A DNA stretch of 64,000 nucleotides, from the NCBI GenBank assembly GCA_018335035.1, contig JAGXKT010000003.1:78623-142622 (forward strand), read 5' to 3'. The notes beneath the pieces were generated by a model that had not been told where the DNA came from, ran no database searches, and saw only the letters and a program-made list of their open reading frames with translations. The translations under genes were made by a program, and so were the position numbers. Below are positions 1 to 64,000 of this stretch, in pieces. Source of the stretch: Phycisphaerae bacterium (GTDB taxonomy: Bacteria > Planctomycetota > Phycisphaerae > SM23-33). Within the stretch, counting starts at the first letter, position 1. Each line of letters starts with the position of its first letter.

Positions 1-38
1 GACGAAATACTGAATCACCCTTTGATCAAGGAGTCGAA

Positions 39-2423
39 ATGATGCGTCAGTCGACACGTGTTATTGTGGCAATGATGGCGATATGGCTGATCGCTGCCGC
101 GGCGGTCCGCGCGGCCGAGCAAACACCCAAGCTTGAGCTCGAGCCCTGCACCATCGAGTTGGTCGACGGCCGTGTGGTCGAAGGTCACCTGGCCGTTGCG
201 TACGAGATGGACGCCCACCTGATCGTCTACTCGCCGCGTCTGGCGACGGTGCGATCCTTCCTGAAGGACCACGTCCATGCGCTGACGGTCGGCGGCGAGC
301 GCCAACAGCTCAACGCCAAACGAGAGCTGACGGACGAGGACAAGACGCTTCTGGGCGAGGTCGCCTGGCCGGACGAGCCGCCCGCCGAGGGCCGCAAGCC
401 CGCCTACGCCACGCAGACCTGGGAAGCGCCCAAGCGGCTGATCGTCTGGGCCAAGCCGGGCAGCGCCGGGCGTTTCAGTACGCCGGCGAACTGGCTGGTC
501 AACGGCAAGCCCGCCGAGACGCTCGCCAAGACCGATGTCTGGACGGGCCCGACCTGGCACAGGGGGCGAAGCACCACGGACCTCGACAAGGACACGGACA
601 TCCTGATGCCCGCGGCCGCGAAGGGCTACAGCGTCCGCGACCGGGGCTCGTACCTGGCGCGTCACATCACGGTCGAGGCCAACGCCTCGCTGCATCGCAA
701 CATCAACAGCGTCTACGGGAACCTGTGGGTCGCCGAGGCCGGCAACCTCGACGGCGGCGGCTGCGCGACGCTGCGCGGCACGAAGCACACGTTCTTCCTC
801 AACGGCGATCGCTACACGGGCGAGCTGCCGGAGACGCCCGAGGCCTTCAGCAAGCTGATGAAGGCGGCCAAGCACTTCGCGCGGAAGTGGATCGTCCGCA
901 AGGACGACACGGCCGCATCGATCACGATCATGGGCACGTGCCGCAGCGGCGACGAGACGCACTGGATCCGCGGCGTGACGATCCTCGCAGAAGGCGCCGT
1001 GGTGTCCATCGGCGGGCGCTGCTCGCAGACCATCGGGCGCGACGCCACGTTCATCATGAAATCCGGCTCGGTCCTCGGCAAGAACGGCAACCAGCTCTAC
1101 AAGGACGACATGCGGCTGAAGGGCGCGTTTCTGGCCGGCACGCCGGACGAGCCGATCACGCGCAACTGCTATCTCGGGCTGAGCATCAAGGACCCCAAGG
1201 GCACGTATCCCAAGTCGGACCGGCGACCCGGGCGGGGCGGCTTCCGTCTGAACGGCACGGCCGCCTCGAGCCACGGACAGGGGCTGACGATGGCGCCGGG
1301 CGCGAGGTTCGCCGTGCACACCGCCAGGCCGGGGGAGGCGAAGCTCGTCATCACGTGGCACGGCATCACCGACAGCGGCTGCGACGACGGCACGAAGGCC
1401 GGCTACTTCGACGAAATCGCGGCCTCCGAGCGCACCACCAACATGCTGTTCCTTGAGGACGTCAAACTCAACGACATCACGCTCGACTGGTTCGGCAAAC
1501 ACGAGATCCTCATGCCGAACCCCGACCTCGCCCGCCAGTGGAAGCGGATCGACTACGGCAAGCACAACCGGGCCAGAGGCGCCGAACTTTTCGGGAAGCT
1601 GTCTCTAAGCGCGGAGGCCAAGAAGGACCTGGCCAAATGGCGCGAGAAAGTCGCCAAGGGCGAAGTGGGCACTTTCTACGCCGGCGCGACGCTCTTCACG
1701 AGAAGCGCCGGGACGCCGACGATCGACACGCCGGTCGGGCACTATCCCGCCGGCAGGCCCGTCACCGTCCGCCTCTCGAACGAAACCAAGGGCCTCCAGA
1801 TGCGTTACACGCTGGACGGCAAAGAGCCGTCCCCCAGCACGACGCTCTACGAGAAGCCGTTTGAACTGACCGAAGATGCGGTCGTCAAGGCGGCCGCGTT
1901 CAAGGACGGCAAGCGGGTCGGCGAGGTCGCCGAGGGACGCTTCAGCTTCACCGCGCCCGACGACGTAGAGCTCCAAGCCGCCGCCAGCCCGGGCAAAACG
2001 TCGCCCGGCCTCGCCTACAAGTACTACGAAGGCACGTGGGACGGCATGCCGGATGTCGGCACGCTGTCGCCGAAGGCATCGGGTGTGGCGACGGAGCTGT
2101 CCCTCGAGGCCGTCGAGCACAGCAACGAACGTTTCGCGCTGGTCTTCGAGGGCCTGCTCGACGTGGCCGACGCCGGCGGCTACACGCTGTACGTCTCCAC
2201 GGGCAAGGAGGACGCCTGCGAGGTTTACGTCGGCGGGCAGCGTGTGGTCGCCAACAGCAAGGACGAACTCGAGAGCTTCGGCTTCGTCGGGCTCGCGGCG
2301 GGCAAACACCCGATCAAGATCGTTTACAAGGAGATCGGCTGGGGCCAGAAGCTCTCGCTGCGTCTCCGCAAGCTCGACGAGACCACAATACAGGACGTCA
2401 CGGCAGAGATACTGAGCCACTGA
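39..2423 (+). CDS. Secreted protein with chitobiase/beta-hexosaminidase-type C-terminal domain and PA14-like C-terminus
   Basis: Intact ORF with SD (aaggag) and signal peptide; motif MRYTLDGKEPSPSTTLYEKPFEL and PA14-like C-terminal segment. Confidence 0.75.
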   Translation: MMRQSTRVIVAMMAIWLIAAAAVRAAEQTPKLELEPCTIELVDGRVVEGHLAVAYEMDAHLIVYSPRLATVRSFLKDHVHALTVGGERQQLNAKRELTDEDKTLLGEVAWPDEPPAEGRKPAYATQTWEAPKRLIVWAKPGSAGRFSTPANWLVNGKPAETLAKTDVWTGPTWHRGRSTTDLDKDTDILMPAAAKGYSVRDRGSYLARHITVEANASLHRNINSVYGNLWVAEAGNLDGGGCATLRGTKHTFFLNGDRYTGELPETPEAFSKLMKAAKHFARKWIVRKDDTAASITIMGTCRSGDETHWIRGVTILAEGAVVSIGGRCSQTIGRDATFIMKSGSVLGKNGNQLYKDDMRLKGAFLAGTPDEPITRNCYLGLSIKDPKGTYPKSDRRPGRGGFRLNGTAASSHGQGLTMAPGARFAVHTARPGEAKLVITWHGITDSGCDDGTKAGYFDEIAASERTTNMLFLEDVKLNDITLDWFGKHEILMPNPDLARQWKRIDYGKHNRARGAELFGKLSLSAEAKKDLAKWREKVAKGEVGTFYAGATLFTRSAGTPTIDTPVGHYPAGRPVTVRLSNETKGLQMRYTLDGKEPSPSTTLYEKPFELTEDAVVKAAAFKDGKRVGEVAEGRFSFTAPDDVELQAAASPGKTSPGLAYKYYEGTWDGMPDVGTLSPKASGVATELSLEAVEHSNERFALVFEGLLDVADAGGYTLYVSTGKEDACEVYVGGQRVVANSKDELESFGFVGLAAGKHPIKIVYKEIGWGQKLSLRLRKLDETTIQDVTAEILSH

Positions 2424-2441
2424 GAGATGGCTTCGTAACCG

Positions 2442-2498
2442 GCATAACACAACCGCCGCGATACGCGCCGCTACGGCGCCGTCGCGGCGGCGTTATGC
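2442..2498. terminator. Bidirectional terminator/cruciform between convergent genes
   Basis: Nested inverted repeats: GCATAAC..GTTATGC, CCGCCGCGA..TCGCGGCGG, GCGCCG-CTA-CGGCGC. Confidence 0.75.
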
Positions 2499-2508
2499 GC
2501 GCTACCGC

Positions 2509-3429
2509 CTACCGCAGCGCCTCGGCAACCGCCGCCCAAACCGTGCGCATGTCCTCGGCCGGACCGTCGGGAACGAACTCGACCACCGATTGCCGACGGA
2601 CCTGGGCGTCGGTAACGGCGCGATCGTAGCGGACCCGCCCGGCGACGCGCAGCCCCCGTTCGGCGGCGTCGGCCTCGATCCGCGCGGCGATCTCCGCGTT
2701 CAGGTCCCACTTGTTGACGCACACGAGGGCGGGAATGTTGAAGTGCATCGCCACGTCCGCGACGCGCCCCAGGTCGTGCAGCCCGCTGAGCGTCGGCTCG
2801 GTGACGATCAACACGGCATCGGCACCGGTGATCGAGGCGATAACCGGGCATCCGATGCCCGGCGAGCCGTCGACCAGCAGCAATGTCGCGCCGCGTTCGG
2901 CGGCGACCTCGGCCGCCTGCTTGCGAACCGTGCTGACCAGCTTGCCCGAGTTCTCCTCCGCGACGTGCAGCTTGGCGTGGACCATCGGACCGTGGCGCGT
3001 CTCGGAGACGAACCATTGCCCGTTGACGACGGAGGCGAACTCGATCGCCCCGGCCGGGCAGAACCACGCGCAGACGCCGCACCCCTCACAACCGATCGGG
3101 TCCACACGATAGGTCTTGGCGACGGCGCCGCCGGGCAGACCGTCGAAGCGAATCGCATCGAAGCGGCACAGTTCGGCGCATTTGCCGCAGGCGACGCACT
3201 TTTCCGGGATGATCCGCGCCCGTTTGCCGCCGGAGAAGTCCTCCCGGCGGATGGTGTCCGGGCCCAGCACCAGGTGCAGGTCGGCCGCGTCCACGTCGCA
3301 GTCCGCCAGCACGGCGTTCTCAGCCAGCGCGGCGAACGACGCGACGACGGACGTCTTGCCCGTGCCGCCCTTGCCGCTGATGACGACCAGTTCCTTGGTG
3401 TGATCGGTCATGGTGTGTTGCCCGCTCAT
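2509..3429 (-). CDS. MinD superfamily ATPase with inserted 4Fe-4S ferredoxin domain
   Basis: SGKGGTGKT P-loop, CVACGKCAELC and CEGCGVCAWFC clusters; ATGA overlap with the upstream gene. The longer ORF-track N-terminus is spurious. Confidence 0.92.
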   Translation of the reverse strand: MSGQHTMTDHTKELVVISGKGGTGKTSVVASFAALAENAVLADCDVDAADLHLVLGPDTIRREDFSGGKRARIIPEKCVACGKCAELCRFDAIRFDGLPGGAVAKTYRVDPIGCEGCGVCAWFCPAGAIEFASVVNGQWFVSETRHGPMVHAKLHVAEENSGKLVSTVRKQAAEVAAERGATLLLVDGSPGIGCPVIASITGADAVLIVTEPTLSGLHDLGRVADVAMHFNIPALVCVNKWDLNAEIAARIEADAAERGLRVAGRVRYDRAVTDAQVRRQSVVEFVPDGPAEDMRTVWAAVAEALR

Positions 3430-4280
3430 TCCGCCGCTGTCGCTTCTTGCGTAATCCGCTCCAGGAGCTGCGCGTAGATGTCGCGGTAGTCCGGAATCGC
3501 CTCGCAGGCGATCTCGCCGCGCGAGTAGGCCTCGGCGACGCGGCGGTCGTCGGGCAGCTCGGCGAGCACGTCGATGCCCTCGGCCGCACAGTAGTCCGTC
3601 GTCTCGCCGTCGCCGACGTCGGCGCGATTGATGACCACGGCAAACGGCAGCGCCAGGGCGCGGACCATCTCCACGGCGAGCTTCAGGTCGTTGAGCCCGA
3701 AGGGCGTCGGCTCGGTGACCAGCAGGACGAAGTCGCTGTCGCGGACGGATTCGATCACGGGACACGACGTGCCCGGCGGCGCGTCGATGATCAACACGTC
3801 GACGTCCGGCGCGGCGTCTTTGACCGCGGCGATCACCGGCGGGCTCATCACCTCGCCGACGTTCAACAGTCCCTGGACCCACTGCACGCCGCCGGCGGCG
3901 CCGATCGCCAACTGCCCGGTCGGTCGTTTCGCCTCGCGGATCGCCCCAGCCGGGCAGACGAGCCAGCAGCCGGCGCAGCCGTGGCACAGCTCCGGAAAGA
4001 CCAGCACCTGCTCGTTGACGCAGACGATGGCGCTGTACTGGCAGATCTCGCCGCACTGCCCGCAACCGGTGCATTTGGCCTGATCGACCTCGGGAATGCT
4101 GACCTCGACCGGGCGGGTCTCGGCAACCTCGGGCTTGAGAAACAGCGCCCCGTTCGGCTCCTCGACGTCGCAATCGAGATAGCCGGCGCTACGTGCGGCG
4201 GCCGACACCGTCACGGCCAGATTCGTCGCGACGGTCGTTTTGCCCGTGCCCCCTTTGCCGCTACAGACGGCGATGTTCAT
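3426..4280 (-). CDS. MinD superfamily ATPase with inserted 4Fe-4S ferredoxin domain (paralogue)
   Basis: MNIAVCSGKGGTGKTT, CTGCGQCGEIC, CHGCAGCWLVC. Confidence 0.93.
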   Translation of the reverse strand: MNIAVCSGKGGTGKTTVATNLAVTVSAAARSAGYLDCDVEEPNGALFLKPEVAETRPVEVSIPEVDQAKCTGCGQCGEICQYSAIVCVNEQVLVFPELCHGCAGCWLVCPAGAIREAKRPTGQLAIGAAGGVQWVQGLLNVGEVMSPPVIAAVKDAAPDVDVLIIDAPPGTSCPVIESVRDSDFVLLVTEPTPFGLNDLKLAVEMVRALALPFAVVINRADVGDGETTDYCAAEGIDVLAELPDDRRVAEAYSRGEIACEAIPDYRDIYAQLLERITQEATAAE

Positions 4281-4292
4281 GGTGCGCTTTCC

Positions 4293-4892
4293 TTACGCCT
4301 CGTCGCCGCCGCGGCCCTGCTCCAACTCCGCGATACGCCGGTTGATTTGCTCCATCTGCCGGGCGAGTGCATCGGCCTGCTGCTTCAAGGCGGACACATC
4401 CTCCCCCCCGCCGGCAGCGCTGGCATTCGGCGGCGCCTGCCCCATGCCGCCGGTCGATTGGGCGGCGCCCCGGCCCATGCCCATGCCCCGCCCCATGCCG
4501 CGACCCATGCCCATGCCGCCTCCGCCGCCGCCGACACCGAAGTGGCTGGCGACGTTCGGCGCGGCGGCCTGGCTGAGCTGCCCGGCCTTGTACTGCGCCA
4601 CGGCGTCGCGCACCGCACCGGAGCAGCCGACGATCACGCCGATTCCGGCGGCCGACAGCGTCCGGTGGGCGTTCGGTCCGCAGTTGCCGGTCAGCACGTG
4701 CGTGACGCCCTTGTCCGCCATGAGCTGGGCCGATTGCACCCCCGCGCCGCCCCCGAGGGCGACGTTGGCGTTCTCAATCGCCTCGAAGCTCATGTCCTCG
4801 GTGTTCACAATGAGGAAGTACGGACACCGTCCGAAACGCGGCTCCACCGTCGCGTCCAAGTCCGCTCCCGTGGCCGTGATTGCTATTGTCAT
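4293..4892 (-). CDS. NifX/ORP-family (dinitrogenase iron-molybdenum cofactor biosynthesis-like) protein with Met/Gly-rich tail and coiled-coil C-terminus
   Basis: MTIAITATGADLDATVEPRFGRCPYFLIV..VLTGNCGPNAHRTLSAAGIGVI; tail GMGMGRGMGRGMGMGRG. Confidence 0.88.
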   Translation of the reverse strand: MTIAITATGADLDATVEPRFGRCPYFLIVNTEDMSFEAIENANVALGGGAGVQSAQLMADKGVTHVLTGNCGPNAHRTLSAAGIGVIVGCSGAVRDAVAQYKAGQLSQAAAPNVASHFGVGGGGGGMGMGRGMGRGMGMGRGAAQSTGGMGQAPPNASAAGGGEDVSALKQQADALARQMEQINRRIAELEQGRGGDEA

Positions 4893-5001
4893 CGCGTGCC
4901 TCTATCCGCCTATGGCGCCCTCGCCGTAGCCGCGGGCGCACCACGCGCCCGCGCCATCGGCCGTGTGTTCACGTCGTCGTGCCTATCGCGCGGGCGCCGC
5001 G

Positions 5002-5394
5002 TCAGTCTTGTTGCGCCTGCGCCTCGAGCTCTTCGATCCGCTTGCGGATGCCGTCGAGCGCATCGGCGAAGTACTCGGCCTGGCCTTTGAGCGCATCGAG
5101 CTGTTGCTCGCGGCTGACCGGCGCGCCATAGGTCATGCCCGCCGCCGGCGGCATGCCACCGAAGGCCGGATAGCCCATCGCAGCGCGGCTCCAGCCGGGC
5201 ACGCCCGTGGCGTAAAACCAGTTGCGGCGTCCCCAGCCGCCGCGTCCCCGGCCACCGCCGAAGCCGCGGCCGAAGCCGCCACGTCCGCCGATAGGGTTGG
5301 CGTAGCCCGGCATCTGGTATCCGGCGCAGAAGCCGGCCGCTCGTCCCGTCATCGGTCCCATTCCGCCTGGTCCTGTTCCGTCTCCACCTGGCAT
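5002..5394 (-). CDS. DUF5320-like Gly-rich protein
   Basis: MPGGDGTGPGGMGPMTGRAAGFCAGY start motif, C-terminal coiled coil; start chosen at MPGGDG. Confidence 0.8.
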   Translation of the reverse strand: MPGGDGTGPGGMGPMTGRAAGFCAGYQMPGYANPIGGRGGFGRGFGGGRGRGGWGRRNWFYATGVPGWSRAAMGYPAFGGMPPAAGMTYGAPVSREQQLDALKGQAEYFADALDGIRKRIEELEAQAQQD

Positions 5395-5463
5395 TGTCTT
5401 TCTCCTCAATCATGAGGCCGCACGACCGATCCGGCCACGCGGCCTGACGCCGTCGTTATCGTG

Positions 5464-5715
5464 TCAGCTACGTGTCATCCTGGTTCCGCACTTCGGACAG
5501 CTCATTTGATTGCACGGCTGTCCTGCCGGGTGCGCAACCCGGCTTCCACAACTCGGACAGACGCACTGTCCGCCGGGCCCCGCCGCGTACGGACCACCCA
5601 TGCGTCCGCGCCCGGCGCCCTGTCCACGTCGAGCGCCGCGTCCGCGTCCGCGTCCGGCGCCCCGCCCGTCGCCTTGTCCGCCGCCGGGCGGTCCTGTTCC
5701 GTCACCTCGTGGCAT
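5464..5715 (-). CDS. DUF5320-like Gly/Arg-rich protein with C-terminal zinc-ribbon/rubredoxin-type knuckles
   Basis: MPRGDGTGPPGG..CVCPSCGSRV..CNQMSCPKCGTRM; SD ggaggtgat. Confidence 0.8.
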   Translation of the reverse strand: MPRGDGTGPPGGGQGDGRGAGRGRGRGARRGQGAGRGRMGGPYAAGPGGQCVCPSCGSRVAHPAGQPCNQMSCPKCGTRMTRS

Positions 5716-5769
5716 AGCGATCACCTCCTCGCTTGCGTCGGGGCAGGTCGTTATCGGTTTCGGCTGCGA

Positions 5770-6192
5770 TCACCTTCGGCGTCCGCGGCGTATCCGGCGC
5801 GGCGGGCCGCCCGCATGCCGTTGCCGACGGCGACCGCTCATCCGACCGTTGCCGCGCCGACGACAACCGGGCATCAGGAATGCGCCCTGCCCCAGTCGTC
5901 CGTCGATATACGCCGCCAGAACACTCTCCACATCGCCGCACGTCTGGGCGACGACCTCCACGCCCGCGGCCGTGACGGCCCGCTCCAGCGGCCGAGAGAT
6001 CGCCCCGCACACCAGCACATCCGCTCCCGCCTCGACCAAGCGTCTGGCGCGCGCCTGGAGGCCCTCGGTGTCAAACGACACCTCGCGCCGCGTCTGCTCG
6101 ACGCCGCCGTCGACCTCCACGAGCCACACATGCCCGGCCACGTCAAATACCGGGCTGACCCGCCCTTGCCAGTGAGGGATTGCGACCTTCAT
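5770..6192 (-). CDS. NifX/ORP-family protein
   Basis: MKVAIPHWQGRVSPVFDVAGHVWLVEV..GAISRPLERAVTAAGVEVV. Confidence 0.85.
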   Translation of the reverse strand: MKVAIPHWQGRVSPVFDVAGHVWLVEVDGGVEQTRREVSFDTEGLQARARRLVEAGADVLVCGAISRPLERAVTAAGVEVVAQTCGDVESVLAAYIDGRLGQGAFLMPGCRRRGNGRMSGRRRQRHAGGPPRRIRRGRRR

Positions 6193-6207
6193 GCTGCCAG
6201 AAGCTAT

Positions 6208-6223
6208 TTCAAATAACGTGCCA
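6208..6223 (-). promoter_or_regulatory. Candidate sigma54 (-24/-12) promoter for the leftward ORP/MinD operon
   Basis: Minus strand TGGCAC-GTTAT-TTGAA (consensus TGGCAC-N5-TTGCA; the -12 C is A). Confidence 0.55.
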
Positions 6224-6297
6224 GCCGTTGCGTTACTTGAAAGAGCGCCTTTTCAGTCGGTTACGTGGTGTCTTCTGCTGCATCGGCCGCCTTTAGC

Positions 6298-6318
6298 GCG
6301 CAAAACGCTTGATTGCGC
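6298..6318. promoter_or_regulatory. Candidate activator-binding inverted repeat between divergent genes
   Basis: GCGCAA-N9-TTGCGC perfect 6-bp inverted repeat. Confidence 0.4.
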
Positions 6319-6382
6319 CGCGTATTACGTTGTAAGATGCACGATTTGAACGATCCGTCCGGCCAAGCGAGAGGATACGACC

Positions 6383-7744
6383 ATGGCGACATCAACAGGC
6401 GTCCAGCGCGAGAGCACGATACTGAACTCCATCAACGAGGGCGTATTCACCGTGGACGGCGACTGGCGGATCACCGCCTTCAACCGCGCCGCCGAGACGA
6501 TCACCGGCGTCCGCCGCGATCAGGCCATCGGAAGCCCCTGCTGCGACGTGTTCCGCGCGAACATCTGCGAGACCGACTGTGCCCTGCGCCGTACCATGCG
6601 CAGCGGCACCCCTATCGTCAACGCCACCGCGCACATCATCAACCAGCAGGGCGAGCGGATTCCCATCCGGATTGCCACCGCCCTGCTGAAGGACGAAGCC
6701 GGCCAGATCGTCGGCGGCGTCGAGACCTTTCAGGATCTCACGCAGGTCGAGCAGCTGCAGAAGGAGCTTCAGGCACGTTACACCTTCGAGGACATCGTCG
6801 GGCGCAGCCAGGCGATGCTAAACCTGTTCGACATCGTCCCCCAGGTAGCCGATTCCGACAGCACCGTGCTGATCGAAGGGCCCAGCGGAACGGGCAAGGA
6901 GCTGTTCGCCCGCGCGATCCACAACCTGTCGCCGCGTCGGGAGAGCCCATTCGTGGCCGTCAACTGCGCCGCCCTGCCCGACACGCTCCTGGAGAGCGAA
7001 CTGTTCGGTCACAAGGCGGGGGCGTTTACCGACGCCAAACGCGACAAGCCCGGGCGGTTTGCCCTCGCCGAGGGGGGCACGATCTTTCTCGACGAGATCG
7101 GCGACATCTCGCCGGCGATGCAGGTTCGCCTGCTGCGCGTCCTCCAGGAACGCGCGGTCGAGCCGCTCGGAGGCGTCGAACCGGTCGGCGTCAACGCGCG
7201 GGTGATCGCGGCGACGAACAAAGACCTTGCCGAACAGGTTCGCACCGGCGCCTTCCGCGACGATCTGTACTACCGCGTTCGCGTGGTACGCCTGGAGCTT
7301 CCCTCATTGAAGCAGCGCCGCGAGGACATCCCCCTGCTGGTCGACCACCTCGTCGCCAAGTTCAACGAGCTTCAGGGCAAGCAGATCGCCGGCGTCTCGC
7401 AGGAAGTCATGGCCCGGCTGATGGACCACGATTACCCTGGAAACGTCCGTGAGCTGGAGAACATCATCGAACAGGCGTTCGTGCTCTGCCGCGGCGGGAT
7501 GATCGAGCTGAACCACCTGCCGCCGGAACTCCGCCCGACCTCCGCCGGGCAGAGCGCCTCGGCGGCGCCGATGACGCTCGACAGCGTCGAGAAGCTCTTC
7601 ATCTGCGAGGCGATGCAACGCCGCAACGGCAACCGCAAGCTGGCGGCCGCCGATCTGGGCATCCACGTCAGTACGCTCTACCGCAAGATTCACGCCCTGG
7701 GCATTGACACGCCGCCGTGCGACGGGCGCGGGCAACGGCGGTAA
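6383..7744 (+). CDS. Sigma54-dependent transcriptional regulator (PAS-AAA+-Fis HTH)
   Basis: GPSGTGKE Walker A, GAFTDA loop, GGTIFLDEIGD Walker B, C-terminal Fis-type HTH; Cys-rich PAS. Confidence 0.95.
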   Translation: MATSTGVQRESTILNSINEGVFTVDGDWRITAFNRAAETITGVRRDQAIGSPCCDVFRANICETDCALRRTMRSGTPIVNATAHIINQQGERIPIRIATALLKDEAGQIVGGVETFQDLTQVEQLQKELQARYTFEDIVGRSQAMLNLFDIVPQVADSDSTVLIEGPSGTGKELFARAIHNLSPRRESPFVAVNCAALPDTLLESELFGHKAGAFTDAKRDKPGRFALAEGGTIFLDEIGDISPAMQVRLLRVLQERAVEPLGGVEPVGVNARVIAATNKDLAEQVRTGAFRDDLYYRVRVVRLELPSLKQRREDIPLLVDHLVAKFNELQGKQIAGVSQEVMARLMDHDYPGNVRELENIIEQAFVLCRGGMIELNHLPPELRPTSAGQSASAAPMTLDSVEKLFICEAMQRRNGNRKLAAADLGIHVSTLYRKIHALGIDTPPCDGRGQRR

Positions 7745-7866
7745 CGTTGCACATCGCATGCTTGCGCGGACACGGCGGTGGCGTCGGCGGGACGGCTGCG
7801 CCCTGGACGCTCCATATCCTCATGTTCATCAGTATGTTACGAATCCGACGCCCTGGGGACGCGGCG

Positions 7867-7882
7867 TGGCACATGTGTTGCA
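7867..7882 (+). promoter_or_regulatory. Sigma54 (-24/-12) promoter of the rightward ORP operon
   Basis: TGGCAC-ATGTG-TTGCA matches consensus; followed by ggaagg SD and ATG at 7908. Confidence 0.85.
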
Positions 7883-7907
7883 AAGGTGTGCGATGGAAGG
7901 AATCACC

Positions 7908-8270
7908 ATGAAGATAGCCGTCACATCGCAAGGTCGAACGCTGGATGATCCCGTCGACCCGCGTTTCGGGCGGGCCAAGTGTTTTCTGGTCGTCGATACG
8001 GAGACGGGCGCGTTCTCCGTCGCCGACAACACGCAGAATTTCAACGCCCCGCAGGGCGCCGGCGTGCAGGCGGGCAAGACCATCTCGGACCTCGGCGTCT
8101 CAGCCCTTATCAGCGGGCACGTCGGGCCCAAGGCCTACGCAACGCTTCAGGCCGGCGGCGTGGCGATCTACGTCGGCGGCAAAGGCACCGTCGGCGAGGC
8201 GGTCGAGCAGTTCAAGGCCGGCGCGTTGGCGCGGGCCGACTCGCCGGACGTGGAGGGCCACTGGGTCTAA
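7908..8270 (+). CDS. NifX/ORP-family protein
   Basis: MKIAVTSQGRTLDDPVDPRFGRAKCFLVVDTETG..VSALISGHVGPKAYATLQAGGVAIYV. Confidence 0.9.
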   Translation: MKIAVTSQGRTLDDPVDPRFGRAKCFLVVDTETGAFSVADNTQNFNAPQGAGVQAGKTISDLGVSALISGHVGPKAYATLQAGGVAIYVGGKGTVGEAVEQFKAGALARADSPDVEGHWV

Positions 8271-8275
8271 CCGGC

Positions 8276-9169
8276 ATGCAGACGGCGTTGGAATGTATCC
8301 CCTGTTTCGCGCGGCAGGCGCTGGACGCCGCCCGCTTCGTCTCCGACGACGCGGCGCTGCACGAGCGCGTCCTGCGCGACGTGCTGCTAATGGCGGCGGA
8401 GATGGACCTGAGCCAATCGCCGCCGGTCATCGGCCAGAAGATCCACCGCGAACTACGGCGGCTGACCGGCGCGTCCGATCCCTACGCGAGGGTTAAGCGG
8501 CGTTTCAACCGCCTGGCGCTGGAGATGCTCCCGACCTGTCGTCGGCGCATCCAAGATGCAGACGATCCGCTGACGATGGCGTTGCGCCTGGCGATTGCCG
8601 GAAACGTCATCGACCTGGGCGTGGGCGTCGCCCTTGACGAAGAAACGGCCCGACAGGCGATGGAGCGCGTGCTGGACGAGCCGTTCCACGGCGTGGTGGA
8701 CGATTTCCGTGCGGCCGTCGAAGCCGCCGACGACATCCTTTACCTGGCCGACAACGCCGGCGAAATCGTCTTCGACCGGCTTTTGATCGAGCAATTGCCC
8801 GCCGAGCGGGTCACGGCGGTTGTACGCGGCGGGCCGGTGTTGAACGACGCGACGCGCGACGACGCCGAGGCGGCCGGGTTGCACGAACTTGTGGACGTCA
8901 TCGACAACGGCTCCGACGCCCCGGGCACGCTACTGAGCGATTGCAGCGAGCCGTTCCAACGCCGTTTCGCCGAGGCCGACTTGATCCTCGCCAAGGGGCA
9001 GGGCAACTTCGAGACATTGAGCGACGAGCCGGCGAACGTGTACTTCTTATTCAAAGCCAAATGCCCCGTGATCGCCGCGCGTGTCGGCCTGCCGGTCGGC
9101 ACGCACGTGGCGTTGCGGTCGCCGGCATACCACGTGCCGGCGGGAGGTGACCATCATGCCGGGATTTGA
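8276..9169 (+). CDS. DUF89/ARMT1-like metal-dependent phosphatase family protein
   Basis: MQTALECIPCFARQALDAAR..ILYLADNAGEIVFDRLLIEQL..LILAKGQGNFETLS. Confidence 0.9.
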   Translation: MQTALECIPCFARQALDAARFVSDDAALHERVLRDVLLMAAEMDLSQSPPVIGQKIHRELRRLTGASDPYARVKRRFNRLALEMLPTCRRRIQDADDPLTMALRLAIAGNVIDLGVGVALDEETARQAMERVLDEPFHGVVDDFRAAVEAADDILYLADNAGEIVFDRLLIEQLPAERVTAVVRGGPVLNDATRDDAEAAGLHELVDVIDNGSDAPGTLLSDCSEPFQRRFAEADLILAKGQGNFETLSDEPANVYFLFKAKCPVIAARVGLPVGTHVALRSPAYHVPAGGDHHAGI

Positions 9170-9377
9170 CGGAACCGGACCGCGGGGGAGCGGACCGATG
9201 AGCGGCGGCGGGCGGGGGTTTTGCGTCCAGCCGATCCCGCCGACCGGCGGGGCGCCCAACCCCGCCGCCGAACTGGCCGCCCTGCGTCAGCAGGCCAAGC
9301 AACTGGCCGCCGCCCTGAGCGAGATTCGCCGCCGAATCGACGCGCTGGACGCTCACGGGCACGCGGAGGCGCCATGA
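9156..9377 (+). CDS. DUF5320-like small protein
   Basis: MPGFDGTGPRGSGPMSGGGRGFC plus coiled-coil LRQQAKQLAAALSEIRRRIDALDA; SD gggaggtga. Confidence 0.8.
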   Translation: MPGFDGTGPRGSGPMSGGGRGFCVQPIPPTGGAPNPAAELAALRQQAKQLAAALSEIRRRIDALDAHGHAEAP

Positions 9378-10585
9378 CGGACTCGCCGACACAGTCGCCG
9401 CCGGATGACGCCCGCCGACAGGACCAGGCACGCCAGTTGAAGGCGCGGATGGCCCGCATTGGGCGTAAGCTGCTCGTGCTGTCCGGCAAGGGCGGCGTGG
9501 GCAAGAGCACCATCGCGACGCACCTGGCGGTCGCTCTGGGCGAGGCGGGCAAAACGGTCGGGCTGCTGGACGTGGACCTCCACGGGCCGAGCGTCGTCAA
9601 GATTCTCGGGCTGGAAGGACGGCGCATGGCGCCGTCCCCCAGCGGCGGCATCGCGCCCGTGCCGGCCGGAACGAATCTGTCCGTCGTCTCGATCGCGATG
9701 ATGCTCGAAGGCGGCGCCGACGCCGTCATCTGGCGCGGGCCGATGAAGTACAACGTCATCCGCCAGTTTCTCGCCGACGTGGCCTGGGGCGCGTTGGATT
9801 ACCTCGTGATCGATTCGCCCCCGGGCACGGGCGACGAGCCGCTGGCCGTGGCGCAGATGGTCGGCGACGGGGCGCAGGCGGTCGTGGTAACCACGCCGCA
9901 GGACCTCGCCGTTTCCGACGTGCGGCGGAGCGTGTCGTTCTGTCGCACGCTGAACCTGCCCGTCGCGGGGATCGTCGAGAACATGAGCCAAATGGTCTGC
10001 CCGCACTGCGGCGAGCGGATCGATCCATTCAAAACGGGCGGCGGCGAGGCGCTGGCCGGCGAGGTGGGCGTCCCCTTCCTCGGGCGCGTGCCGCTGGACC
10101 CGCAGATCGTCCTCACCGGCGACAGCGGAACGACGGCACACGCCGGCGGCGCCGGCCCGGCCGCGGCAGCACTGACCGCCGTCGTCCAATCCATCCAGGC
10201 CGCCCAGCGCACCGCGCCGCCGGCACAACCTCAGGAGAGCCACACGATGACAATCGCCATTCCCCTCGCCAACGGTCAACTCGCGATGCACTTCGGGCAC
10301 TGCGAGCAGTTTGCCCTCATTGACGCTGACGCCGATGCCAAGTCCGTCACGAACACGCGATACGTCACCCCGCCGCCACACGAACCCGGCGTGCTGCCCC
10401 GCTGGCTGGGCGAGCAGGGCGCCGAGGTCATCATCACAGGCGGCATGGGCCGACGCGCCCAGGCGCTGTTCGCCCAAAGCGGCATCCGGGTCGTCGTCGG
10501 CGCGACGCCGGCGCCGCCCGAGGACGTCGCGGCCGCCTATCTCGCCGGAACGCTGGAAACGGGCGACAATGTCTGCGACCACTGA
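9374..10585 (+). CDS. Mrp/NBP35-type ATPase fused to C-terminal NifX/ORP domain (MrpORP-like)
   Basis: VLSGKGGVGKST, CPHCGE, then MTIAIPLANGQLAMHFGHCEQFALID. Confidence 0.92.
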   Translation: MTDSPTQSPPDDARRQDQARQLKARMARIGRKLLVLSGKGGVGKSTIATHLAVALGEAGKTVGLLDVDLHGPSVVKILGLEGRRMAPSPSGGIAPVPAGTNLSVVSIAMMLEGGADAVIWRGPMKYNVIRQFLADVAWGALDYLVIDSPPGTGDEPLAVAQMVGDGAQAVVVTTPQDLAVSDVRRSVSFCRTLNLPVAGIVENMSQMVCPHCGERIDPFKTGGGEALAGEVGVPFLGRVPLDPQIVLTGDSGTTAHAGGAGPAAAALTAVVQSIQAAQRTAPPAQPQESHTMTIAIPLANGQLAMHFGHCEQFALIDADADAKSVTNTRYVTPPPHEPGVLPRWLGEQGAEVIITGGMGRRAQALFAQSGIRVVVGATPAPPEDVAAAYLAGTLETGDNVCDH

Positions 10586-11012
10586 CACCCGACCGGACGC
10601 GGGGCTGCTCGAACGCATGCGCGCGGCGCATCACGCCGGCTGTGTCGTCTGCGGGCGGCTGCGCGACGGCGGGCTGGGCCTGCGCGTCCGGCTGCGCGAC
10701 GACGGCAGCGTCGCCGGCACCGTCCGGCCGAGCGATGATCTGGCCGGGTATGCCGGTCTGCTGCACGGCGGCGTGATTTCGGCGCTGGTCGACTGCGCGA
10801 TGACGAACTGCCTGTTCGCCCACGGCGTCGCGGCCGTCACGGCCGAGTTGAACGTGAGGTTCCGGCATCCGGTCGCATCGGATACGCTATTGACCGTGGC
10901 CGCCAGCGTCACGCGCCGCTCAGCCCCGCTGTACGTCGCCCGCGCGGAGCTGAGCCAGGGCGGACAGGTCAAGGCCACCGCCTGCGGGAAGTTCATGGAA
11001 ATGTCGCGATGA
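10569..11012 (+). CDS. PaaI-type hotdog-fold thioesterase
   Basis: CVVCGRLRDGGLGLRV..YAGLLHGGVISALVDCAMTNCLF; overlaps both neighbours. Confidence 0.82.
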   Translation: MSATTDTRPDAGLLERMRAAHHAGCVVCGRLRDGGLGLRVRLRDDGSVAGTVRPSDDLAGYAGLLHGGVISALVDCAMTNCLFAHGVAAVTAELNVRFRHPVASDTLLTVAASVTRRSAPLYVARAELSQGGQVKATACGKFMEMSR

Positions 11013-11872
11013 GCACGAGCCACCACGAGACCATCGACCAATTCCGCATCGGGCAGAAGCCCAACTACATCGCACAGGACGACGAGGAGGTCATCTTCCG
11101 GACGGCGTTCGCGGCGAAGATCCCGCTGATTCTCAAGGGCCCGACCGGCTGCGGCAAGACGCGGTTCATCGAGCACATGGCCCACGAGCTGTCGCTGCCG
11201 CTGGTGACGGTCTCCTGCCACGAAGACCTCACGGCGGCCGACCTGGTCGGGCGATATCTGTTCAAGCGGGACGAGATGGTCTGGCAGGACGGCCCGCTGA
11301 CGCTGGCGGTCCGCCACGGGGGCATCTGCTACCTGGACGAGATCGTCGAGGCCCGCAAAGACACGACCGTCATCATCCATTCGCTGACGGACGACCGGCG
11401 GATGCTGTACGTGGACAAGACCGGCGAGGTGGTCCGCGCCCACCCGAATTTCATGATGGTCCTGAGCTACAACCCGGGCTACCAGAGCATCGTCAAGGAC
11501 CTCAAGCACTCCACCAAGCAGCGGTTCGCCAGCGTCAGCTTCACGCATCCGCCGGCGGACGTCGAGACGCGGATCATCGCCACCGAGACCGGGCTGAACG
11601 ACGACGACAGCCGAAAGCTCGCCGAGATGGGCACCAAGGTGCGGCAGTTGACCGGCTACGGACTGGACGAGGGCGTCTCGACACGGCTGCTGGTGTACGT
11701 CGGGCGCCTGGTCACCGGCGGGCTGGACCCCGTCGAGGCCTGCCGCGCCGCCGTGACCCACACGCTGACCGAAGAGCGCGAGGTCGCCCGGTCCATCGAG
11801 GACATCGTGCAACTGTACTTCGGCGAAATCACGGCCGAAGAGAATGGCGAACCAAGCTCGAAGTCAGAATGA
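11009..11872 (+). CDS. CbbQ/NirQ/NorQ-type MoxR AAA+ ATPase
   Basis: LKGPTGCGKTRFIEHMAHEL..DLVGRYLFKRDEMVWQDGPLTLAVRHGGICYLDEIVEARKD. Confidence 0.92.
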   Translation: MSTSHHETIDQFRIGQKPNYIAQDDEEVIFRTAFAAKIPLILKGPTGCGKTRFIEHMAHELSLPLVTVSCHEDLTAADLVGRYLFKRDEMVWQDGPLTLAVRHGGICYLDEIVEARKDTTVIIHSLTDDRRMLYVDKTGEVVRAHPNFMMVLSYNPGYQSIVKDLKHSTKQRFASVSFTHPPADVETRIIATETGLNDDDSRKLAEMGTKVRQLTGYGLDEGVSTRLLVYVGRLVTGGLDPVEACRAAVTHTLTEEREVARSIEDIVQLYFGEITAEENGEPSSKSE

Positions 11873-11882
11873 CACACCGCAC

Positions 11883-11927
11883 GCGCCGGCATTCGTCATT
11901 CGCCCTTCGCCATTCGTCATTAGCAGA
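11883..11927. repeat. Heptamer-period low-complexity array in the CbbQ-CbbO spacer
   Basis: attcgtc attcgcc cttcgcc attcgtc att. Confidence 0.6.
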
Positions 11928-11929
11928 CC

Positions 11930-14233
11930 ATGCCTTCCTCCAAACGCCAACGCTATCACGGCTTTGAGCTGACCAGCGTCTGCTGGGGCTATCGCGACCT
12001 GTTCGAGCGGACGATCGAGGGGCTGTTCGCGCAGGGCGCGATCGGCCCGGAGCGGCGCGAGGTCACCGAGACGGTCTTCGAGACGCTCAAGCAGGCCGAC
12101 CAGGGCTGCTACGATCACGTACTCAAGGAGTTCCTCGCCGCGCTGAATCCGCGAACGCGCTGGCTGCTCGACCTGCCGGCCGTCTTCACCGACGTGGTCG
12201 CCCTCGGCTGGCAGCTTGCCCGCAAGCGACTGCACTACGGCATCCGCTACTTCGAGACGCTCGGCGCCGGCGGCTTCGGCGATTCGCCCGAGCAGGTCCG
12301 GCTGCTGCTGCGTACCCTGCGCCGACTGGCGGCAATCGACGACGATCTGGCGCTGGCCTTCCTGAGCGGCCACCGCACGCTGATCGACCGACTCAAGCCG
12401 GGCGAGTTGGAAATGTACATCCGCGCCGGCGTCGACATCTACCGGCGCAACAAGCCCGCGGGACGGGCCTTCATGGCCACCGCGCTCAAGAGCTCCGAGA
12501 TCTACATCGCCGCCATCACCCGCGAATGCCGCCTCGAGGCCGTCCAGGCCTCACTGGGCGGGCTCGTCGGCGCGCTGACCGGGCGGCGCATGGAGGTTAC
12601 AGATCTCGGCCGGCTCGATTCCGACGACCTGATCGAGCGCGGCTCGACCGTCGTCTGCATCGGCGGCTGGCTCCACCTGCCGCACCGCGTTCGCGATTTC
12701 GACACGGCGCGGGCCAATCGCGCGTGGTACACGCTGGCTGCGGTCGCCGCCGCCGGCGCGATCGCGACCGACAGCTTCCCGCGGATCCACGGGCACCCGC
12801 GCTACCGGACCTGCCGCAACGTCGCCGGCAGCGAGTTGTGGCGGGTCAACCTGTTCCAGATCACCGAATACGTCCGCGTGTTGGCGTGGATACGCCGCCG
12901 CTGGCCCGGCGCCCGGCGGCTGATCGAGTGGGCGCTGCGCCACGAGGGGCAACACGCCCGCGCGTCCGGGGAGGCCGACGGGCTCTTTCTCGACGCGGCC
13001 GGCGACGTCGAGACCGCCGCGGCGCGGCTCGTGGCGGACGCGGCCGACGCGTCTGCAAACCTGTTCGACACGGCCGGGCGGCTGGGCGAGCCGTGGGCGC
13101 AGCGCCTCTGCGAGCTCGTGCCTGCCCTGGCATCGGTGCCACTGGCGCCGCCGACGTTCCTGCCGGACTTTCTGTTTCCCGCGTCGTTGTCGGCACCGCC
13201 GCGGGATTCGCTGGTCGCCGACCTCAAGCAAGCCGCCCGTGCCGGGACGCGCCGGAATGAGCGCGGGCCGGCCGAGGACGCCGCTTCCCGCGCCGTCGCC
13301 GACGAGGATACGGCGGACGCCGAAGCCGACGAACCGGCGCCCGTTGAGGCCGCGCATCTTTACGACGAGTGGAGCCAGGACGACAACGACTACTACCGGA
13401 ACTACTGTCGCGTGTACGAACGGCGCGTCGAGCCGCCGGTCCGCCCGTCGGTACCGGACAACGTGATGTCCGAGGCACGCAAGATACGGCGTGTCTTCGA
13501 GCGGCTCAAGCCGGACCTGGCCCGCAAAGAAAAGCGCCTCCGCGACGGTGACGTGATCAACCCGGACCTCCTGCTGGACTACCTGATTCGGCGGCGCCGC
13601 GAGCCGGCGCCACGGGTCAACTTCTACGAGAAGCCGCGGATCGCGCGTCGCGACCTGGCCGTCGTCATCCTGCTCGACGTCAGCGGCTCGACCGGGGAGA
13701 TGCTCGCCGAGAAAAGGCCAATCATCGACATCGAAAAGCACGCGGCGTTGATTCTCGGACAGGGTCTGGCATCGCTGGGCGACCGCTTTGCCGTCTGTGG
13801 CTTCAGCTCCAGCGGGCGCGACAACTGCCTGTACCACGTGTTCAAGGACTTCGGCGACGCATGGGACCGCGCCGCGGCCGGATGCGTGATGGCGGCCGCG
13901 CCGGGAAACTCCACGCGGATCGGTCCGGCGTTGCGGCACGCCGGCTGGAAGCTGGAACAGCTATCGTCCCGCCGACGGCTGATCGTGTTGATCACGGACG
14001 GGCGCCCCATGGACAGCGGCTACGACCCCAACACGCGTTACGCCCAGCACGACGTGCGCATGGCCTGTGAGGAGAACGCGCGCAGGTGCGTCCAGACGCT
14101 GGGCGTATCCACCGAGGTCAACAGCGTCGCGGACATGGAGATCATGTTCCCCCAGCGGCGGTTCGTGATCTTGCCGGACCTGAGCGCCCTGCCGCGCGTG
14201 CTGCCGCGCCTGTACGTCAAGCTCACCGCGTGA
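11930..14233 (+). CDS. CbbO/NorD-type VWA domain protein
   Basis: C-terminal DLAVVILLDVSGSTGEM MIDAS motif, DGRPMDSGYDPNTRYAQHDVRMACEEN; follows the CbbQ-type gene. Confidence 0.9.
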   Translation: MPSSKRQRYHGFELTSVCWGYRDLFERTIEGLFAQGAIGPERREVTETVFETLKQADQGCYDHVLKEFLAALNPRTRWLLDLPAVFTDVVALGWQLARKRLHYGIRYFETLGAGGFGDSPEQVRLLLRTLRRLAAIDDDLALAFLSGHRTLIDRLKPGELEMYIRAGVDIYRRNKPAGRAFMATALKSSEIYIAAITRECRLEAVQASLGGLVGALTGRRMEVTDLGRLDSDDLIERGSTVVCIGGWLHLPHRVRDFDTARANRAWYTLAAVAAAGAIATDSFPRIHGHPRYRTCRNVAGSELWRVNLFQITEYVRVLAWIRRRWPGARRLIEWALRHEGQHARASGEADGLFLDAAGDVETAAARLVADAADASANLFDTAGRLGEPWAQRLCELVPALASVPLAPPTFLPDFLFPASLSAPPRDSLVADLKQAARAGTRRNERGPAEDAASRAVADEDTADAEADEPAPVEAAHLYDEWSQDDNDYYRNYCRVYERRVEPPVRPSVPDNVMSEARKIRRVFERLKPDLARKEKRLRDGDVINPDLLLDYLIRRRREPAPRVNFYEKPRIARRDLAVVILLDVSGSTGEMLAEKRPIIDIEKHAALILGQGLASLGDRFAVCGFSSSGRDNCLYHVFKDFGDAWDRAAAGCVMAAAPGNSTRIGPALRHAGWKLEQLSSRRRLIVLITDGRPMDSGYDPNTRYAQHDVRMACEENARRCVQTLGVSTEVNSVADMEIMFPQRRFVILPDLSALPRVLPRLYVKLTA

Positions 14234-14249
14234 GGTGCCGCGGGACGCT

Positions 14250-14819
14250 TCAGCGGACGGCCGCTTCGATTCGTGCGATCAGGTCGGCCGGGTCCAGCGG
14301 CTTGGACAGACACGCCATCGCGCCGCAGGCGACAATTTCCGCGGCGACCTGCTCGTTGCAATCGGCCGTCATCGCCAACACGGTCGTCTGGCCGTTGTCC
14401 GACGCCCGTGCCTTGATGCGGCGACACACCTCGAAGCCGTCCAGGCCGGGCAGGCGGATGTCGAGCAGCACCACACCAGGGCGCTCGGCACCGAAGATCT
14501 CCCCGGCCGAGAAGCCGTCATACGCCTGGAGTACTTCGTATTCCGGATGGGCGTCCCGGATCTCGGCCGTCAGCCACGAAACAACGTCGGTCTCGTCGTC
14601 GACGATCAGGATCTTCGGGGCGGCGTTCTTCTGCAGCTCCGGCGGAATGGGTAGCCCCTGACGCTTGAGAAAGGCGACCACGTCTTTGGCCGCCACGCGC
14701 CGATGCCCGCCCGGCGTTCGCCCGGCCTTGAGTTGACCCTTGTCAATCCACTTGGCGACCGAGCCGACCGAAACGTGCAGCAACTTCGCAACCGCTGTTG
14801 TCGAAAGAAGCTTGCTCAT
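14250..14819 (-). CDS. Excisionase/MerR-type HTH fused to receiver domain
   Basis: MSKLLSTTAVAKLLHVSVGSVAKWIDKGQLKAGRTPGGHRRV then KILIVDDETD..VVLLDIRLPGLDGF. Confidence 0.88.
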   Translation of the reverse strand: MSKLLSTTAVAKLLHVSVGSVAKWIDKGQLKAGRTPGGHRRVAAKDVVAFLKRQGLPIPPELQKNAAPKILIVDDETDVVSWLTAEIRDAHPEYEVLQAYDGFSAGEIFGAERPGVVLLDIRLPGLDGFEVCRRIKARASDNGQTTVLAMTADCNEQVAAEIVACGAMACLSKPLDPADLIARIEAAVR

Positions 14820-14961
14820 GCTGTCTGTCCGCCACTCGACGTGTATGCCCCCCTGTCGCTCGATAAACTGCTTACCAGCATACAGAAATAGCCTGTCAAA
14901 GGAACCCCTTTAGCAATTCTTCACAACCAGGGAACCCCCGCCTTTCGGCAAGGGGAATTCT

Positions 14962-15837
14962 TCATCCAAGACTGACGGCGTTGCGCCCCGATTCCTTGGC
15001 TCCATACAGGGCCTTGTCGGCCTGTGCGAGTAGATCCTCCGGCGTCTCGACACCGATCGAGTCCGCGACGCCGAAGCTGATCGTGACACCCACGGACTGA
15101 TTTTCGGCCGAGACGCCGACGGACTCAACGTTCTTTCTGCATCGTTCCGCCAGCGCCCAGGCGTGCTCGGCCGTGGTGTCCGGCACGAGCACGGCGAACT
15201 CCTCGCCGCCGTAGCGCGCGGGCAGATCCATCTCGCGGCATTCGCCCGCGATGGCTCGCGCCACGGCCTGGAGCACCTTGTCGCCCACGGGATGTCCATA
15301 CTGGTCGTTGACGTTCTTGAAGTGATCGATATCGCCCAGCGCGAAGGCCAACACGCTTCCCTGGCGTTGCGCGCGGGACCATTCGGTACGCAGATGCCGT
15401 TCCAGCCCGCGTCGGTTGGCGACGCCCGTCAGCGGATCGATCTGCGCGTACTCGGCCAGCATGTCCTGCAAGCGCTTGGTCCGCAGCGCGGCACGTACCC
15501 GCGCCCGCAACTCGAACGCGTCAAACGGCTTGGTGATGTAATCCACCGCGCCGTAGTCCAGCCCCTTGACCTTGTCGGCCGTGTCCGTCGAACCGGACAG
15601 GAAGATCACCGGAATGCGTCCGAGGTCCTGGTCGCCTTGAAGCTGATTGCAGATGACGAACCCCGACCGGCCCGGCATGTCGATATCCAGCAACACCAGG
15701 TCCGGCGTCTCGCGACGGACCGCTTCGACGGCCGTGGTCGCATCGCTGTGCGAGACGATGTCCAACTCCTCCGGCTTTAATCGCACGCGGGCGATCGCCA
15801 GAGCGTCGGGATCGTCATCGATGATCAGAACCTTCAC
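14962..15837 (-). CDS. Response regulator with GGDEF diguanylate cyclase domain
   Basis: VKVLIIDDDPD receiver; RYGGEEFAVLVPD active site with upstream REMD I-site; GTG start overlapping upstream TGA. Confidence 0.92.
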   Translation of the reverse strand: MKVLIIDDDPDALAIARVRLKPEELDIVSHSDATTAVEAVRRETPDLVLLDIDMPGRSGFVICNQLQGDQDLGRIPVIFLSGSTDTADKVKGLDYGAVDYITKPFDAFELRARVRAALRTKRLQDMLAEYAQIDPLTGVANRRGLERHLRTEWSRAQRQGSVLAFALGDIDHFKNVNDQYGHPVGDKVLQAVARAIAGECREMDLPARYGGEEFAVLVPDTTAEHAWALAERCRKNVESVGVSAENQSVGVTISFGVADSIGVETPEDLLAQADKALYGAKESGRNAVSLG

Positions 15838-18800
15838 GTCTCGGCTCCTGTCGACGCGTCCCGCGCCTGCCCTCGAACCGCGGCGCGCGCCAAACCGTCC
15901 AGCGCCGCCAGCCACCGTTGCGACGCCTGACGGTCTTCATTCTCGGCGGCCGATTCCAGCTTCGCCGCCGTTTGGCTCACTGACGGGTAACCGTAGCCCC
16001 CACCGGCGCCCTTGACCTGGTGTGCCGCGCGGCGGAGGTCGTCCCAACTGCCCTGCTCGAAGGCGGCGCGCATCGCGTCAATGCGCTCGCCGAGCCGGTC
16101 GACGAAATCCGCCACGATATCGGCCATGTCCGGCTCGTCGGCAAACTCGGAAATCAGCACGTCCGGCGTGGAGGAATCCGTCTCGGCCTGCCCGGCCGAA
16201 GCGTCGCCGTCGTCCGTGCCGTCGCCCGACGCCTCGGGGGTCTCGGCCTCCGCGACCGCGGCGTATTGTGCCACGGCCGAAAGCAGCTTCGCCCGGTCGA
16301 TCGGCTTGGTCAGATGCGCCTCGCAGCCGGCGGCGATGCTATGGTCGCTGTCACCGTTTAGCGCGTGGGCCGTCAGCGCCAGCACAGGCCCCGCGTAGCC
16401 ACGCTGCCGCAACAGCCGAGTCGCCTCGGAGCCGTCCATGACGGGCATCTGCATGTCCATCAGGACCACGTCGAACGCGCCCTCAGCGGCGCGCTCCAGT
16501 GCTTTTCCGCCATTCTCAACGATCTCCACCGTCGCGCCCGCGCCGGTCAGGAATCGCTCGATCAGCCGCTGATTTGACTTGCCGTCCTCCGCCAGCAGCA
16601 CGCGAACGTCGTCCAGGCGGGGCAATGCACTGCTTTGGCGTGTGGTATCCCCGACCACGGAGGTCTCCTTATGTGTCTCCAGCATGCGAACGTTCTCCCT
16701 CACAACGGCCGGTATCGTGACCGTAAACACACTGCCCTTCCCAATGGTGCTATCGGCAGTAACCCCCCCTCCCATTAGCTCAACCATGCGCCGAGAAACG
16801 GGCAAACCGAGCCCGGACCCGCCATAGCGACGTGTCGTGGACGCATCGGCCTGCTCGAACGGTTCGAAGAGCTTCTCCAGCCGCTCCGGGCGAATGCCGA
16901 TGCCGTCGTCTTCCACGTCGAAGCGGACCGCCGCCTGCCCGTCACGCCATTGCGGCTCGTAGGAAACCGCTACCCGTACGTGCCCGTTTTCGGTGAATTT
17001 GATCGCATTGCTCAGCAAGTTCATCAGCACCTGGCGCAGACGCACCCCGTCCGTCTGAATCGTCTCGGGAACCGGCGTGGCGTACGTCACGTCGAGCGTG
17101 TCGCCCTGCTCGGCCGCACGAGACGACAGCGTGCGCGTCAGCTGCGTGAGCATCTCGCTGACGGCTACCGCCCGGATATCCAATGTCATGCGACCCGATT
17201 CGATCTTGGACAGGTCCAGAATGTCGTTGATCAGCTCCAGCAGGAACTGTCCGTTCGAGCGGATCATCGACACGCACTCAGCCCAGTCCGTCTGCCCGGC
17301 ATCGAGGTCCCCCAGCAGCTCGGCGTACCCGAGGATCGCCGTCATCGGCGTGCGGATTTCGTGGCTCATGTTGGCCAGGAAGGCCGTCTTGGCGCGCGTG
17401 GCGGCCTCGGCCCGGTCCTTTGCCCGCTCGAGCTTCTTTTCCGCCCGCTTCCGGGACGTTATATCCCGCACCGTCGCCTGCAGGAACGCTCGGCCTTGGA
17501 GTTCCACGCGCGTCAGCAGAACGCTCGCGGGGAATAGATCACCGCCGACGCGCCGGTGGGTCCACTCGAAGAAGTGGCTGCCGTCGCGCATCGCGCGTGC
17601 GATCATCTCCCTGGCTTTGACGTTCGAGTGGTGGCCGTCCGGCTGATAGTCGCAGGACAGCTCCGCCAGTCCCCTGCGGCAGAGGTCCGCTTCGTCCTCG
17701 CACCGGAACATCCCGATGCACGCAGGATTGCCCGACGTGAAATTCCAGGACGGCGGTTCCAATGTCATGATCGCGTCCCGTGAACTGGTGAACAGCACGC
17801 GATGCCACTGCTCGCTGATACGGAGCCCCTCCTCGGCCTGCCTTTTCTCCGTGATATCCATGATGATCGCCGCCAGGCCGGTCACGCGTCCGCCCCGTTG
17901 GATGCGCCCCGAGTGGATCAGCGCCGGGAACGTCGAGCCGTCCTTCCGGAGCCCCGTGTACTCGTTCAGTCCGGGGTCCTCGCCGGCCAGTGCGCGGCCG
18001 GCGTTGGCGCGGGCGCGACCGCGTTCGTCGGGCACAATCATGTCAAAGCAGTTCAGCCCGCGCCTGACATCCTCCTGGCTGTAGCCCATCACGTGGTAGG
18101 CGTTGCGATTGGCGAAGATGATGTTGCCCTCGATGTCCGTTTCCGTGACGATGCCGGGCAGCAGATCCGCCAGTGTCCGGAAGCGCTGCTCGCTGTCGCG
18201 CAGGGCGGCTTCCATGCGCTTCCGCTCGGTGATGTCGATGGCCGCTTCCACCGCGCCGATCGCCTCATCTTGCTTGTCGCGGACGGGAGCGCCCGTGACG
18301 AACCAGGTCCGTCCGTCCGGCGTCTGCATATCCCGGGAGCACCGCCGGCCTGTTTCCATCGCTTCGAGAACCGGGCAGTTCGGGCACGGCTCGTCACGCC
18401 CGCCCCAGATCTCGTAGCAGTGGTGCCCGACGAGCTCCTCAGGCGCTTTGCCCGCCAACTCGCAGCCCCGCGGATTGACCCACTGGACCGTCATGGTTCG
18501 GTCGCTGAAGTTGACCCTCTCGGCGATGTGCTCCATGACCAGCCGACGCTGCTGCTCGGCGGCGTGAAGGCGCGCGTCGCACGTGCGCGCGTCCGTCACG
18601 GCCTGAACGATCTCGACGACGCCGGTGACGCGGCCGTGCTCATCGCACGCGGGCCACGTCTGAACAAGGCACACCGTGCCGTCCGGTGCGGTCATTTCGC
18701 CGCGCCCGGCGGCGCCCGTCCGCAGCGTCTCGCTCGCCGGGTCGGCATCGCCGACGCCCTCGCATCCGGCGAGGAGTTCGCGGCGCGCCCGCCCGATGGG

Positions 18801-18956
18801 CTCACGGACGCCGCGCCGCTCGGCCGCGGCGCGGGCGGCGCGATTCAGCCACTGCACGCGCAGAGACCGATCATAGAGGCCCACCCATTCCGGAAGACCC
18901 TCCAGTATCGCCTCCAGATCCTCTCGGCGCAGCGGATTCTCTCCATCACGTCGCAT
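15834..18956 (-). CDS. Multi-PAS hybrid histidine kinase with receiver and Hpt domains
   Basis: FLANMSHEIRTPM H-box, HATPase motifs, receiver LLAEDGKSNQRL, C-terminal AAHQVKGAGGGYG Hpt. Confidence 0.95.
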   Translation of the reverse strand: MRRDGENPLRREDLEAILEGLPEWVGLYDRSLRVQWLNRAARAAAERRGVREPIGRARRELLAGCEGVGDADPASETLRTGAAGRGEMTAPDGTVCLVQTWPACDEHGRVTGVVEIVQAVTDARTCDARLHAAEQQRRLVMEHIAERVNFSDRTMTVQWVNPRGCELAGKAPEELVGHHCYEIWGGRDEPCPNCPVLEAMETGRRCSRDMQTPDGRTWFVTGAPVRDKQDEAIGAVEAAIDITERKRMEAALRDSEQRFRTLADLLPGIVTETDIEGNIIFANRNAYHVMGYSQEDVRRGLNCFDMIVPDERGRARANAGRALAGEDPGLNEYTGLRKDGSTFPALIHSGRIQRGGRVTGLAAIIMDITEKRQAEEGLRISEQWHRVLFTSSRDAIMTLEPPSWNFTSGNPACIGMFRCEDEADLCRRGLAELSCDYQPDGHHSNVKAREMIARAMRDGSHFFEWTHRRVGGDLFPASVLLTRVELQGRAFLQATVRDITSRKRAEKKLERAKDRAEAATRAKTAFLANMSHEIRTPMTAILGYAELLGDLDAGQTDWAECVSMIRSNGQFLLELINDILDLSKIESGRMTLDIRAVAVSEMLTQLTRTLSSRAAEQGDTLDVTYATPVPETIQTDGVRLRQVLMNLLSNAIKFTENGHVRVAVSYEPQWRDGQAAVRFDVEDDGIGIRPERLEKLFEPFEQADASTTRRYGGSGLGLPVSRRMVELMGGGVTADSTIGKGSVFTVTIPAVVRENVRMLETHKETSVVGDTTRQSSALPRLDDVRVLLAEDGKSNQRLIERFLTGAGATVEIVENGGKALERAAEGAFDVVLMDMQMPVMDGSEATRLLRQRGYAGPVLALTAHALNGDSDHSIAAGCEAHLTKPIDRAKLLSAVAQYAAVAEAETPEASGDGTDDGDASAGQAETDSSTPDVLISEFADEPDMADIVADFVDRLGERIDAMRAAFEQGSWDDLRRAAHQVKGAGGGYGYPSVSQTAAKLESAAENEDRQASQRWLAALDGLARAAVRGQARDASTGAET

Positions 18957-19025
18957 CGTGTATGCAATCCTCCTGGCGAAGCGGTCCGGTCCGGCGACGC
19001 ACGACGCGGCGGCCCGTCCGCCGGC

Positions 19026-19445
19026 TCAACCGGTGGCCGTCACTTGCCCTCGCAGCTTCTCGAGTTCCTCGGTGAGCCCGAGGATTCGCGTGGCCGAACG
19101 CAGGTGGATCTTCAGGTCCATCGGATCGAACGGTTTGAGCAGGTAGTCGTCCGCGCCGCAGACGAGCACCTGCAGCATGTCTTCTTTCCGGCGGCTGCCG
19201 GTAATCATCAGCACGTAGGCGTCGCGCGTGTGCGCCTGACGGCGAATGAACCGCGCAACCTCGAACCCGTCGGCGCCGGGCATACACCAGTCCACCAGGA
19301 TCAGCCGGGGGGCGTCCTTGCGGCGCAGCGCCGCCATCGCCTCATCGCCATCACACACCACCTGCGGGTCAAACCCCCAACTCGACAGGAGCATCTCGAG
19401 CCACTGGCGATACGTCGCATCGTCGTCAGCGATCAGAACACGCAT
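19026..19445 (-). CDS. Single-domain response regulator
   Basis: MRVLIADDDATYRQ..LILVDWCMPGADGFEV..LLKPFDP. Confidence 0.9.
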   Translation of the reverse strand: MRVLIADDDATYRQWLEMLLSSWGFDPQVVCDGDEAMAALRRKDAPRLILVDWCMPGADGFEVARFIRRQAHTRDAYVLMITGSRRKEDMLQVLVCGADDYLLKPFDPMDLKIHLRSATRILGLTEELEKLRGQVTATG

Positions 19446-22400
19446 GTGCTTGCCTTTCGCAGTCCTCGGCGGCGACCGTACCGAAGCGATCTACCGCCGT
19501 AATCAGTTCATCGACCAAATCCCCTGTGCACTCCGCTTGCGCGTCACGTGCGGCGCGCTCGAGCGCCTCGGCCGCCCGGCTCGCCGCCGGTGCGGCGAGG
19601 AGTCTCAGCGACCCCTTGAGCTTGTGCGCCAGCCGCGCTATCGTCTCGACGTCGCCTTCGGCCTTCGCGCGACGCAAGGCGTCGCGCGATTCGGGCCAAC
19701 TGGCCACAAACGCCTCCACCAACCGTTGCAGCGATTGGACGTTGTTGGCCACGCTGCCCAGGGCGGCGTCGCGGTTCCACACGTCCGCGTCGACCGCGGG
19801 CCGCTTGGAATGCTCTGGCGCAGGCGACGTTTCCGGCGACGGCTCGTCCGCGTCGGACGTGTCGGAGACGCCGCGTACCCCAACCGCCGCCAACGCCTCG
19901 ATCAGGCGCTCCGACGAGACCGGCTTGGTGACGTATCCGTCCATGCCCGCCTCGCGGCAGGACGCGCCCGCGCCGCCCATGACGTTGGCCGTCATCGCCA
20001 GAATGGGCACGTGCCGCCCGTCCGGCTCGGCGGCACGAATGCGGCGCGCCGCCTCCAGCCCGTCCATTTCCGGCATCTCCATGTCCATCAGCACCAGGTC
20101 GACCCCGCCCTGTGCCCACGTCTCGACGGCCTGGCGACCGGTCGTGACGCAGGTGACGTCGTGGCCCCACCCGCCGAGCAACATCGTCGCGTGCTCGCGG
20201 TTGATCTCGTCATCCTCGGCCAGCAGGATGCGCAAGGCCCCGCCGCGGCGTCGCACGGTGTGCCGGGTCGCCAGCTTGCCGGGACGTCCGGCGCGAACGG
20301 CCGTCAGGGCGTCGGAAACCGCCTCGCCCAGGACACATGCGGAAACGGGCTTGGTGAGATAGGCATCGACGCCGACCTCGTGGCACCGCGCCGCATCGCC
20401 GCGAAGGCCCACCGACGCCGTCAACACGAACGCCGGGCGGTGCGTCAGCGCCTCGCGCAATTCGGCGACAAGCGCCGTTCCGTCCGCACCGCCCAGATCC
20501 GCGTCCACGATGATCACGTCGAACGGGCGATCGGTCTGGTCGGCCTCCAGGGCGTAGCGCCGCCCCTGTTCGGCGGAGCAGGCACGCGTCGCGGCGTGGG
20601 CGGACGATCCGGACGCGACGGACCACAGCGCGTGGTCCACCGCGTCGCACGTGTGCGTGCCGTCGGGTTCCGTCGCGTCGATCACCAGCACCCGCGTCCG
20701 GCCCGGAAGCTCCGCGTGCGCTGCGTCGCCGCCGTTACCGGCCGACGCGGCGCCGCTGACCATCTCCCGCTGTTGGCGGTCGGGCAGCGCCAGCGTGACG
20801 GTGAAGCGGAACGTCGTCCCGCCGCCCGGACAGGAATCGATGTCGATGTGTCCGCCCATCAACTGGACGATCTGTGCCGAGATCGCCAGGCCCAGGCCCG
20901 TGCCGCCGCGCTGCGTCGAGCTGGGCGTCCCGGCCTGCTCGAAGGCATCGAAGATCCGCTGCTGATCCTCCTGCGAAATCCCCGGACCGGTATCGGCAAC
21001 CTCAATGACAATTTCGATCCGGTCGTCGTGTCGCGCGCCGGGACGGGCCACGACCGAAACCCAGCCCTTGTCCGTGAACCGCAGCGCGTTTCCGACAAGA
21101 TTCGTGACAACCTGCCGCAGGCGTCCGGCGTCGCCGACGACGACCGTCGGCGTATCGGGGTACACCTTGAGTTCGAGATCAAGCCCCTTGTCTTCGGCCT
21201 GGGGGGCCAGCAGCCCCACCGTGCTGTCCAGGCAGTCGCGCAGATCAAACGGCTCGCACGTCAGCGTCAGTTTGCCCGCCTCGATGCGCGAGAGGTCCAG
21301 CACGTCGTTGATGATTCGCAACAGGGCGTTTCCGGACCGCTGAACCAGCCGAAGGCACTTGCGGTTCCGGTCGTTCAGGTCCGAATGCAGCGCCAGCTCC
21401 GTCATGCCGAGAATGCCGTTCATCGGCGTGCGGATCTCGTGACTCATGCGCGCCAGAAACGCGCTCTTGGCCCGGCTGGCGGCCTCGGCGCTGTGACGCT
21501 GCTGCTCGGCCAGCTTGTGCTGCGCCCGCTCGCTGCGATAGCAGATGAACCCCGTGGCGAAGTACATCAAGCTCAGCGCGATGATCATCGTATACGCGAC
21601 CCGCTCGTACGACACCAGCGGGATCGAGATGCCCGAGATGGTCCCGCCCGTGGCCACAACAAGCCGCTCACCGGCGACCACGGCTGGGGCGTAGGCCACC
21701 AAGCTCTTCTGCTCCGGGTCGTCGCCGAGGACGACCTCCGCGGTGCCGCGACGTCCCTTCTCGGCGCAGTCGGCCAGCAACGTCTCGACGTCCGCCCGCG
21801 TGGAAAACGAGGACGCCTTCAGCGGCGGCGCTGCGCCGCTGCCGGCCAGCAACTGCCCCCCATCGCTCAACAGCCACCAGAAGTTCGAGCCGGGCGTCGC
21901 GTCCATCGGCATGACGTGATCGACCAAACTTCGCAGGCGCACGCTGCAGGCCAGAACGGCGTCGGACTCCGCCCGGCCGGGGACGGGCACCAGCACCCAG
22001 ATCACGCCGGTGTCCCAATCGGAGACGAACGCCGGACGGTCGCTGATGGCGCGGCACTGCGCCGACAAGGCCGCCAGACGCTCGTCCGGCACGTCGGCGC
22101 CGTCATCCTGCGGCGCCAACAGCGACCATCGCCTCTCCGGACCGTCGCGGACGGACACCATGACGCGGCGGACGACGCCGCGCTGCGCCTGTCGGAACAC
22201 TTCCGCCGGGTGCGCCGCGTCGGCACGGCGGTCCACCAGCCCCGGGCTTCGCGCGAGCACCTCCAGCCCGGACACGGTCTCGCCGAATGCCGTCTCCGTC
22301 GTGCGCGCCAGGCGCCGGACCGATTGACCGCGCTGGCTGCGAATGCCGTCGACGATCCACGACTCGAACCGCCGATGCTGGATGTGCAGCACCCATGCGA

Positions 22401-22524
22401 ACAAGCCGGCCGCCACCGTTGCCAGAAGCAGCGGACGCAAGCCGTGCCACCGCCCCGACGCATGAAGCAGCCGCTTGGCGAACGCCGTAACGCGTCGCCT
22501 CTGCCTGACCCAATCGATACGCAT
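19426..22524 (-). CDS. Membrane hybrid histidine kinase with two receivers and Hpt
   Basis: FLARMSHEIRTPMNG, degenerate first receiver VLVIDATEPDG, second receiver ILLAEDDEINRE, Hpt ARLAHKLKGSLRLL. Confidence 0.95.
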   Translation of the reverse strand: MRIDWVRQRRRVTAFAKRLLHASGRWHGLRPLLLATVAAGLFAWVLHIQHRRFESWIVDGIRSQRGQSVRRLARTTETAFGETVSGLEVLARSPGLVDRRADAAHPAEVFRQAQRGVVRRVMVSVRDGPERRWSLLAPQDDGADVPDERLAALSAQCRAISDRPAFVSDWDTGVIWVLVPVPGRAESDAVLACSVRLRSLVDHVMPMDATPGSNFWWLLSDGGQLLAGSGAAPPLKASSFSTRADVETLLADCAEKGRRGTAEVVLGDDPEQKSLVAYAPAVVAGERLVVATGGTISGISIPLVSYERVAYTMIIALSLMYFATGFICYRSERAQHKLAEQQRHSAEAASRAKSAFLARMSHEIRTPMNGILGMTELALHSDLNDRNRKCLRLVQRSGNALLRIINDVLDLSRIEAGKLTLTCEPFDLRDCLDSTVGLLAPQAEDKGLDLELKVYPDTPTVVVGDAGRLRQVVTNLVGNALRFTDKGWVSVVARPGARHDDRIEIVIEVADTGPGISQEDQQRIFDAFEQAGTPSSTQRGGTGLGLAISAQIVQLMGGHIDIDSCPGGGTTFRFTVTLALPDRQQREMVSGAASAGNGGDAAHAELPGRTRVLVIDATEPDGTHTCDAVDHALWSVASGSSAHAATRACSAEQGRRYALEADQTDRPFDVIIVDADLGGADGTALVAELREALTHRPAFVLTASVGLRGDAARCHEVGVDAYLTKPVSACVLGEAVSDALTAVRAGRPGKLATRHTVRRRGGALRILLAEDDEINREHATMLLGGWGHDVTCVTTGRQAVETWAQGGVDLVLMDMEMPEMDGLEAARRIRAAEPDGRHVPILAMTANVMGGAGASCREAGMDGYVTKPVSSERLIEALAAVGVRGVSDTSDADEPSPETSPAPEHSKRPAVDADVWNRDAALGSVANNVQSLQRLVEAFVASWPESRDALRRAKAEGDVETIARLAHKLKGSLRLLAAPAASRAAEALERAARDAQAECTGDLVDELITAVDRFGTVAAEDCERQAHACSDR

Positions 22525-22540
22525 CGTGCAACGTCCCTCC

Positions 22541-23026
22541 TCAGCGTTGTCCCTGGGCGATCATCTCCAACGCCGTACGCCGGAGACATCGACGAAGCGC
22601 CTCGGGACCGAACGGTTTTGTCAAACACATATCCGCCGCCGACAGCAGCGGGTCCGGCTGACCGGTCGAGGTTACCAGCGACCCGGCCATCACGATCAGC
22701 AGCGGACGATCCCGCCGTCCCTCCAGCAGGCGGCATATGCGGTAGCCGTCCAGGTCCGGCAGCAGCCAATTGACCACGGCCAGGCCGGTCGGCTCGGGGC
22801 CCGTGAGCACCTCCCACGCATCCCGCCCGTTGTCGACCGCCAGAGGACTGACCCCGGCGCGCCACAAGGCCTCAGCGACCATCGCGCGGTAAAAGGGGTC
22901 GTCGTCCGCCACCAGCCCGCGGCAAAGTCGCTCCACGGGCACAATCGCGTGCGCCATGCCCGCTGTGTTGTCCTTCGCGCCTACGGCCGAGCCCGGCCCG
23001 CGACGCGATGCGGCGATTTCGTCCAT
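22541..23026 (-). CDS. Degenerate receiver (pseudo-receiver) protein
   Basis: LVADDDPFYRAM..LAVVNWLLPDLDGYR..LTKPFGPE; start chosen after GGGGGTGG SD. Confidence 0.8.
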   Translation of the reverse strand: MDEIAASRRGPGSAVGAKDNTAGMAHAIVPVERLCRGLVADDDPFYRAMVAEALWRAGVSPLAVDNGRDAWEVLTGPEPTGLAVVNWLLPDLDGYRICRLLEGRRDRPLLIVMAGSLVTSTGQPDPLLSAADMCLTKPFGPEALRRCLRRTALEMIAQGQR

Positions 23027-23241
23027 CAGTCCACCCCCCTGCTTCCCCCGATCTGCAAAAGACAGGCGGTCACCTGGCCGCGCTAGTGTCCAATACATGT
23101 ATCGTCGAACTCAACAGAGCACATTTACGAGAAACAAGAAAAACAGAAGATACTCGGATTTTTCGCATTATAAACCCCTCTGGCGTCGATATATCCGTAG
23201 AGCAGAGACAAGCCAGATCGGAGCGGAGGAAGGAAGGCCTC

Positions 23242-24321
23242 ATGGCGACGGCCGTGAGTCAAGCGAGTCATAGCGCCTTGGTCGTCGACGACGACGCGGA
23301 AATTTGCGAGCTGATCCGTCAGGTCCTCACCGAGCGCGGCATGCAGGTGCAGGCGGTCGCCGACGCCGAAGCCGCCCTTGATAGTCTCGCCGAGCGGGAC
23401 GTGGACGTCGTCGTGACCGACATCGCGCTGCCGCATGTCGGCGGGCTGGAGCTTCTGGACCGCATTCGCCGCACGCTGCCGGACTGTCCCGTGGTACTCA
23501 TCACGGGGCTCCATCAGCGCGACTACATCGCTCAGGCGCTGATTCTCGGCGCATTTGACTACATCGAGAAGCCCTTCAGCGCCGACAAGCTGGCCGAGAC
23601 GGTCGAGGCGGCGATCGCCGCGTCCCGCCCCACGACCCGGTTGTCGCTGCGGGCGGCCGAGGCCCTCGAACTGCGCGAGGGCTGCCGACGGGCGGCGCTA
23701 CAGTCCGTCCGCGCCCTGGCCCGCGCCGTCGAGGCCAAAGACCCCTTCACCCGCCGCCACAGCGACCACGTGGCCCACTACGCCACGACGCTGGCACGCG
23801 AAATGGGCATCGACGAGCGGACGATCGAGTCGATCCGCGTCGCGGCGCTGCTGCACGATGTGGGCAAGATCGGCGTGCCGGACCACATCCTGACCAAGCC
23901 CGCGCCGCTGAGCGGCGAGGAGTTCGGCTACATTCGCCGCCACCCGAACCTCGGGGCGGAAATCCTCGCCAGCGTCACCATCTTCGGACCGGAGGCCGAA
24001 CTCGTCCGCCGACACCACGAACGCTGGGACGGACGCGGCTACCCGGACGGCTGGGGCGGCGAACGAACGCCACTGGGCGCCCGCGTTATCGGCGTGGCCG
24101 ACACGATGGACGCCATCCTCATGCCACGAACCTACAAGCCCGGCATGTCGCCGGAGTACCTGCGCGACGAACTGGACACCGCGGCAGGCCACCAGCTCGA
24201 TCCGTGTCTGGCGCGGCTGGCCGCCCAATGGGCCCGGAACCACCCCGACGAACTCATCCTGCCCGGCGCCGCCGAACCGGACGCCGAGCCGGTCGGGGCG
24301 CCGAGCCGAAAGGCAATCTGA
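23242..24321 (+). CDS. RpfG-like response regulator with HD-GYP domain
   Basis: ALVVDDDAEICEL receiver; LLHDVGKIGVP and HHERWDGRGYPDG. Confidence 0.95.
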   Translation: MATAVSQASHSALVVDDDAEICELIRQVLTERGMQVQAVADAEAALDSLAERDVDVVVTDIALPHVGGLELLDRIRRTLPDCPVVLITGLHQRDYIAQALILGAFDYIEKPFSADKLAETVEAAIAASRPTTRLSLRAAEALELREGCRRAALQSVRALARAVEAKDPFTRRHSDHVAHYATTLAREMGIDERTIESIRVAALLHDVGKIGVPDHILTKPAPLSGEEFGYIRRHPNLGAEILASVTIFGPEAELVRRHHERWDGRGYPDGWGGERTPLGARVIGVADTMDAILMPRTYKPGMSPEYLRDELDTAAGHQLDPCLARLAAQWARNHPDELILPGAAEPDAEPVGAPSRKAI

Positions 24322-24743
24322 TGCACGCTCTGGCGCGGCGGCAGCGCCCGGTCGTCCACTCATGCGCCGTGCGCCGCCAGATTGCCGCTGCTCCGGCCGC
24401 CCTTGACGGGCTCCGCCCCATCGTGCGGCCACCCGCCGCGAGCGAGCGCCATCGGTATGTGGCGCGCGCCGCAATGCGGTACCTCGATGACGCCATGTCG
24501 CTTTTCGTCCGCCTGCGGCCCCATCCATTTAGCGCGCAAGTTTAATCCGCCGCCGGGCGATGCCGATAACGGACGTTGTCAGCCGGTCCAGCCCCCTCTG
24601 GAGTGCGTGAGGAAAATGCCTGTCGCGACAGGCGGTTACGGCTACAATTCCCATTGAAACGATCACTGAGCAATCCGTCTTCGGCGCCGGCGCGGCACCG
24701 GCGCGGCACGTCCTGGTTCCCAGGCAAGCCAGGGGGAAAGGAC

Positions 24744-27470
24744 ATGAGCGCAGGCAGCCCGGACATCATCGGGCGCCTCGCCGGTTCGGGCGAGCGCCCG
24801 CGTCCGGAGGGCATGTTTCGCTGTGCGCTGAGCGATACGTCGCACAAGGTCACCTCGCGGTCGCGCCGTAGATTCCGATTGGTCCGCCGACCCAAATTGC
24901 CGCGTCCGAAGTGGGTCGTGCTTATCGCCCTCGTGTTGGCGGCGCTGTGGTGGGTGCTCGACGCGTCGATCCAGTCGCTGGTGTACGGTGAGACCACCTT
25001 CGGCACAGCGCTGTTGCAGGGCACCTCGCCGCACACGTGGCTGCACCGGCTCGTGGGCGTCGTCATGCTGCTGGGCTTCGGCGCCTTGACCGCCTGGATG
25101 GTCCATCACCTGCACCGGGCGCGGCGCTACGCCGCCCACCTCAACAGCGTGCTGGCCGCCATCCGCCGCGTCAATCAGCTCATCACACGCGAGACCGACG
25201 AGACCCGCCTGCTTGCCGAGGCCTGCCGCCTGATCGCCGAAGGACGCGGCTGGACCAACGCGTGGATCGGGCATATCGACGACGGCCGGCTCATCGACAC
25301 CTACCATGCCGGATTCGACGGCGGGTTCGAGCCGATGCAGGCGATGCTCGCGGCCGGGCGGCGCCCGGCGTGCGTGCGCCGCGCGCTGGACAGCGGCGAG
25401 CTTCAGATCGTCACGGACCCGGCCGTGGACTGCCCCGACTGCCCCATCCCCGATCGCTGCGAGGCCGAGGCGGGCATGACCGCTCTGCTGCGCCACGGGG
25501 AGCAAACCTTCGGCTGGCTGACGATCATCTGTCCGGAACGCTACGCCACCGACGCCGACGAGCAGGACCTGCTGGGCGAACTGGCCGACGACATCGCCTT
25601 CGCCCTGCACTCACTCCAGGCCCAGCGGACCGCGCACCAGCGCGAGGCGCACTTCCGCGGCGTGTTCGACACGTCGGTGGACGCCATTCTGGTATTCGAC
25701 ATGGCGGGCGCCATTGCCGCGGCGAACCCGGCCGCCTGCCGGCTCTACGGGTACACGTCCGAGGAGATGACGCATCTGTCCGGGCGGGACATCGTCCACC
25801 CGGACTACTACCACCTGTTCGAGGATTTCAGGCGGCAACTGCGGACCACCGGCGAATTCCACGCCGAGAGCAGGGACGTCCGCAAGGACGGCACGCCGTT
25901 CGACGTCGAGGTCCGCGGCAGCACGTTCATGTATCGCAACGAGCCGCACCTGATGGCGATCGTCCGCGACATCACCGATCGCAAACGCACGGAGCAGGCT
26001 GCACGGCAGCGCGAGCAGTTTCTCCAGGACGTCTTCGACGCCATCCGCGACGGGCTGAGCGTGCTGGACCGCGACCTGACCATCATACGGACAAACCAAC
26101 AGCTCAAGGAAGTGCACTCCGATCAGCTCCCCCTGGAGGGCAAGAAGTGCTACGCCGTTTTCCAGCATCGCGACAGCCCGTGCCCCTGGTGCCCGACGCT
26201 CAAGACCTTCGAGACCGGAACGGCGCAAACGGCCGAGGTCGCCCACCCGCGCAGCAACGGGCGGCAGGGCTGGGCCGATCTGAGCGTCTACCCGCTGACA
26301 AACGAACGCGGCGAGGTGGTCCGCGCCATCGAGTACGTCCGGGACATCACGGAACGCAAGGAAGCGCAACAGGCCCTGCACGCCAGCGAGGAGCGTTTCC
26401 GCCGCGCCGTCGCTGAAGCGCCGTTTCCCATCATGCTCCACGCCGAGGACGGCGAAGTGCTCACTGTCAACAAGGCGTGGACGCAGATCAGCGGATACGC
26501 ACATGCCGAAATCCCCACCATGGCGGCGTGGACGGAGAGGGCGTACGTCGAGCAGAAGGAGGCGGTCCGCGCCGACATCGAGCGCCTCTTTGAGCTGGAC
26601 CAGCGCATCGACGAGGGCGAATACACCATCACCTGCCGCGACGGAACTCGGCGCGTATGGGATTTCAGCAGCGCCCCGCTGCCGCCCCTGCCCGACGGGC
26701 GGCGGCAGGTCATCAGCATGGCCGCCGACGTCACCGGGCGCAAGGGCGCCGAAGGCGAATTGGCCGCCCGCAACGCCGAGATGGAGCGATTCGTCTACAC
26801 CGTCTCGCACGACCTGCGCAGCCCGCTGATTACCATCCGCGGATTTCTCGGCCACCTGGCCGAAGACGCCGAGGCGGGCGACGCCGAGCGCCTCCGCGAC
26901 GACGTGGGGCGGATCACCGCCGCGGCCGACCACATGAACGAACTGCTCAACGGGCTGCTGGAGCTGTCCCGCGTCGGGCGCGTCGCCAACCCGACCGAGT
27001 CGGTGAACCTCGCCGCGCTCGTCGAGGAGGTCCTGGCCTCGCTGGCCGGCGTGCTGGCGCCGGAAGGTTCCGACGCCCCGCCCGTGGCGGTCGACGTCGC
27101 CGACGACCTGCCCACGGTCCTCGGCGACCGCCGGCGCCTCTTCGAAGTCTACCAGAACCTCATCGAGAACGCCGTCCGCTTCATGGGCCCGCAGTCCGCC
27201 CCGCGGATCGAGATCGGCATCCGCCGGCGCGACGGCGCGGCGCAGTTCTACGTGCGGGACAACGGCATCGGCATCGAGCCCAAGTACGCCGAGGCGATCT
27301 TCGACCTGTTCGGCAAGCTGGATGCCGACAGCCCGGGCGCCGGCGTGGGCCTGCCGATCGTCCAGCGCATCGTCGAGGTCCATGGCGGGCGGATCTGGAT
27401 CGAATCCGACGGGCCCGGCACCGGCGCCACGTTCTACTTCACGCTCGCGGAGATGCAGGAGGCCGACTGA
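24744..27470 (+). CDS. GAF/PAS sensor histidine kinase (phytochrome-type H-box)
   Basis: TM segment, GAF, multiple PAS, FVYTVSHDLRSPLITIRGF, HATPase; SD agggggaaag. Confidence 0.93.
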   Translation: MSAGSPDIIGRLAGSGERPRPEGMFRCALSDTSHKVTSRSRRRFRLVRRPKLPRPKWVVLIALVLAALWWVLDASIQSLVYGETTFGTALLQGTSPHTWLHRLVGVVMLLGFGALTAWMVHHLHRARRYAAHLNSVLAAIRRVNQLITRETDETRLLAEACRLIAEGRGWTNAWIGHIDDGRLIDTYHAGFDGGFEPMQAMLAAGRRPACVRRALDSGELQIVTDPAVDCPDCPIPDRCEAEAGMTALLRHGEQTFGWLTIICPERYATDADEQDLLGELADDIAFALHSLQAQRTAHQREAHFRGVFDTSVDAILVFDMAGAIAAANPAACRLYGYTSEEMTHLSGRDIVHPDYYHLFEDFRRQLRTTGEFHAESRDVRKDGTPFDVEVRGSTFMYRNEPHLMAIVRDITDRKRTEQAARQREQFLQDVFDAIRDGLSVLDRDLTIIRTNQQLKEVHSDQLPLEGKKCYAVFQHRDSPCPWCPTLKTFETGTAQTAEVAHPRSNGRQGWADLSVYPLTNERGEVVRAIEYVRDITERKEAQQALHASEERFRRAVAEAPFPIMLHAEDGEVLTVNKAWTQISGYAHAEIPTMAAWTERAYVEQKEAVRADIERLFELDQRIDEGEYTITCRDGTRRVWDFSSAPLPPLPDGRRQVISMAADVTGRKGAEGELAARNAEMERFVYTVSHDLRSPLITIRGFLGHLAEDAEAGDAERLRDDVGRITAAADHMNELLNGLLELSRVGRVANPTESVNLAALVEEVLASLAGVLAPEGSDAPPVAVDVADDLPTVLGDRRRLFEVYQNLIENAVRFMGPQSAPRIEIGIRRRDGAAQFYVRDNGIGIEPKYAEAIFDLFGKLDADSPGAGVGLPIVQRIVEVHGGRIWIESDGPGTGATFYFTLAEMQEAD

Positions 27471-27922
27471 TGCCCCCCGAACCAACCCAACCCGACACGC
27501 TGCACGTGTTGCTGGTCGAGGACAACGACGACCACGCCGAGCTGATCCGCCGCTCGCTGGGCGACCACAACGTGCCCAACACGCTTGACGTGGTCCGCGA
27601 CGGCGCCGCGGCGATGGACTACCTCTTCGGATCGGACGCCGGCGGCGCGGCGCCGAAACGGCCGCATCTGGTCCTGCTGGACCTGCGCCTGCCGAAGATC
27701 GACGGGCTGGAGGTGCTGCGGCGCATCAAGGAATCCGAGGCGCTCAAGGAGTTGCCCGTGGTGGTCGTCACGACCTCCGAGGCCGAGAGCGACGTCGCCC
27801 GCGCCTACCAACACCACGCCAACAGCTACCTGGTCAAGCCGCTGGACTTCCGCGAATTCACCAAGCTGATGGAGGACCTCGGCCTCTACTGGCTGGGGTG
27901 GAATCGAAACCCTTGGGCATGA
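27470..27922 (+). CDS. Rcp1-like response regulator
   Basis: VLLVEDNDDHAELIRRSL..LVLLDLRLPKIDGLEVL; TGATG overlap with the kinase. Confidence 0.93.
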   Translation: MPPEPTQPDTLHVLLVEDNDDHAELIRRSLGDHNVPNTLDVVRDGAAAMDYLFGSDAGGAAPKRPHLVLLDLRLPKIDGLEVLRRIKESEALKELPVVVVTTSEAESDVARAYQHHANSYLVKPLDFREFTKLMEDLGLYWLGWNRNPWA

Positions 27923-27965
27923 GCCGCCCGCAATCGTCCGATAAGAGGTAAGTACGAGGGACATC

Positions 27966-30317
27966 ATGGCCGAGTCCGTACGCCAAAAAGTCACCGAGGC
28001 GATTCGCGAGGACGCGGGTACCGCCCAACGGAAGACGGTTCTGGCCGTCGAGGACGACGAGGCGCAGCGCGAGTTGATCCGCCGGGCGTTCGCGCGCGCC
28101 GGCGACACGTACGACGTGACCTTCGCCGGCGACATTGCCGAGGCCCGCGAGCGAATCGCCACGGATCCGCCGGACCTGGCGCTGGTGGACTGGATGCTTC
28201 CCGACGGAAAGGGCCTGTCACTCTGCGCCGAGGAGGTCACCGGCGAGATCCCCGTGGTGATCATGACCGGCTACGGCGACGAGCAGCTCGCCGTCAACGC
28301 CATCAAGGCCGGGGCACTGGACTACGTCGTCAAGTCGGCCGAGAGCTTCTCCGAGCTGCCCCACGTCGTCGAGCGCGCGTTGCGCGAGTGGCGGCACGTG
28401 CTCGCCGGGCGTCGGGCCGAGGAATCCCTCCGCGAGGGCGAGCGGCGCCTGGCCAAGGCCCAGCGGATCGCCCACATCGGCGACTGGCAATGGAATCTCC
28501 AGACGCAGGACTGCGAGGGATCCGACGAACTCTACCGCATCCTGGGGCTGCCGACCGGGGAGCTGCTCAGCCCGCGGCGTCTGCTGTCTCTGGTCCACCC
28601 GGAGGACCGTGACCACTGGTCGAAGGCGCTATCCGCCGCGGCCGACCACGGTCAGCCCGTCAGCATCGACGTCCGCGCGGTCCGCCCGGACGGTACCGTC
28701 GTCTGGATCCACGTCGAGGGCGAATCCGTCGGCAACGGGCGCGGTCGGGTCGTCACGTTGACCCTCCAGGACACCACGGAGCGCAAAAAGGCCGAGCAGG
28801 CCCTGCGCCAGAGCGAACGCCTGCTGCGGAAAGTCGTGGACACCAGCCCGACGCTGATCTTCGTCAAGGACGCCGACGGTCGGTACCTGATGGTCAACCG
28901 GGCCATGGCGGAGCTGTACGGGACCACGCCGCTGGCGATGACCGGCAAGACCGATGCGGACTACGCCCGGCAGTCGCGCCTGGGCGATACGGAGGCGACC
29001 AAGTTCGCCGATGACGATCGGGAGGTCATCCGAACCGGCCAGCCCAAGCACATCGACGCCGAGCCGTTCACCGCTGCCGACGGGTCCATGCGCTGGTACC
29101 GGACGATCAAGGTGCCCCTGGAATTGGAGAGCAATGCCAGTTGCACCCTGGGCGTTGCGCTGGACATCACCCAGCGCCGCCGCGCTGAACAGCAACTCCT
29201 GCAGGCCCAGAAAATGGAGGCGATCGGCCAGCTCGCCGGCGGCGTCGCGCACGACTTCCGCAACCAGTTGACCGTTATCAAGGGCTTCGCCGAGATGCTC
29301 AAGCGCCGGAACGAAGTCAGCGACAGCGGACGCGACAAGATCGAGCAGATCCTCAAGGCGGCCGACCGGTCCACACGGCTGACGCAGCAGTTGCTGGCCT
29401 TCAGCCGACAGGAGATCCTCCAACCGGCGGTCGTCGACCTCCGCACGCTCGTCAGCGAGTTGGAGAAGACCTTGCCGCGCATGATCGGCGAGGACGTCCG
29501 CCTGGTGCTCGAACCGGGCGAAGGGCCGTGCCACACCGAACTGGACCCCGCGCTGTTCGACCAGGCGGTGATCAACCTGGCGCTGAACGCGCGCGACGCC
29601 ATGCCGGACGGCGGCACGCTGACCATCCGCACCGAATGCACCGGTGACCAGGCGGTCGTCACCGTCATCGACACCGGCACCGGCATGGATGAGCACACGC
29701 GCGAGCACCTCTTCGAGCCGTTCTTCACCACCAAAGGCGTCGGCGAAGGCACCGGGTTGGGCCTGTCGATGGTCTACGGCTTCGTCACCCAGACCGGCGG
29801 AACCATCAGCTACCACAGCGAGCCGGGCAAGGGCACGACGTTCCGCCTGGCATTTCCGCTGGCCGCCCCGCCCGAGGCCGAAGAGGTGCCGGCCGAGGTG
29901 CATCATCACCCCGAAACCGGCGACAACGGCTCCGGAACGGTCCTCGTGGTCGAGGACGAACAGGAGGTCCGCCAACTGGTCGTCGGCATTCTTCGCCACA
30001 ACGGATACACGGTCATCGAGACCGGCAACGCCAACGAGGCCCTGCCCGAAGGCGAGCACTATCAGGGCGACATCGACCTGCTGATCGCCGACCTCGTCAT
30101 CCCCGATATGAGCGGTACCGAACTGGCCGCACGCATCAGAGCCGTCCGTCCGGACATCGCCGTGCTCTACATCACCGGCTACGCCGGCCAGGAGCTGCGC
30201 CGACGGGGCTTCGATGATGTCGCCGGCAATGTGCTCATCAAGCCGTTCAGCCAGGACGACCTGCTCGCGCGCGTCGCCGAGACTCTTGCCGCCCGCGAGG
30301 CGGACGACGAGCACTGA
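27966..30317 (+). CDS. REC-PAS-PAS-histidine kinase-REC hybrid
   Basis: [57 protein letters not shown]. Confidence 0.95.
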
Positions 30318-30372
30318 CCCCCCGGGGTCCGTGCCGAGCCCGACGCCGGCGGCCGCGCCGCATTGCGCCGCG

Positions 30373-30471
30373 CACCGCCACAGCGTGCTGCGCACCATCC
30401 GCCGCGTCAATCAGCTCATCGCGCGAGACGGACGCGATCCGGCCGCGTGCCACCGTCCGGCTCCCCGCTGA
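30373..30471 (+). pseudogene. Remnant of a GAF-histidine kinase gene
   Basis: Translates HRHSVLRTIRRVNQLIARDG; 26-nt identity ccatccgccgcgtcaatcagctcatc with the kinase at about 25160. Confidence 0.65.
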
Positions 30472-30533
30472 CCGCTTGCGACGACCGCGCCCGCGGCGTA
30501 GAATCTCCCCGTCCCCGTTTTGGACAGACGCCC

Positions 30534-30606
30534 GCGGGCGTAGCTCAACTGGAAGAGCTCCAGCCTTCCAAGCTGGTTGTTGCCGGTTCGAATCCGGTCG
30601 CCCGCT
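30534..30606 (+). tRNA. tRNA-Gly (anticodon TCC)
   Basis: Acceptor GCGGGCG/CGCCCGC, D arm, anticodon stem CCAGC-CTTCCAA-GCTGG, T arm GCCGGTTCGAATCCGGT; CCA not encoded. Confidence 0.95.
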
Positions 30607-30610
30607 TCAT

Positions 30611-30643
30611 GACGCCCGTTGACATGATCTGCCCGCGGGCGTC
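30611..30643 (+). terminator. Stem-loop downstream of tRNA-Gly
   Basis: GACGCCCG..CGGGCGTC 8-bp perfect stem; no long T-tract. Confidence 0.45.
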
Positions 30644-30756
30644 TATCTTGCGCCCCGTCAAAGCCTTGCGACGATCCGGTTCGCCACGCCGATCCCGCCG
30701 CGGTGGCGGGCGGACGCCAGGCGAGCAATTATCCGAGGCGGTGCGCAAGGGACGGT

Positions 30757-32724
30757 ATGATGGCGCAGCTTCGACGCACGACGAGAGGCCGTGACGCACG
30801 CGATACGCACCGGCGGGCGGTGCGGCACACGGCACGACGGTTGGCGACGGTGCTTGTGATGCTGCTGATCCCGCAGGCAGCCGGCGCTGAGGGCCCCAGG
30901 TTCCTCGGCAACATCTGGAAGACCCACTGGTCCGCTCCGCCGGAGCACTTCGGCGCACTGTTCACGCAGGTCACGCCGGAGAACGCCGGCAAATGGGGCG
31001 CCGCCGAAGGCACACGGGGACGGATCAACTGGCCCCCGCTGGACAAGATGTATGCATGGGCCGCTCGCACGAAGGCGCGGACGAAACAGCATACCTTCAT
31101 CTGGGGGCAGCAGCAGCCGGCCTGGACGAAGACGTTCGCAAATGCCGAGGAGGCGCGCGCGGCCATAGAACGGTGGATCAAGTCGTACATGGACCGCTAC
31201 GGCGACCACGTTGACATGATCGACGTGGTCAATGAGCCGCTGCATCACACGCCGAGCTACCGAAAGTACATTGGCGGCGACGGGGCCACCGGATGGGATT
31301 GGGTCGTCTGGGCCTTTGCGACGGCCCGCAGGCATGCCCCGAATGCGAAGCTTCACATCAACGACTACGACATTCTGAAATCCGAGAAGAACGTCGACAA
31401 GTACCTGCGCATTATCAACATCCTGAAGGAAAGGGAGTTGATCGACGGCATCGGCGTGCAGGCCCATTTCCTCGAAGGCGTCGATCGCGGCAGGATAAAG
31501 CGCAACCTGGATCGGCTGGCCGAAACGGGCTTGCCCATCCACGTCAGCGAGTATGACGTGGACCGGGCGAACGATGAGGAACAGCTCCGCATATACAAGG
31601 AGCAATTCCCGTTGTTCTGGGAGCACCCGGCCGTCATGGGGGTGACGCTCTGGGGATATCAGCAGGGGCACATCTGGCGCAAGAACGCCTACTTGCAGAG
31701 AAAGGACGGTTCGGCGCGTCCGGCCCTGACGTGGCTTCGATCCTATATCAAGCAGGCAGGAACCCGTCGCAGCAGGGAGAAGACGCATGCCGTCCCGGAA
31801 TCGTTGTCGTGGACGACGGGCAAGCCGATCATCGACGCGCGGGCGTTCGCGAACGATGAGTGGATCGCCCTGAAGGACCCGTCAATTGTGCGTCACAAGG
31901 GCCGCTACCACCTGTTTTGCACACTCAGAGGCAAGACGCGCAGCCATGCGCTTGTGTATACGTCGTTTTCCGACTTCGACGAGGCGCAGGAATCGAAGCC
32001 GGTTGTGCTGCCAAACCATGACGGCTACGCGGCCGCGCCGCAGGTGTTCTACTTTTCGCCGCACAAGAAGTGGTACCTTGTGTGCCAGGCCGCGAAGGAC
32101 GGGTGGCGTCCCCGCAGCCAGGCCGCCTTCGCCACGACCGACGACATCGCGGCCCCCGATTCGTGGACGCCGCTGGAGCCGCTGGGCCTGCAAAGGACAC
32201 GGGACAAGTACAACCTGGATTACTGGGTGATCTGCGACGGGCCCACGGCCTACATATTCTGGACGTCAGACAACGGCAAACTGTGGCGAGCCCGGACGGC
32301 CAAGACGGACTTCCCTGCCGGATGGAGCAAACCGGTTCTTGCCCACAGGGGCGACATATTCGAAGCCGGCCACATTTACAGGGCAAAGGGGCGTGATCTG
32401 TTCTTCAACGTCATCGAAGCCCGCCGGCGCGGTGATCGGCGTTATTTCAAGGTGCTGTACGCCGACAGGTTGGACGGGGCATGGCGGCATATGCCGGAGG
32501 GCTCCGACGGGATCTACGCGGCGGCCGAGACGGTGAAGCAGACGGCGGGCACCTGGGCGGATTCCATAAGTCACGGCGAGCTGCTGCGCGACACAAACGA
32601 CGAGACCCTTCGGGCCGATCTGACGGCCGAGTTCATCTTCCAGGGCGTGCTGGACAGGCAACGAAGGGGCCGGGCGTACGGCGACATCCCCTGGAAGCTC
32701 GGCGTGCTTCGTTCGGCGAGGTAG
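30757..32724 (+). CDS. Bifunctional GH10 xylanase - GH62 arabinofuranosidase
   Basis: GH10: MIDVVNEPLHH, PIHVSEYDV; GH62: HDGYAAAPQVFYF, DYWVICDGPTAYIFWTSDNGKLWRA, DSISHGELLRDTNDETL; signal peptide. Confidence 0.88.
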   Translation: MMAQLRRTTRGRDARDTHRRAVRHTARRLATVLVMLLIPQAAGAEGPRFLGNIWKTHWSAPPEHFGALFTQVTPENAGKWGAAEGTRGRINWPPLDKMYAWAARTKARTKQHTFIWGQQQPAWTKTFANAEEARAAIERWIKSYMDRYGDHVDMIDVVNEPLHHTPSYRKYIGGDGATGWDWVVWAFATARRHAPNAKLHINDYDILKSEKNVDKYLRIINILKERELIDGIGVQAHFLEGVDRGRIKRNLDRLAETGLPIHVSEYDVDRANDEEQLRIYKEQFPLFWEHPAVMGVTLWGYQQGHIWRKNAYLQRKDGSARPALTWLRSYIKQAGTRRSREKTHAVPESLSWTTGKPIIDARAFANDEWIALKDPSIVRHKGRYHLFCTLRGKTRSHALVYTSFSDFDEAQESKPVVLPNHDGYAAAPQVFYFSPHKKWYLVCQAAKDGWRPRSQAAFATTDDIAAPDSWTPLEPLGLQRTRDKYNLDYWVICDGPTAYIFWTSDNGKLWRARTAKTDFPAGWSKPVLAHRGDIFEAGHIYRAKGRDLFFNVIEARRRGDRRYFKVLYADRLDGAWRHMPEGSDGIYAAAETVKQTAGTWADSISHGELLRDTNDETLRADLTAEFIFQGVLDRQRRGRAYGDIPWKLGVLRSAR

Positions 32725-32838
32725 GGCTCAAGAGGGCGCATTGTGTGTCCGGGCCGGCGAAGGGGGCAATGTCGCCTTGCCCGCCCGTGGCGGCGCCGCG
32801 TGCTCGTCACGGCGCGAAGCGGATCGTACGTCATCGCA

Positions 32839-32853
32839 AGGGCGTCTCGCCCT
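32839..32853 (-). terminator. Short hairpin downstream of tyrS
   Basis: AGGGCG-TCT-CGCCCT. Confidence 0.4.
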
Positions 32854-32857
32854 GCGT

Positions 32858-34078
32858 TTACGCGCGTCGGATGCGCCCGAAGCGGCGTTTGCCAACGCGG
32901 AGGACGGCGCCGTCGGGCGGTGCGACGTGCGCGTGGGGGTCGGTGATCTTCTCGCCGTCGAGGCTGACGGCATTCTGCGACACCAGCCGGCGCGCGGCGC
33001 TGTTGCTGTCGGCGAAGCCGGCGGCGGTGATCAACTCCACGATTCCCATCGCCTCGCCGGCCAGTGGCACCTCCGGCATGTCCGTCGGCACGTCCTTCTG
33101 TGCGAAGACGCGGTCGAACTCCGCCGCGGCGGCATCGGCGGCGTCGGCGCCGTGGTAGATGGCGACAATCTCGCGGGCCAGCGTCGCCTTGGCCTCGCGC
33201 GGGTGCGTCCGCTCGGGGTCGGCCAGCTCGGCGATCCGTTCTGGCGGCAGTTCCGTCGCCAGCAGCGCGTAGTTCTCCATCAGCGTATCGGGGATGGACA
33301 TGACCTTGCCGAACATGTCGGCCGGGGCGTCGGTGACGGCGACGTAGTTGTCCTTGGACTTGCTCATCTTCTGCTCGCCGTCGAGCCCGACGAGCAGCGG
33401 GAAGACCATGACCACCTGCGGGCGCTTGCCGGCGTTTTCCATGAGCTGACGCCCGACGAGGTTGTTGAAGGTCTGGTCGGTGCCGCCGAGTTCGACGTCG
33501 GCGTCGATGCAGACGCTGTCGTAGCCCTGCACGAAGGGGTAGAGGAACTCGTGCACGCCGATGGGGACGTTGGCCTTGTAGCGCGTCTCGAACGTGTCGC
33601 GCTCCATCATGCGGGCGACAGTCATCTGCGAGGTCAGGCGGATCACGTCGGCGAAGCTCAGGTCGGCCAGCCACTCGCTGTTGCGGCGGATCTCGAGCTT
33701 CTCCGGCGCGGTGTCCAGCACGGTACCGGCCTGCTCGACGTACGTGGCGGCGTTGGCCTCGATCGCGTCGCCGGTGAGCATCGGGCGGGTCTTGTTCGTG
33801 CCGCTGGGGTCGCCGATGCGGGCGGTGTAGTCGCCGATGATCAGCACGGCCCGGTGCCCGAGGTCCTGGAACTTGCGGACCTGCCGGAGTTGGACGACGT
33901 GCCCGATGTGGATGTCCGGCGAGGTCGGGTCCAGCCCGAGCTTGATGCGCAACTGCCGGCCGGTCTTGGCGGCCTCGACGAGCCGGGCGCGGAGGTCGGC
34001 CTCCGTGTAGACCGCCTCACAGCCGCGCGTCAGCCGCGCGATCTGCCCGTCAAGCTCGGTGTCCGTGATTTCGGGCAT
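32858..34078 (-). CDS. tyrS: Tyrosyl-tRNA synthetase
   Basis: LGLDPTSPDIHIGHVVQLRQVRKFQDLGH, KMSKSKDN, C-terminal S4 domain. Confidence 0.95.
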   Translation of the reverse strand: MPEITDTELDGQIARLTRGCEAVYTEADLRARLVEAAKTGRQLRIKLGLDPTSPDIHIGHVVQLRQVRKFQDLGHRAVLIIGDYTARIGDPSGTNKTRPMLTGDAIEANAATYVEQAGTVLDTAPEKLEIRRNSEWLADLSFADVIRLTSQMTVARMMERDTFETRYKANVPIGVHEFLYPFVQGYDSVCIDADVELGGTDQTFNNLVGRQLMENAGKRPQVVMVFPLLVGLDGEQKMSKSKDNYVAVTDAPADMFGKVMSIPDTLMENYALLATELPPERIAELADPERTHPREAKATLAREIVAIYHGADAADAAAAEFDRVFAQKDVPTDMPEVPLAGEAMGIVELITAAGFADSNSAARRLVSQNAVSLDGEKITDPHAHVAPPDGAVLRVGKRRFGRIRRA

Positions 34079-34152
34079 GGGGCGGTCAGTCTAGCGGGCC
34101 GGACGGTCGGCCGCAACTTGTCGTCGCGACGTGCGGCTGGTAGGATGGCGTC

Positions 34153-35281
34153 ATGAGCACGGTTGACCTGGAAAACCTGCCCGCCACCGTCGAGTCCCTT
34201 CACGCCCGGATCATCACCATCCGGGACTCTCTTTGACGTCCCCGCCCGCGCCGAGAAGATGCGCGCCCTTGAGGAGCAGATGGCCCGGCCGGACTTCTGG
34301 AACGACCAGGAGCAGGCGCAGAAGGTCGTCGCGCGTCTCAAGCGGCACAAGGCGATCGTCTCGCCGGTCCAGGACCTCCACCGGCGGATCGACGACCTGG
34401 TGACGCTGCACGAGCTGGCCGTGGAGGAAGACAGCGACGACGCGCGGAGCGAGGCCGTCGCCGAGGCCGAGACGCTCCAGGCGGAGTTGGATCGGTTGGA
34501 GCTCAAAACACTGCTGTCCGGCCCGCACGACGCGGGGGGCTGCTACTTCGCCATCCACGCCGGCGCGGGCGGCACCGAAAGCTGCGACTGGGCGGAGATG
34601 CTCCTGCGGATGTATCTGCGCTACTGCGAGGTCAGCGGTTATGGCGTGGAGGAGCTGGACCGTCTGGAGGGCGACGAGGCCGGGCTGCGGCGCGTGGCGC
34701 TGCGGATCACGGGCGCCTATGCCTACGGGTACCTGTCGTGCGAGCGCGGCGTGCACCGGCTGGTGCGGATCAGCCCGTTCGACGCGCAGAACCGGCGGCA
34801 CACGAGCTTCGCCTCGGTGGACGTGCTGCCCGAGCTGGACGACGTGGAAGTCGACATCGACTGGGACAAGGACGTTCGCGAGGACACCTACCGCGCCAGC
34901 GGCGCCGGCGGACAGCACGTCAACAAGACCTCCAGCGCCGTGCGCCTCACGCATGAGCCGACGGGCATCGTCGTGCAATGTCAAAACGAACGCTCCCAGC
35001 ACAAGAACCGCGCCGAGGCGCGGAAGATGCTGGCCGCCAAGCTTTACCAGCACGAGCAGGCCAAGCGCGACGCCGAGCTGGCGCGGATGTATGGCGAAAA
35101 GGGCGAGATCGCCTTCGGCAGCCAGATTCGTTCGTATGTACTGTATCCGTACCAACTTGTGCGCGACGAGCGCACGGACCTGAAGGTCGGTCAGGCCGAC
35201 CGCGTGCTCGACGGCGACGTCCAGCCCTTGATCGACGCGTATTTGCGACAACGCGTGGGCAACCGGCCGACGACGTCATAG
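34153..35281 (+). CDS. prfB: Peptide chain release factor 2, programmed +1 frameshift at 34234
   Basis: ATG at 34153 reads MSTVDLENLPATVESLHARIITIRDSL then CTT TGA C; +1 frame continues DVPARAEKMRALEEQM; GGQ in GAGGQHVNKTSSAVR. Confidence 0.95.
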
Positions 35282-35420
35282 GCACTCGCCGGGCGACCGC
35301 GGGCGTTACGCGGCGCGTGACGCGGGTGCCGACAGTGCCGACGGCGACGGAGGCCGCAATAGTCGCCTTGATTTCTGCGTTATACATGATGTTCCGTATT
35401 CGCGACCGTGACATTGACGG

Positions 35421-35443
35421 GGCGCCCTGCTGCACGGGGTGCC
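35421..35443 (+). promoter_or_regulatory. Leader hairpin upstream of first DUF4159-type paralogue
   Basis: GGCGCCC-TGCTGCACG-GGGTGCC, alternative CGGG/CCCG pairing; duplicated at 37935. Confidence 0.5.
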
Positions 35444-35466
35444 AACCCGCCTGTAGGAGAGATGTT

Positions 35467-37851
35467 ATGCCGAGGCACCCGGTCAGGACGGCTGTGGTGG
35501 GGACGCTGTTGGTTGTGGCCGTAACGGCGACCGCGACGGGAGACGACGATCTGAGCGTCGAGCGGATCGACGAGGCCATCAAGAAGGGCAGGGAGTACCT
35601 CTTTTCCTCCCAGAAGCCCAATGGCATGTGGGCGGGTGTCAGCGCCGGGCTCGGTCAGCCGAACGGCCCGACGGGTCTGTGTGCCTACGCGCTGCTGCGT
35701 TCCGGCGCATCGGTGCGCGACGAGCGGATCGTGCGCGCCCTGAAGGCCATGGAACGCAACGCCCCGAAGAAAACCTACGCGATCTCGACGTACGCCAGCA
35801 CGATGGCCGAGGCGGTCAGGCAGGGCGCCGGAAAGTACCGCAAGCCGCTGAGGAAACTGGTTTCGGCTCTGATCCGCGGAACGACGCGACCGGGCGCCTA
35901 CACGTACACGTTGGAGCCGAATCGCGGTTGGGATTTCTCGAACACGAACTACGGGTTTTTCGGTGTGTGGATCGGTCAGCGGGTGTTGGGGGAGGTGCCC
36001 AGGGACTACTGGGTCCAGTCCGCCAAGCGGTGGTTGGACTACCAACTGGACGACGGGGCCTGGTCTTACGGGGGGATCCTCAAGACACAACGAGCCGCGA
36101 TGACGGCCGCGGGCGCCGCGTCGCTGTTCGTGTGCTTCGACCACCTCCGCGCACAGCAGTTCGCCGTCTGCGGAAGGGACTACCGCAAGGACCCCATCTA
36201 CCGGGCGATTGATCGGGCGCTGGGATGGTTCGAGCGGAACTTCGCCGCGACGATGGAAGGCAAGTATCTCGCCGTAAGCGATATGTACTACTACCTGTAC
36301 AACGTGGAGCGCGTGGGCTTGGCCTCGGGGTACAAGTACTTCGGCGAGCAGGACTGGTTCAAGGAAGGCACGCGGTGGCTTCTGAGTGAGCAGCAGAAGG
36401 ATGGGTCGTGGAAGGGCAAGTGGGGCCGGGACGAGGGCACGGCCTTTGCGATTCTGTTTCTGGCACGCGGGCGGGCGCCGATCATGTTCAACAAGCTCGA
36501 CTACGACGGCGACTGGAACAACCGCCCGCGAGACTGCGCCTACGTGACGCGATGGGCGGGGCCGGAGTTCGAACAGAACGTCAACTGGCAGATCGTCAAC
36601 CTCGACGTCGAGCCCGAAGACTGGCACGACGCGCCGATCGTGTACATCGCCGGCTCCAGGCCTCCGACGTTCAGCGAGGAGGACCTCGACAAGCTCCGAA
36701 CCTTCGTACACCAGGGCGGAACAATTCTCTCCGTCGCGGAATGCCGCGGCGCGCCCTTCGGGCGACAGATGGGGCGCGTCTACAAGAAGCTGTTCCCGGA
36801 TTACGAGTTGACCGAATGCGGACCGGACCATGAGCTCTACGGCGCACAGTTCGAGTTGCGAGGCCGGCCTCGCTTCGCCATGGTCACCAACGGCGTTCGC
36901 CCGCTGGCGATTCATACGGACACCGATCTCGCGCGGTTCTGGCAGCTTCAGCGCCACGAGACGGAGGCCTGGGCCTTTCAGGCGGCGGCCAACGTCTATT
37001 TCTACGTCACGGACAAGCACTTCCGCCGGCGCGGCGAGAAGACCTGGCCGGACGAACCGACGTTTGACGCCCGCGGCACGACGAAAGTGGTCCGTCTGGC
37101 CCACGAAGGCAACTGCAATCCGGAGCCGCTGGCGTGGGAGCGATTCGCACGCCTGATGGGCAAGCGTGAGAGCTGGGCGGTGGAGGTCTCCGGCCCGGTG
37201 GCGATCGCCAAACTGGCCCCGGGCGACGTTCAGGTGGCGGTCATGACCGGTACGGACGCCTTCGAACTTGGCCGGGAGCAGCGCGAGCGGCTGCAGCAGT
37301 TCGTGATGTCCGGCGGCACGCTTGTCATGGATGCCGCCGGGGGCAGTCGCGAGTTCGCCAAGTCCGTTGAGCAGCTCTGCAGTCAAATATGGGGCCCGGA
37401 TGCGTTCCAGCGGTTGTCGCCCGAGGCGCCCCTGTATCAGCTCGACGGCCACGTGATCGACGAGGTCTCCTACCGTCGCCGGATGCGCGTGCGCGGCGCG
37501 CCGTCGGGCCCTCGCCTCAAGACCATCCGAGTGGCCGGGCGACCGGCGGTTCTGTACAGCAGCTACGATTTGACGACGGGGCTTGCAGGCGTTTCGGCCT
37601 ATGAGTGCGACGGGTACACGGCGGAGTCGGCCTACGAAATCATGCGGAACGTGATTCTGACGTCCGGCGCGGTAAGCCGCGCAGCGCCCCCCGTTGCCGA
37701 CGACAACCCGGGCCCCGCAGGCCCGATGGCGGACGTCCAGCCGTCTCGTGACGGCATCCCTGCTTCAGCACCCCGCGAGCCGTTCGGCGCCCTCGCAGCG
37801 GACGCCGGTGGCGGAAGTTTCGCTGGTGTCCCAGACGCTACATTGATATAA
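35467..37851 (+). CDS. Secreted DUF4159-type protein with prenyltransferase/terpenoid-cyclase-like repeats
   Basis: Signal peptide; VSDMYYYLYNVERVGLASGYKYFG, FVHQGGTILSVAEC; paralogue of 37980..40193. Confidence 0.8.
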   Translation: MPRHPVRTAVVGTLLVVAVTATATGDDDLSVERIDEAIKKGREYLFSSQKPNGMWAGVSAGLGQPNGPTGLCAYALLRSGASVRDERIVRALKAMERNAPKKTYAISTYASTMAEAVRQGAGKYRKPLRKLVSALIRGTTRPGAYTYTLEPNRGWDFSNTNYGFFGVWIGQRVLGEVPRDYWVQSAKRWLDYQLDDGAWSYGGILKTQRAAMTAAGAASLFVCFDHLRAQQFAVCGRDYRKDPIYRAIDRALGWFERNFAATMEGKYLAVSDMYYYLYNVERVGLASGYKYFGEQDWFKEGTRWLLSEQQKDGSWKGKWGRDEGTAFAILFLARGRAPIMFNKLDYDGDWNNRPRDCAYVTRWAGPEFEQNVNWQIVNLDVEPEDWHDAPIVYIAGSRPPTFSEEDLDKLRTFVHQGGTILSVAECRGAPFGRQMGRVYKKLFPDYELTECGPDHELYGAQFELRGRPRFAMVTNGVRPLAIHTDTDLARFWQLQRHETEAWAFQAAANVYFYVTDKHFRRRGEKTWPDEPTFDARGTTKVVRLAHEGNCNPEPLAWERFARLMGKRESWAVEVSGPVAIAKLAPGDVQVAVMTGTDAFELGREQRERLQQFVMSGGTLVMDAAGGSREFAKSVEQLCSQIWGPDAFQRLSPEAPLYQLDGHVIDEVSYRRRMRVRGAPSGPRLKTIRVAGRPAVLYSSYDLTTGLAGVSAYECDGYTAESAYEIMRNVILTSGAVSRAAPPVADDNPGPAGPMADVQPSRDGIPASAPREPFGALAADAGGGSFAGVPDATLI

Positions 37852-37934
37852 TCGTCCACGGTGACACAAGCTAGCGCCTTCATTCCTACGTTATCCATGA
37901 CGCGTGTTGCCCGCAACGCAACCTGACGTAACCC

Positions 37935-37956
37935 GGCGCCCGCTGCACGGGGTGCC
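37935..37956 (+). promoter_or_regulatory. Leader hairpin upstream of second DUF4159-type paralogue
   Basis: GGCGCCC-GCTGCACG-GGGTGCC, homologous to 35421..35443. Confidence 0.5.
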
Positions 37957-37979
37957 AACCCGCCTGAAGGAGACAGACC

Positions 37980-40193
37980 ATGCCGAAGCACACTGCCAGG
38001 ACGGCGGTTGTGGGGGCGCTGTTGCTTGTCATCGTCACGGGGACGGCGTTCGGCGGCGATGATCTGGGCGTCGAGCGAATTGACGAAGCCATCGACAAGG
38101 GGATTGAGTACCTGTTTTCCTCTCAGAACGCTGACGGCTCGTGGCCCGGCCACCATGAAGGCCACGGCCAGCCGCTGGGGCCCACGGGGTTGTGCACGTA
38201 CGCCCTGCTGCACGCCGGCGTCTCGCCCGCGGACGAGCGGATCGTCAAGGCGTTCCGCTTCATGACCAACAACCCGGCGACGAAGACGTACGGTGTGGCA
38301 TGCTACGCCAGCGCCTACGGTGAGGCCGTCATGAAGGGCGCCAAGCAGTATCGCCGGCACTTGCGGCAGATGGGCTCACTGCTCATTAAATCCGCCCGAC
38401 GCCACTCGCGCGGCGCGTACACGTATGACTTGATGAAGTACGACACGTTTGACCTCTCGAACACGAATTACGGCGTGTTCGGCGTGTGGGTCGCTCAGCG
38501 TGTCCTCGGCGAGGTGCCGAAGGCCTACTGGCACAGGACGGCCCAGCACTGGATCGACTGCCAGAAGGACGACGGAAGCTGGGGCTACAAGGACAAGGAC
38601 GCCACACGGATCGCCCTGGCGGCGGCGGGCGTGGCGTCACTGTTCGTCTGCTTCGACAATCTCAACGCGTCGCGTTTCGCCAAGTGCGGCGTCGACTTTG
38701 CCAGCGACCCGATCTACACGCACATCCAGGAGGCGCTGGACTGGTTCGACGAGAACTTCGCCGTACCCATTCCCGGGCACATCAAGGGCTACAGCGGCAA
38801 TTACTACTACCTGTACAACGTCGAGCGTGTCGGGCTGGCGGCCGGGTACAAGTACTTCGGCAAGAAGGACTGGTTCAAGATGGGCACGCGGTTTCTGCTG
38901 AGGGCCCAACGAGGCAACGGGGCGTTTCCGGGCAAGTTCGGCCCGGATGCTTCGACGTCCTTCGCGCTGTTGTTCCTCGCCCGAGGGCGCGAGCCGGTCA
39001 TGTTCAACAAGCTCCAGTTCGACGGTGACTGGAACAACCGGCCGCGCGATTGCGCCTACGTGACACGTTGGGCGGGCCCGGAATTCGAGCACAACTTCAA
39101 CTGGCAGATCATCAACCTGCAAGTCGCCCCGGAAGACTGGCACGACGCGCCGATCGTGTACATCTCGGGCTCGCAGAAGCCGACGTTTTCGGAAGAGGAA
39201 CTGGATAAGTTGCGGCGGTACGTCCACCAGGGCGGCACGATCCTATCGGTCGCCGAGTGCAGCGGAAAGGCCTTCTCAGACGGCATGCGCGAGGTTTACA
39301 AGCAACTGTTCCCCGAGTACGAACTGACCCCCTGCTCGCCGCGGCACGAGCTGTATAGCGCGCACTTCAACCTGCAGGGCCGACCGGGGTTCTCGATCAT
39401 CACCAACGGCGTGCGCCCCTTTGCGATCCACACGGATGCCGACCTGGCGCGCGCGTGGCAGGCCCGCAAGCACGAAACCGGCGGTTACGCATTTCGCGCC
39501 GCGGCGAACGTGTATTTCTACGTGACCGACAAGCGCTACCGACTGCGCGGCGAGAAGACCTGGCCGAAGCGCTCGCGTCGCAACGACCGCGGGGAGGTGA
39601 CCGTTGTGCGGGTCAAGCACGCGGGCAACTGGAATCCGGAGCCGCTGGCGTGGGAACGCTTCGGGCGGCTCCTGTGCCATCGCGAGCGATGGCGCGTCGA
39701 GCGCGACGAGCCGGTCACGGCCGAGGAGTTGGCCAAGTCCGACGCGCAGATGGCGACGATGACGGGCACCGAAGCATTCGAGTTGACGCCCAAGCAGCGA
39801 GAGCTTCTGCGTCAGTACGTGGCCGCGGGCGGAACGCTTGTGATCGACGCCGCCGGCGGCAGGCGGGCGTTCGGCGAGGCGGCCGAGAAGATGATTCGCC
39901 AGATCTGGGGGGGCGGCGCGCTGGAGCGGCTCTCAGACCGGTCGCCGCTATACACGCGCGACGGGCATGCGATTGAGAAAGTGAGCTATCGCCGGCGGAC
40001 GCAGGTCCGAGGCGCCCCGAGCGGCCCGGCGCTGCGCGCGGTTCGCGTGATGGGCCGGCCCGCGGTGATCTACAGCCGCCACGACCTGACGACGGGCCTG
40101 GCCGGCGTGCGAGCATATCGCTGCGACGGGTATACGCCGAAGACGGCCTACGAATTGATGCGCAACGTCGTGATCAGCGTCGGGCAGCGATGA
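37980..40193 (+). CDS. Secreted DUF4159-type protein with prenyltransferase/terpenoid-cyclase-like repeats (paralogue)
   Basis: Same architecture and motifs as the upstream gene (NYYYLYNVERVGLAAGYKYFGKKDWFK, YVHQGGTILSVAEC). Confidence 0.8.
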   Translation: MPKHTARTAVVGALLLVIVTGTAFGGDDLGVERIDEAIDKGIEYLFSSQNADGSWPGHHEGHGQPLGPTGLCTYALLHAGVSPADERIVKAFRFMTNNPATKTYGVACYASAYGEAVMKGAKQYRRHLRQMGSLLIKSARRHSRGAYTYDLMKYDTFDLSNTNYGVFGVWVAQRVLGEVPKAYWHRTAQHWIDCQKDDGSWGYKDKDATRIALAAAGVASLFVCFDNLNASRFAKCGVDFASDPIYTHIQEALDWFDENFAVPIPGHIKGYSGNYYYLYNVERVGLAAGYKYFGKKDWFKMGTRFLLRAQRGNGAFPGKFGPDASTSFALLFLARGREPVMFNKLQFDGDWNNRPRDCAYVTRWAGPEFEHNFNWQIINLQVAPEDWHDAPIVYISGSQKPTFSEEELDKLRRYVHQGGTILSVAECSGKAFSDGMREVYKQLFPEYELTPCSPRHELYSAHFNLQGRPGFSIITNGVRPFAIHTDADLARAWQARKHETGGYAFRAAANVYFYVTDKRYRLRGEKTWPKRSRRNDRGEVTVVRVKHAGNWNPEPLAWERFGRLLCHRERWRVERDEPVTAEELAKSDAQMATMTGTEAFELTPKQRELLRQYVAAGGTLVIDAAGGRRAFGEAAEKMIRQIWGGGALERLSDRSPLYTRDGHAIEKVSYRRRTQVRGAPSGPALRAVRVMGRPAVIYSRHDLTTGLAGVRAYRCDGYTPKTAYELMRNVVISVGQR

Positions 40194-41370
40194 GCCGTAC
40201 GCCCCCTGCGGCGAGCCACATCGCCGCCGCCAGCAGTGCCGTCGCCGCGCCGACGACGTAGAGCGCGGTGATGCGCTCAAGCGGGCCGCCCCGCCCTGCC
40301 GTCGCGGTCAGCAGCAGTCCCGCCGTCGCCATCCCCGCCACGGCGATGCGCCACCCGAAACGCCCGGCGCTGTCGATGGCCTTGGCGACCGCGGCGTGCG
40401 CCAGAAGCACCATGGCCGTCAATTGCAGCACTTGCAGCGCGTACCCGCCGTAGTGCAGGTCCCACGCCCAGGCATGTTGCCGCCACAGCGTCGCGGCCAG
40501 CACCGCCGGCGGCACACAGATAACCACCAGCGGCGTTCGTCCGTGACGGCTGAGCAGATATGGTCCGGCCAGCGCGACGGCCGCGAGGATGCGGAGCTCG
40601 CCGACGGGCCGTGCCGGCACCGGCGCCGCGCCGCGCTCGATGAGCCACGCAACGCCGCCTAAAGATGCCAGCACGCCTGAGACGCACAGCACGCCGAACA
40701 GCAGCCACCGCTCCGACAGGAACCGGTCCAGCCGGACGGTGCCGGCGCCGGCAAGCGCGCCCATGAGTACCACAACGAACACGCCCGCGACGAAGAATGC
40801 CCGCGTGACCGCCAGCGGCAACCATTGCATCTCATGCCCGCCCGGCTGCCTCGCGGTCGGGTCGCTTTCAGCCGCTTGCGTCATGTGCCAGGCGTCGGTA
40901 GCTCGCGGCGGCAGGTCGACGCCGCCCGCGTCCGCAACGGCCTGAAGGCCCCACATGCAAACCAACGCCGTGGCGATGGTCACGACGCCGCTGGGGACGC
41001 GCAGCAATGCCACGATGGCGCCGTTGACAGCGCCGACCGCCAGCCCCGCGCCGGCGGCGATCAGCGCGGCCGGCACCAGACCCACGCCGCTGCAGACACA
41101 CCCCGCGGCGACCACGCCGCCCAGGCCCGCGACGATCCATACGCTCAGGTCGATTGCGCCGCGGCGCAGCGCCAAGGCCATGCCCAACACCGGGAGCAGA
41201 AAAAACGGAAAGACTTGCCCCATGACGTCGGTGACGTAGCGCTCCGCGTCCAGTTGCCAGCGCGGACGCAGCACGAGAAGCACGGCCAGCACAAGCCCGA
41301 CGCCGACCGTGTCCCGCATCCACGCGCGCGGCGGCGCGGCCGGACGCAACTTGTCCTCGAACCAGGGCAT
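40174..41370 (-). CDS. Ribose/branched-chain-type ABC transporter permease-like membrane protein
   Basis: LALRRGAIDLSVWIVAGLGGVVAAG, GLAVGAVNGAIVALLRVPSGVVTIAT. Confidence 0.75.
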   Translation of the reverse strand: MPWFEDKLRPAAPPRAWMRDTVGVGLVLAVLLVLRPRWQLDAERYVTDVMGQVFPFFLLPVLGMALALRRGAIDLSVWIVAGLGGVVAAGCVCSGVGLVPAALIAAGAGLAVGAVNGAIVALLRVPSGVVTIATALVCMWGLQAVADAGGVDLPPRATDAWHMTQAAESDPTARQPGGHEMQWLPLAVTRAFFVAGVFVVVLMGALAGAGTVRLDRFLSERWLLFGVLCVSGVLASLGGVAWLIERGAAPVPARPVGELRILAAVALAGPYLLSRHGRTPLVVICVPPAVLAATLWRQHAWAWDLHYGGYALQVLQLTAMVLLAHAAVAKAIDSAGRFGWRIAVAGMATAGLLLTATAGRGGPLERITALYVVGAATALLAAAMWLAAGGVRLIAARR

Positions 41371-41413
41371 TGTGCCTCGCGTCCCCCCGCCGGTGAGGTC
41401 GGTGCGGGCGCCC

Positions 41414-42028
41414 TTATGCGTTGGCGTCGTTCGGCCGGTCGCCGATCAGCCGCCACGCGGTCGGCAGCAGCGCCGTCGCCAGGGCGATCTTGATCGCCTC
41501 CCCGGGCAGGAAGGGCACGACGCTGGTGGATACGGCGCCGTCAAGCCCGACGAAGCCCGCATACCACAGCACGCCGGGGGTGAACAGCGCCGCGTCGGCG
41601 AGGGCCATCGCCCCCGCGGCCGTCAGCGGGCGGCGATCCCAGCCGTGTTCGGCCAGCGCCCCGGCCAGCCACGCCGCCGGAACGAAGCCCCACAGGAACC
41701 CCGCCGTCGGACCGGCGAGGTAGCCGACGCCGCCGCCGACGGCGAACACGGGCAGCCCCGCGGCGCCTTGGGCGAGGTAGGCCGTCACGGCCGCGACGCC
41801 GCGCCACCGCCCCAGCGAAACGCCCAGCAGCAGCACGGCAAACGTCTGGGCCGTGATGGGAATCGCCGTAAACGGCAGAAAAAGCTTCACCTGGGCGCAC
41901 GCCGCCAGCAGGACCGACCCGGCCAGGACCAGCCCCAGGTCATACGCCGCCGCGGCCGCCCGCCGCGACGGACGCAGCACGTCCGCGTACACGCGCCCGG
42001 ACATCACGCTCGTCGTCAGTTGTGTCAT
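41414..42028 (-). CDS. bioY: BioY family biotin transporter substrate-binding subunit
   Basis: LPFTAIPITAQTFAVLLLGVSLGRWRG, YLAGPTAGFLWGFVPAAWLAG. Confidence 0.9.
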   Translation of the reverse strand: MTQLTTSVMSGRVYADVLRPSRRAAAAAYDLGLVLAGSVLLAACAQVKLFLPFTAIPITAQTFAVLLLGVSLGRWRGVAAVTAYLAQGAAGLPVFAVGGGVGYLAGPTAGFLWGFVPAAWLAGALAEHGWDRRPLTAAGAMALADAALFTPGVLWYAGFVGLDGAVSTSVVPFLPGEAIKIALATALLPTAWRLIGDRPNDANA

Positions 42029-42075
42029 GGACGGATCCTCTGGATCGGGTTCGGGAAGGATGCAGGCATGAAGGC

Positions 42076-42243
42076 CTATTGCGCGGCGATGCGCTTCGGA
42101 CGGCGCTGGATGAGACGATCTTGGTACTTGCGTTCGGATTCGCGCAGCGATTGGCAAAAGCGACGCATGTCCTGGTCGCATTGCTTCCACAGCCGCTGGC
42201 CCGCTTCGCGGGTCTGCTCAACAATGGGATCTTGATTTGTCAT
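42076..42243 (-). CDS. Small (55 aa) charged protein coupled to PIN gene; candidate antitoxin/partner
   Basis: Own translation: MTNQDPIVEQTREAGQRLWKQCDQDMRRFCQSLRESERKYQDRLIQRRPKRIAAQ*; TAAATG junction with PIN gene; below ORF-track size cutoff. Confidence 0.75.
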   Translation of the reverse strand: MTNQDPIVEQTREAGQRLWKQCDQDMRRFCQSLRESERKYQDRLIQRRPKRIAAQ

Positions 42244-42720
42244 TTACGTTCCCAGCAATTCCTCAGGGGTACAAACAGTTGGTGTTGCAATGCCCTGCTG
42301 GTCGTTAATGCCCTCAAGTTCTCGTCGCACTATCGCGCGTGCAATGTGCCGACAATTCCATGTTACCAGATAGTCCGCTCCGCTTGCCGACGCAATAGCC
42401 AAATGCAACGCGTCGCGACCAGAGTCTGCCAGTACGGCAATCTGATCCTTGTATACGCTCGCCAGGTTTTCTGCTTCCTGGGTTATCTCGAGGACCGGAA
42501 AATCCTCCATGGCTTCCAACCGCCGTTGAGCGGCCGCTTCGTTTCCTTGCGCGGCCTCTTCGAGCACCAGGGCGGAGACAAGTACCTCGTAATCATGCAT
42601 ATGCCGATGCCACCATTCTGCCGTCAATTGCTGATGCGCAAGCACAACGATGTCTCGGCTGGGTAACGCCGTGTAGTAGCTAACTACTGTTGTTTCGAGA
42701 TAGACAGAAGGCCTAACCAT
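42244..42720 (-). CDS. PIN domain (VapC-like) protein
   Basis: MVRPSVYLETTVVSYYTALPSRDIVVLAHQQLTAEWW..DALHLAIASASGADYLVTWNCRHIA. Confidence 0.88.
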   Translation of the reverse strand: MVRPSVYLETTVVSYYTALPSRDIVVLAHQQLTAEWWHRHMHDYEVLVSALVLEEAAQGNEAAAQRRLEAMEDFPVLEITQEAENLASVYKDQIAVLADSGRDALHLAIASASGADYLVTWNCRHIARAIVRRELEGINDQQGIATPTVCTPEELLGT

Positions 42721-42783
42721 CCTTGCATTGTACCGACGGCGCCCGCATTCAGCGAGCATTGCGTCGTTCTCGAATCGCGCGGG

Positions 42784-43212
42784 TTACTCGCTCGCCGTCG
42801 ATGGCTTCGGTCTGCGCCCATCTTTCACAAGCGCGTGGTCTATCTTGGACTCCCGGAGCCCTCTGGGCAATGCAGCAAGAACTTCTTCGCCAAGAGGCGA
42901 ATGGAAGCCCCACCCTTCGGACTCGCGTACTTGTACCTCGTAGTGGTTCTCGCCAGGTAGGTCCTTCGGAATCATCGCTATGTGCAGGTAAGGCGCATCC
43001 CTGCGGAAATTAACGCCGGGCTTGTCTGTTGTGGCGGATAAGCCGTGTTTCTCCGCCACTTCTGCGATCAAGGCGGTGACGTCCGTCTCGTCACTGCGCA
43101 CAACGACGTCTATGCCGGACGTGCAAGGCGCCGGTGTAGGAGGGTATGGATACCTGGCGTCAGTGCAACCGAACAGAACGAGCGCTATCGGCAACCACCC
43201 AATGGATCTCAT
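42784..43212 (-). CDS. Hypothetical lipoprotein
   Basis: MRSIGWLPIALVLFGC lipobox. Confidence 0.6.
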   Translation of the reverse strand: MRSIGWLPIALVLFGCTDARYPYPPTPAPCTSGIDVVVRSDETDVTALIAEVAEKHGLSATTDKPGVNFRRDAPYLHIAMIPKDLPGENHYEVQVRESEGWGFHSPLGEEVLAALPRGLRESKIDHALVKDGRRPKPSTASE

Positions 43213-43251
43213 GGTCTCCTGCCTTGTCGCAGAACACACGTTGAACGCGTT

Positions 43252-45063
43252 CTACTCCGCTGCGGGCAGCGGACCGGCGAGGGCCTCGAACTGGTCGACG
43301 GCCTGCTGATCGCCGGAGCATACCTCCTCGCGCAGCTTGCGAATCTCCGGCATCCGCCAGCTTAGCCAGTATGTCGCCGCGGCGCGTTTCTTGTCGCTAT
43401 CCGTCGCCTGATCGCACAGCAGCGCGCCGCAGATCAGGTACGTCGCCATGTCCACCAGCCGGCGGGCATGCAGGTCGCGGTAGGCGCTGCCCGGCTGGGC
43501 CTTGACGAACGCCACGGCCTCGTCCAGCAGCTCCAGCCCGTCGCGAAGCTGTTTGATCAGCGGCTGGACGTCCTTCGGCCAGGCGTCGGCGCGGCTGGGC
43601 GTCTCCAGCAGGTGCTCGACGATCGCCTTGGCCGTGCCCGCCGTGACGCCCGCGACGCCGGCGACGACCTGGAGCTGGCTGGTGCCTTCGTAGATGGTGG
43701 TGATCCGGCTGTCGCGATAGAGCCGCTCGGCCGGGTAGTCCTGCATGTACCCGCTGCCGCCCATGACGCTGATCGCGTCGGTCGCCAGGCGCATGGACAT
43801 CTCGGAGGCGTAGTACTTGCTCAGCGGCGTCAGCAGCTTGTTCCACCGCCCCACCGACCGGGCCTGCTTCTTCAGCGCCTTGCGCTCGTCGGCGTCTTCG
43901 ACGTGGCCGAATTCCAGCTTGCGCAGGGCGCCGTTCTCGATATCCACGCAGAAGCTGCCGTAGTACGTCAGCGCCCGGGCGGCCTGGAGGTCCACGTTCA
44001 TCCGCACGAGAATCTCGCGCACGGCGGGGAAGTTCTCGATCGCCGTGTCGAACTGCGTCCGGCTGTGGGCGTAGTCGCGCGCGATGCGCCGGGCGGCCTC
44101 GCCGATGCCCAGCGACTGGGCGGCGATGCCCACGCGGGCGCCGTTCATCAAGCTCATCACGTAGGTGATCAGCCCGCGCTGACGCTCGCCGATCAGCCGC
44201 GCCGGGGCGTCGTTGAACACGATCTCGCACGTCGGGCTGCCGTGGATGCCGAGCTTCTCCTCGATCCGCCGAATCTTGACCTTGGGGCCCTTGTCCACCA
44301 GCAGCAGCGACAGCCCGCGCCCGTCGGTGATCTCCGGCTCGGTCCGCGTCAGCACCAGCAGCACCTCGCCGCAGCCGTTCGTGATGAACCGCTTGACGCC
44401 GCGGACGTACCAGTTGCCCTCGGCGTCCTGATACGCGGCCGCGGGGCGCTCGGCGTCTTGCTCGTCGGCGCCGTTGGCTTCATACCCGGCCGTCTTGACC
44501 GCCTGGAGGTCGCTGCCCGCGTCCGGCTCGGTCAGCACCATCGCCCCGGTCAGCTCGCCGGAGGCCATCCGCGGAAGATACTCGGCCTTCGTCGCCTCGT
44601 CGGCGAAGGCGTTGATCGTCTCGGCGATGCCCTGGAGCCCGTAGAGGTTCATCAGCGACGCGTCGGCGCGGCTGACGATGTCGTTGGTCATCGTGTAGAC
44701 CAGCGTCGGGCAGTTGATGCCGCCGTAGCGATAGGGCAGCGTGAAGCCCATCAGGTCCGCCTTGCCCAGCATGTCCAGCGCCCGGGCGATGCCCGGCGGA
44801 CGCGTGACGGTGCCGTCGTCGTTGAGCACGTTGCCGGTTTTGTCGGTTTCCTCGGCCGTCGGGGCGATGTGCTCGCCGCAGATCTCCCCGAAGCTCGTCA
44901 GGATCCGCCGGTAGTTGTCGATGGCCTCGTCGGCATTCTCCGGGGCGTAGTCGTACTCGCCGGCGAAGCGGAAGTCCTCCTCCATGATCGCCGCGGCCCG
45001 CGCGACGTCCATGTGGTCGAAGAGGAACTGAATGTCGTCGTTGTCGGTGTAGAAATTCGGCAT
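43252..45063 (-). CDS. Acyl-CoA dehydrogenase
   Basis: GAMVLTEPDAGSDLQAVKT, AISVMGGSGYMQDYPAERLYRDSRITTIYEGTSQLQ. Confidence 0.95.
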   Translation of the reverse strand: MPNFYTDNDDIQFLFDHMDVARAAAIMEEDFRFAGEYDYAPENADEAIDNYRRILTSFGEICGEHIAPTAEETDKTGNVLNDDGTVTRPPGIARALDMLGKADLMGFTLPYRYGGINCPTLVYTMTNDIVSRADASLMNLYGLQGIAETINAFADEATKAEYLPRMASGELTGAMVLTEPDAGSDLQAVKTAGYEANGADEQDAERPAAAYQDAEGNWYVRGVKRFITNGCGEVLLVLTRTEPEITDGRGLSLLLVDKGPKVKIRRIEEKLGIHGSPTCEIVFNDAPARLIGERQRGLITYVMSLMNGARVGIAAQSLGIGEAARRIARDYAHSRTQFDTAIENFPAVREILVRMNVDLQAARALTYYGSFCVDIENGALRKLEFGHVEDADERKALKKQARSVGRWNKLLTPLSKYYASEMSMRLATDAISVMGGSGYMQDYPAERLYRDSRITTIYEGTSQLQVVAGVAGVTAGTAKAIVEHLLETPSRADAWPKDVQPLIKQLRDGLELLDEAVAFVKAQPGSAYRDLHARRLVDMATYLICGALLCDQATDSDKKRAAATYWLSWRMPEIRKLREEVCSGDQQAVDQFEALAGPLPAAE

Positions 45064-45084
45064 GTGGAACGGTCTCCACTCGGG

Positions 45085-45438
45085 CTAACGGATGCGAATT
45101 CGCTGTTCGTCAACGATCCACAAGGTGCCCTGTAGTTCTCGGTGTTCCATTTCGCTCAGCAATCGTCTCAAAACAGATCGTACGTGTGCGGCCTGTTGCG
45201 ACCGCAATCGCAACACAACGATTCCGGCATAGTCCTCCGGCGGGTATGCGCTGATGTCACCAAAACCGACATCCAGCGTCATCAAAGCTCGTTCTTCCTG
45301 CCGACAGACCTGTGCGACTCTAGCGTCCGACGCGCCTTGCATGCCTTGGTCTATGACGCTTTTCGCATCATGGCCTGCCTGTTGCAACACGGCAGCAGCT
45401 TCGCTTGGCAGATTCTCGTCGATTTTGAAAGCCGGCAT
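45085..45438 (-). CDS. DUF5615 PIN-like protein
   Basis: MPAFKIDENLPSEAAAVLQQAGHDAKSV..ALMTLDVGFGDISAYPPEDYAGIVVLRL. Confidence 0.88.
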   Translation of the reverse strand: MPAFKIDENLPSEAAAVLQQAGHDAKSVIDQGMQGASDARVAQVCRQEERALMTLDVGFGDISAYPPEDYAGIVVLRLRSQQAAHVRSVLRRLLSEMEHRELQGTLWIVDEQRIRIR

Positions 45439-45674
45439 CAGGCAGCGTCCGAAGGTAGCGGCACGTTCTGCTCGCGCGCGAGGTCGGCGGCATATGCGAT
45501 CGCCGCGCGTACGTCTTCAACTGCGAGCGACGGGTAATCGGCAACGATCTGCTGCACCGTCGTGCCCTCGGCCAAATTGTCGAGGATGACCGACACCATC
45601 ACCCGCGTTGATCGGACGCACGCCTGACCGTGACAGACGTTTGGGTCCACACTGATGCGTTCTCGCCAGTTCAT
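45438..45674 (-). CDS. DUF433 protein (antitoxin-like)
   Basis: ISVDPNVCHGQACVRSTRVMVSVILDNLAEGTTVQQIVADYPSLAVEDVRAAIAYAADLA; TGATG coupling. Confidence 0.9.
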   Translation of the reverse strand: MNWRERISVDPNVCHGQACVRSTRVMVSVILDNLAEGTTVQQIVADYPSLAVEDVRAAIAYAADLAREQNVPLPSDAA

Positions 45675-45783
45675 TTCGCCACTCCTGCTTGCCTGCGGAC
45701 GGTTTCGTACGCCGAGCGTTCAAGCGACAGGGCGTAGAAGGACACCTGTGCCCGCCATCTGCGTCTATCTGCGTTCATCTCCG

Positions 45784-46812
45784 CTACGCTCCGCCGTGAA
45801 TGGCCTTGATCATCTTCGGAATTACGTCCTCGTAGTCGCCGACGATGCCGTAGTGGGCGACCTTGAAGATATCCGCGTCGGGGTCGGTGTTGACCGCGAG
45901 GATGCGGGCGGCCTCCTCCATGCCCGCGCGGTGCTGGACGGCGCCGCTGATGCCCACCGCGACGTACAGCGCCGGGCGGACGGTCGTGCCGGTCTGGCCG
46001 ACCTGGTGATCGGCGTCGATGTAGCCCAGATCCACGGCCGCCCGCGACCCGGCGACGGCGCCGCCGAGCAGCCCGGCCAGTTGCCAGAGCATGTCGAAAT
46101 TCTCCCGGCTGCCGACGCCCGCGCCGCCGGCGACGATGACGCGGGCGGCCTTGAGGTTGACGGACTTCTTCTCGCGATGCGTCTGCTCGATCGTCAACGG
46201 CAGCGTCGCGCCGTCGAGGTCCACCTCGCAACGGACGACCTCGCCGTCGCGCGCGTCGTCGCGCTCGGGCAGCGGCATCACGCCCTCGCGGACGGTCGCC
46301 ATCTGCGGCCAGCGCTCGGGATTGACGATCGTCGCGATGATGTTGCCGCCGAAGGCCGGGCGAATCTGGAACAGCAGGTTCTTGTGTTCGGTCTTGCTGA
46401 CCGCGTCGGTGTGGTCGCCGATCTGCAGGTCGGTGCAGTCGGCCGTCAGGCCGCACTTCAGCCGGCTGGCGACCATCGGCGCCAGGTCGCGCCCCAGCGG
46501 CGTGGCGCCGTAGAGCACCACCTGCGGGCCATGCTGGCCGATCAGCTCGCACAGGGCGCGGGCGTAGCCGGCCGTCTGATAATGGGCCAGGGCGTCGTGC
46601 TCGGCGAGGTAGACCTTGTCGGCGCCGTGGGCGACGAGCGTGTCGCTCAGCCCGCCGACGTCGGTGCCGAGCAGCACGGCCGAGACGGGCACCTCGAGCG
46701 TCCCGGCCAGCTCGCGCGCCTTGCCGAGCAGCTCCAGGGGCACGTCGGAGAGCTTGCCGTCTTCCTGCTCGGCGAAGACCCAGACTTCACCGTTTCGATT
46801 CGTTTCGCTCAT
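45784..46812 (-). CDS. etfA: Electron transfer flavoprotein alpha subunit
   Basis: GVGSRENFDMLWQLAGLLGGAVAGSRAAVDLGYIDADHQVGQTGTTVRPALYVAVGISGAVQHRAGM. Confidence 0.94.
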   Translation of the reverse strand: MSETNRNGEVWVFAEQEDGKLSDVPLELLGKARELAGTLEVPVSAVLLGTDVGGLSDTLVAHGADKVYLAEHDALAHYQTAGYARALCELIGQHGPQVVLYGATPLGRDLAPMVASRLKCGLTADCTDLQIGDHTDAVSKTEHKNLLFQIRPAFGGNIIATIVNPERWPQMATVREGVMPLPERDDARDGEVVRCEVDLDGATLPLTIEQTHREKKSVNLKAARVIVAGGAGVGSRENFDMLWQLAGLLGGAVAGSRAAVDLGYIDADHQVGQTGTTVRPALYVAVGISGAVQHRAGMEEAARILAVNTDPDADIFKVAHYGIVGDYEDVIPKMIKAIHGGA

Positions 46813-46931
46813 GCTCGTTGACTCGTTGATTCGTTGATTCGCTGATTCGTTGACTCGTTCATTCGTGAACTCGTTGACTCGTGGGCTCGTCAATCGGTCA
46901 ATTGGTCATTTGGTCGATTGGTCAATTGGTT
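46812..46931. repeat. Octamer-period degenerate tandem array (about 15 units)
   Basis: gactcgtt gattcgtt gattcgct gattcgtt ... aattggtc atttggtc gattggtc aattggt. Confidence 0.85.
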
Positions 46932-46974
46932 TCGGCTCGGTCATTACATTCCCAGCGTCGCGGCGGTTCTGGTA

Positions 46975-47355
46975 TTATGAGTGATCTTCCGCATTGGCTT
47001 TGCGGCGCAGATGCGCGATGAAACCGTTTAGCAGCCGCACGACGGACTGCGCGTGTTCGTTCAAGTCTGCCAGGTGCCGCACCTCGAAGTACGCCTCATC
47101 TTCGCACACTGTCAAGTCGTCCATCAGCTCATACACACTGCCGCGCGACCGGTACAAGTAACTCATGTTGTGTCGCTAGCTTCGGCTGCCGTGACCTTCC
47201 GCAATGTTGTTCGTGACCGACAGGGCGGCTCGTCGCATTTGCGACGCCAGATTGTATTTCTCCTCTGGCGGGAGTTGACGTACGAGCGTGTACACTCGCT
47301 TGCGCAGCTCACGGGCTTGCTGGTAGACCTCCAAGCCCTGAAAGCCCTTCGGCAC
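46975..47355 (-). pseudogene. Four-helix-bundle (23S rRNA intervening-sequence protein family) gene interrupted by in-frame TAG
   Basis: VPKGFQGLEVYQQARELRKRVYTLVRQLPPEEKYNLASQMRRAALSVTNNIAEGHGSRS*RHNMSYLYRSRGSVYELMDDL; TAG at 47176..47178. Confidence 0.8.
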
Positions 47356-47448
47356 CGTCTGTCCGCCTTTCTATGCCTCGGTCCGACCCGATATCCGATG
47401 ATCCCGGCGCGGCCCGCGGCCGCGTCCGCCTCGGCTCATACAGCCACC

Positions 47449-47488
47449 GATTGACCAATCGACCAGTCGACCAATCGACCAATCGACC
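47449..47488. repeat. Octamer-period array, inverted relative to 46812..46931
   Basis: gattgacc aatcgacc agtcgacc aatcgacc aatcgacc. Confidence 0.85.
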
Positions 47489-47495
47489 ATCGGCA

Positions 47496-48419
47496 TCAGC
47501 CGATCGTGTGTTCCGACACCAGTTCGCCGACCAGTTCGCTGACGCCGTCCTGCGTGGCCGGGAACTGGCGGTACTGCCCGCCGCTGAGCACCACCGACTG
47601 GATGCGATGGACCTTCGTCGGGCTGCCGCTCATGCCGCACCAGCTCAGGTCCGCGTCGATGTCGTCCAGCGTCCATTGCTCCAGCAGAAGGCCCTTCTCG
47701 CTCAGCGCGGTGCAGTACTTCTCTACCTCGGCGGCCTGAAGCTCGGCCGTGTAATTGTCGAAGTCGCCTTCCAGAAGCCCCTTTGCCAGGGCCTCGACCT
47801 CGCCGCGTGAGCGGGCTTTCTTGTATTTCATCATCCGCTTGGCCGAGCGCGGACGCGGCGTGTTGGCCGACTCGTTGACCGTCACCAGCACCGGCAGCGT
47901 GCAGGAGACGACCTCCCAGCCGTTGCCGACGTTCCGTCGCGCGCGAGCCGTTTTGTCGTCGATGCCCAGCCACTGCTCGACGTACGTGATCAGCGGCACG
48001 TCGAGCTTCTCGGCCATTTGCGGGCCCACCTGGGCGGTGTCGCCGTCGATCGCCTGGCGCCCGCAGAGGACGATATCCGGCGCGCATTTCCGCACGGCGC
48101 AGGCGAGGATGTAACTGGTCGCGAGCGTGTCGCTGGCGGCGGCCCGGCGATCCGTGACCAGCACGCCGCGATCGGCGCCGCGATAGAGCGACTCGCGGAG
48201 GATCTCGCACGCCGTCGGCGGGCCCATCGTGATGACCGTCACGGACCCGCCGTGGGCGTCGCGGATTTGCAGGGCGGTTTCCAGCGCGTGGAGGTCTTCG
48301 GGGTTGAAGATTGCCGGCAGGGCGGAGCGATTGACGGTGCCGTCCTCCTTCATCGCCTCGCCGGTGACGTTTTTCGTGTCGGGAACCTGCTTTGCGCAGA
48401 CAACGCAGTGGTAGCTCAT
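47496..48419 (-). CDS. etfB: Electron transfer flavoprotein beta subunit
   Basis: MSYHCVVCAKQVPDTKNVTG..APDIVLCGRQAIDGDTAQVGPQMAEKL. Confidence 0.94.
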   Translation of the reverse strand: MSYHCVVCAKQVPDTKNVTGEAMKEDGTVNRSALPAIFNPEDLHALETALQIRDAHGGSVTVITMGPPTACEILRESLYRGADRGVLVTDRRAAASDTLATSYILACAVRKCAPDIVLCGRQAIDGDTAQVGPQMAEKLDVPLITYVEQWLGIDDKTARARRNVGNGWEVVSCTLPVLVTVNESANTPRPRSAKRMMKYKKARSRGEVEALAKGLLEGDFDNYTAELQAAEVEKYCTALSEKGLLLEQWTLDDIDADLSWCGMSGSPTKVHRIQSVVLSGGQYRQFPATQDGVSELVGELVSEHTIG

Positions 48420-48622
48420 GGTCGCCTCATCGCCTCTCGATAAGCCACCGGCCCGCCAGGACAGCGGACCGGTCGAACGCGGGGGCAATCGTAGACAGCC
48501 GACCGAGGGCAGTCAAGGTCGAATGCCCGCCGGGGCGGATCGTTGACGGCGGCGCGGCGCGACGGCTATGCTTGACCGGCGGCACGCGATGCCGACGACA
48601 GAGTCCGCTGAGGAGAACGCAC

Positions 48623-49699
48623 ATGATTTCGGTCCAATGCGGCTGCGGGACGCGTTTCGAGGTGGACGAGCGATTCGCGGGGCGTCCGGCCCGGTGCCCG
48701 AACTGCCAGGCGCAGGTCGACGTTCCGGATGGCACATCGCACGCGGCTGCCGAGGCGCCGTCGCCGGCGCCCGCACCGAGCCCCCTTCCCCCGTTCGGAG
48801 ACGCACCCCGGCCGAGCATCCGCCCCCCAACGAAGCTGTGGATCATCCTGTTTGCAGCGCTGGGGCTGGCGACGATCCTGGTTCCGTGGAATTTCGCCGG
48901 TTCGTTCGCCGAAGGAGTCACGTCTGTCACGTTTTCCTGGGAGATCCTGGACGCCTCGTCCGTACCGATGCAGCGGTGGGTGCTGGCGACGTGGGCAGCG
49001 GCGTTCCTGGGGCTCGTGTTGGCCGTGACGCTGAAGCGCTGGGCCCTGGCGGTGTGCCTCGCCATCATCGGTGCGTGTCCTCTCGTGTTGGCAGCGGCGG
49101 TCTTGACCGAAGGGCGGACGACCGCGCACATCGCGGAGACCGTGGCCTGGTGGTGGCCGCTGGTGCTGATCGGCGGGCTGGTGCTGCTGATGGCGTCCAG
49201 TGCGGCGCGGGTTCGCGTCGGCCCGTCCATCGCGACGCGCATCATCCAGATTGTCGGCGCGATCGCCGCCGGCGTGACGCTCGGCGTGGCGCTGGTGACA
49301 GTGACTCCGGCGTACGTCGAGACCGTCAGCCGCCTGAGCACGGACGCCGCCGCCCGTCCTGCGGTTCGCGCCGCCATCCTCGACAGCGTCCAGATGCTGG
49401 GGGCGGCGCTGCTGGCGCTGGCGTGCCTGCTGGGGATGCTGCATGCCGTGCTGACGACGATCCACTCGGAAGGACCCGCCAGTGCCGTAACCGGACTGAT
49501 CGGCGGCGGAGCGACAATGGTGGTCGTGGCCCGGCTGGCCCGGCCGCTGATCGGGCCGCACCCCATGAGGGCGTCCTACGTCGCGATCCTGTGTGCGCTG
49601 GCGCTGGTCGGACCGGTGCTGGCTGGTGCGGGACTTAGCCGCCTGCTGACGCTGGCGACACTCGCCGCCCAACGCCGCCGGAGCGCGAAAGACCGATAG
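48623..49699 (+). CDS. Membrane protein with N-terminal zinc ribbon
   Basis: MISVQCGCGTRFEVDERFAGRPARCPNCQAQVDVP followed by TM helices; SD aggaga. Confidence 0.7.
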   Translation: MISVQCGCGTRFEVDERFAGRPARCPNCQAQVDVPDGTSHAAAEAPSPAPAPSPLPPFGDAPRPSIRPPTKLWIILFAALGLATILVPWNFAGSFAEGVTSVTFSWEILDASSVPMQRWVLATWAAAFLGLVLAVTLKRWALAVCLAIIGACPLVLAAAVLTEGRTTAHIAETVAWWWPLVLIGGLVLLMASSAARVRVGPSIATRIIQIVGAIAAGVTLGVALVTVTPAYVETVSRLSTDAAARPAVRAAILDSVQMLGAALLALACLLGMLHAVLTTIHSEGPASAVTGLIGGGATMVVVARLARPLIGPHPMRASYVAILCALALVGPVLAGAGLSRLLTLATLAAQRRRSAKDR

Positions 49700-49709
49700 G
49701 GGACTGCGC

Positions 49710-50753
49710 ATGCAGCATGACAGCGCCTTGCGGACATGCTGGCAGCGGCTCAACGGCGATCGCGCCTGGCCGGTCGCACTGGCCGTGGGCGTGCTGGGCA
49801 CGGCCGCCATTCCGTGGCTGCACACGTCGCAGCGCTACTGGTGGCCGTTGCAAATGCTGGCGCAGGCCGACTGGCGGGCGGAAGGGGTTCTGCCCGCGCT
49901 GTTGCTGTGCGTGTGGGCGACGGCCCTTGGCGTGATGGTCGCCGGGCTGGTGACGCGCGATCGGCCTTTCGCCTGGATTCTCAGCATCCTGCCCGTCGTC
50001 GCGGCCGCGGCGGCGATCGTGTTCGTGGTGCAAAGCCCCGCGTTTGGCGGTGACTGGTGGCGCCTGCCGCCCGCGTTGCTCGCCCGGCTCGATGCACTGA
50101 ACCAGACCTATGCCCTCCCGGCAGCGCTGATGGCGGTCTTCGTGGTCTCCGGCGCGCGGGTCCGCAGCGGCAACAACTCGCGGCCGCTGCGGTGGGCCCA
50201 GGGCTCGGCCGGGCTGGCGCTGACCGCCCTGTCCGCACTGGCGACGTACGGGGCCGTCGCCGTGTGGCTCCGGCTGCGGGGCGAAGCGCCCGGGGGGAGT
50301 TGGCCGGCATCGGAGATGCACCCATTGCCGCACGCGCAGCTTCGCGTCGGGACGATTTTAGCCGGCGCCATCCTCGCATCGCTCCTCGGGGCGGCGGCCG
50401 GCATTGTGGGCGTCGCCCATGCCTGGACGGCACAGCCCAAGCGCCGCATGCTGGCGAAGGTCAGTGCGGCTCTGGCGGCCGCGTCGGTCTGGGCGGCGTT
50501 TGTTCTGGCCGTCGCGCTGCCGGCGCTGGTCGGCGCGGCCTGGTTCTCAGGGCTGATGTTCGGGGGGCTATGCACGGCCTTGGCGCTGCCGGTCTTCCTG
50601 TCGATGGGGCTGGTGCGGCTGATTCCGCTGTGGCTCGCGCGGCGCGCCAAGCGCGCCGAGCCGGCGCAGCAGACCGATGCGGCGCAGGGGTTCGAGCCGA
50701 CACAGGCCGATGCGCCCGTGGGCGCCGCGGGGGCGGAGGGCGATTTGCTATAA
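49710..50753 (+). CDS. Hypothetical polytopic membrane protein
   Basis: Intact ORF with multiple TM segments, directly downstream in same orientation. Confidence 0.6.
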   Translation: MQHDSALRTCWQRLNGDRAWPVALAVGVLGTAAIPWLHTSQRYWWPLQMLAQADWRAEGVLPALLLCVWATALGVMVAGLVTRDRPFAWILSILPVVAAAAAIVFVVQSPAFGGDWWRLPPALLARLDALNQTYALPAALMAVFVVSGARVRSGNNSRPLRWAQGSAGLALTALSALATYGAVAVWLRLRGEAPGGSWPASEMHPLPHAQLRVGTILAGAILASLLGAAAGIVGVAHAWTAQPKRRMLAKVSAALAAASVWAAFVLAVALPALVGAAWFSGLMFGGLCTALALPVFLSMGLVRLIPLWLARRAKRAEPAQQTDAAQGFEPTQADAPVGAAGAEGDLL

Positions 50754-50762
50754 TGCCCCGCG

Positions 50763-52139
50763 ATGGCCTCCCAGCGCGATTCCGCCCGTGAGCATCTCCG
50801 CCAGGTGGCGGCCGAGCTGCCGCAGGCGCCCGGGGTCTACCTGTTCAAAGACGCCGCCGGCGTCGTGCTCTACGTCGGCAAGGCGAAAAACCTGCGGTCC
50901 CGCGTGGCGAGCTACCTTCAGCCGTCAGCGGACTTGGCAGCGACGCGCGGGCCGGAAATCCGCCGGATGATCGAGCAGCTCGCCGCCGACGTCGACTGGC
51001 TGGCATGCGACAGCGAGGTCGACGCCATGCTCCGCGAGAATCGGCTGATCAAAGACATCCAGCCGCGGTTCAACGAGCAGCTCAAGGACGACAAGAGCTT
51101 CCCCTACCTCCAGATCACCACGCGCGAGGACTTCCCCCGCGTGTCGATCACCCGCCAGCCGCAAAGCAAGAACGCCCGCCTGTACGGGCCGTTCGTGGCC
51201 GCGGCGGACCTGCGTGCGGCGCTGCCGCTGATGCAGCGCGTCTTCAAGTTCCGCACGTGCAAGCTGGACATCGACGCCAGCGACGAGGGCCGGCGGTTCT
51301 TCCGCCCGTGCATCCTGTACAACATCAAGCGCTGCACCGCCCCGTGCGCCGCGAAGGTCTCCAAGGACGCCTACCGCGAGCAGATCAAACGGCTGCGGCA
51401 GTTTCTGGAGTCCAAGGGTTCGGCGCTGCGACGGCGACTCGAGCGCGACATGAAGGAAGCGGCCAAGGCGTTGGCGTACGAGCGGGCGGCGGAGTTGCGC
51501 GACGAGCTGCGCGCCCTTGACGGGCTCCAGCAGCGCGGGCTCGTCGACGAGCACGTCCAGCCGGAGGTGTTCTACGTGGACCCGACCGAGGGACTGGCGC
51601 GTCTCGTGGACGCGCTCGACCTGCCCGCCCCGCCGCGGATCGTCGAGGGCATCGACATCGCCCACCTCGCCGGCGGCGAGGCGTGCGGTGCGATGGTGTG
51701 CTTCATCGACGGGCGCCCGTTCAAGAACGCCTACCGCCGTTACAAAATCAAATCCCACGATCGCAACGACGACTACGCCTCGCTGCGGGAAGTCGTCCAG
51801 CGGCGATACCGATACGCCGGCATGGATCGCGAGCTGTTCCCGGACATCGTGCTGATCGACGGCGGACGGGGACAGCTCAGCGCCGCGGCCAGCGTCTTCG
51901 AGCGGCTGGAATTCGCCCCCCCGGCGCTGCTGTCGCTGGCCAAGCGTGAGGAGCTCGTCCACGTGCACGGGCACCCGGAGCCGCTACGGCTGGCACGCCG
52001 CGACCCGGCGCTGCGGCTGCTGCAATCGGTGCGGGACGAGGCCCACCGCTTCGCCCAGCACTATCACCACATCCTGCGACGCAAGGCGACGCTGGGGGAG
52101 GACGCCAAGCCGGACAAGCGGCGACGGGGCAAACGATGA
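50763..52139 (+). CDS. uvrC: Excinuclease ABC subunit C, short form
   Basis: GVYLFKDAAGVVLYVGKAKNLRSRVASY (GIY-YIG), UVR motif, RNase H-like core GIDIAHLAGGEA..LIDGGRGQLSAA; ends without HhH domains. Confidence 0.92.
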   Translation: MASQRDSAREHLRQVAAELPQAPGVYLFKDAAGVVLYVGKAKNLRSRVASYLQPSADLAATRGPEIRRMIEQLAADVDWLACDSEVDAMLRENRLIKDIQPRFNEQLKDDKSFPYLQITTREDFPRVSITRQPQSKNARLYGPFVAAADLRAALPLMQRVFKFRTCKLDIDASDEGRRFFRPCILYNIKRCTAPCAAKVSKDAYREQIKRLRQFLESKGSALRRRLERDMKEAAKALAYERAAELRDELRALDGLQQRGLVDEHVQPEVFYVDPTEGLARLVDALDLPAPPRIVEGIDIAHLAGGEACGAMVCFIDGRPFKNAYRRYKIKSHDRNDDYASLREVVQRRYRYAGMDRELFPDIVLIDGGRGQLSAAASVFERLEFAPPALLSLAKREELVHVHGHPEPLRLARRDPALRLLQSVRDEAHRFAQHYHHILRRKATLGEDAKPDKRRRGKR

Positions 52140-52140
52140 A

Positions 52141-52300
52141 TCAGAAAGACGAAGTACGAAACTCGAAATACGAAACAAATCCGAAACGGATAAACGACAA
52201 ATTCAAAACGGCTGATGCCCGATTCAGGCACGGCCCGTTTCGTATTATCATTTTCGTACTTCGTGCTTGTTTCGCATTTCGAATTTCGTGCTTCAGATGC
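52141..52300. repeat. Degenerate cgaaata/tttcgta arrays in inverted orientation around a central hairpin
   Basis: gacgaagtacgaaactcgaaatacgaaac ... gtttcgtattatcattttcgtacttcgtgcttgtttcgcatttcgaatttcg; centre AAACGG..TGCC-CGATTCA-GGCA..CCGTTT. Confidence 0.75.
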
Positions 52301-52304
52301 GCCG

Positions 52305-52568
52305 CTACTTGAACCCTTCAACGCCCCGGACGGTGTATTTCTCGACGGCGCGTTCGAGGTCGACGTCGTTGATGTTCGCCAGCGTGCACAGCCAGGCCAG
52401 CACGTCGGCGAACTCCTCTGCCTTGTTGGCGTCGTCGTCACCGGCCAGTGCCGAAGCCAGCTCGCCGACCTCCTCGGCGAACCACAGGAACGTCCCCGGT
52501 GTGCCGCGTTCGCTGTCGCGGGCGTAGTACTTTCGGCGGATGAAGTCCTGGAATTCGCGGAGTGTCAC
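52305..52568 (-). CDS. MazG-like nucleotide pyrophosphohydrolase
   Basis: VTLREFQDFIRRKYYARDSERGTPGTFLWFAEEVGELASALAGDDDANKAEEFADVLAWLCTLAN; GTG start. Confidence 0.88.
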   Translation of the reverse strand: MTLREFQDFIRRKYYARDSERGTPGTFLWFAEEVGELASALAGDDDANKAEEFADVLAWLCTLANINDVDLERAVEKYTVRGVEGFK

Positions 52569-52648
52569 GGGCGGCTCCTTTACGTTGCGGTTCGCCGGAC
52601 AGGATAAACGCCGAGGGTAAAGAACGAAGCACGAAATACGAAGGGGCA

Positions 52649-52803
52649 AATCCTAGGGGTGCCCGTCCGTAGTCTGGCCCGTACGGGCGTCCCACGGCCG
52701 TCTCGGCCGCGAGGGCCCAGGCAGGATGCCCGTGCCACACATGGGCGAGACCCATACGGGCAGTGCTGCCCATGCCACGAATCTGTCGCGTACGCAATCC
52801 TAG
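52649..52803. repeat. Palindrome-rich intergenic element bounded by 8-bp direct repeats
   Basis: AATCCTAG at 52649 and 52796; GCCCGTACGGGC, ATGGG-CGAGA-CCCAT, GGGCAG-TG-CTGCCC inside. Confidence 0.6.
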
Positions 52804-52878
52804 ACGGCGGAGCCGATCTCAGCGGTGAGCCGTTTGCTGTCCATTTCCCATGTCGATTTGCCTGCTTCGGATCCGCCG

Positions 52879-55791
52879 CTAATCGAGTTCCGCCTCGATC
52901 TGCTGCAGCACGCGGGCGGCCATCGACGCCGACGGGTTCAGCTCGAGGGCCTTCTCAGCCGCTCCCCTGGCCGCGTCCAGCGCCGCGAGGTCGTCGGTCG
53001 TTCGCCCGTGGTGATAGCGTGCCACGGCCAGGTACGTCCACGCCTCCGGCGAATCGGCGGCGACCTGCGTCATCCATTCGGCGCTGTCGACGGCACGGTC
53101 GTAGCGGCGCAGCGCGATGTACAACTCGGTCATGGCTTTGTAGGCGCTGGCCTCGTAGGGGTTGATCTGCGTGACCTCGCGCCAATAGCGCAACGCCTTG
53201 TCCTCCTCGCCGGGCAGCGTGCGGTACGTCTCGGCGATCTGGCGGGCGTAGGTCGGCTCGGTCATCGTGCGCCGGTGCAACTCGATGAGATTCGGCAGCG
53301 CCCGCTCGGGACGCCCGAGTTGCAGATACAGCTTGGCCAGTTCCTTGTAGCTTCCATCGGCCAACGGGCGGCGGCGCTTGAGCTGCTCGAGCGCCTCGAT
53401 CGCCGGCCCCCAGCGCCGCCGCGCGAGGTGGCATCGGGCCAACACCTTCGCCGCCACGGGCGAAGCCGGCTGCAGTTCATTGAGCTTTCGGGCCAATCGT
53501 GCGGCCTCGTCGTATTCTTTGCGTTCGGCCAGGGCTTGCGACAGTACGGCCAGAGCGGCCGTCTGGTCGGCCGACACCTTCAGCGCGGCGCGGGCCGCCT
53601 GCATCGCCTCGTCCTTGGCGCCGCGCGCCCAGTACGCCTCGGCCAGGCGGGCCTGGGCGCCGGCGTCCTGGGGGGTCTTCTCGGCGGCCTGCTTGGCCTG
53701 CGGCAGCGCCGGCGGGCCGTCCGGCGTGTACCCCCAGCGGCGGATCTCGTCCCGCGCCCAGGCGGCGAAGGCGCGGTCGAATTCCGGCTCCGTCACGCCC
53801 AACTCCGCGGTGAACACATCCCGCTGGCTCAGCCCCTCGGCGAAACCGTCCAGAAGCGACAGCACCGTCTCGTAACCGCGCGTGGTGATAATGTATTCCA
53901 GCATCCACTCGCTCTGGGCGTAGGCCAGCGAGCGATCGCCGCGCCGCTTCGGACGGATGAACGACCAGTTCAGCTTGGACACCGGGATCAGCCGGTCGTG
54001 CTGCACGGCCGCGACGAGCGCCCGGACCGCATCGTAGTTGCGCCGGTCCGGCTGCTCCCAGACCGCACAGGCCTCCGTCAGCCAATGCGGAATGCGATTG
54101 CCCGTCGCCGAGAGCGTCACCACGTGGGCGAACTCGTGCCGCAGCACGGTCGGCCAGTTGTACGTGCCGAAGCGGCTGCGCTCGGCATCCGGCGCGACCA
54201 TGGCGATCACCGGGCCCGTGCACGCCCCCACCGTTCCGATCCAGCCCTTGCCACTGATCCGGACGGAGAAATCTTTGTGGGCGGGGAAGACCTCCACCAG
54301 CGTCTTGCCGGCGGGCTCGTGGCCGAAGTGGTCGGTGACCGCGGCGTAGATGCGCTCGGCCTGCTCGGCCAGCGGCTCGAGCAGCACGGCGTCGTGCCGG
54401 GCGTCGACTTTGATGACGAAGTGCTCGGTTTCCCGCACGGTGTAATCGGACAGCTTGCCCAGAAGTTCAACGTAGTTGTGCACGTCGGCGCGGAAGTCGT
54501 CCAGCTCGCCGGCACGTGCGAGCACCTCCCGCGCCGCGTCCTCCTGCCCCGTCTGCATGTACAGCAGCCCCAGCTCGGTCGCCGGACCGGCCTGTTCGGG
54601 CGCAAGGTCCATCGCCTTCTTGAAGTATCGCTCGGCCGCCTCGTACTGCCGACCGGCCGAGAGCCATTCGCCGATCGTCTTCGGCAGCGTCGCGCAGCGT
54701 GGGTTTACCTCGCCGACGCGCGCGATGTACTCGTCCGCCTCGTCCGGCGCGCCGAGCCGGACGTGCCGCGCCGCGGCCAACGACAGCGCCTCGACGTGGC
54801 GCGGGTTGATCTGCAGAATCGCCTGCAGCACCTTCGGGACGTGATCGAACTTGCGCCACTTCATCAGGCACATGGCGCGGACCAACAGCGCGTCGGTGTG
54901 CCGGGGGTTGATCTTCAGGGCCTTGGCCACCTCCGCCAGGCAGGCCTCGAAGCGCCACCGGCGCAGATGCAGCAGCGCCCGCCCGACGTGCACGTCGGCG
55001 ATTCGGCCGTTGCGCTTGCTCGCCAGCGTGAACTCAACCGCCGCGCCTTTGGGCTTGTGCTTGGACAGCAAAAACATCCCCGCCGCGACGTTCGCCGGCC
55101 AGTAGCTTTCGTCGATGTCCTGGTAGGCGACCTGGAAGTAGTTGTGCAGGATGTTCGCCGCCTGCTCGCTGGCGCGCCGTCCGCTCAGGACGGTGTGACG
55201 GTCGAGAATGCGCCCCAGGGCAACCAGCGATTCCGGGTCGGTGCGGTACGCCGCGCCGTCCAGCACGCGGCTCATCGTCTCGTAAACTTCGAGGGCCTGG
55301 GACTTCTGCCCGAACGTCTCCAGAAGCCGCCCGCGCAGCAGGATCGCCGGCGCCCAGGCCGGGCGCAGTTGATTCGCGCGCCGCGCCGCGGCCAGCGCTT
55401 TGCCGTACTCGCCGACCGTCTCCAGCACCCGCGCCCGGGCGGCGTGCCAGCCAGCGTCGTCCGCGGCCGGAGCCGCGACGCGCTGCAGCGCGTCCAGCGC
55501 CGCGTCGTACTCGCCGACCGCCGATAGGGCCTCTGCGAGCCCGACGGCCGCCCGCACGCGGGACGCGTCGTCGTCCATCAGGCGCTTGTAGGCCTCGGCG
55601 GCTTCGGCGTATTCGCCGGACATGTACAGCGTTCGCGCCGCATCCAGCCCGTCCGGGCGCCTCGCCGGGCGACTGGCCGGCGCGGAGCCCCCCGCCGGAC
55701 GCGTGGCGGGCCCGTCGGCCTGGGCCGCCGCCAACGCCGTCGCCAGTGTCAGCACGACCGCGACGAAATGAACGCGAACGCGGAGAGTCAT
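52879..55791 (-). CDS. Secreted TPR-repeat protein with peptidase-MA-like (HEFAH) domain
   Basis: Signal peptide after MTLRVRVHF, many TPRs, VLRHEFAHVVTLSATGNRIPHWLTEACAVWEQ. Confidence 0.82.
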   Translation of the reverse strand: MTLRVRVHFVAVVLTLATALAAAQADGPATRPAGGSAPASRPARRPDGLDAARTLYMSGEYAEAAEAYKRLMDDDASRVRAAVGLAEALSAVGEYDAALDALQRVAAPAADDAGWHAARARVLETVGEYGKALAAARRANQLRPAWAPAILLRGRLLETFGQKSQALEVYETMSRVLDGAAYRTDPESLVALGRILDRHTVLSGRRASEQAANILHNYFQVAYQDIDESYWPANVAAGMFLLSKHKPKGAAVEFTLASKRNGRIADVHVGRALLHLRRWRFEACLAEVAKALKINPRHTDALLVRAMCLMKWRKFDHVPKVLQAILQINPRHVEALSLAAARHVRLGAPDEADEYIARVGEVNPRCATLPKTIGEWLSAGRQYEAAERYFKKAMDLAPEQAGPATELGLLYMQTGQEDAAREVLARAGELDDFRADVHNYVELLGKLSDYTVRETEHFVIKVDARHDAVLLEPLAEQAERIYAAVTDHFGHEPAGKTLVEVFPAHKDFSVRISGKGWIGTVGACTGPVIAMVAPDAERSRFGTYNWPTVLRHEFAHVVTLSATGNRIPHWLTEACAVWEQPDRRNYDAVRALVAAVQHDRLIPVSKLNWSFIRPKRRGDRSLAYAQSEWMLEYIITTRGYETVLSLLDGFAEGLSQRDVFTAELGVTEPEFDRAFAAWARDEIRRWGYTPDGPPALPQAKQAAEKTPQDAGAQARLAEAYWARGAKDEAMQAARAALKVSADQTAALAVLSQALAERKEYDEAARLARKLNELQPASPVAAKVLARCHLARRRWGPAIEALEQLKRRRPLADGSYKELAKLYLQLGRPERALPNLIELHRRTMTEPTYARQIAETYRTLPGEEDKALRYWREVTQINPYEASAYKAMTELYIALRRYDRAVDSAEWMTQVAADSPEAWTYLAVARYHHGRTTDDLAALDAARGAAEKALELNPSASMAARVLQQIEAELD

Positions 55792-55950
55792 CTTACCTGC
55801 ATTGTACTCATCGGCCGGCTGCGGCCTTCCTGCCATCTTTAACGCATCAGTGCGCGAAAGGTTCCCCCGCAAACCGCGCACACAAGCGGGGCACATCCGG
55901 CCGCGGCCGAATCTGCCCCGCGGTGTCCGTCACGTGCAACGGTCGGGCGG

Positions 55951-56121
55951 CTATGCCTCGACGATCGCCTTGACGGGGCAGGCGTCGACGCACTGGCCGC
56001 ATTCGATGCAGGTGTCCTGATCGATCTCGTACGTCGCCGCGCCTTCGGAAATCGCGTCCACCGGGCAGGTGTCGGCGCACTGCCCGCACTTCGTGCAATC
56101 GTCGGTGATCTTGTAAGCCAT
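55951..56121 (-). CDS. 2[4Fe-4S] ferredoxin (56 aa)
   Basis: Own translation: MAYKITDDCTKCGQCADTCPVDAISEGAATYEIDQDTCIECGQCVDACPVKAIVEA*; below ORF-track cutoff. Confidence 0.95.
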   Translation of the reverse strand: MAYKITDDCTKCGQCADTCPVDAISEGAATYEIDQDTCIECGQCVDACPVKAIVEA

Positions 56122-56402
56122 GTCGTGCTCCTCAGCTACAGGGTCCCGGCCGGCGCCGTCGGCCGACCGTCGCGTATGTTTCCGTCCATCCTACGGACTG
56201 GCCCGTCGTCCGTTCAAGTGCGGTGTGTGTTTTTCGGGTCAGGCCGAGCCCGCCCCCGCCGCTGCCGGGCCCGTGGCGAGCAGCGACGAGGTCGTGCGAC
56301 GCTGTCGTTCGCAATCTTCGCGCAGTTCCGCCCGTGTTCGCGCTGTTGACCGGGCCGGTCCGTGCCGATACAGTAAAGGTACGCCACGGCCGCGAGCGGA
56401 GC

Positions 56403-57224
56403 ATGCGATTGGCCCAACGGATGCAACAGCCCGAGGACACGGGCACACCCAAACGTCGATCCAGGCGATTTTTCCTGCGGGGGCTGGGGACCCTACTGCC
56501 CACGTTGGTGACCCTCTATCTGCTGTACGTGGTGGTCATGTGGGTGTACAACCTGGTCGGTCGGCACATCAGCAAGGGCATCTACTGGCTCACCTCGCTC
56601 ATCTGCGCATCTTTCTTCAACGTCGATTTTGACAATATCCTCTCGCCGAAGCACTGGGAGCTGTACGTCGGCTGGTGGCTGGCGCTGGCGGTGGTGGTCG
56701 TCGCCGTGTACATCTTCGGGCGGCTGGTGGGCACGTGGATCGGGCGCGGGCTGTGGCGCGTCACGGAGCGGACCGTCACGGGCATGCCGGTAATCCGCAA
56801 GGTCTACCCCCACGTCAAGCAGGTCACGGACTTCATGCTGGCCGACAAGCGGAAGTTCCAGCTCGAGGCGTCCCGCGTCGTGGCCGTGGAATACCCGCGC
56901 AAGGGCATCTGGTCGCTGGGGCTGGTCACCGGCGGCGGAATGCGCGCCATTCGCGACCGCGCCGGCGAGGACGTGATCACCGTCTTCATCCCCTCCAGCC
57001 CCACGCCGTTTACGGGGTATACAATTGTAGTGAACAAACGAGAGGCCGTCGAAGTACCAATAACGTTTGACGAGGCCCTGCGGTACACGATCAGCGGCGG
57101 CGTTCTGACGCCGCAGAACCAGACGCCCAAAGCCGACGCCGCGCTGGCGGGCGGCGCAGCGCCGTTGCCCGGCGTGGGGCAGGACCACGAGCGTACCTCC
57201 AGACCCGAGGAGACCGCCAAGTGA
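56403..57224 (+). CDS. DUF502 family membrane protein
   Basis: RFFLRGLGTLLPTLVTLYLLYVVV..VFIPSSPTPFTGYTIVVNKREAVEVPITFDEALRYTISGGV. Confidence 0.9.
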   Translation: MRLAQRMQQPEDTGTPKRRSRRFFLRGLGTLLPTLVTLYLLYVVVMWVYNLVGRHISKGIYWLTSLICASFFNVDFDNILSPKHWELYVGWWLALAVVVVAVYIFGRLVGTWIGRGLWRVTERTVTGMPVIRKVYPHVKQVTDFMLADKRKFQLEASRVVAVEYPRKGIWSLGLVTGGGMRAIRDRAGEDVITVFIPSSPTPFTGYTIVVNKREAVEVPITFDEALRYTISGGVLTPQNQTPKADAALAGGAAPLPGVGQDHERTSRPEETAK

Positions 57225-57550
57225 ATGTCGAGATCAAGGCCAGACACATGGACGTCACCGACGCTATCCGCGACTACGGTGAAACCAAGCTCGCCAAGCT
57301 GCCTCGCTTCTACAACAAGATCCAGTCCATGGAGATGATCCTCGATTTCGAGGCGGAAAAGGCCCTCGCCGAGGTCGTCGTCACGGCGAAGCGCAAGGCG
57401 ACCTTCGTCGGCAGCGAGCGGAACGACGACATGTACGCGGCCATCGATCAGGCGGTCCACAAAGTCGAGCAACAGATCCGTCGCCACAAGGACCGCGTGC
57501 GCGACCATCAGGGCCCGCCGCACGAAGCGCTGAAACGCGAAACGCTGTAA
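57221..57550 (+). CDS. hpf: Ribosome hibernation promoting factor family
   Basis: MNVEIKARHMDVTDAIRDYGETKLAKLPRFYNKI; GTG start overlapping upstream TGA. Confidence 0.9.
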   Translation: MNVEIKARHMDVTDAIRDYGETKLAKLPRFYNKIQSMEMILDFEAEKALAEVVVTAKRKATFVGSERNDDMYAAIDQAVHKVEQQIRRHKDRVRDHQGPPHEALKRETL

Positions 57551-57694
57551 CCCTCGCCACGCACGGTTCGGCGACCGGTTCGGCCTTGACACTCGCTGTC
57601 GCCGTCTCTAAGCTACGCGGCGAACCCGACACGCGCAGCGTCGGCCGCGGCCCATCCCGCGCTGCTGCCGTATTCAGCGATAAAGGACATGTAC

Positions 57695-58816
57695 ATGCGC
57701 TTGCAGCGTACCCGAAACACCGCGGTGATGCTGGCAACACTCGCCGCCGTCGCCGCACCGTGCCTCGCACAGCCGGCCGCCGGCGACGCGGGCGAATTGA
57801 CCGGCGACGACCCCGACGCGATTCGCGACTACATCATCCACTGGCGCGACCGCATGGCCCAAGCCGGGACGGCGAAGGACGTCATCGCCGCACGCGACAA
57901 GCTGCTCAGCGGTTACACCGCGGAAACGGGAGAGTCTTTCCGAAGCGACTACGCGCGGATCGCCGGCGAAGAGCTGATGAAGCTTGTCGCCGCGCCCCGC
58001 AAGACGCTGACCCGCCTGCGCGAAGTCAGCGCGTCTCTGGTGCTGGCGACGTTGCGTCATACGGCGGCCGCCGACGCCTACCGCGCCATGCTGCTGCACC
58101 CGAGTCAGGCGGTGCGGTATTACGGCTGGCAGGGCGCGGCCTGGGTCGCCATCGACCTGCTCGCCGACGAGAGCGACGCCGGCAAGGACTTCCTGGGCGA
58201 CGTTCGGCGGGCCGCCGCGGCCGAACCGGCCCCGCTGGTCGCCGAGCAGATGTTCACCGCCCTGGCGTCGCCTCGAGCGCCTCGCGGCAAGGTATCGGAC
58301 AGCGCAGAGGCCGCTGCGCGAAAGACGCTGCTGACCGTCCTCGACGACGTATGGCTTCCGTGGTGTCGGCGCGTTCTGGACGGACGGGTGGACGCCGCGG
58401 AGGCCTGCCGACTGGCCGCGACCCGTCTGCGGAACGCGCTGGTGCGATTTGAGGGCGACGCGCACAGCGAAAGCCGGGCGGCGATCTTCCAGATGCTTGC
58501 GGACCTGTTGTGGGCGTCCAGCAAGGCCTACCAGCAGGCCGCCGGGGACGGACAGGCGGCCGAGCCGCTGGCGCACCTCCTGCTCGATCTTGAGGACGTA
58601 CTGAACGCGTCCGTCGACAAGGAGCGGGCGCTGATCCACGACCCGATGGACAACCGCACGCTCAACCCGGACGATCGCGGCATCGAGGTCCGCCTCGGCG
58701 CGCTGGAGTGGGTCAACGAGCACCTGGCGCCGCTGGGCGTGGCGAACCCCAAGGACCGCGTCCCGCCGGCCGAGCCGGCGCCCGGTCCGCCCGAGGCGCC
58801 CGACACGGAAAGCTGA
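57695..58816 (+). CDS. Hypothetical secreted protein
   Basis: SD aaagga, signal peptide TAVMLATLAAVAAPCLAQPA. Confidence 0.65.
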   Translation: MRLQRTRNTAVMLATLAAVAAPCLAQPAAGDAGELTGDDPDAIRDYIIHWRDRMAQAGTAKDVIAARDKLLSGYTAETGESFRSDYARIAGEELMKLVAAPRKTLTRLREVSASLVLATLRHTAAADAYRAMLLHPSQAVRYYGWQGAAWVAIDLLADESDAGKDFLGDVRRAAAAEPAPLVAEQMFTALASPRAPRGKVSDSAEAAARKTLLTVLDDVWLPWCRRVLDGRVDAAEACRLAATRLRNALVRFEGDAHSESRAAIFQMLADLLWASSKAYQQAAGDGQAAEPLAHLLLDLEDVLNASVDKERALIHDPMDNRTLNPDDRGIEVRLGALEWVNEHLAPLGVANPKDRVPPAEPAPGPPEAPDTES

Positions 58817-58870
58817 CCGTACGCCGCGGGGGTGCCGCGGCCGAGAAGGGACCGACCGCCGGAAGGACGT

Positions 58871-60754
58871 ATGAAGGCGTTCTACGCGATAACGGCCGGG
58901 GTGATGCTCGCGTTGGCGGCGACACCGTTCGCGCTGCTGAAGGCGGAGGATCACGCCTACCTCGCCGGCAAGACCGTCTCGTATGGCGCCTACGGCGCGA
59001 AGATCAAGTCCGTCGACCCCGCCACGTGCGGCGACACCACGTCGTCCAGCGTCATCCAAGGGCATGTTTACGAGGGGCTCTACGGGTATCACTACCTCAA
59101 GCGTCCCGTCGAGTTGGTCGCCGTGCTGGCCGACGGGATGCCGGACGTCTCAGATGATCTCCGAACGTATACGATTCGCCTGAAGTCCGGCATTGAGTAC
59201 GCGCCCAACAAGTGCTTTGGAACGGGACCGGACGGACCGAAGACGCGCGCGGTCCGCGCCGAAGATTTCGTCTTGGCCTTCAAGCGCATCGCCGACTACC
59301 ACGTGGGCGCGGAACTCGCCTGGCCGCTGATCAAGGGCAAGATCGTCGGGCTGGAGGACTACCGCCGCAAGACCGCCGCGTACAAGGAGGGCGACTTCTC
59401 CCGCTACGACACGTTGGCGTTTGAAGGCGTCGAGGCCGTCGACGCCCACACGCTTCGCCTCCGCCTGACGCGCCCGTTCCCCCAGCTCGTGCACGTTCTG
59501 GCGATGCACAACTACGCGCCGATCCCGCGTGAGGTGGTGGCGACGTACCTGCGACCCAGCGGCAAGACGGAAATACGCACACCGGAGGCCGTCGTCGGAA
59601 CCGGCGCCTACGTGCTGCGCGAGTGGATTCGCGCGGGCAAAGTCGTGCTGGAGCGCAATCCCGCTTTTCGACGCGAGACGTACCCCGCCGAGGGCGCCCC
59701 GGGCGACCGCGCCGCCGGGCTGTTAGACGATGCGGGAAAGCGCGTCCCATTCATTGACGTGCTCCACAGGACCTACGTGGAGGAATCGAATCCGGCCTGG
59801 ATGCTGTTCCTGACGAAACAGCACGACGTGGCCGGCATCCCGCGTGAAGCGTTCGACACTGTCATCGGACCGGCCAAGAAGCTTACCGACGCGTGGCGCA
59901 GGAAAGGCATCCGGCTGATTAAGGGCCGCTCACCAGCAGTCTACTGGCTCGTGTTCAACATGGAAGACCCGGTGGTGGGGAAAAGCCGGGCACTGCGGCA
60001 GGCACTGCAACTGGCCTACGACGTCGAGACGCACATCGACGTGCTCTACAACGGGCGCGGACTGCGGGCCACAAACGTTGTCCCCAGCACGTTCGCCGGA
60101 CATGACGCCGTCGAGATCGACGGCAAGCCGGTCGGCGGGCCCAGCCCGTATTGTCGCTTCGACCGCGACGCCGCCAAGCGCAAGCTCGCCGAAGCGCGAG
60201 ACGAGCTGGCCGCCGCCGACGCATTGAATGAAGACGGGCAGATTCCGACGCTGACGCTGGACCTGCCTGGCCGAGGGGCTCGCACACGCCGCATGGGCCA
60301 GTTCGTCCAGCAGCAGTTCCGCAAGCTGGGAATCAAGGTGGAGTTGGTGTTGAACGACTGGCCGACGCTTCAGCGAAAGGTCCGCCGGAAGCGCTGCCAG
60401 ATCTACACCATGGGCTGGCACGCGGACTACCCCGACGCACAGAACTTCTTCCAGTTGTTCTACTCCGAGAACATCGACGCCGGCACGAACAACGCCAACT
60501 TCTCCGACGAGCAATTCGACGCGCTGTACGAACAGGCCTCGAAGATGATGCCGTCGCCACAGCGCGCGGAGTTGTATGCGCAGATGGTCGAGATACTCAA
60601 CGAGAAATGCCCCGTGCTTCTTCTCAGTGAGCCCATCAGCTTCCTGTTAGTCCGCGATTGGGTCTCCAACGTCAAACCGCACCCTATCGGATACGGCTTC
60701 GCCAAGTATCGCCGCATCGACGTGCCGGCACGCCGTAAGGCGGGAGGTCGCTAG
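58871..60754 (+). CDS. Oligopeptide-type ABC transporter substrate-binding protein
   Basis: Signal peptide; SBP family 5 features (VIQGHVYEGLYGY, DFVLAFKRIADY, QQFRKLGIKVELVLNDWPTL). Confidence 0.9.
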   Translation: MKAFYAITAGVMLALAATPFALLKAEDHAYLAGKTVSYGAYGAKIKSVDPATCGDTTSSSVIQGHVYEGLYGYHYLKRPVELVAVLADGMPDVSDDLRTYTIRLKSGIEYAPNKCFGTGPDGPKTRAVRAEDFVLAFKRIADYHVGAELAWPLIKGKIVGLEDYRRKTAAYKEGDFSRYDTLAFEGVEAVDAHTLRLRLTRPFPQLVHVLAMHNYAPIPREVVATYLRPSGKTEIRTPEAVVGTGAYVLREWIRAGKVVLERNPAFRRETYPAEGAPGDRAAGLLDDAGKRVPFIDVLHRTYVEESNPAWMLFLTKQHDVAGIPREAFDTVIGPAKKLTDAWRRKGIRLIKGRSPAVYWLVFNMEDPVVGKSRALRQALQLAYDVETHIDVLYNGRGLRATNVVPSTFAGHDAVEIDGKPVGGPSPYCRFDRDAAKRKLAEARDELAAADALNEDGQIPTLTLDLPGRGARTRRMGQFVQQQFRKLGIKVELVLNDWPTLQRKVRRKRCQIYTMGWHADYPDAQNFFQLFYSENIDAGTNNANFSDEQFDALYEQASKMMPSPQRAELYAQMVEILNEKCPVLLLSEPISFLLVRDWVSNVKPHPIGYGFAKYRRIDVPARRKAGGR

Positions 60755-60757
60755 CAG

Positions 60758-62062
60758 ATGGGCCCTTTCATCGTCCGCCGGCTCATCCAAGCCGTCTTGA
60801 CCATCTTCGGCGTCATGCTTCTGACCTTCTTGCTGTTCCGCGTTGGCGCCGGTGACATCGCGGCCGCACACATCGGCGAGAAGTCCACTGAACAAGACCG
60901 CATGGACTGGCTTCGGCGCCACGGGTATGACCTTCCGACAATCGTTAACGTCCATGAACGCCTGGTCGTGCGCGACAAGAGCGATCTGAACGGGCGGCCC
61001 ATTGAGGCCGAAGATGCCGGCGCCAGTCTCGCAGCGGATCGCCTCGCGCTCGTCCCGGCGAAGGACACGACCCGCATGCTCGTCGGGCGTTACGTGTGGC
61101 TATGGCGCACCGCGCGGGACGATGACGTGGGCAACCTCACTGAGGGGCGCCCGCTGACAGACGCCGGCGAGGGCACGCTTGTATTCAAACTGGCCGACGG
61201 GACGGACCTGTCGGTGGACCCAACCGGCGTGAAGACGGTCGGGGAATTGCTGGACCGCATCAACAACCACCCCGACAACCGCGATCGCCTTGAAGCCAGT
61301 ATCACTTCGTGGCGGCTCGGACGGCTGACGCATTCGCAGTTTTTCGACCATCTCGTCAACTCGGTCACATTTCAGGCCGAGAGTCTGGCGACGGAACAGA
61401 AGCTTACGACAATCATCGCAACCCGCGCGCCGCGCAGCTTGGCGCTGACGGTGCCGGCGTTGGCCCTCGGCTGGATCGTCGCCATGGTCACCGCCTGCTT
61501 CGTGGCGTACTACCGCGGCACGCTGGCCGACAGACTCGGCGTACTGCTGAGCGTTCTGGGCATGTGCATCCCCTTCCTGGCGTTCATGATCTACGGGCAG
61601 TGGCTGATGTTTCACATCGCCCCCGTCCGCGCGTACGGCCTGTGGTACCGCTCGAACATCTACGTTCCCATTCTAATCATGGTCATCGCCGGGTTGGGCC
61701 CCTCGGTGCGTTTCTACCGCACCGTCATCCTGGACGAGGTGAATCGCGACTACGTCCGCACGGCCCGCGCCAAGGGGCTGCCCCTCGGCGGCATCCTATT
61801 CAAGCACGTCCTCAAGAACTGCATGCTGCCCATCCTGACGCAACTAATCGTCTCGATTCCCTTTCTCATTCTCGGAAGCTTGCTCGTGGAGAAATACTTC
61901 GGAATTCCCGGGCTCGGCGACCTGATGCTTTCCAGCATCAACGGTCGTGACGAACCCGTTCTAAACGCCCTGGTGTTCCTGACGGCCGTGATCTACACGG
62001 TCGGGCTGCTGATTACTGACATCAGCTACGCCGTGTTCGACCCGCGAATCCGATTGCGATAA
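60758..62062 (+). CDS. OppB-type ABC permease with large extracytoplasmic insertion
   Basis: MGPFIVRRLIQAVLTIFGVMLLTFLLFRV; DYVRTARAKGLPLGGILFKHVLKN EAA-type loop. Confidence 0.92.
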   Translation: MGPFIVRRLIQAVLTIFGVMLLTFLLFRVGAGDIAAAHIGEKSTEQDRMDWLRRHGYDLPTIVNVHERLVVRDKSDLNGRPIEAEDAGASLAADRLALVPAKDTTRMLVGRYVWLWRTARDDDVGNLTEGRPLTDAGEGTLVFKLADGTDLSVDPTGVKTVGELLDRINNHPDNRDRLEASITSWRLGRLTHSQFFDHLVNSVTFQAESLATEQKLTTIIATRAPRSLALTVPALALGWIVAMVTACFVAYYRGTLADRLGVLLSVLGMCIPFLAFMIYGQWLMFHIAPVRAYGLWYRSNIYVPILIMVIAGLGPSVRFYRTVILDEVNRDYVRTARAKGLPLGGILFKHVLKNCMLPILTQLIVSIPFLILGSLLVEKYFGIPGLGDLMLSSINGRDEPVLNALVFLTAVIYTVGLLITDISYAVFDPRIRLR

Positions 62063-62065
62063 GCG

Positions 62066-63022
62066 ATGCCCCCTGCCTCCGAGACAACCAACACTCCGGA
62101 AAAAGGCCGCAGCTTGTGGGGTGATGCCTGGCGCCGTCTGCGCCGCGAGCCCTCGGCCATGATATGCCTGGGCGTGATCGCCGCGTACGTGTTGATTGCC
62201 CTTGGCGGAATGGTCTACACGTGGGTCGCGGAGATGGACAACGAGGACGAGATACTCCCCCTCCAGCAGATGGTCCACTACGAGCGGAAGGACCAGCCGC
62301 CTCGCCTGGAGCTGTCCGACGCCATTCTCGGAACTGACTGGGCCGGAAAGAGCACACTCTACAAGGTGCTTCTCGGTGCGAAGACCTCTCTAACGGTCGG
62401 TCTGATGGCCAACATCATTGCCGTGCCCGTGGGCCTGGCGCTAGGCGCAATCGCGGGATACTACGGCAAAGCGATCGACGACGGCATCGTCTGGCTGTAT
62501 ACGACACTAAGCTGCATTCCCGGTATCGTGCTCCTGATCGCGCTGAAGTATACGTTTCAGGATGTAACCGTCCTGGGGCTCGATCTCAGCGGCATCCACG
62601 GGCTTTACATCGCCCTGGGCGTGGTCAGCTGGATCGGCACCTGCCGACTCGTACGGGCCGAGACCATGAAGATCCGCGAGCTGGACTACGTCGCCGCCGC
62701 GCGGGCGATCGGAACGCCCGGGCCCGTGATTCTGCTGCGACACGTGCTGCCGAACGTGTTCCACATCGCGATCATCCGTTTCTCGCTCGGATTTGTCACG
62801 GCAATCAAGTCGGAGGTGATTCTCAGCTACCTCGGCCTGGGCGTCAAACCGGGCGTACCAAGCTGGGGCAACATGATCGACTCGGCCCGGATGGATCTGT
62901 TCATGGGCAGATGGTGGGAACTGAGCTTTGCCGTCGCCGCGATTTTCGTACTTGTTCTGGCGCTGAGCATCTTCGGCGACCGCCTCCGCGACGCTCTCGA
63001 CCCCCGGCTGCGAAACGTATGA
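62066..63022 (+). CDS. OppC-type ABC permease
   Basis: [54 protein letters not shown]. Confidence 0.93.
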
Positions 63023-64000
63023 CGAACGGTAACGGCACATTGCTACGCGTCCGCGACTTGCGGACGTACTTCGACACCGACGACGGCGTCGTGCAGGCCG
63101 TCGACGGCGTCAGCTTCCGCATTGACCGCGGCCGGACGTTCGCGCTCGTCGGCGAGAGCGGCTGCGGCAAGAGCGTCACGGCCTATTCCATCCTCAAACT
63201 GCTGCCCATGCCGCCGGGACGGATCGCCGCCGGCTCGGTCGCCATGGACCGGCGGGAACTGGTCGCCCTCGGCGAGAAGCAGATGCAGCACGTGCGGGGG
63301 CGGCAGATCAGCATGATCTTCCAGGAGCCGATGACCTCGCTGAACCCCGTGTTCACTTGCGGCAGCCAGATCGTCGAGGCCATCCGCCTGCACCGGCGCA
63401 TGTCGCGGAAAGCCGCGGCCGCCGTGGCGATCGACCTGCTGGGTCGCGTGGGCATTCCGGACCCGGCCCAGCGATTCGGCGAGTACCCCCATCAGCTTTC
63501 CGGCGGCATGCGGCAGCGGGTGATGATCGCGATGGCGCTGTCGTGCGATCCGCAACTGCTGATCGCCGACGAGCCGACCACGGCGCTGGACGTGACGATT
63601 CAGGCGCAGATTCTCGATCTTCTCCGCGAGCTTCAGACCGGCGGCGGGCTGAGCATCATGCTCATCACGCATGATCTGGCCGTGGTGGCCGAAACCGCCC
63701 ACACCGTCGCCGTCATGTACGCCTCGAAGATCGTGGAGCTGTGCGAGACCGCTGAGCTGTTCGCCGCGCCGCTGCATCCGTACACGGCCGGGCTGTTCCG
63801 CTCGGTTCCGCGGCTGGGACAGCGCGCGGCGCGGTTGGAGACCATCTCCGGGACGGTCCCCACGCCGACCGAGGCGCCGCCGCAATGCCGCTTCCACCCC
63901 CGGTGCGAGCTGACGCGCGCCCGCGCGGCCGAGGCCGACGCCGCCGAGACCGTCGAGATTGCCACGCCCGCCGGCTCGCGCCGCGTGCTCAGGCGCTGCG
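63019..64000 (+). CDS. OppD-type ABC transporter ATPase (incomplete at window end)
   Basis: [61 protein letters not shown] overlap with oppC; no stop in window. Confidence 0.95.

Follow-up and report, generated by a model that had tools for sequence, protein, structure and literature searches.

The site at 7867-7882 is almost certainly, judging from its sequence and context, the sigma54 promoter (the on-switch) of a planctomycete operon for an iron-sulfur carrier of the anaerobe type. This predicted promoter, the activator gene beside it and a probable activator operator recur in dozens of related genera. We consider it very likely that the promoter, the adjacent activator and the operator at 7746-7760 control the orp8-MrpORP operon, and that the divergent operon is controlled via a second operator. 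The features are listed in Table 1. The window is the whole 64,000-nucleotide stretch of DNA that was analysed.

Table 1. Features of the orp cluster in the window
Feature	Position	Strand	Remarks
Orp3-like MinD-type ATPase with ferredoxin domain	2509-3411	-	
Orp4-like MinD/Mrp-type ATPase with ferredoxin domain	3426-4280	-	
FeMo-co-domain + DUF5320 protein	4293-4892	-	Orp5-like position
DUF5320 protein	5002-5394	-	
Small glycine-rich protein	5464-5724	-	No Pfam match; also in orp clusters of relatives
NifX/FeMo-co-domain protein	5770-6192	-	First gene of divergent operon
Divergent sigma54-like promoter	6208-6223	-	TGGCAC-GTTAT-TTGAA; A, not C, at -12; predicted 5-nt leader to ATG 6192
Second putative operator	6329-6343		GTTGTAAGATGCACG; centre 127 bp upstream of divergent -12 base; about 46 bp upstream of activator start
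Cognate enhancer-binding protein (predicted), DVU2106-like	6383-7744	+	PAS - AAA+ sigma54 activator (GAFTDA) - Fis HTH
Putative activator operator	7746-7760		GTTGCACATCGCATG; TTGCA-N3-TGCAA family; centre 128 bp upstream of C(-12)
Sigma54 -24/-12 promoter (predicted) of orp8-MrpORP operon	7867-7882	+	TGGCACATGTGTTGCA (TGGCAC-ATGTG-TTGCA)
Predicted transcription start (+1)	7893	+	A; counted from C(-12) at 7881
Shine-Dalgarno-like GGAAGGA	7895-7901	+	Read from the sequence; ahead of ATG 7908
Orp8-like FeMo-co/NifX-domain protein	7908-8270	+	First operon gene
ARMT1-like/DUF89 damage-control phosphatase	8276-9169	+	
DUF5320 small protein	9156-9377	+	
MrpORP (P-loop NTPase + FeMo-co domain)	9374-10585	+	Fourth operon gene
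Hotdog-fold thioesterase-like protein	10569-11012	+	Overlaps MrpORP
MoxR/GvpN-like AAA+ ATPase	11009-11872	+	Overlaps thioesterase-like gene
Large co-directional protein with VWA-like DVSGS motif	11930-14233	+	Read from the sequence; possible operon end

The promoter site and the operon behind it

The site agrees with the sigma54 consensus TGGCAC-N5-TTGCW at 11 of 11 defined positions. GG at -25/-24 and GC at -13/-12 are present and lie 10 bp apart. An earlier note on this DNA had described the site, and its sequence, coordinates and consensus spacing proved exact. It had also placed a sigma54-activator gene just upstream, and a Shine-Dalgarno sequence (ggaagg) and an ATG at 7908 downstream. 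These were all found: the activator gene, which encodes PAS, sigma54-interaction, AAA lid and Fis-HTH domains, ends 122 nt before the site (stop codon 7742-7744), and 25 nt separate the site from the ATG. The predicted transcription start, expected in the note at about 7892, is shifted to 7893 by our recount. The site had been said to drive the MrpORP operon. MrpORP is indeed in the operon; however, it is the fourth gene, and the first encodes an Orp8-type protein. The MrpORP gene scores 504.8 bits against NF041136, the NCBIfam MrpORP equivalog (cut-off, 450 bits). The genes downstream of the promoter mostly overlap or lie a few bases apart.

The MoxR-like AAA+/VWA-like pair (11009-14233) is attached to the orp operon, and such a pair was also observed beside orp genes in two other loci. 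Just past the operon, large hybrid sensor kinases and response regulators are encoded (15834-22524, minus strand).

If a housekeeping promoter, or read-through out of the activator gene, accounted for most transcription of the operon, sigma54 would be only a minor input. Read-through would be eased by the lack of any terminator-like site found between the activator gene and the operon. However, a scan for one promoter type found no sigma70-like site in 5900-14500, and we judge this explanation improbable.

The activator and its putative operator

The activator is a 453 aa protein, in which the sigma54 loop of the AAA+ domain reads GAFTDA. Its PAS domain contains three cysteines, C53-x8-C62-x3-C66 (codons 53-66, 6539-6580). 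Among 397 genomes of the class, a search identified close relatives of this activator in 66, which belong to 58 genera. With loci from other phyla added, 93 distinct activator genes were collected, and in 61 cases a recognisable Orp8 or NifX gene lies next downstream. These loci were picked by protein similarity, not by promoter. C53, C62 and C66 are invariant in 58 aligned homologues, and the triad is present in at least 91 of the 93 activators, Desulfovibrio included. In the genome under study, which holds seven strong sigma54-activator domains, neither GAFTDA nor the triad was found in the five other readable activators. An AlphaFold model of the activator is confident for PAS, AAA+ and HTH (mean pLDDT, 87.5); in it, the triad falls at one short helix of the PAS domain and immediately behind it. 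Structure searches with the activator matched only known sigma54-activator AAA+ domains; PAS-only matches in the PDB were weak. A natural guess is that the triad may be a Fe-S or metal/redox sensor controlling the Fe-S carrier operon. We found no report in the literature of the signal for the DVU2106-type activator family.

Operators were sought by expectation-maximisation with a palindromic model, which was run separately on the regions upstream and downstream of the activator genes. The 62 downstream regions yielded aTTGCA-aat-TGCAAt in 87% of the sequences (log-likelihood ratio 304, versus 25 for shuffled sequences). TTGCA-N3-TGCAA was found again in the 90 upstream regions, in 37% of the sequences (149 versus 29). 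The copy at 7746-7760 is the second-best match to the palindrome in the 64 kb and that at 6329-6343 the seventh-best; by chance, 0.002 and 0.019 matches so good are expected in the two regions. Both copies are degenerate, with two mismatches each. A strict search for TTGCA-N3-TGCAA at one mismatch misses both of them and shows no enrichment in this genome. Therefore, we claim no wider regulon.

Across relatives, the downstream distances from operator to promoter cluster near 111, 121, 131, 142 and 154 bp. They are phased at an 11-bp period (R=0.57), with P values of about 0.0002 for uniform distances and 0.002 for distinct distances, shared ancestry being ignored in both. On the divergent side, operator pairs often lie at 110 and 142 bp. 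The phasing fits an activator that has to be turned towards the polymerase when the DNA between them loops. The palindrome is probably the activator operator, roughly helically phased with the promoter, and we infer that it is bound by the neighbouring activator.

An IHF-like site with one mismatch was found at 7827-7839, and the genome has two HU/IHF-family genes. Across relatives, such sites occur in 19 of 59 regions against 12 expected. This enrichment is weak, and an IHF site between operator and promoter is not convincingly supported.

A second alternative is that the sigma54 promoter is real and another enhancer-binding protein of the genome activates it. The seven activator domains and the weakness of the operator copies in this genome speak for such a protein. 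However, in nearly all of the relatives inspected the activator gene adjoins the promoter, operator copies lie on either side of the activator gene, and DVU2106 of D. vulgaris regulates its own neighbours (PMC3897727). Activation by another protein is thus very unlikely.

Conservation of the promoter and frequency of the motif

In the window, 2 matches to the sigma54 consensus with at most one mismatch were found, compared with 1.95 in shuffled sequences. In the genome, 48 such matches were found versus 100 for the reversed control pattern; thus, the motif is rarer than its control. Because the motif occurs at or below control frequency in window and genome, it proves nothing by itself. The genome-wide scan, which the earlier note had proposed as a check and which we made as a pattern search against the reversed pattern, detected no enrichment. 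All four exact sites in the genome precede genes, at 25-110 nt from the gene start. Of the three other exact sites, one is 28 nt upstream of clpB, one 110 nt upstream of dnaK, and one 60 nt upstream of a receiver-like gene that is followed by groES.

Within the taxonomic order, a site matching at least 9 of the 11 positions lies ahead of dnaK in 29 of 29 genomes and ahead of clpB in 26 of 29. Therefore, the sigma54 consensus appears to be well used in these bacteria. This distribution suggests that core chaperones may be under sigma54 control in these planctomycetes. Sigma54 control of chaperone genes of Planctomycetota has been inferred computationally before, and clpB was not named there (PMC12316311).

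The site at 7867-7882 is convincing because of its context, namely the conservation of the site in homologous gaps between the activator gene and orp8 or nifX. The 61 gaps are related and their counts are not independent: a site with at least 9 of 11 positions was found in 59 of them (7.5% of dinucleotide shuffles), one with at least 10 in 43 (0.8% of dinucleotide shuffles), and a perfect site in 18 (0.08% of shuffled homologous intergenic regions). When the sequences of the gaps were reversed, one site reached at least 9 positions and none reached 10. G-25, G-24, T-14 and G-13 are invariant in the 61 gaps, and C-12 is kept in 59. If the site matched a short consensus by chance and did not act as a promoter, this would agree with the frequencies in window and genome. 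Such a chance match is hardly credible, however, since the site is conserved at its specific position in dozens of genera, with invariant GG and TG, and since all four perfect sites lie ahead of genes.

The genome, a 2.74 Mb draft that is 97% complete, contains one rpoN gene (PF04552, E 6e-58), the translation of which includes the RpoN box ARRTVAKYR. Its nearest named relatives among public contigs are Phycisphaerae/Planctomycetota MAGs. In D. vulgaris, the orp operons were found by experiment to depend on sigma54 and DVU2106 (PMC3897727; PMC4641369). Together with the conserved position and sequence across many genera, the single rpoN and this precedent support the earlier note's reading of the site as a sigma54 promoter. 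The Desulfovibrio precedent, the operator and the divergent promoter had been missed in that note.

The predicted divergent nifX promoter lacks C at -12

Two divergent orp operons flank the single-component activator in the window. In other lineages (at least six loci), the cluster is unidirectional, in the order activator, nifX, orp8, orp4, orp3 and MrpORP, with a single sigma54 site, which follows the activator gene. Thus, two arrangements occur, of which the divergent layout is one.

In 25 divergent clusters, a sigma54-like site lies 12-15 nt from the nifX ATG. GG at -25/-24 and G-13 are present in all 25, and C-12 in 9; the other 16 have A (10) or T (6). In contrast, the orp8 promoters of loci with divergent clusters have C-12 in 17 of 17 (Fisher P 1.4e-5 versus the divergent side). 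The C at -12 is conserved in 96% of sigma54 promoters (PMC4551910). Given this expectation, the probability of 9 or fewer C in 25 is 6e-17 when ancestry is ignored. At position -12, the activator tree shows at least six switches between C and another base; therefore, the difference is not one inherited change. Published work has tied C-12 to keeping basal sigma54 transcription off. The predicted divergent leader is 2-5 nt, and the MKVAIP-type start is conserved. This arrangement, with its predicted near-leaderless nifX mRNA (6193-6223, minus strand), is conserved in more than 20 relatives.

Tentatively, one activator may serve an unequal pair of promoters. The orp8-MrpORP promoter, with C-12 and a normal leader, would be tight. 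The nifX-orp4-orp3 promoter, without C-12, would have been selected to produce, at a basal level and independently of the activator, an mRNA that is near-leaderless (2-5 nt), that is, it would be an evolutionarily kept leaky sigma54 promoter. We regard this reading as possible but rather doubtful. The leaky, near-leaderless divergent promoter is a concrete prediction, not a result, and a weaker yet activator-dependent divergent promoter would fit the sequence equally well.

Proposed mechanism

From the elements, their positions and their conservation, we infer the following course of binding, activation, autoregulation and signalling. An operon comprising orp8, DUF89, DUF5320, MrpORP, thioesterase, AAA+ and VWA genes would be transcribed from 7867-7882. 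RpoN-RNA polymerase would form a closed complex on the -24/-12 element. The PAS/AAA+/Fis activator with its GAFTDA loop would bind the operator about 128 bp upstream, loop over and open the promoter through ATP hydrolysis. The second operator, ahead of the activator gene, would serve the divergent nifX-orp5-orp4-orp3 operon from the promoter at 6208-6223 and probably also autoregulation, as has been reported for DVU2106. The activator probably responds to redox, metal or Fe-S status, which it would perceive via the invariant PAS cysteine triad.

Comparison with known systems

With these results, sigma54/DVU2106-type control of the orp Fe-S-carrier system, known from Desulfovibrio, is extended to Planctomycetota and to several further phyla. 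Additions to the known biology are the operator, the -12 asymmetry and the PAS cysteine triad. For the activator family, the operator can be put to the test, and the three invariant PAS cysteines are a candidate motif for sensing. The asymmetry between the paired promoters concerns the base considered responsible for keeping sigma54 transcription silent.

The site at 7867-7882 agrees with canonical sigma54 promoters (TGGCAC-N5-TTGCW) in its 11 positions, its spacing, the purine at the predicted +1 and the nearby activator gene, with no departure. In contrast, the divergent promoter departs from them at the C of -12. According to the part of PMC8657755 that cites it, the HrpS-hrpL promoter of Erwinia amylovora is likewise a sigma54 promoter with a palindrome at about -130 built of TTGCA and TGCAA halves; however, the half-sites there are in the opposite order (TGCAA-N4-TTGCA) and the regulon is unrelated.

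The closest parallel is the orp cluster of D. vulgaris Hildenborough (DVU2103-DVU2109), which consists of two divergent operons that need sigma54, DVU2106 and IHF (PMC3897727; PMC6345978). Its activator sites lie at -131 and -88 (PMC3897727), and the sigma54 loop of DVU2106 is listed as GAFTDA (PMC4641369). In the window as in D. vulgaris, a single-component activator with GAFTDA lies between two divergent operons that have sigma54 promoters, predicted here (PMC3897727, PMC6345978, PMC4641369). Both clusters also have activator sites (putative here) ahead of each operon and close to the start of the activator gene itself, and genes for MrpORP, Orp3/4-type ATPases and FeMo-co-domain proteins. 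However, the operator and the recognition helix of the activator differ: the TTGCA-N3-TGCAA palindrome is absent from the three Desulfovibrio orthologue loci examined, and therefore the operator is not transferable from the known system. Moreover, the window differs from the D. vulgaris cluster in its extra DUF89, DUF5320, thioesterase and AAA+/VWA genes and in a divergent promoter that is non-consensus at -12.
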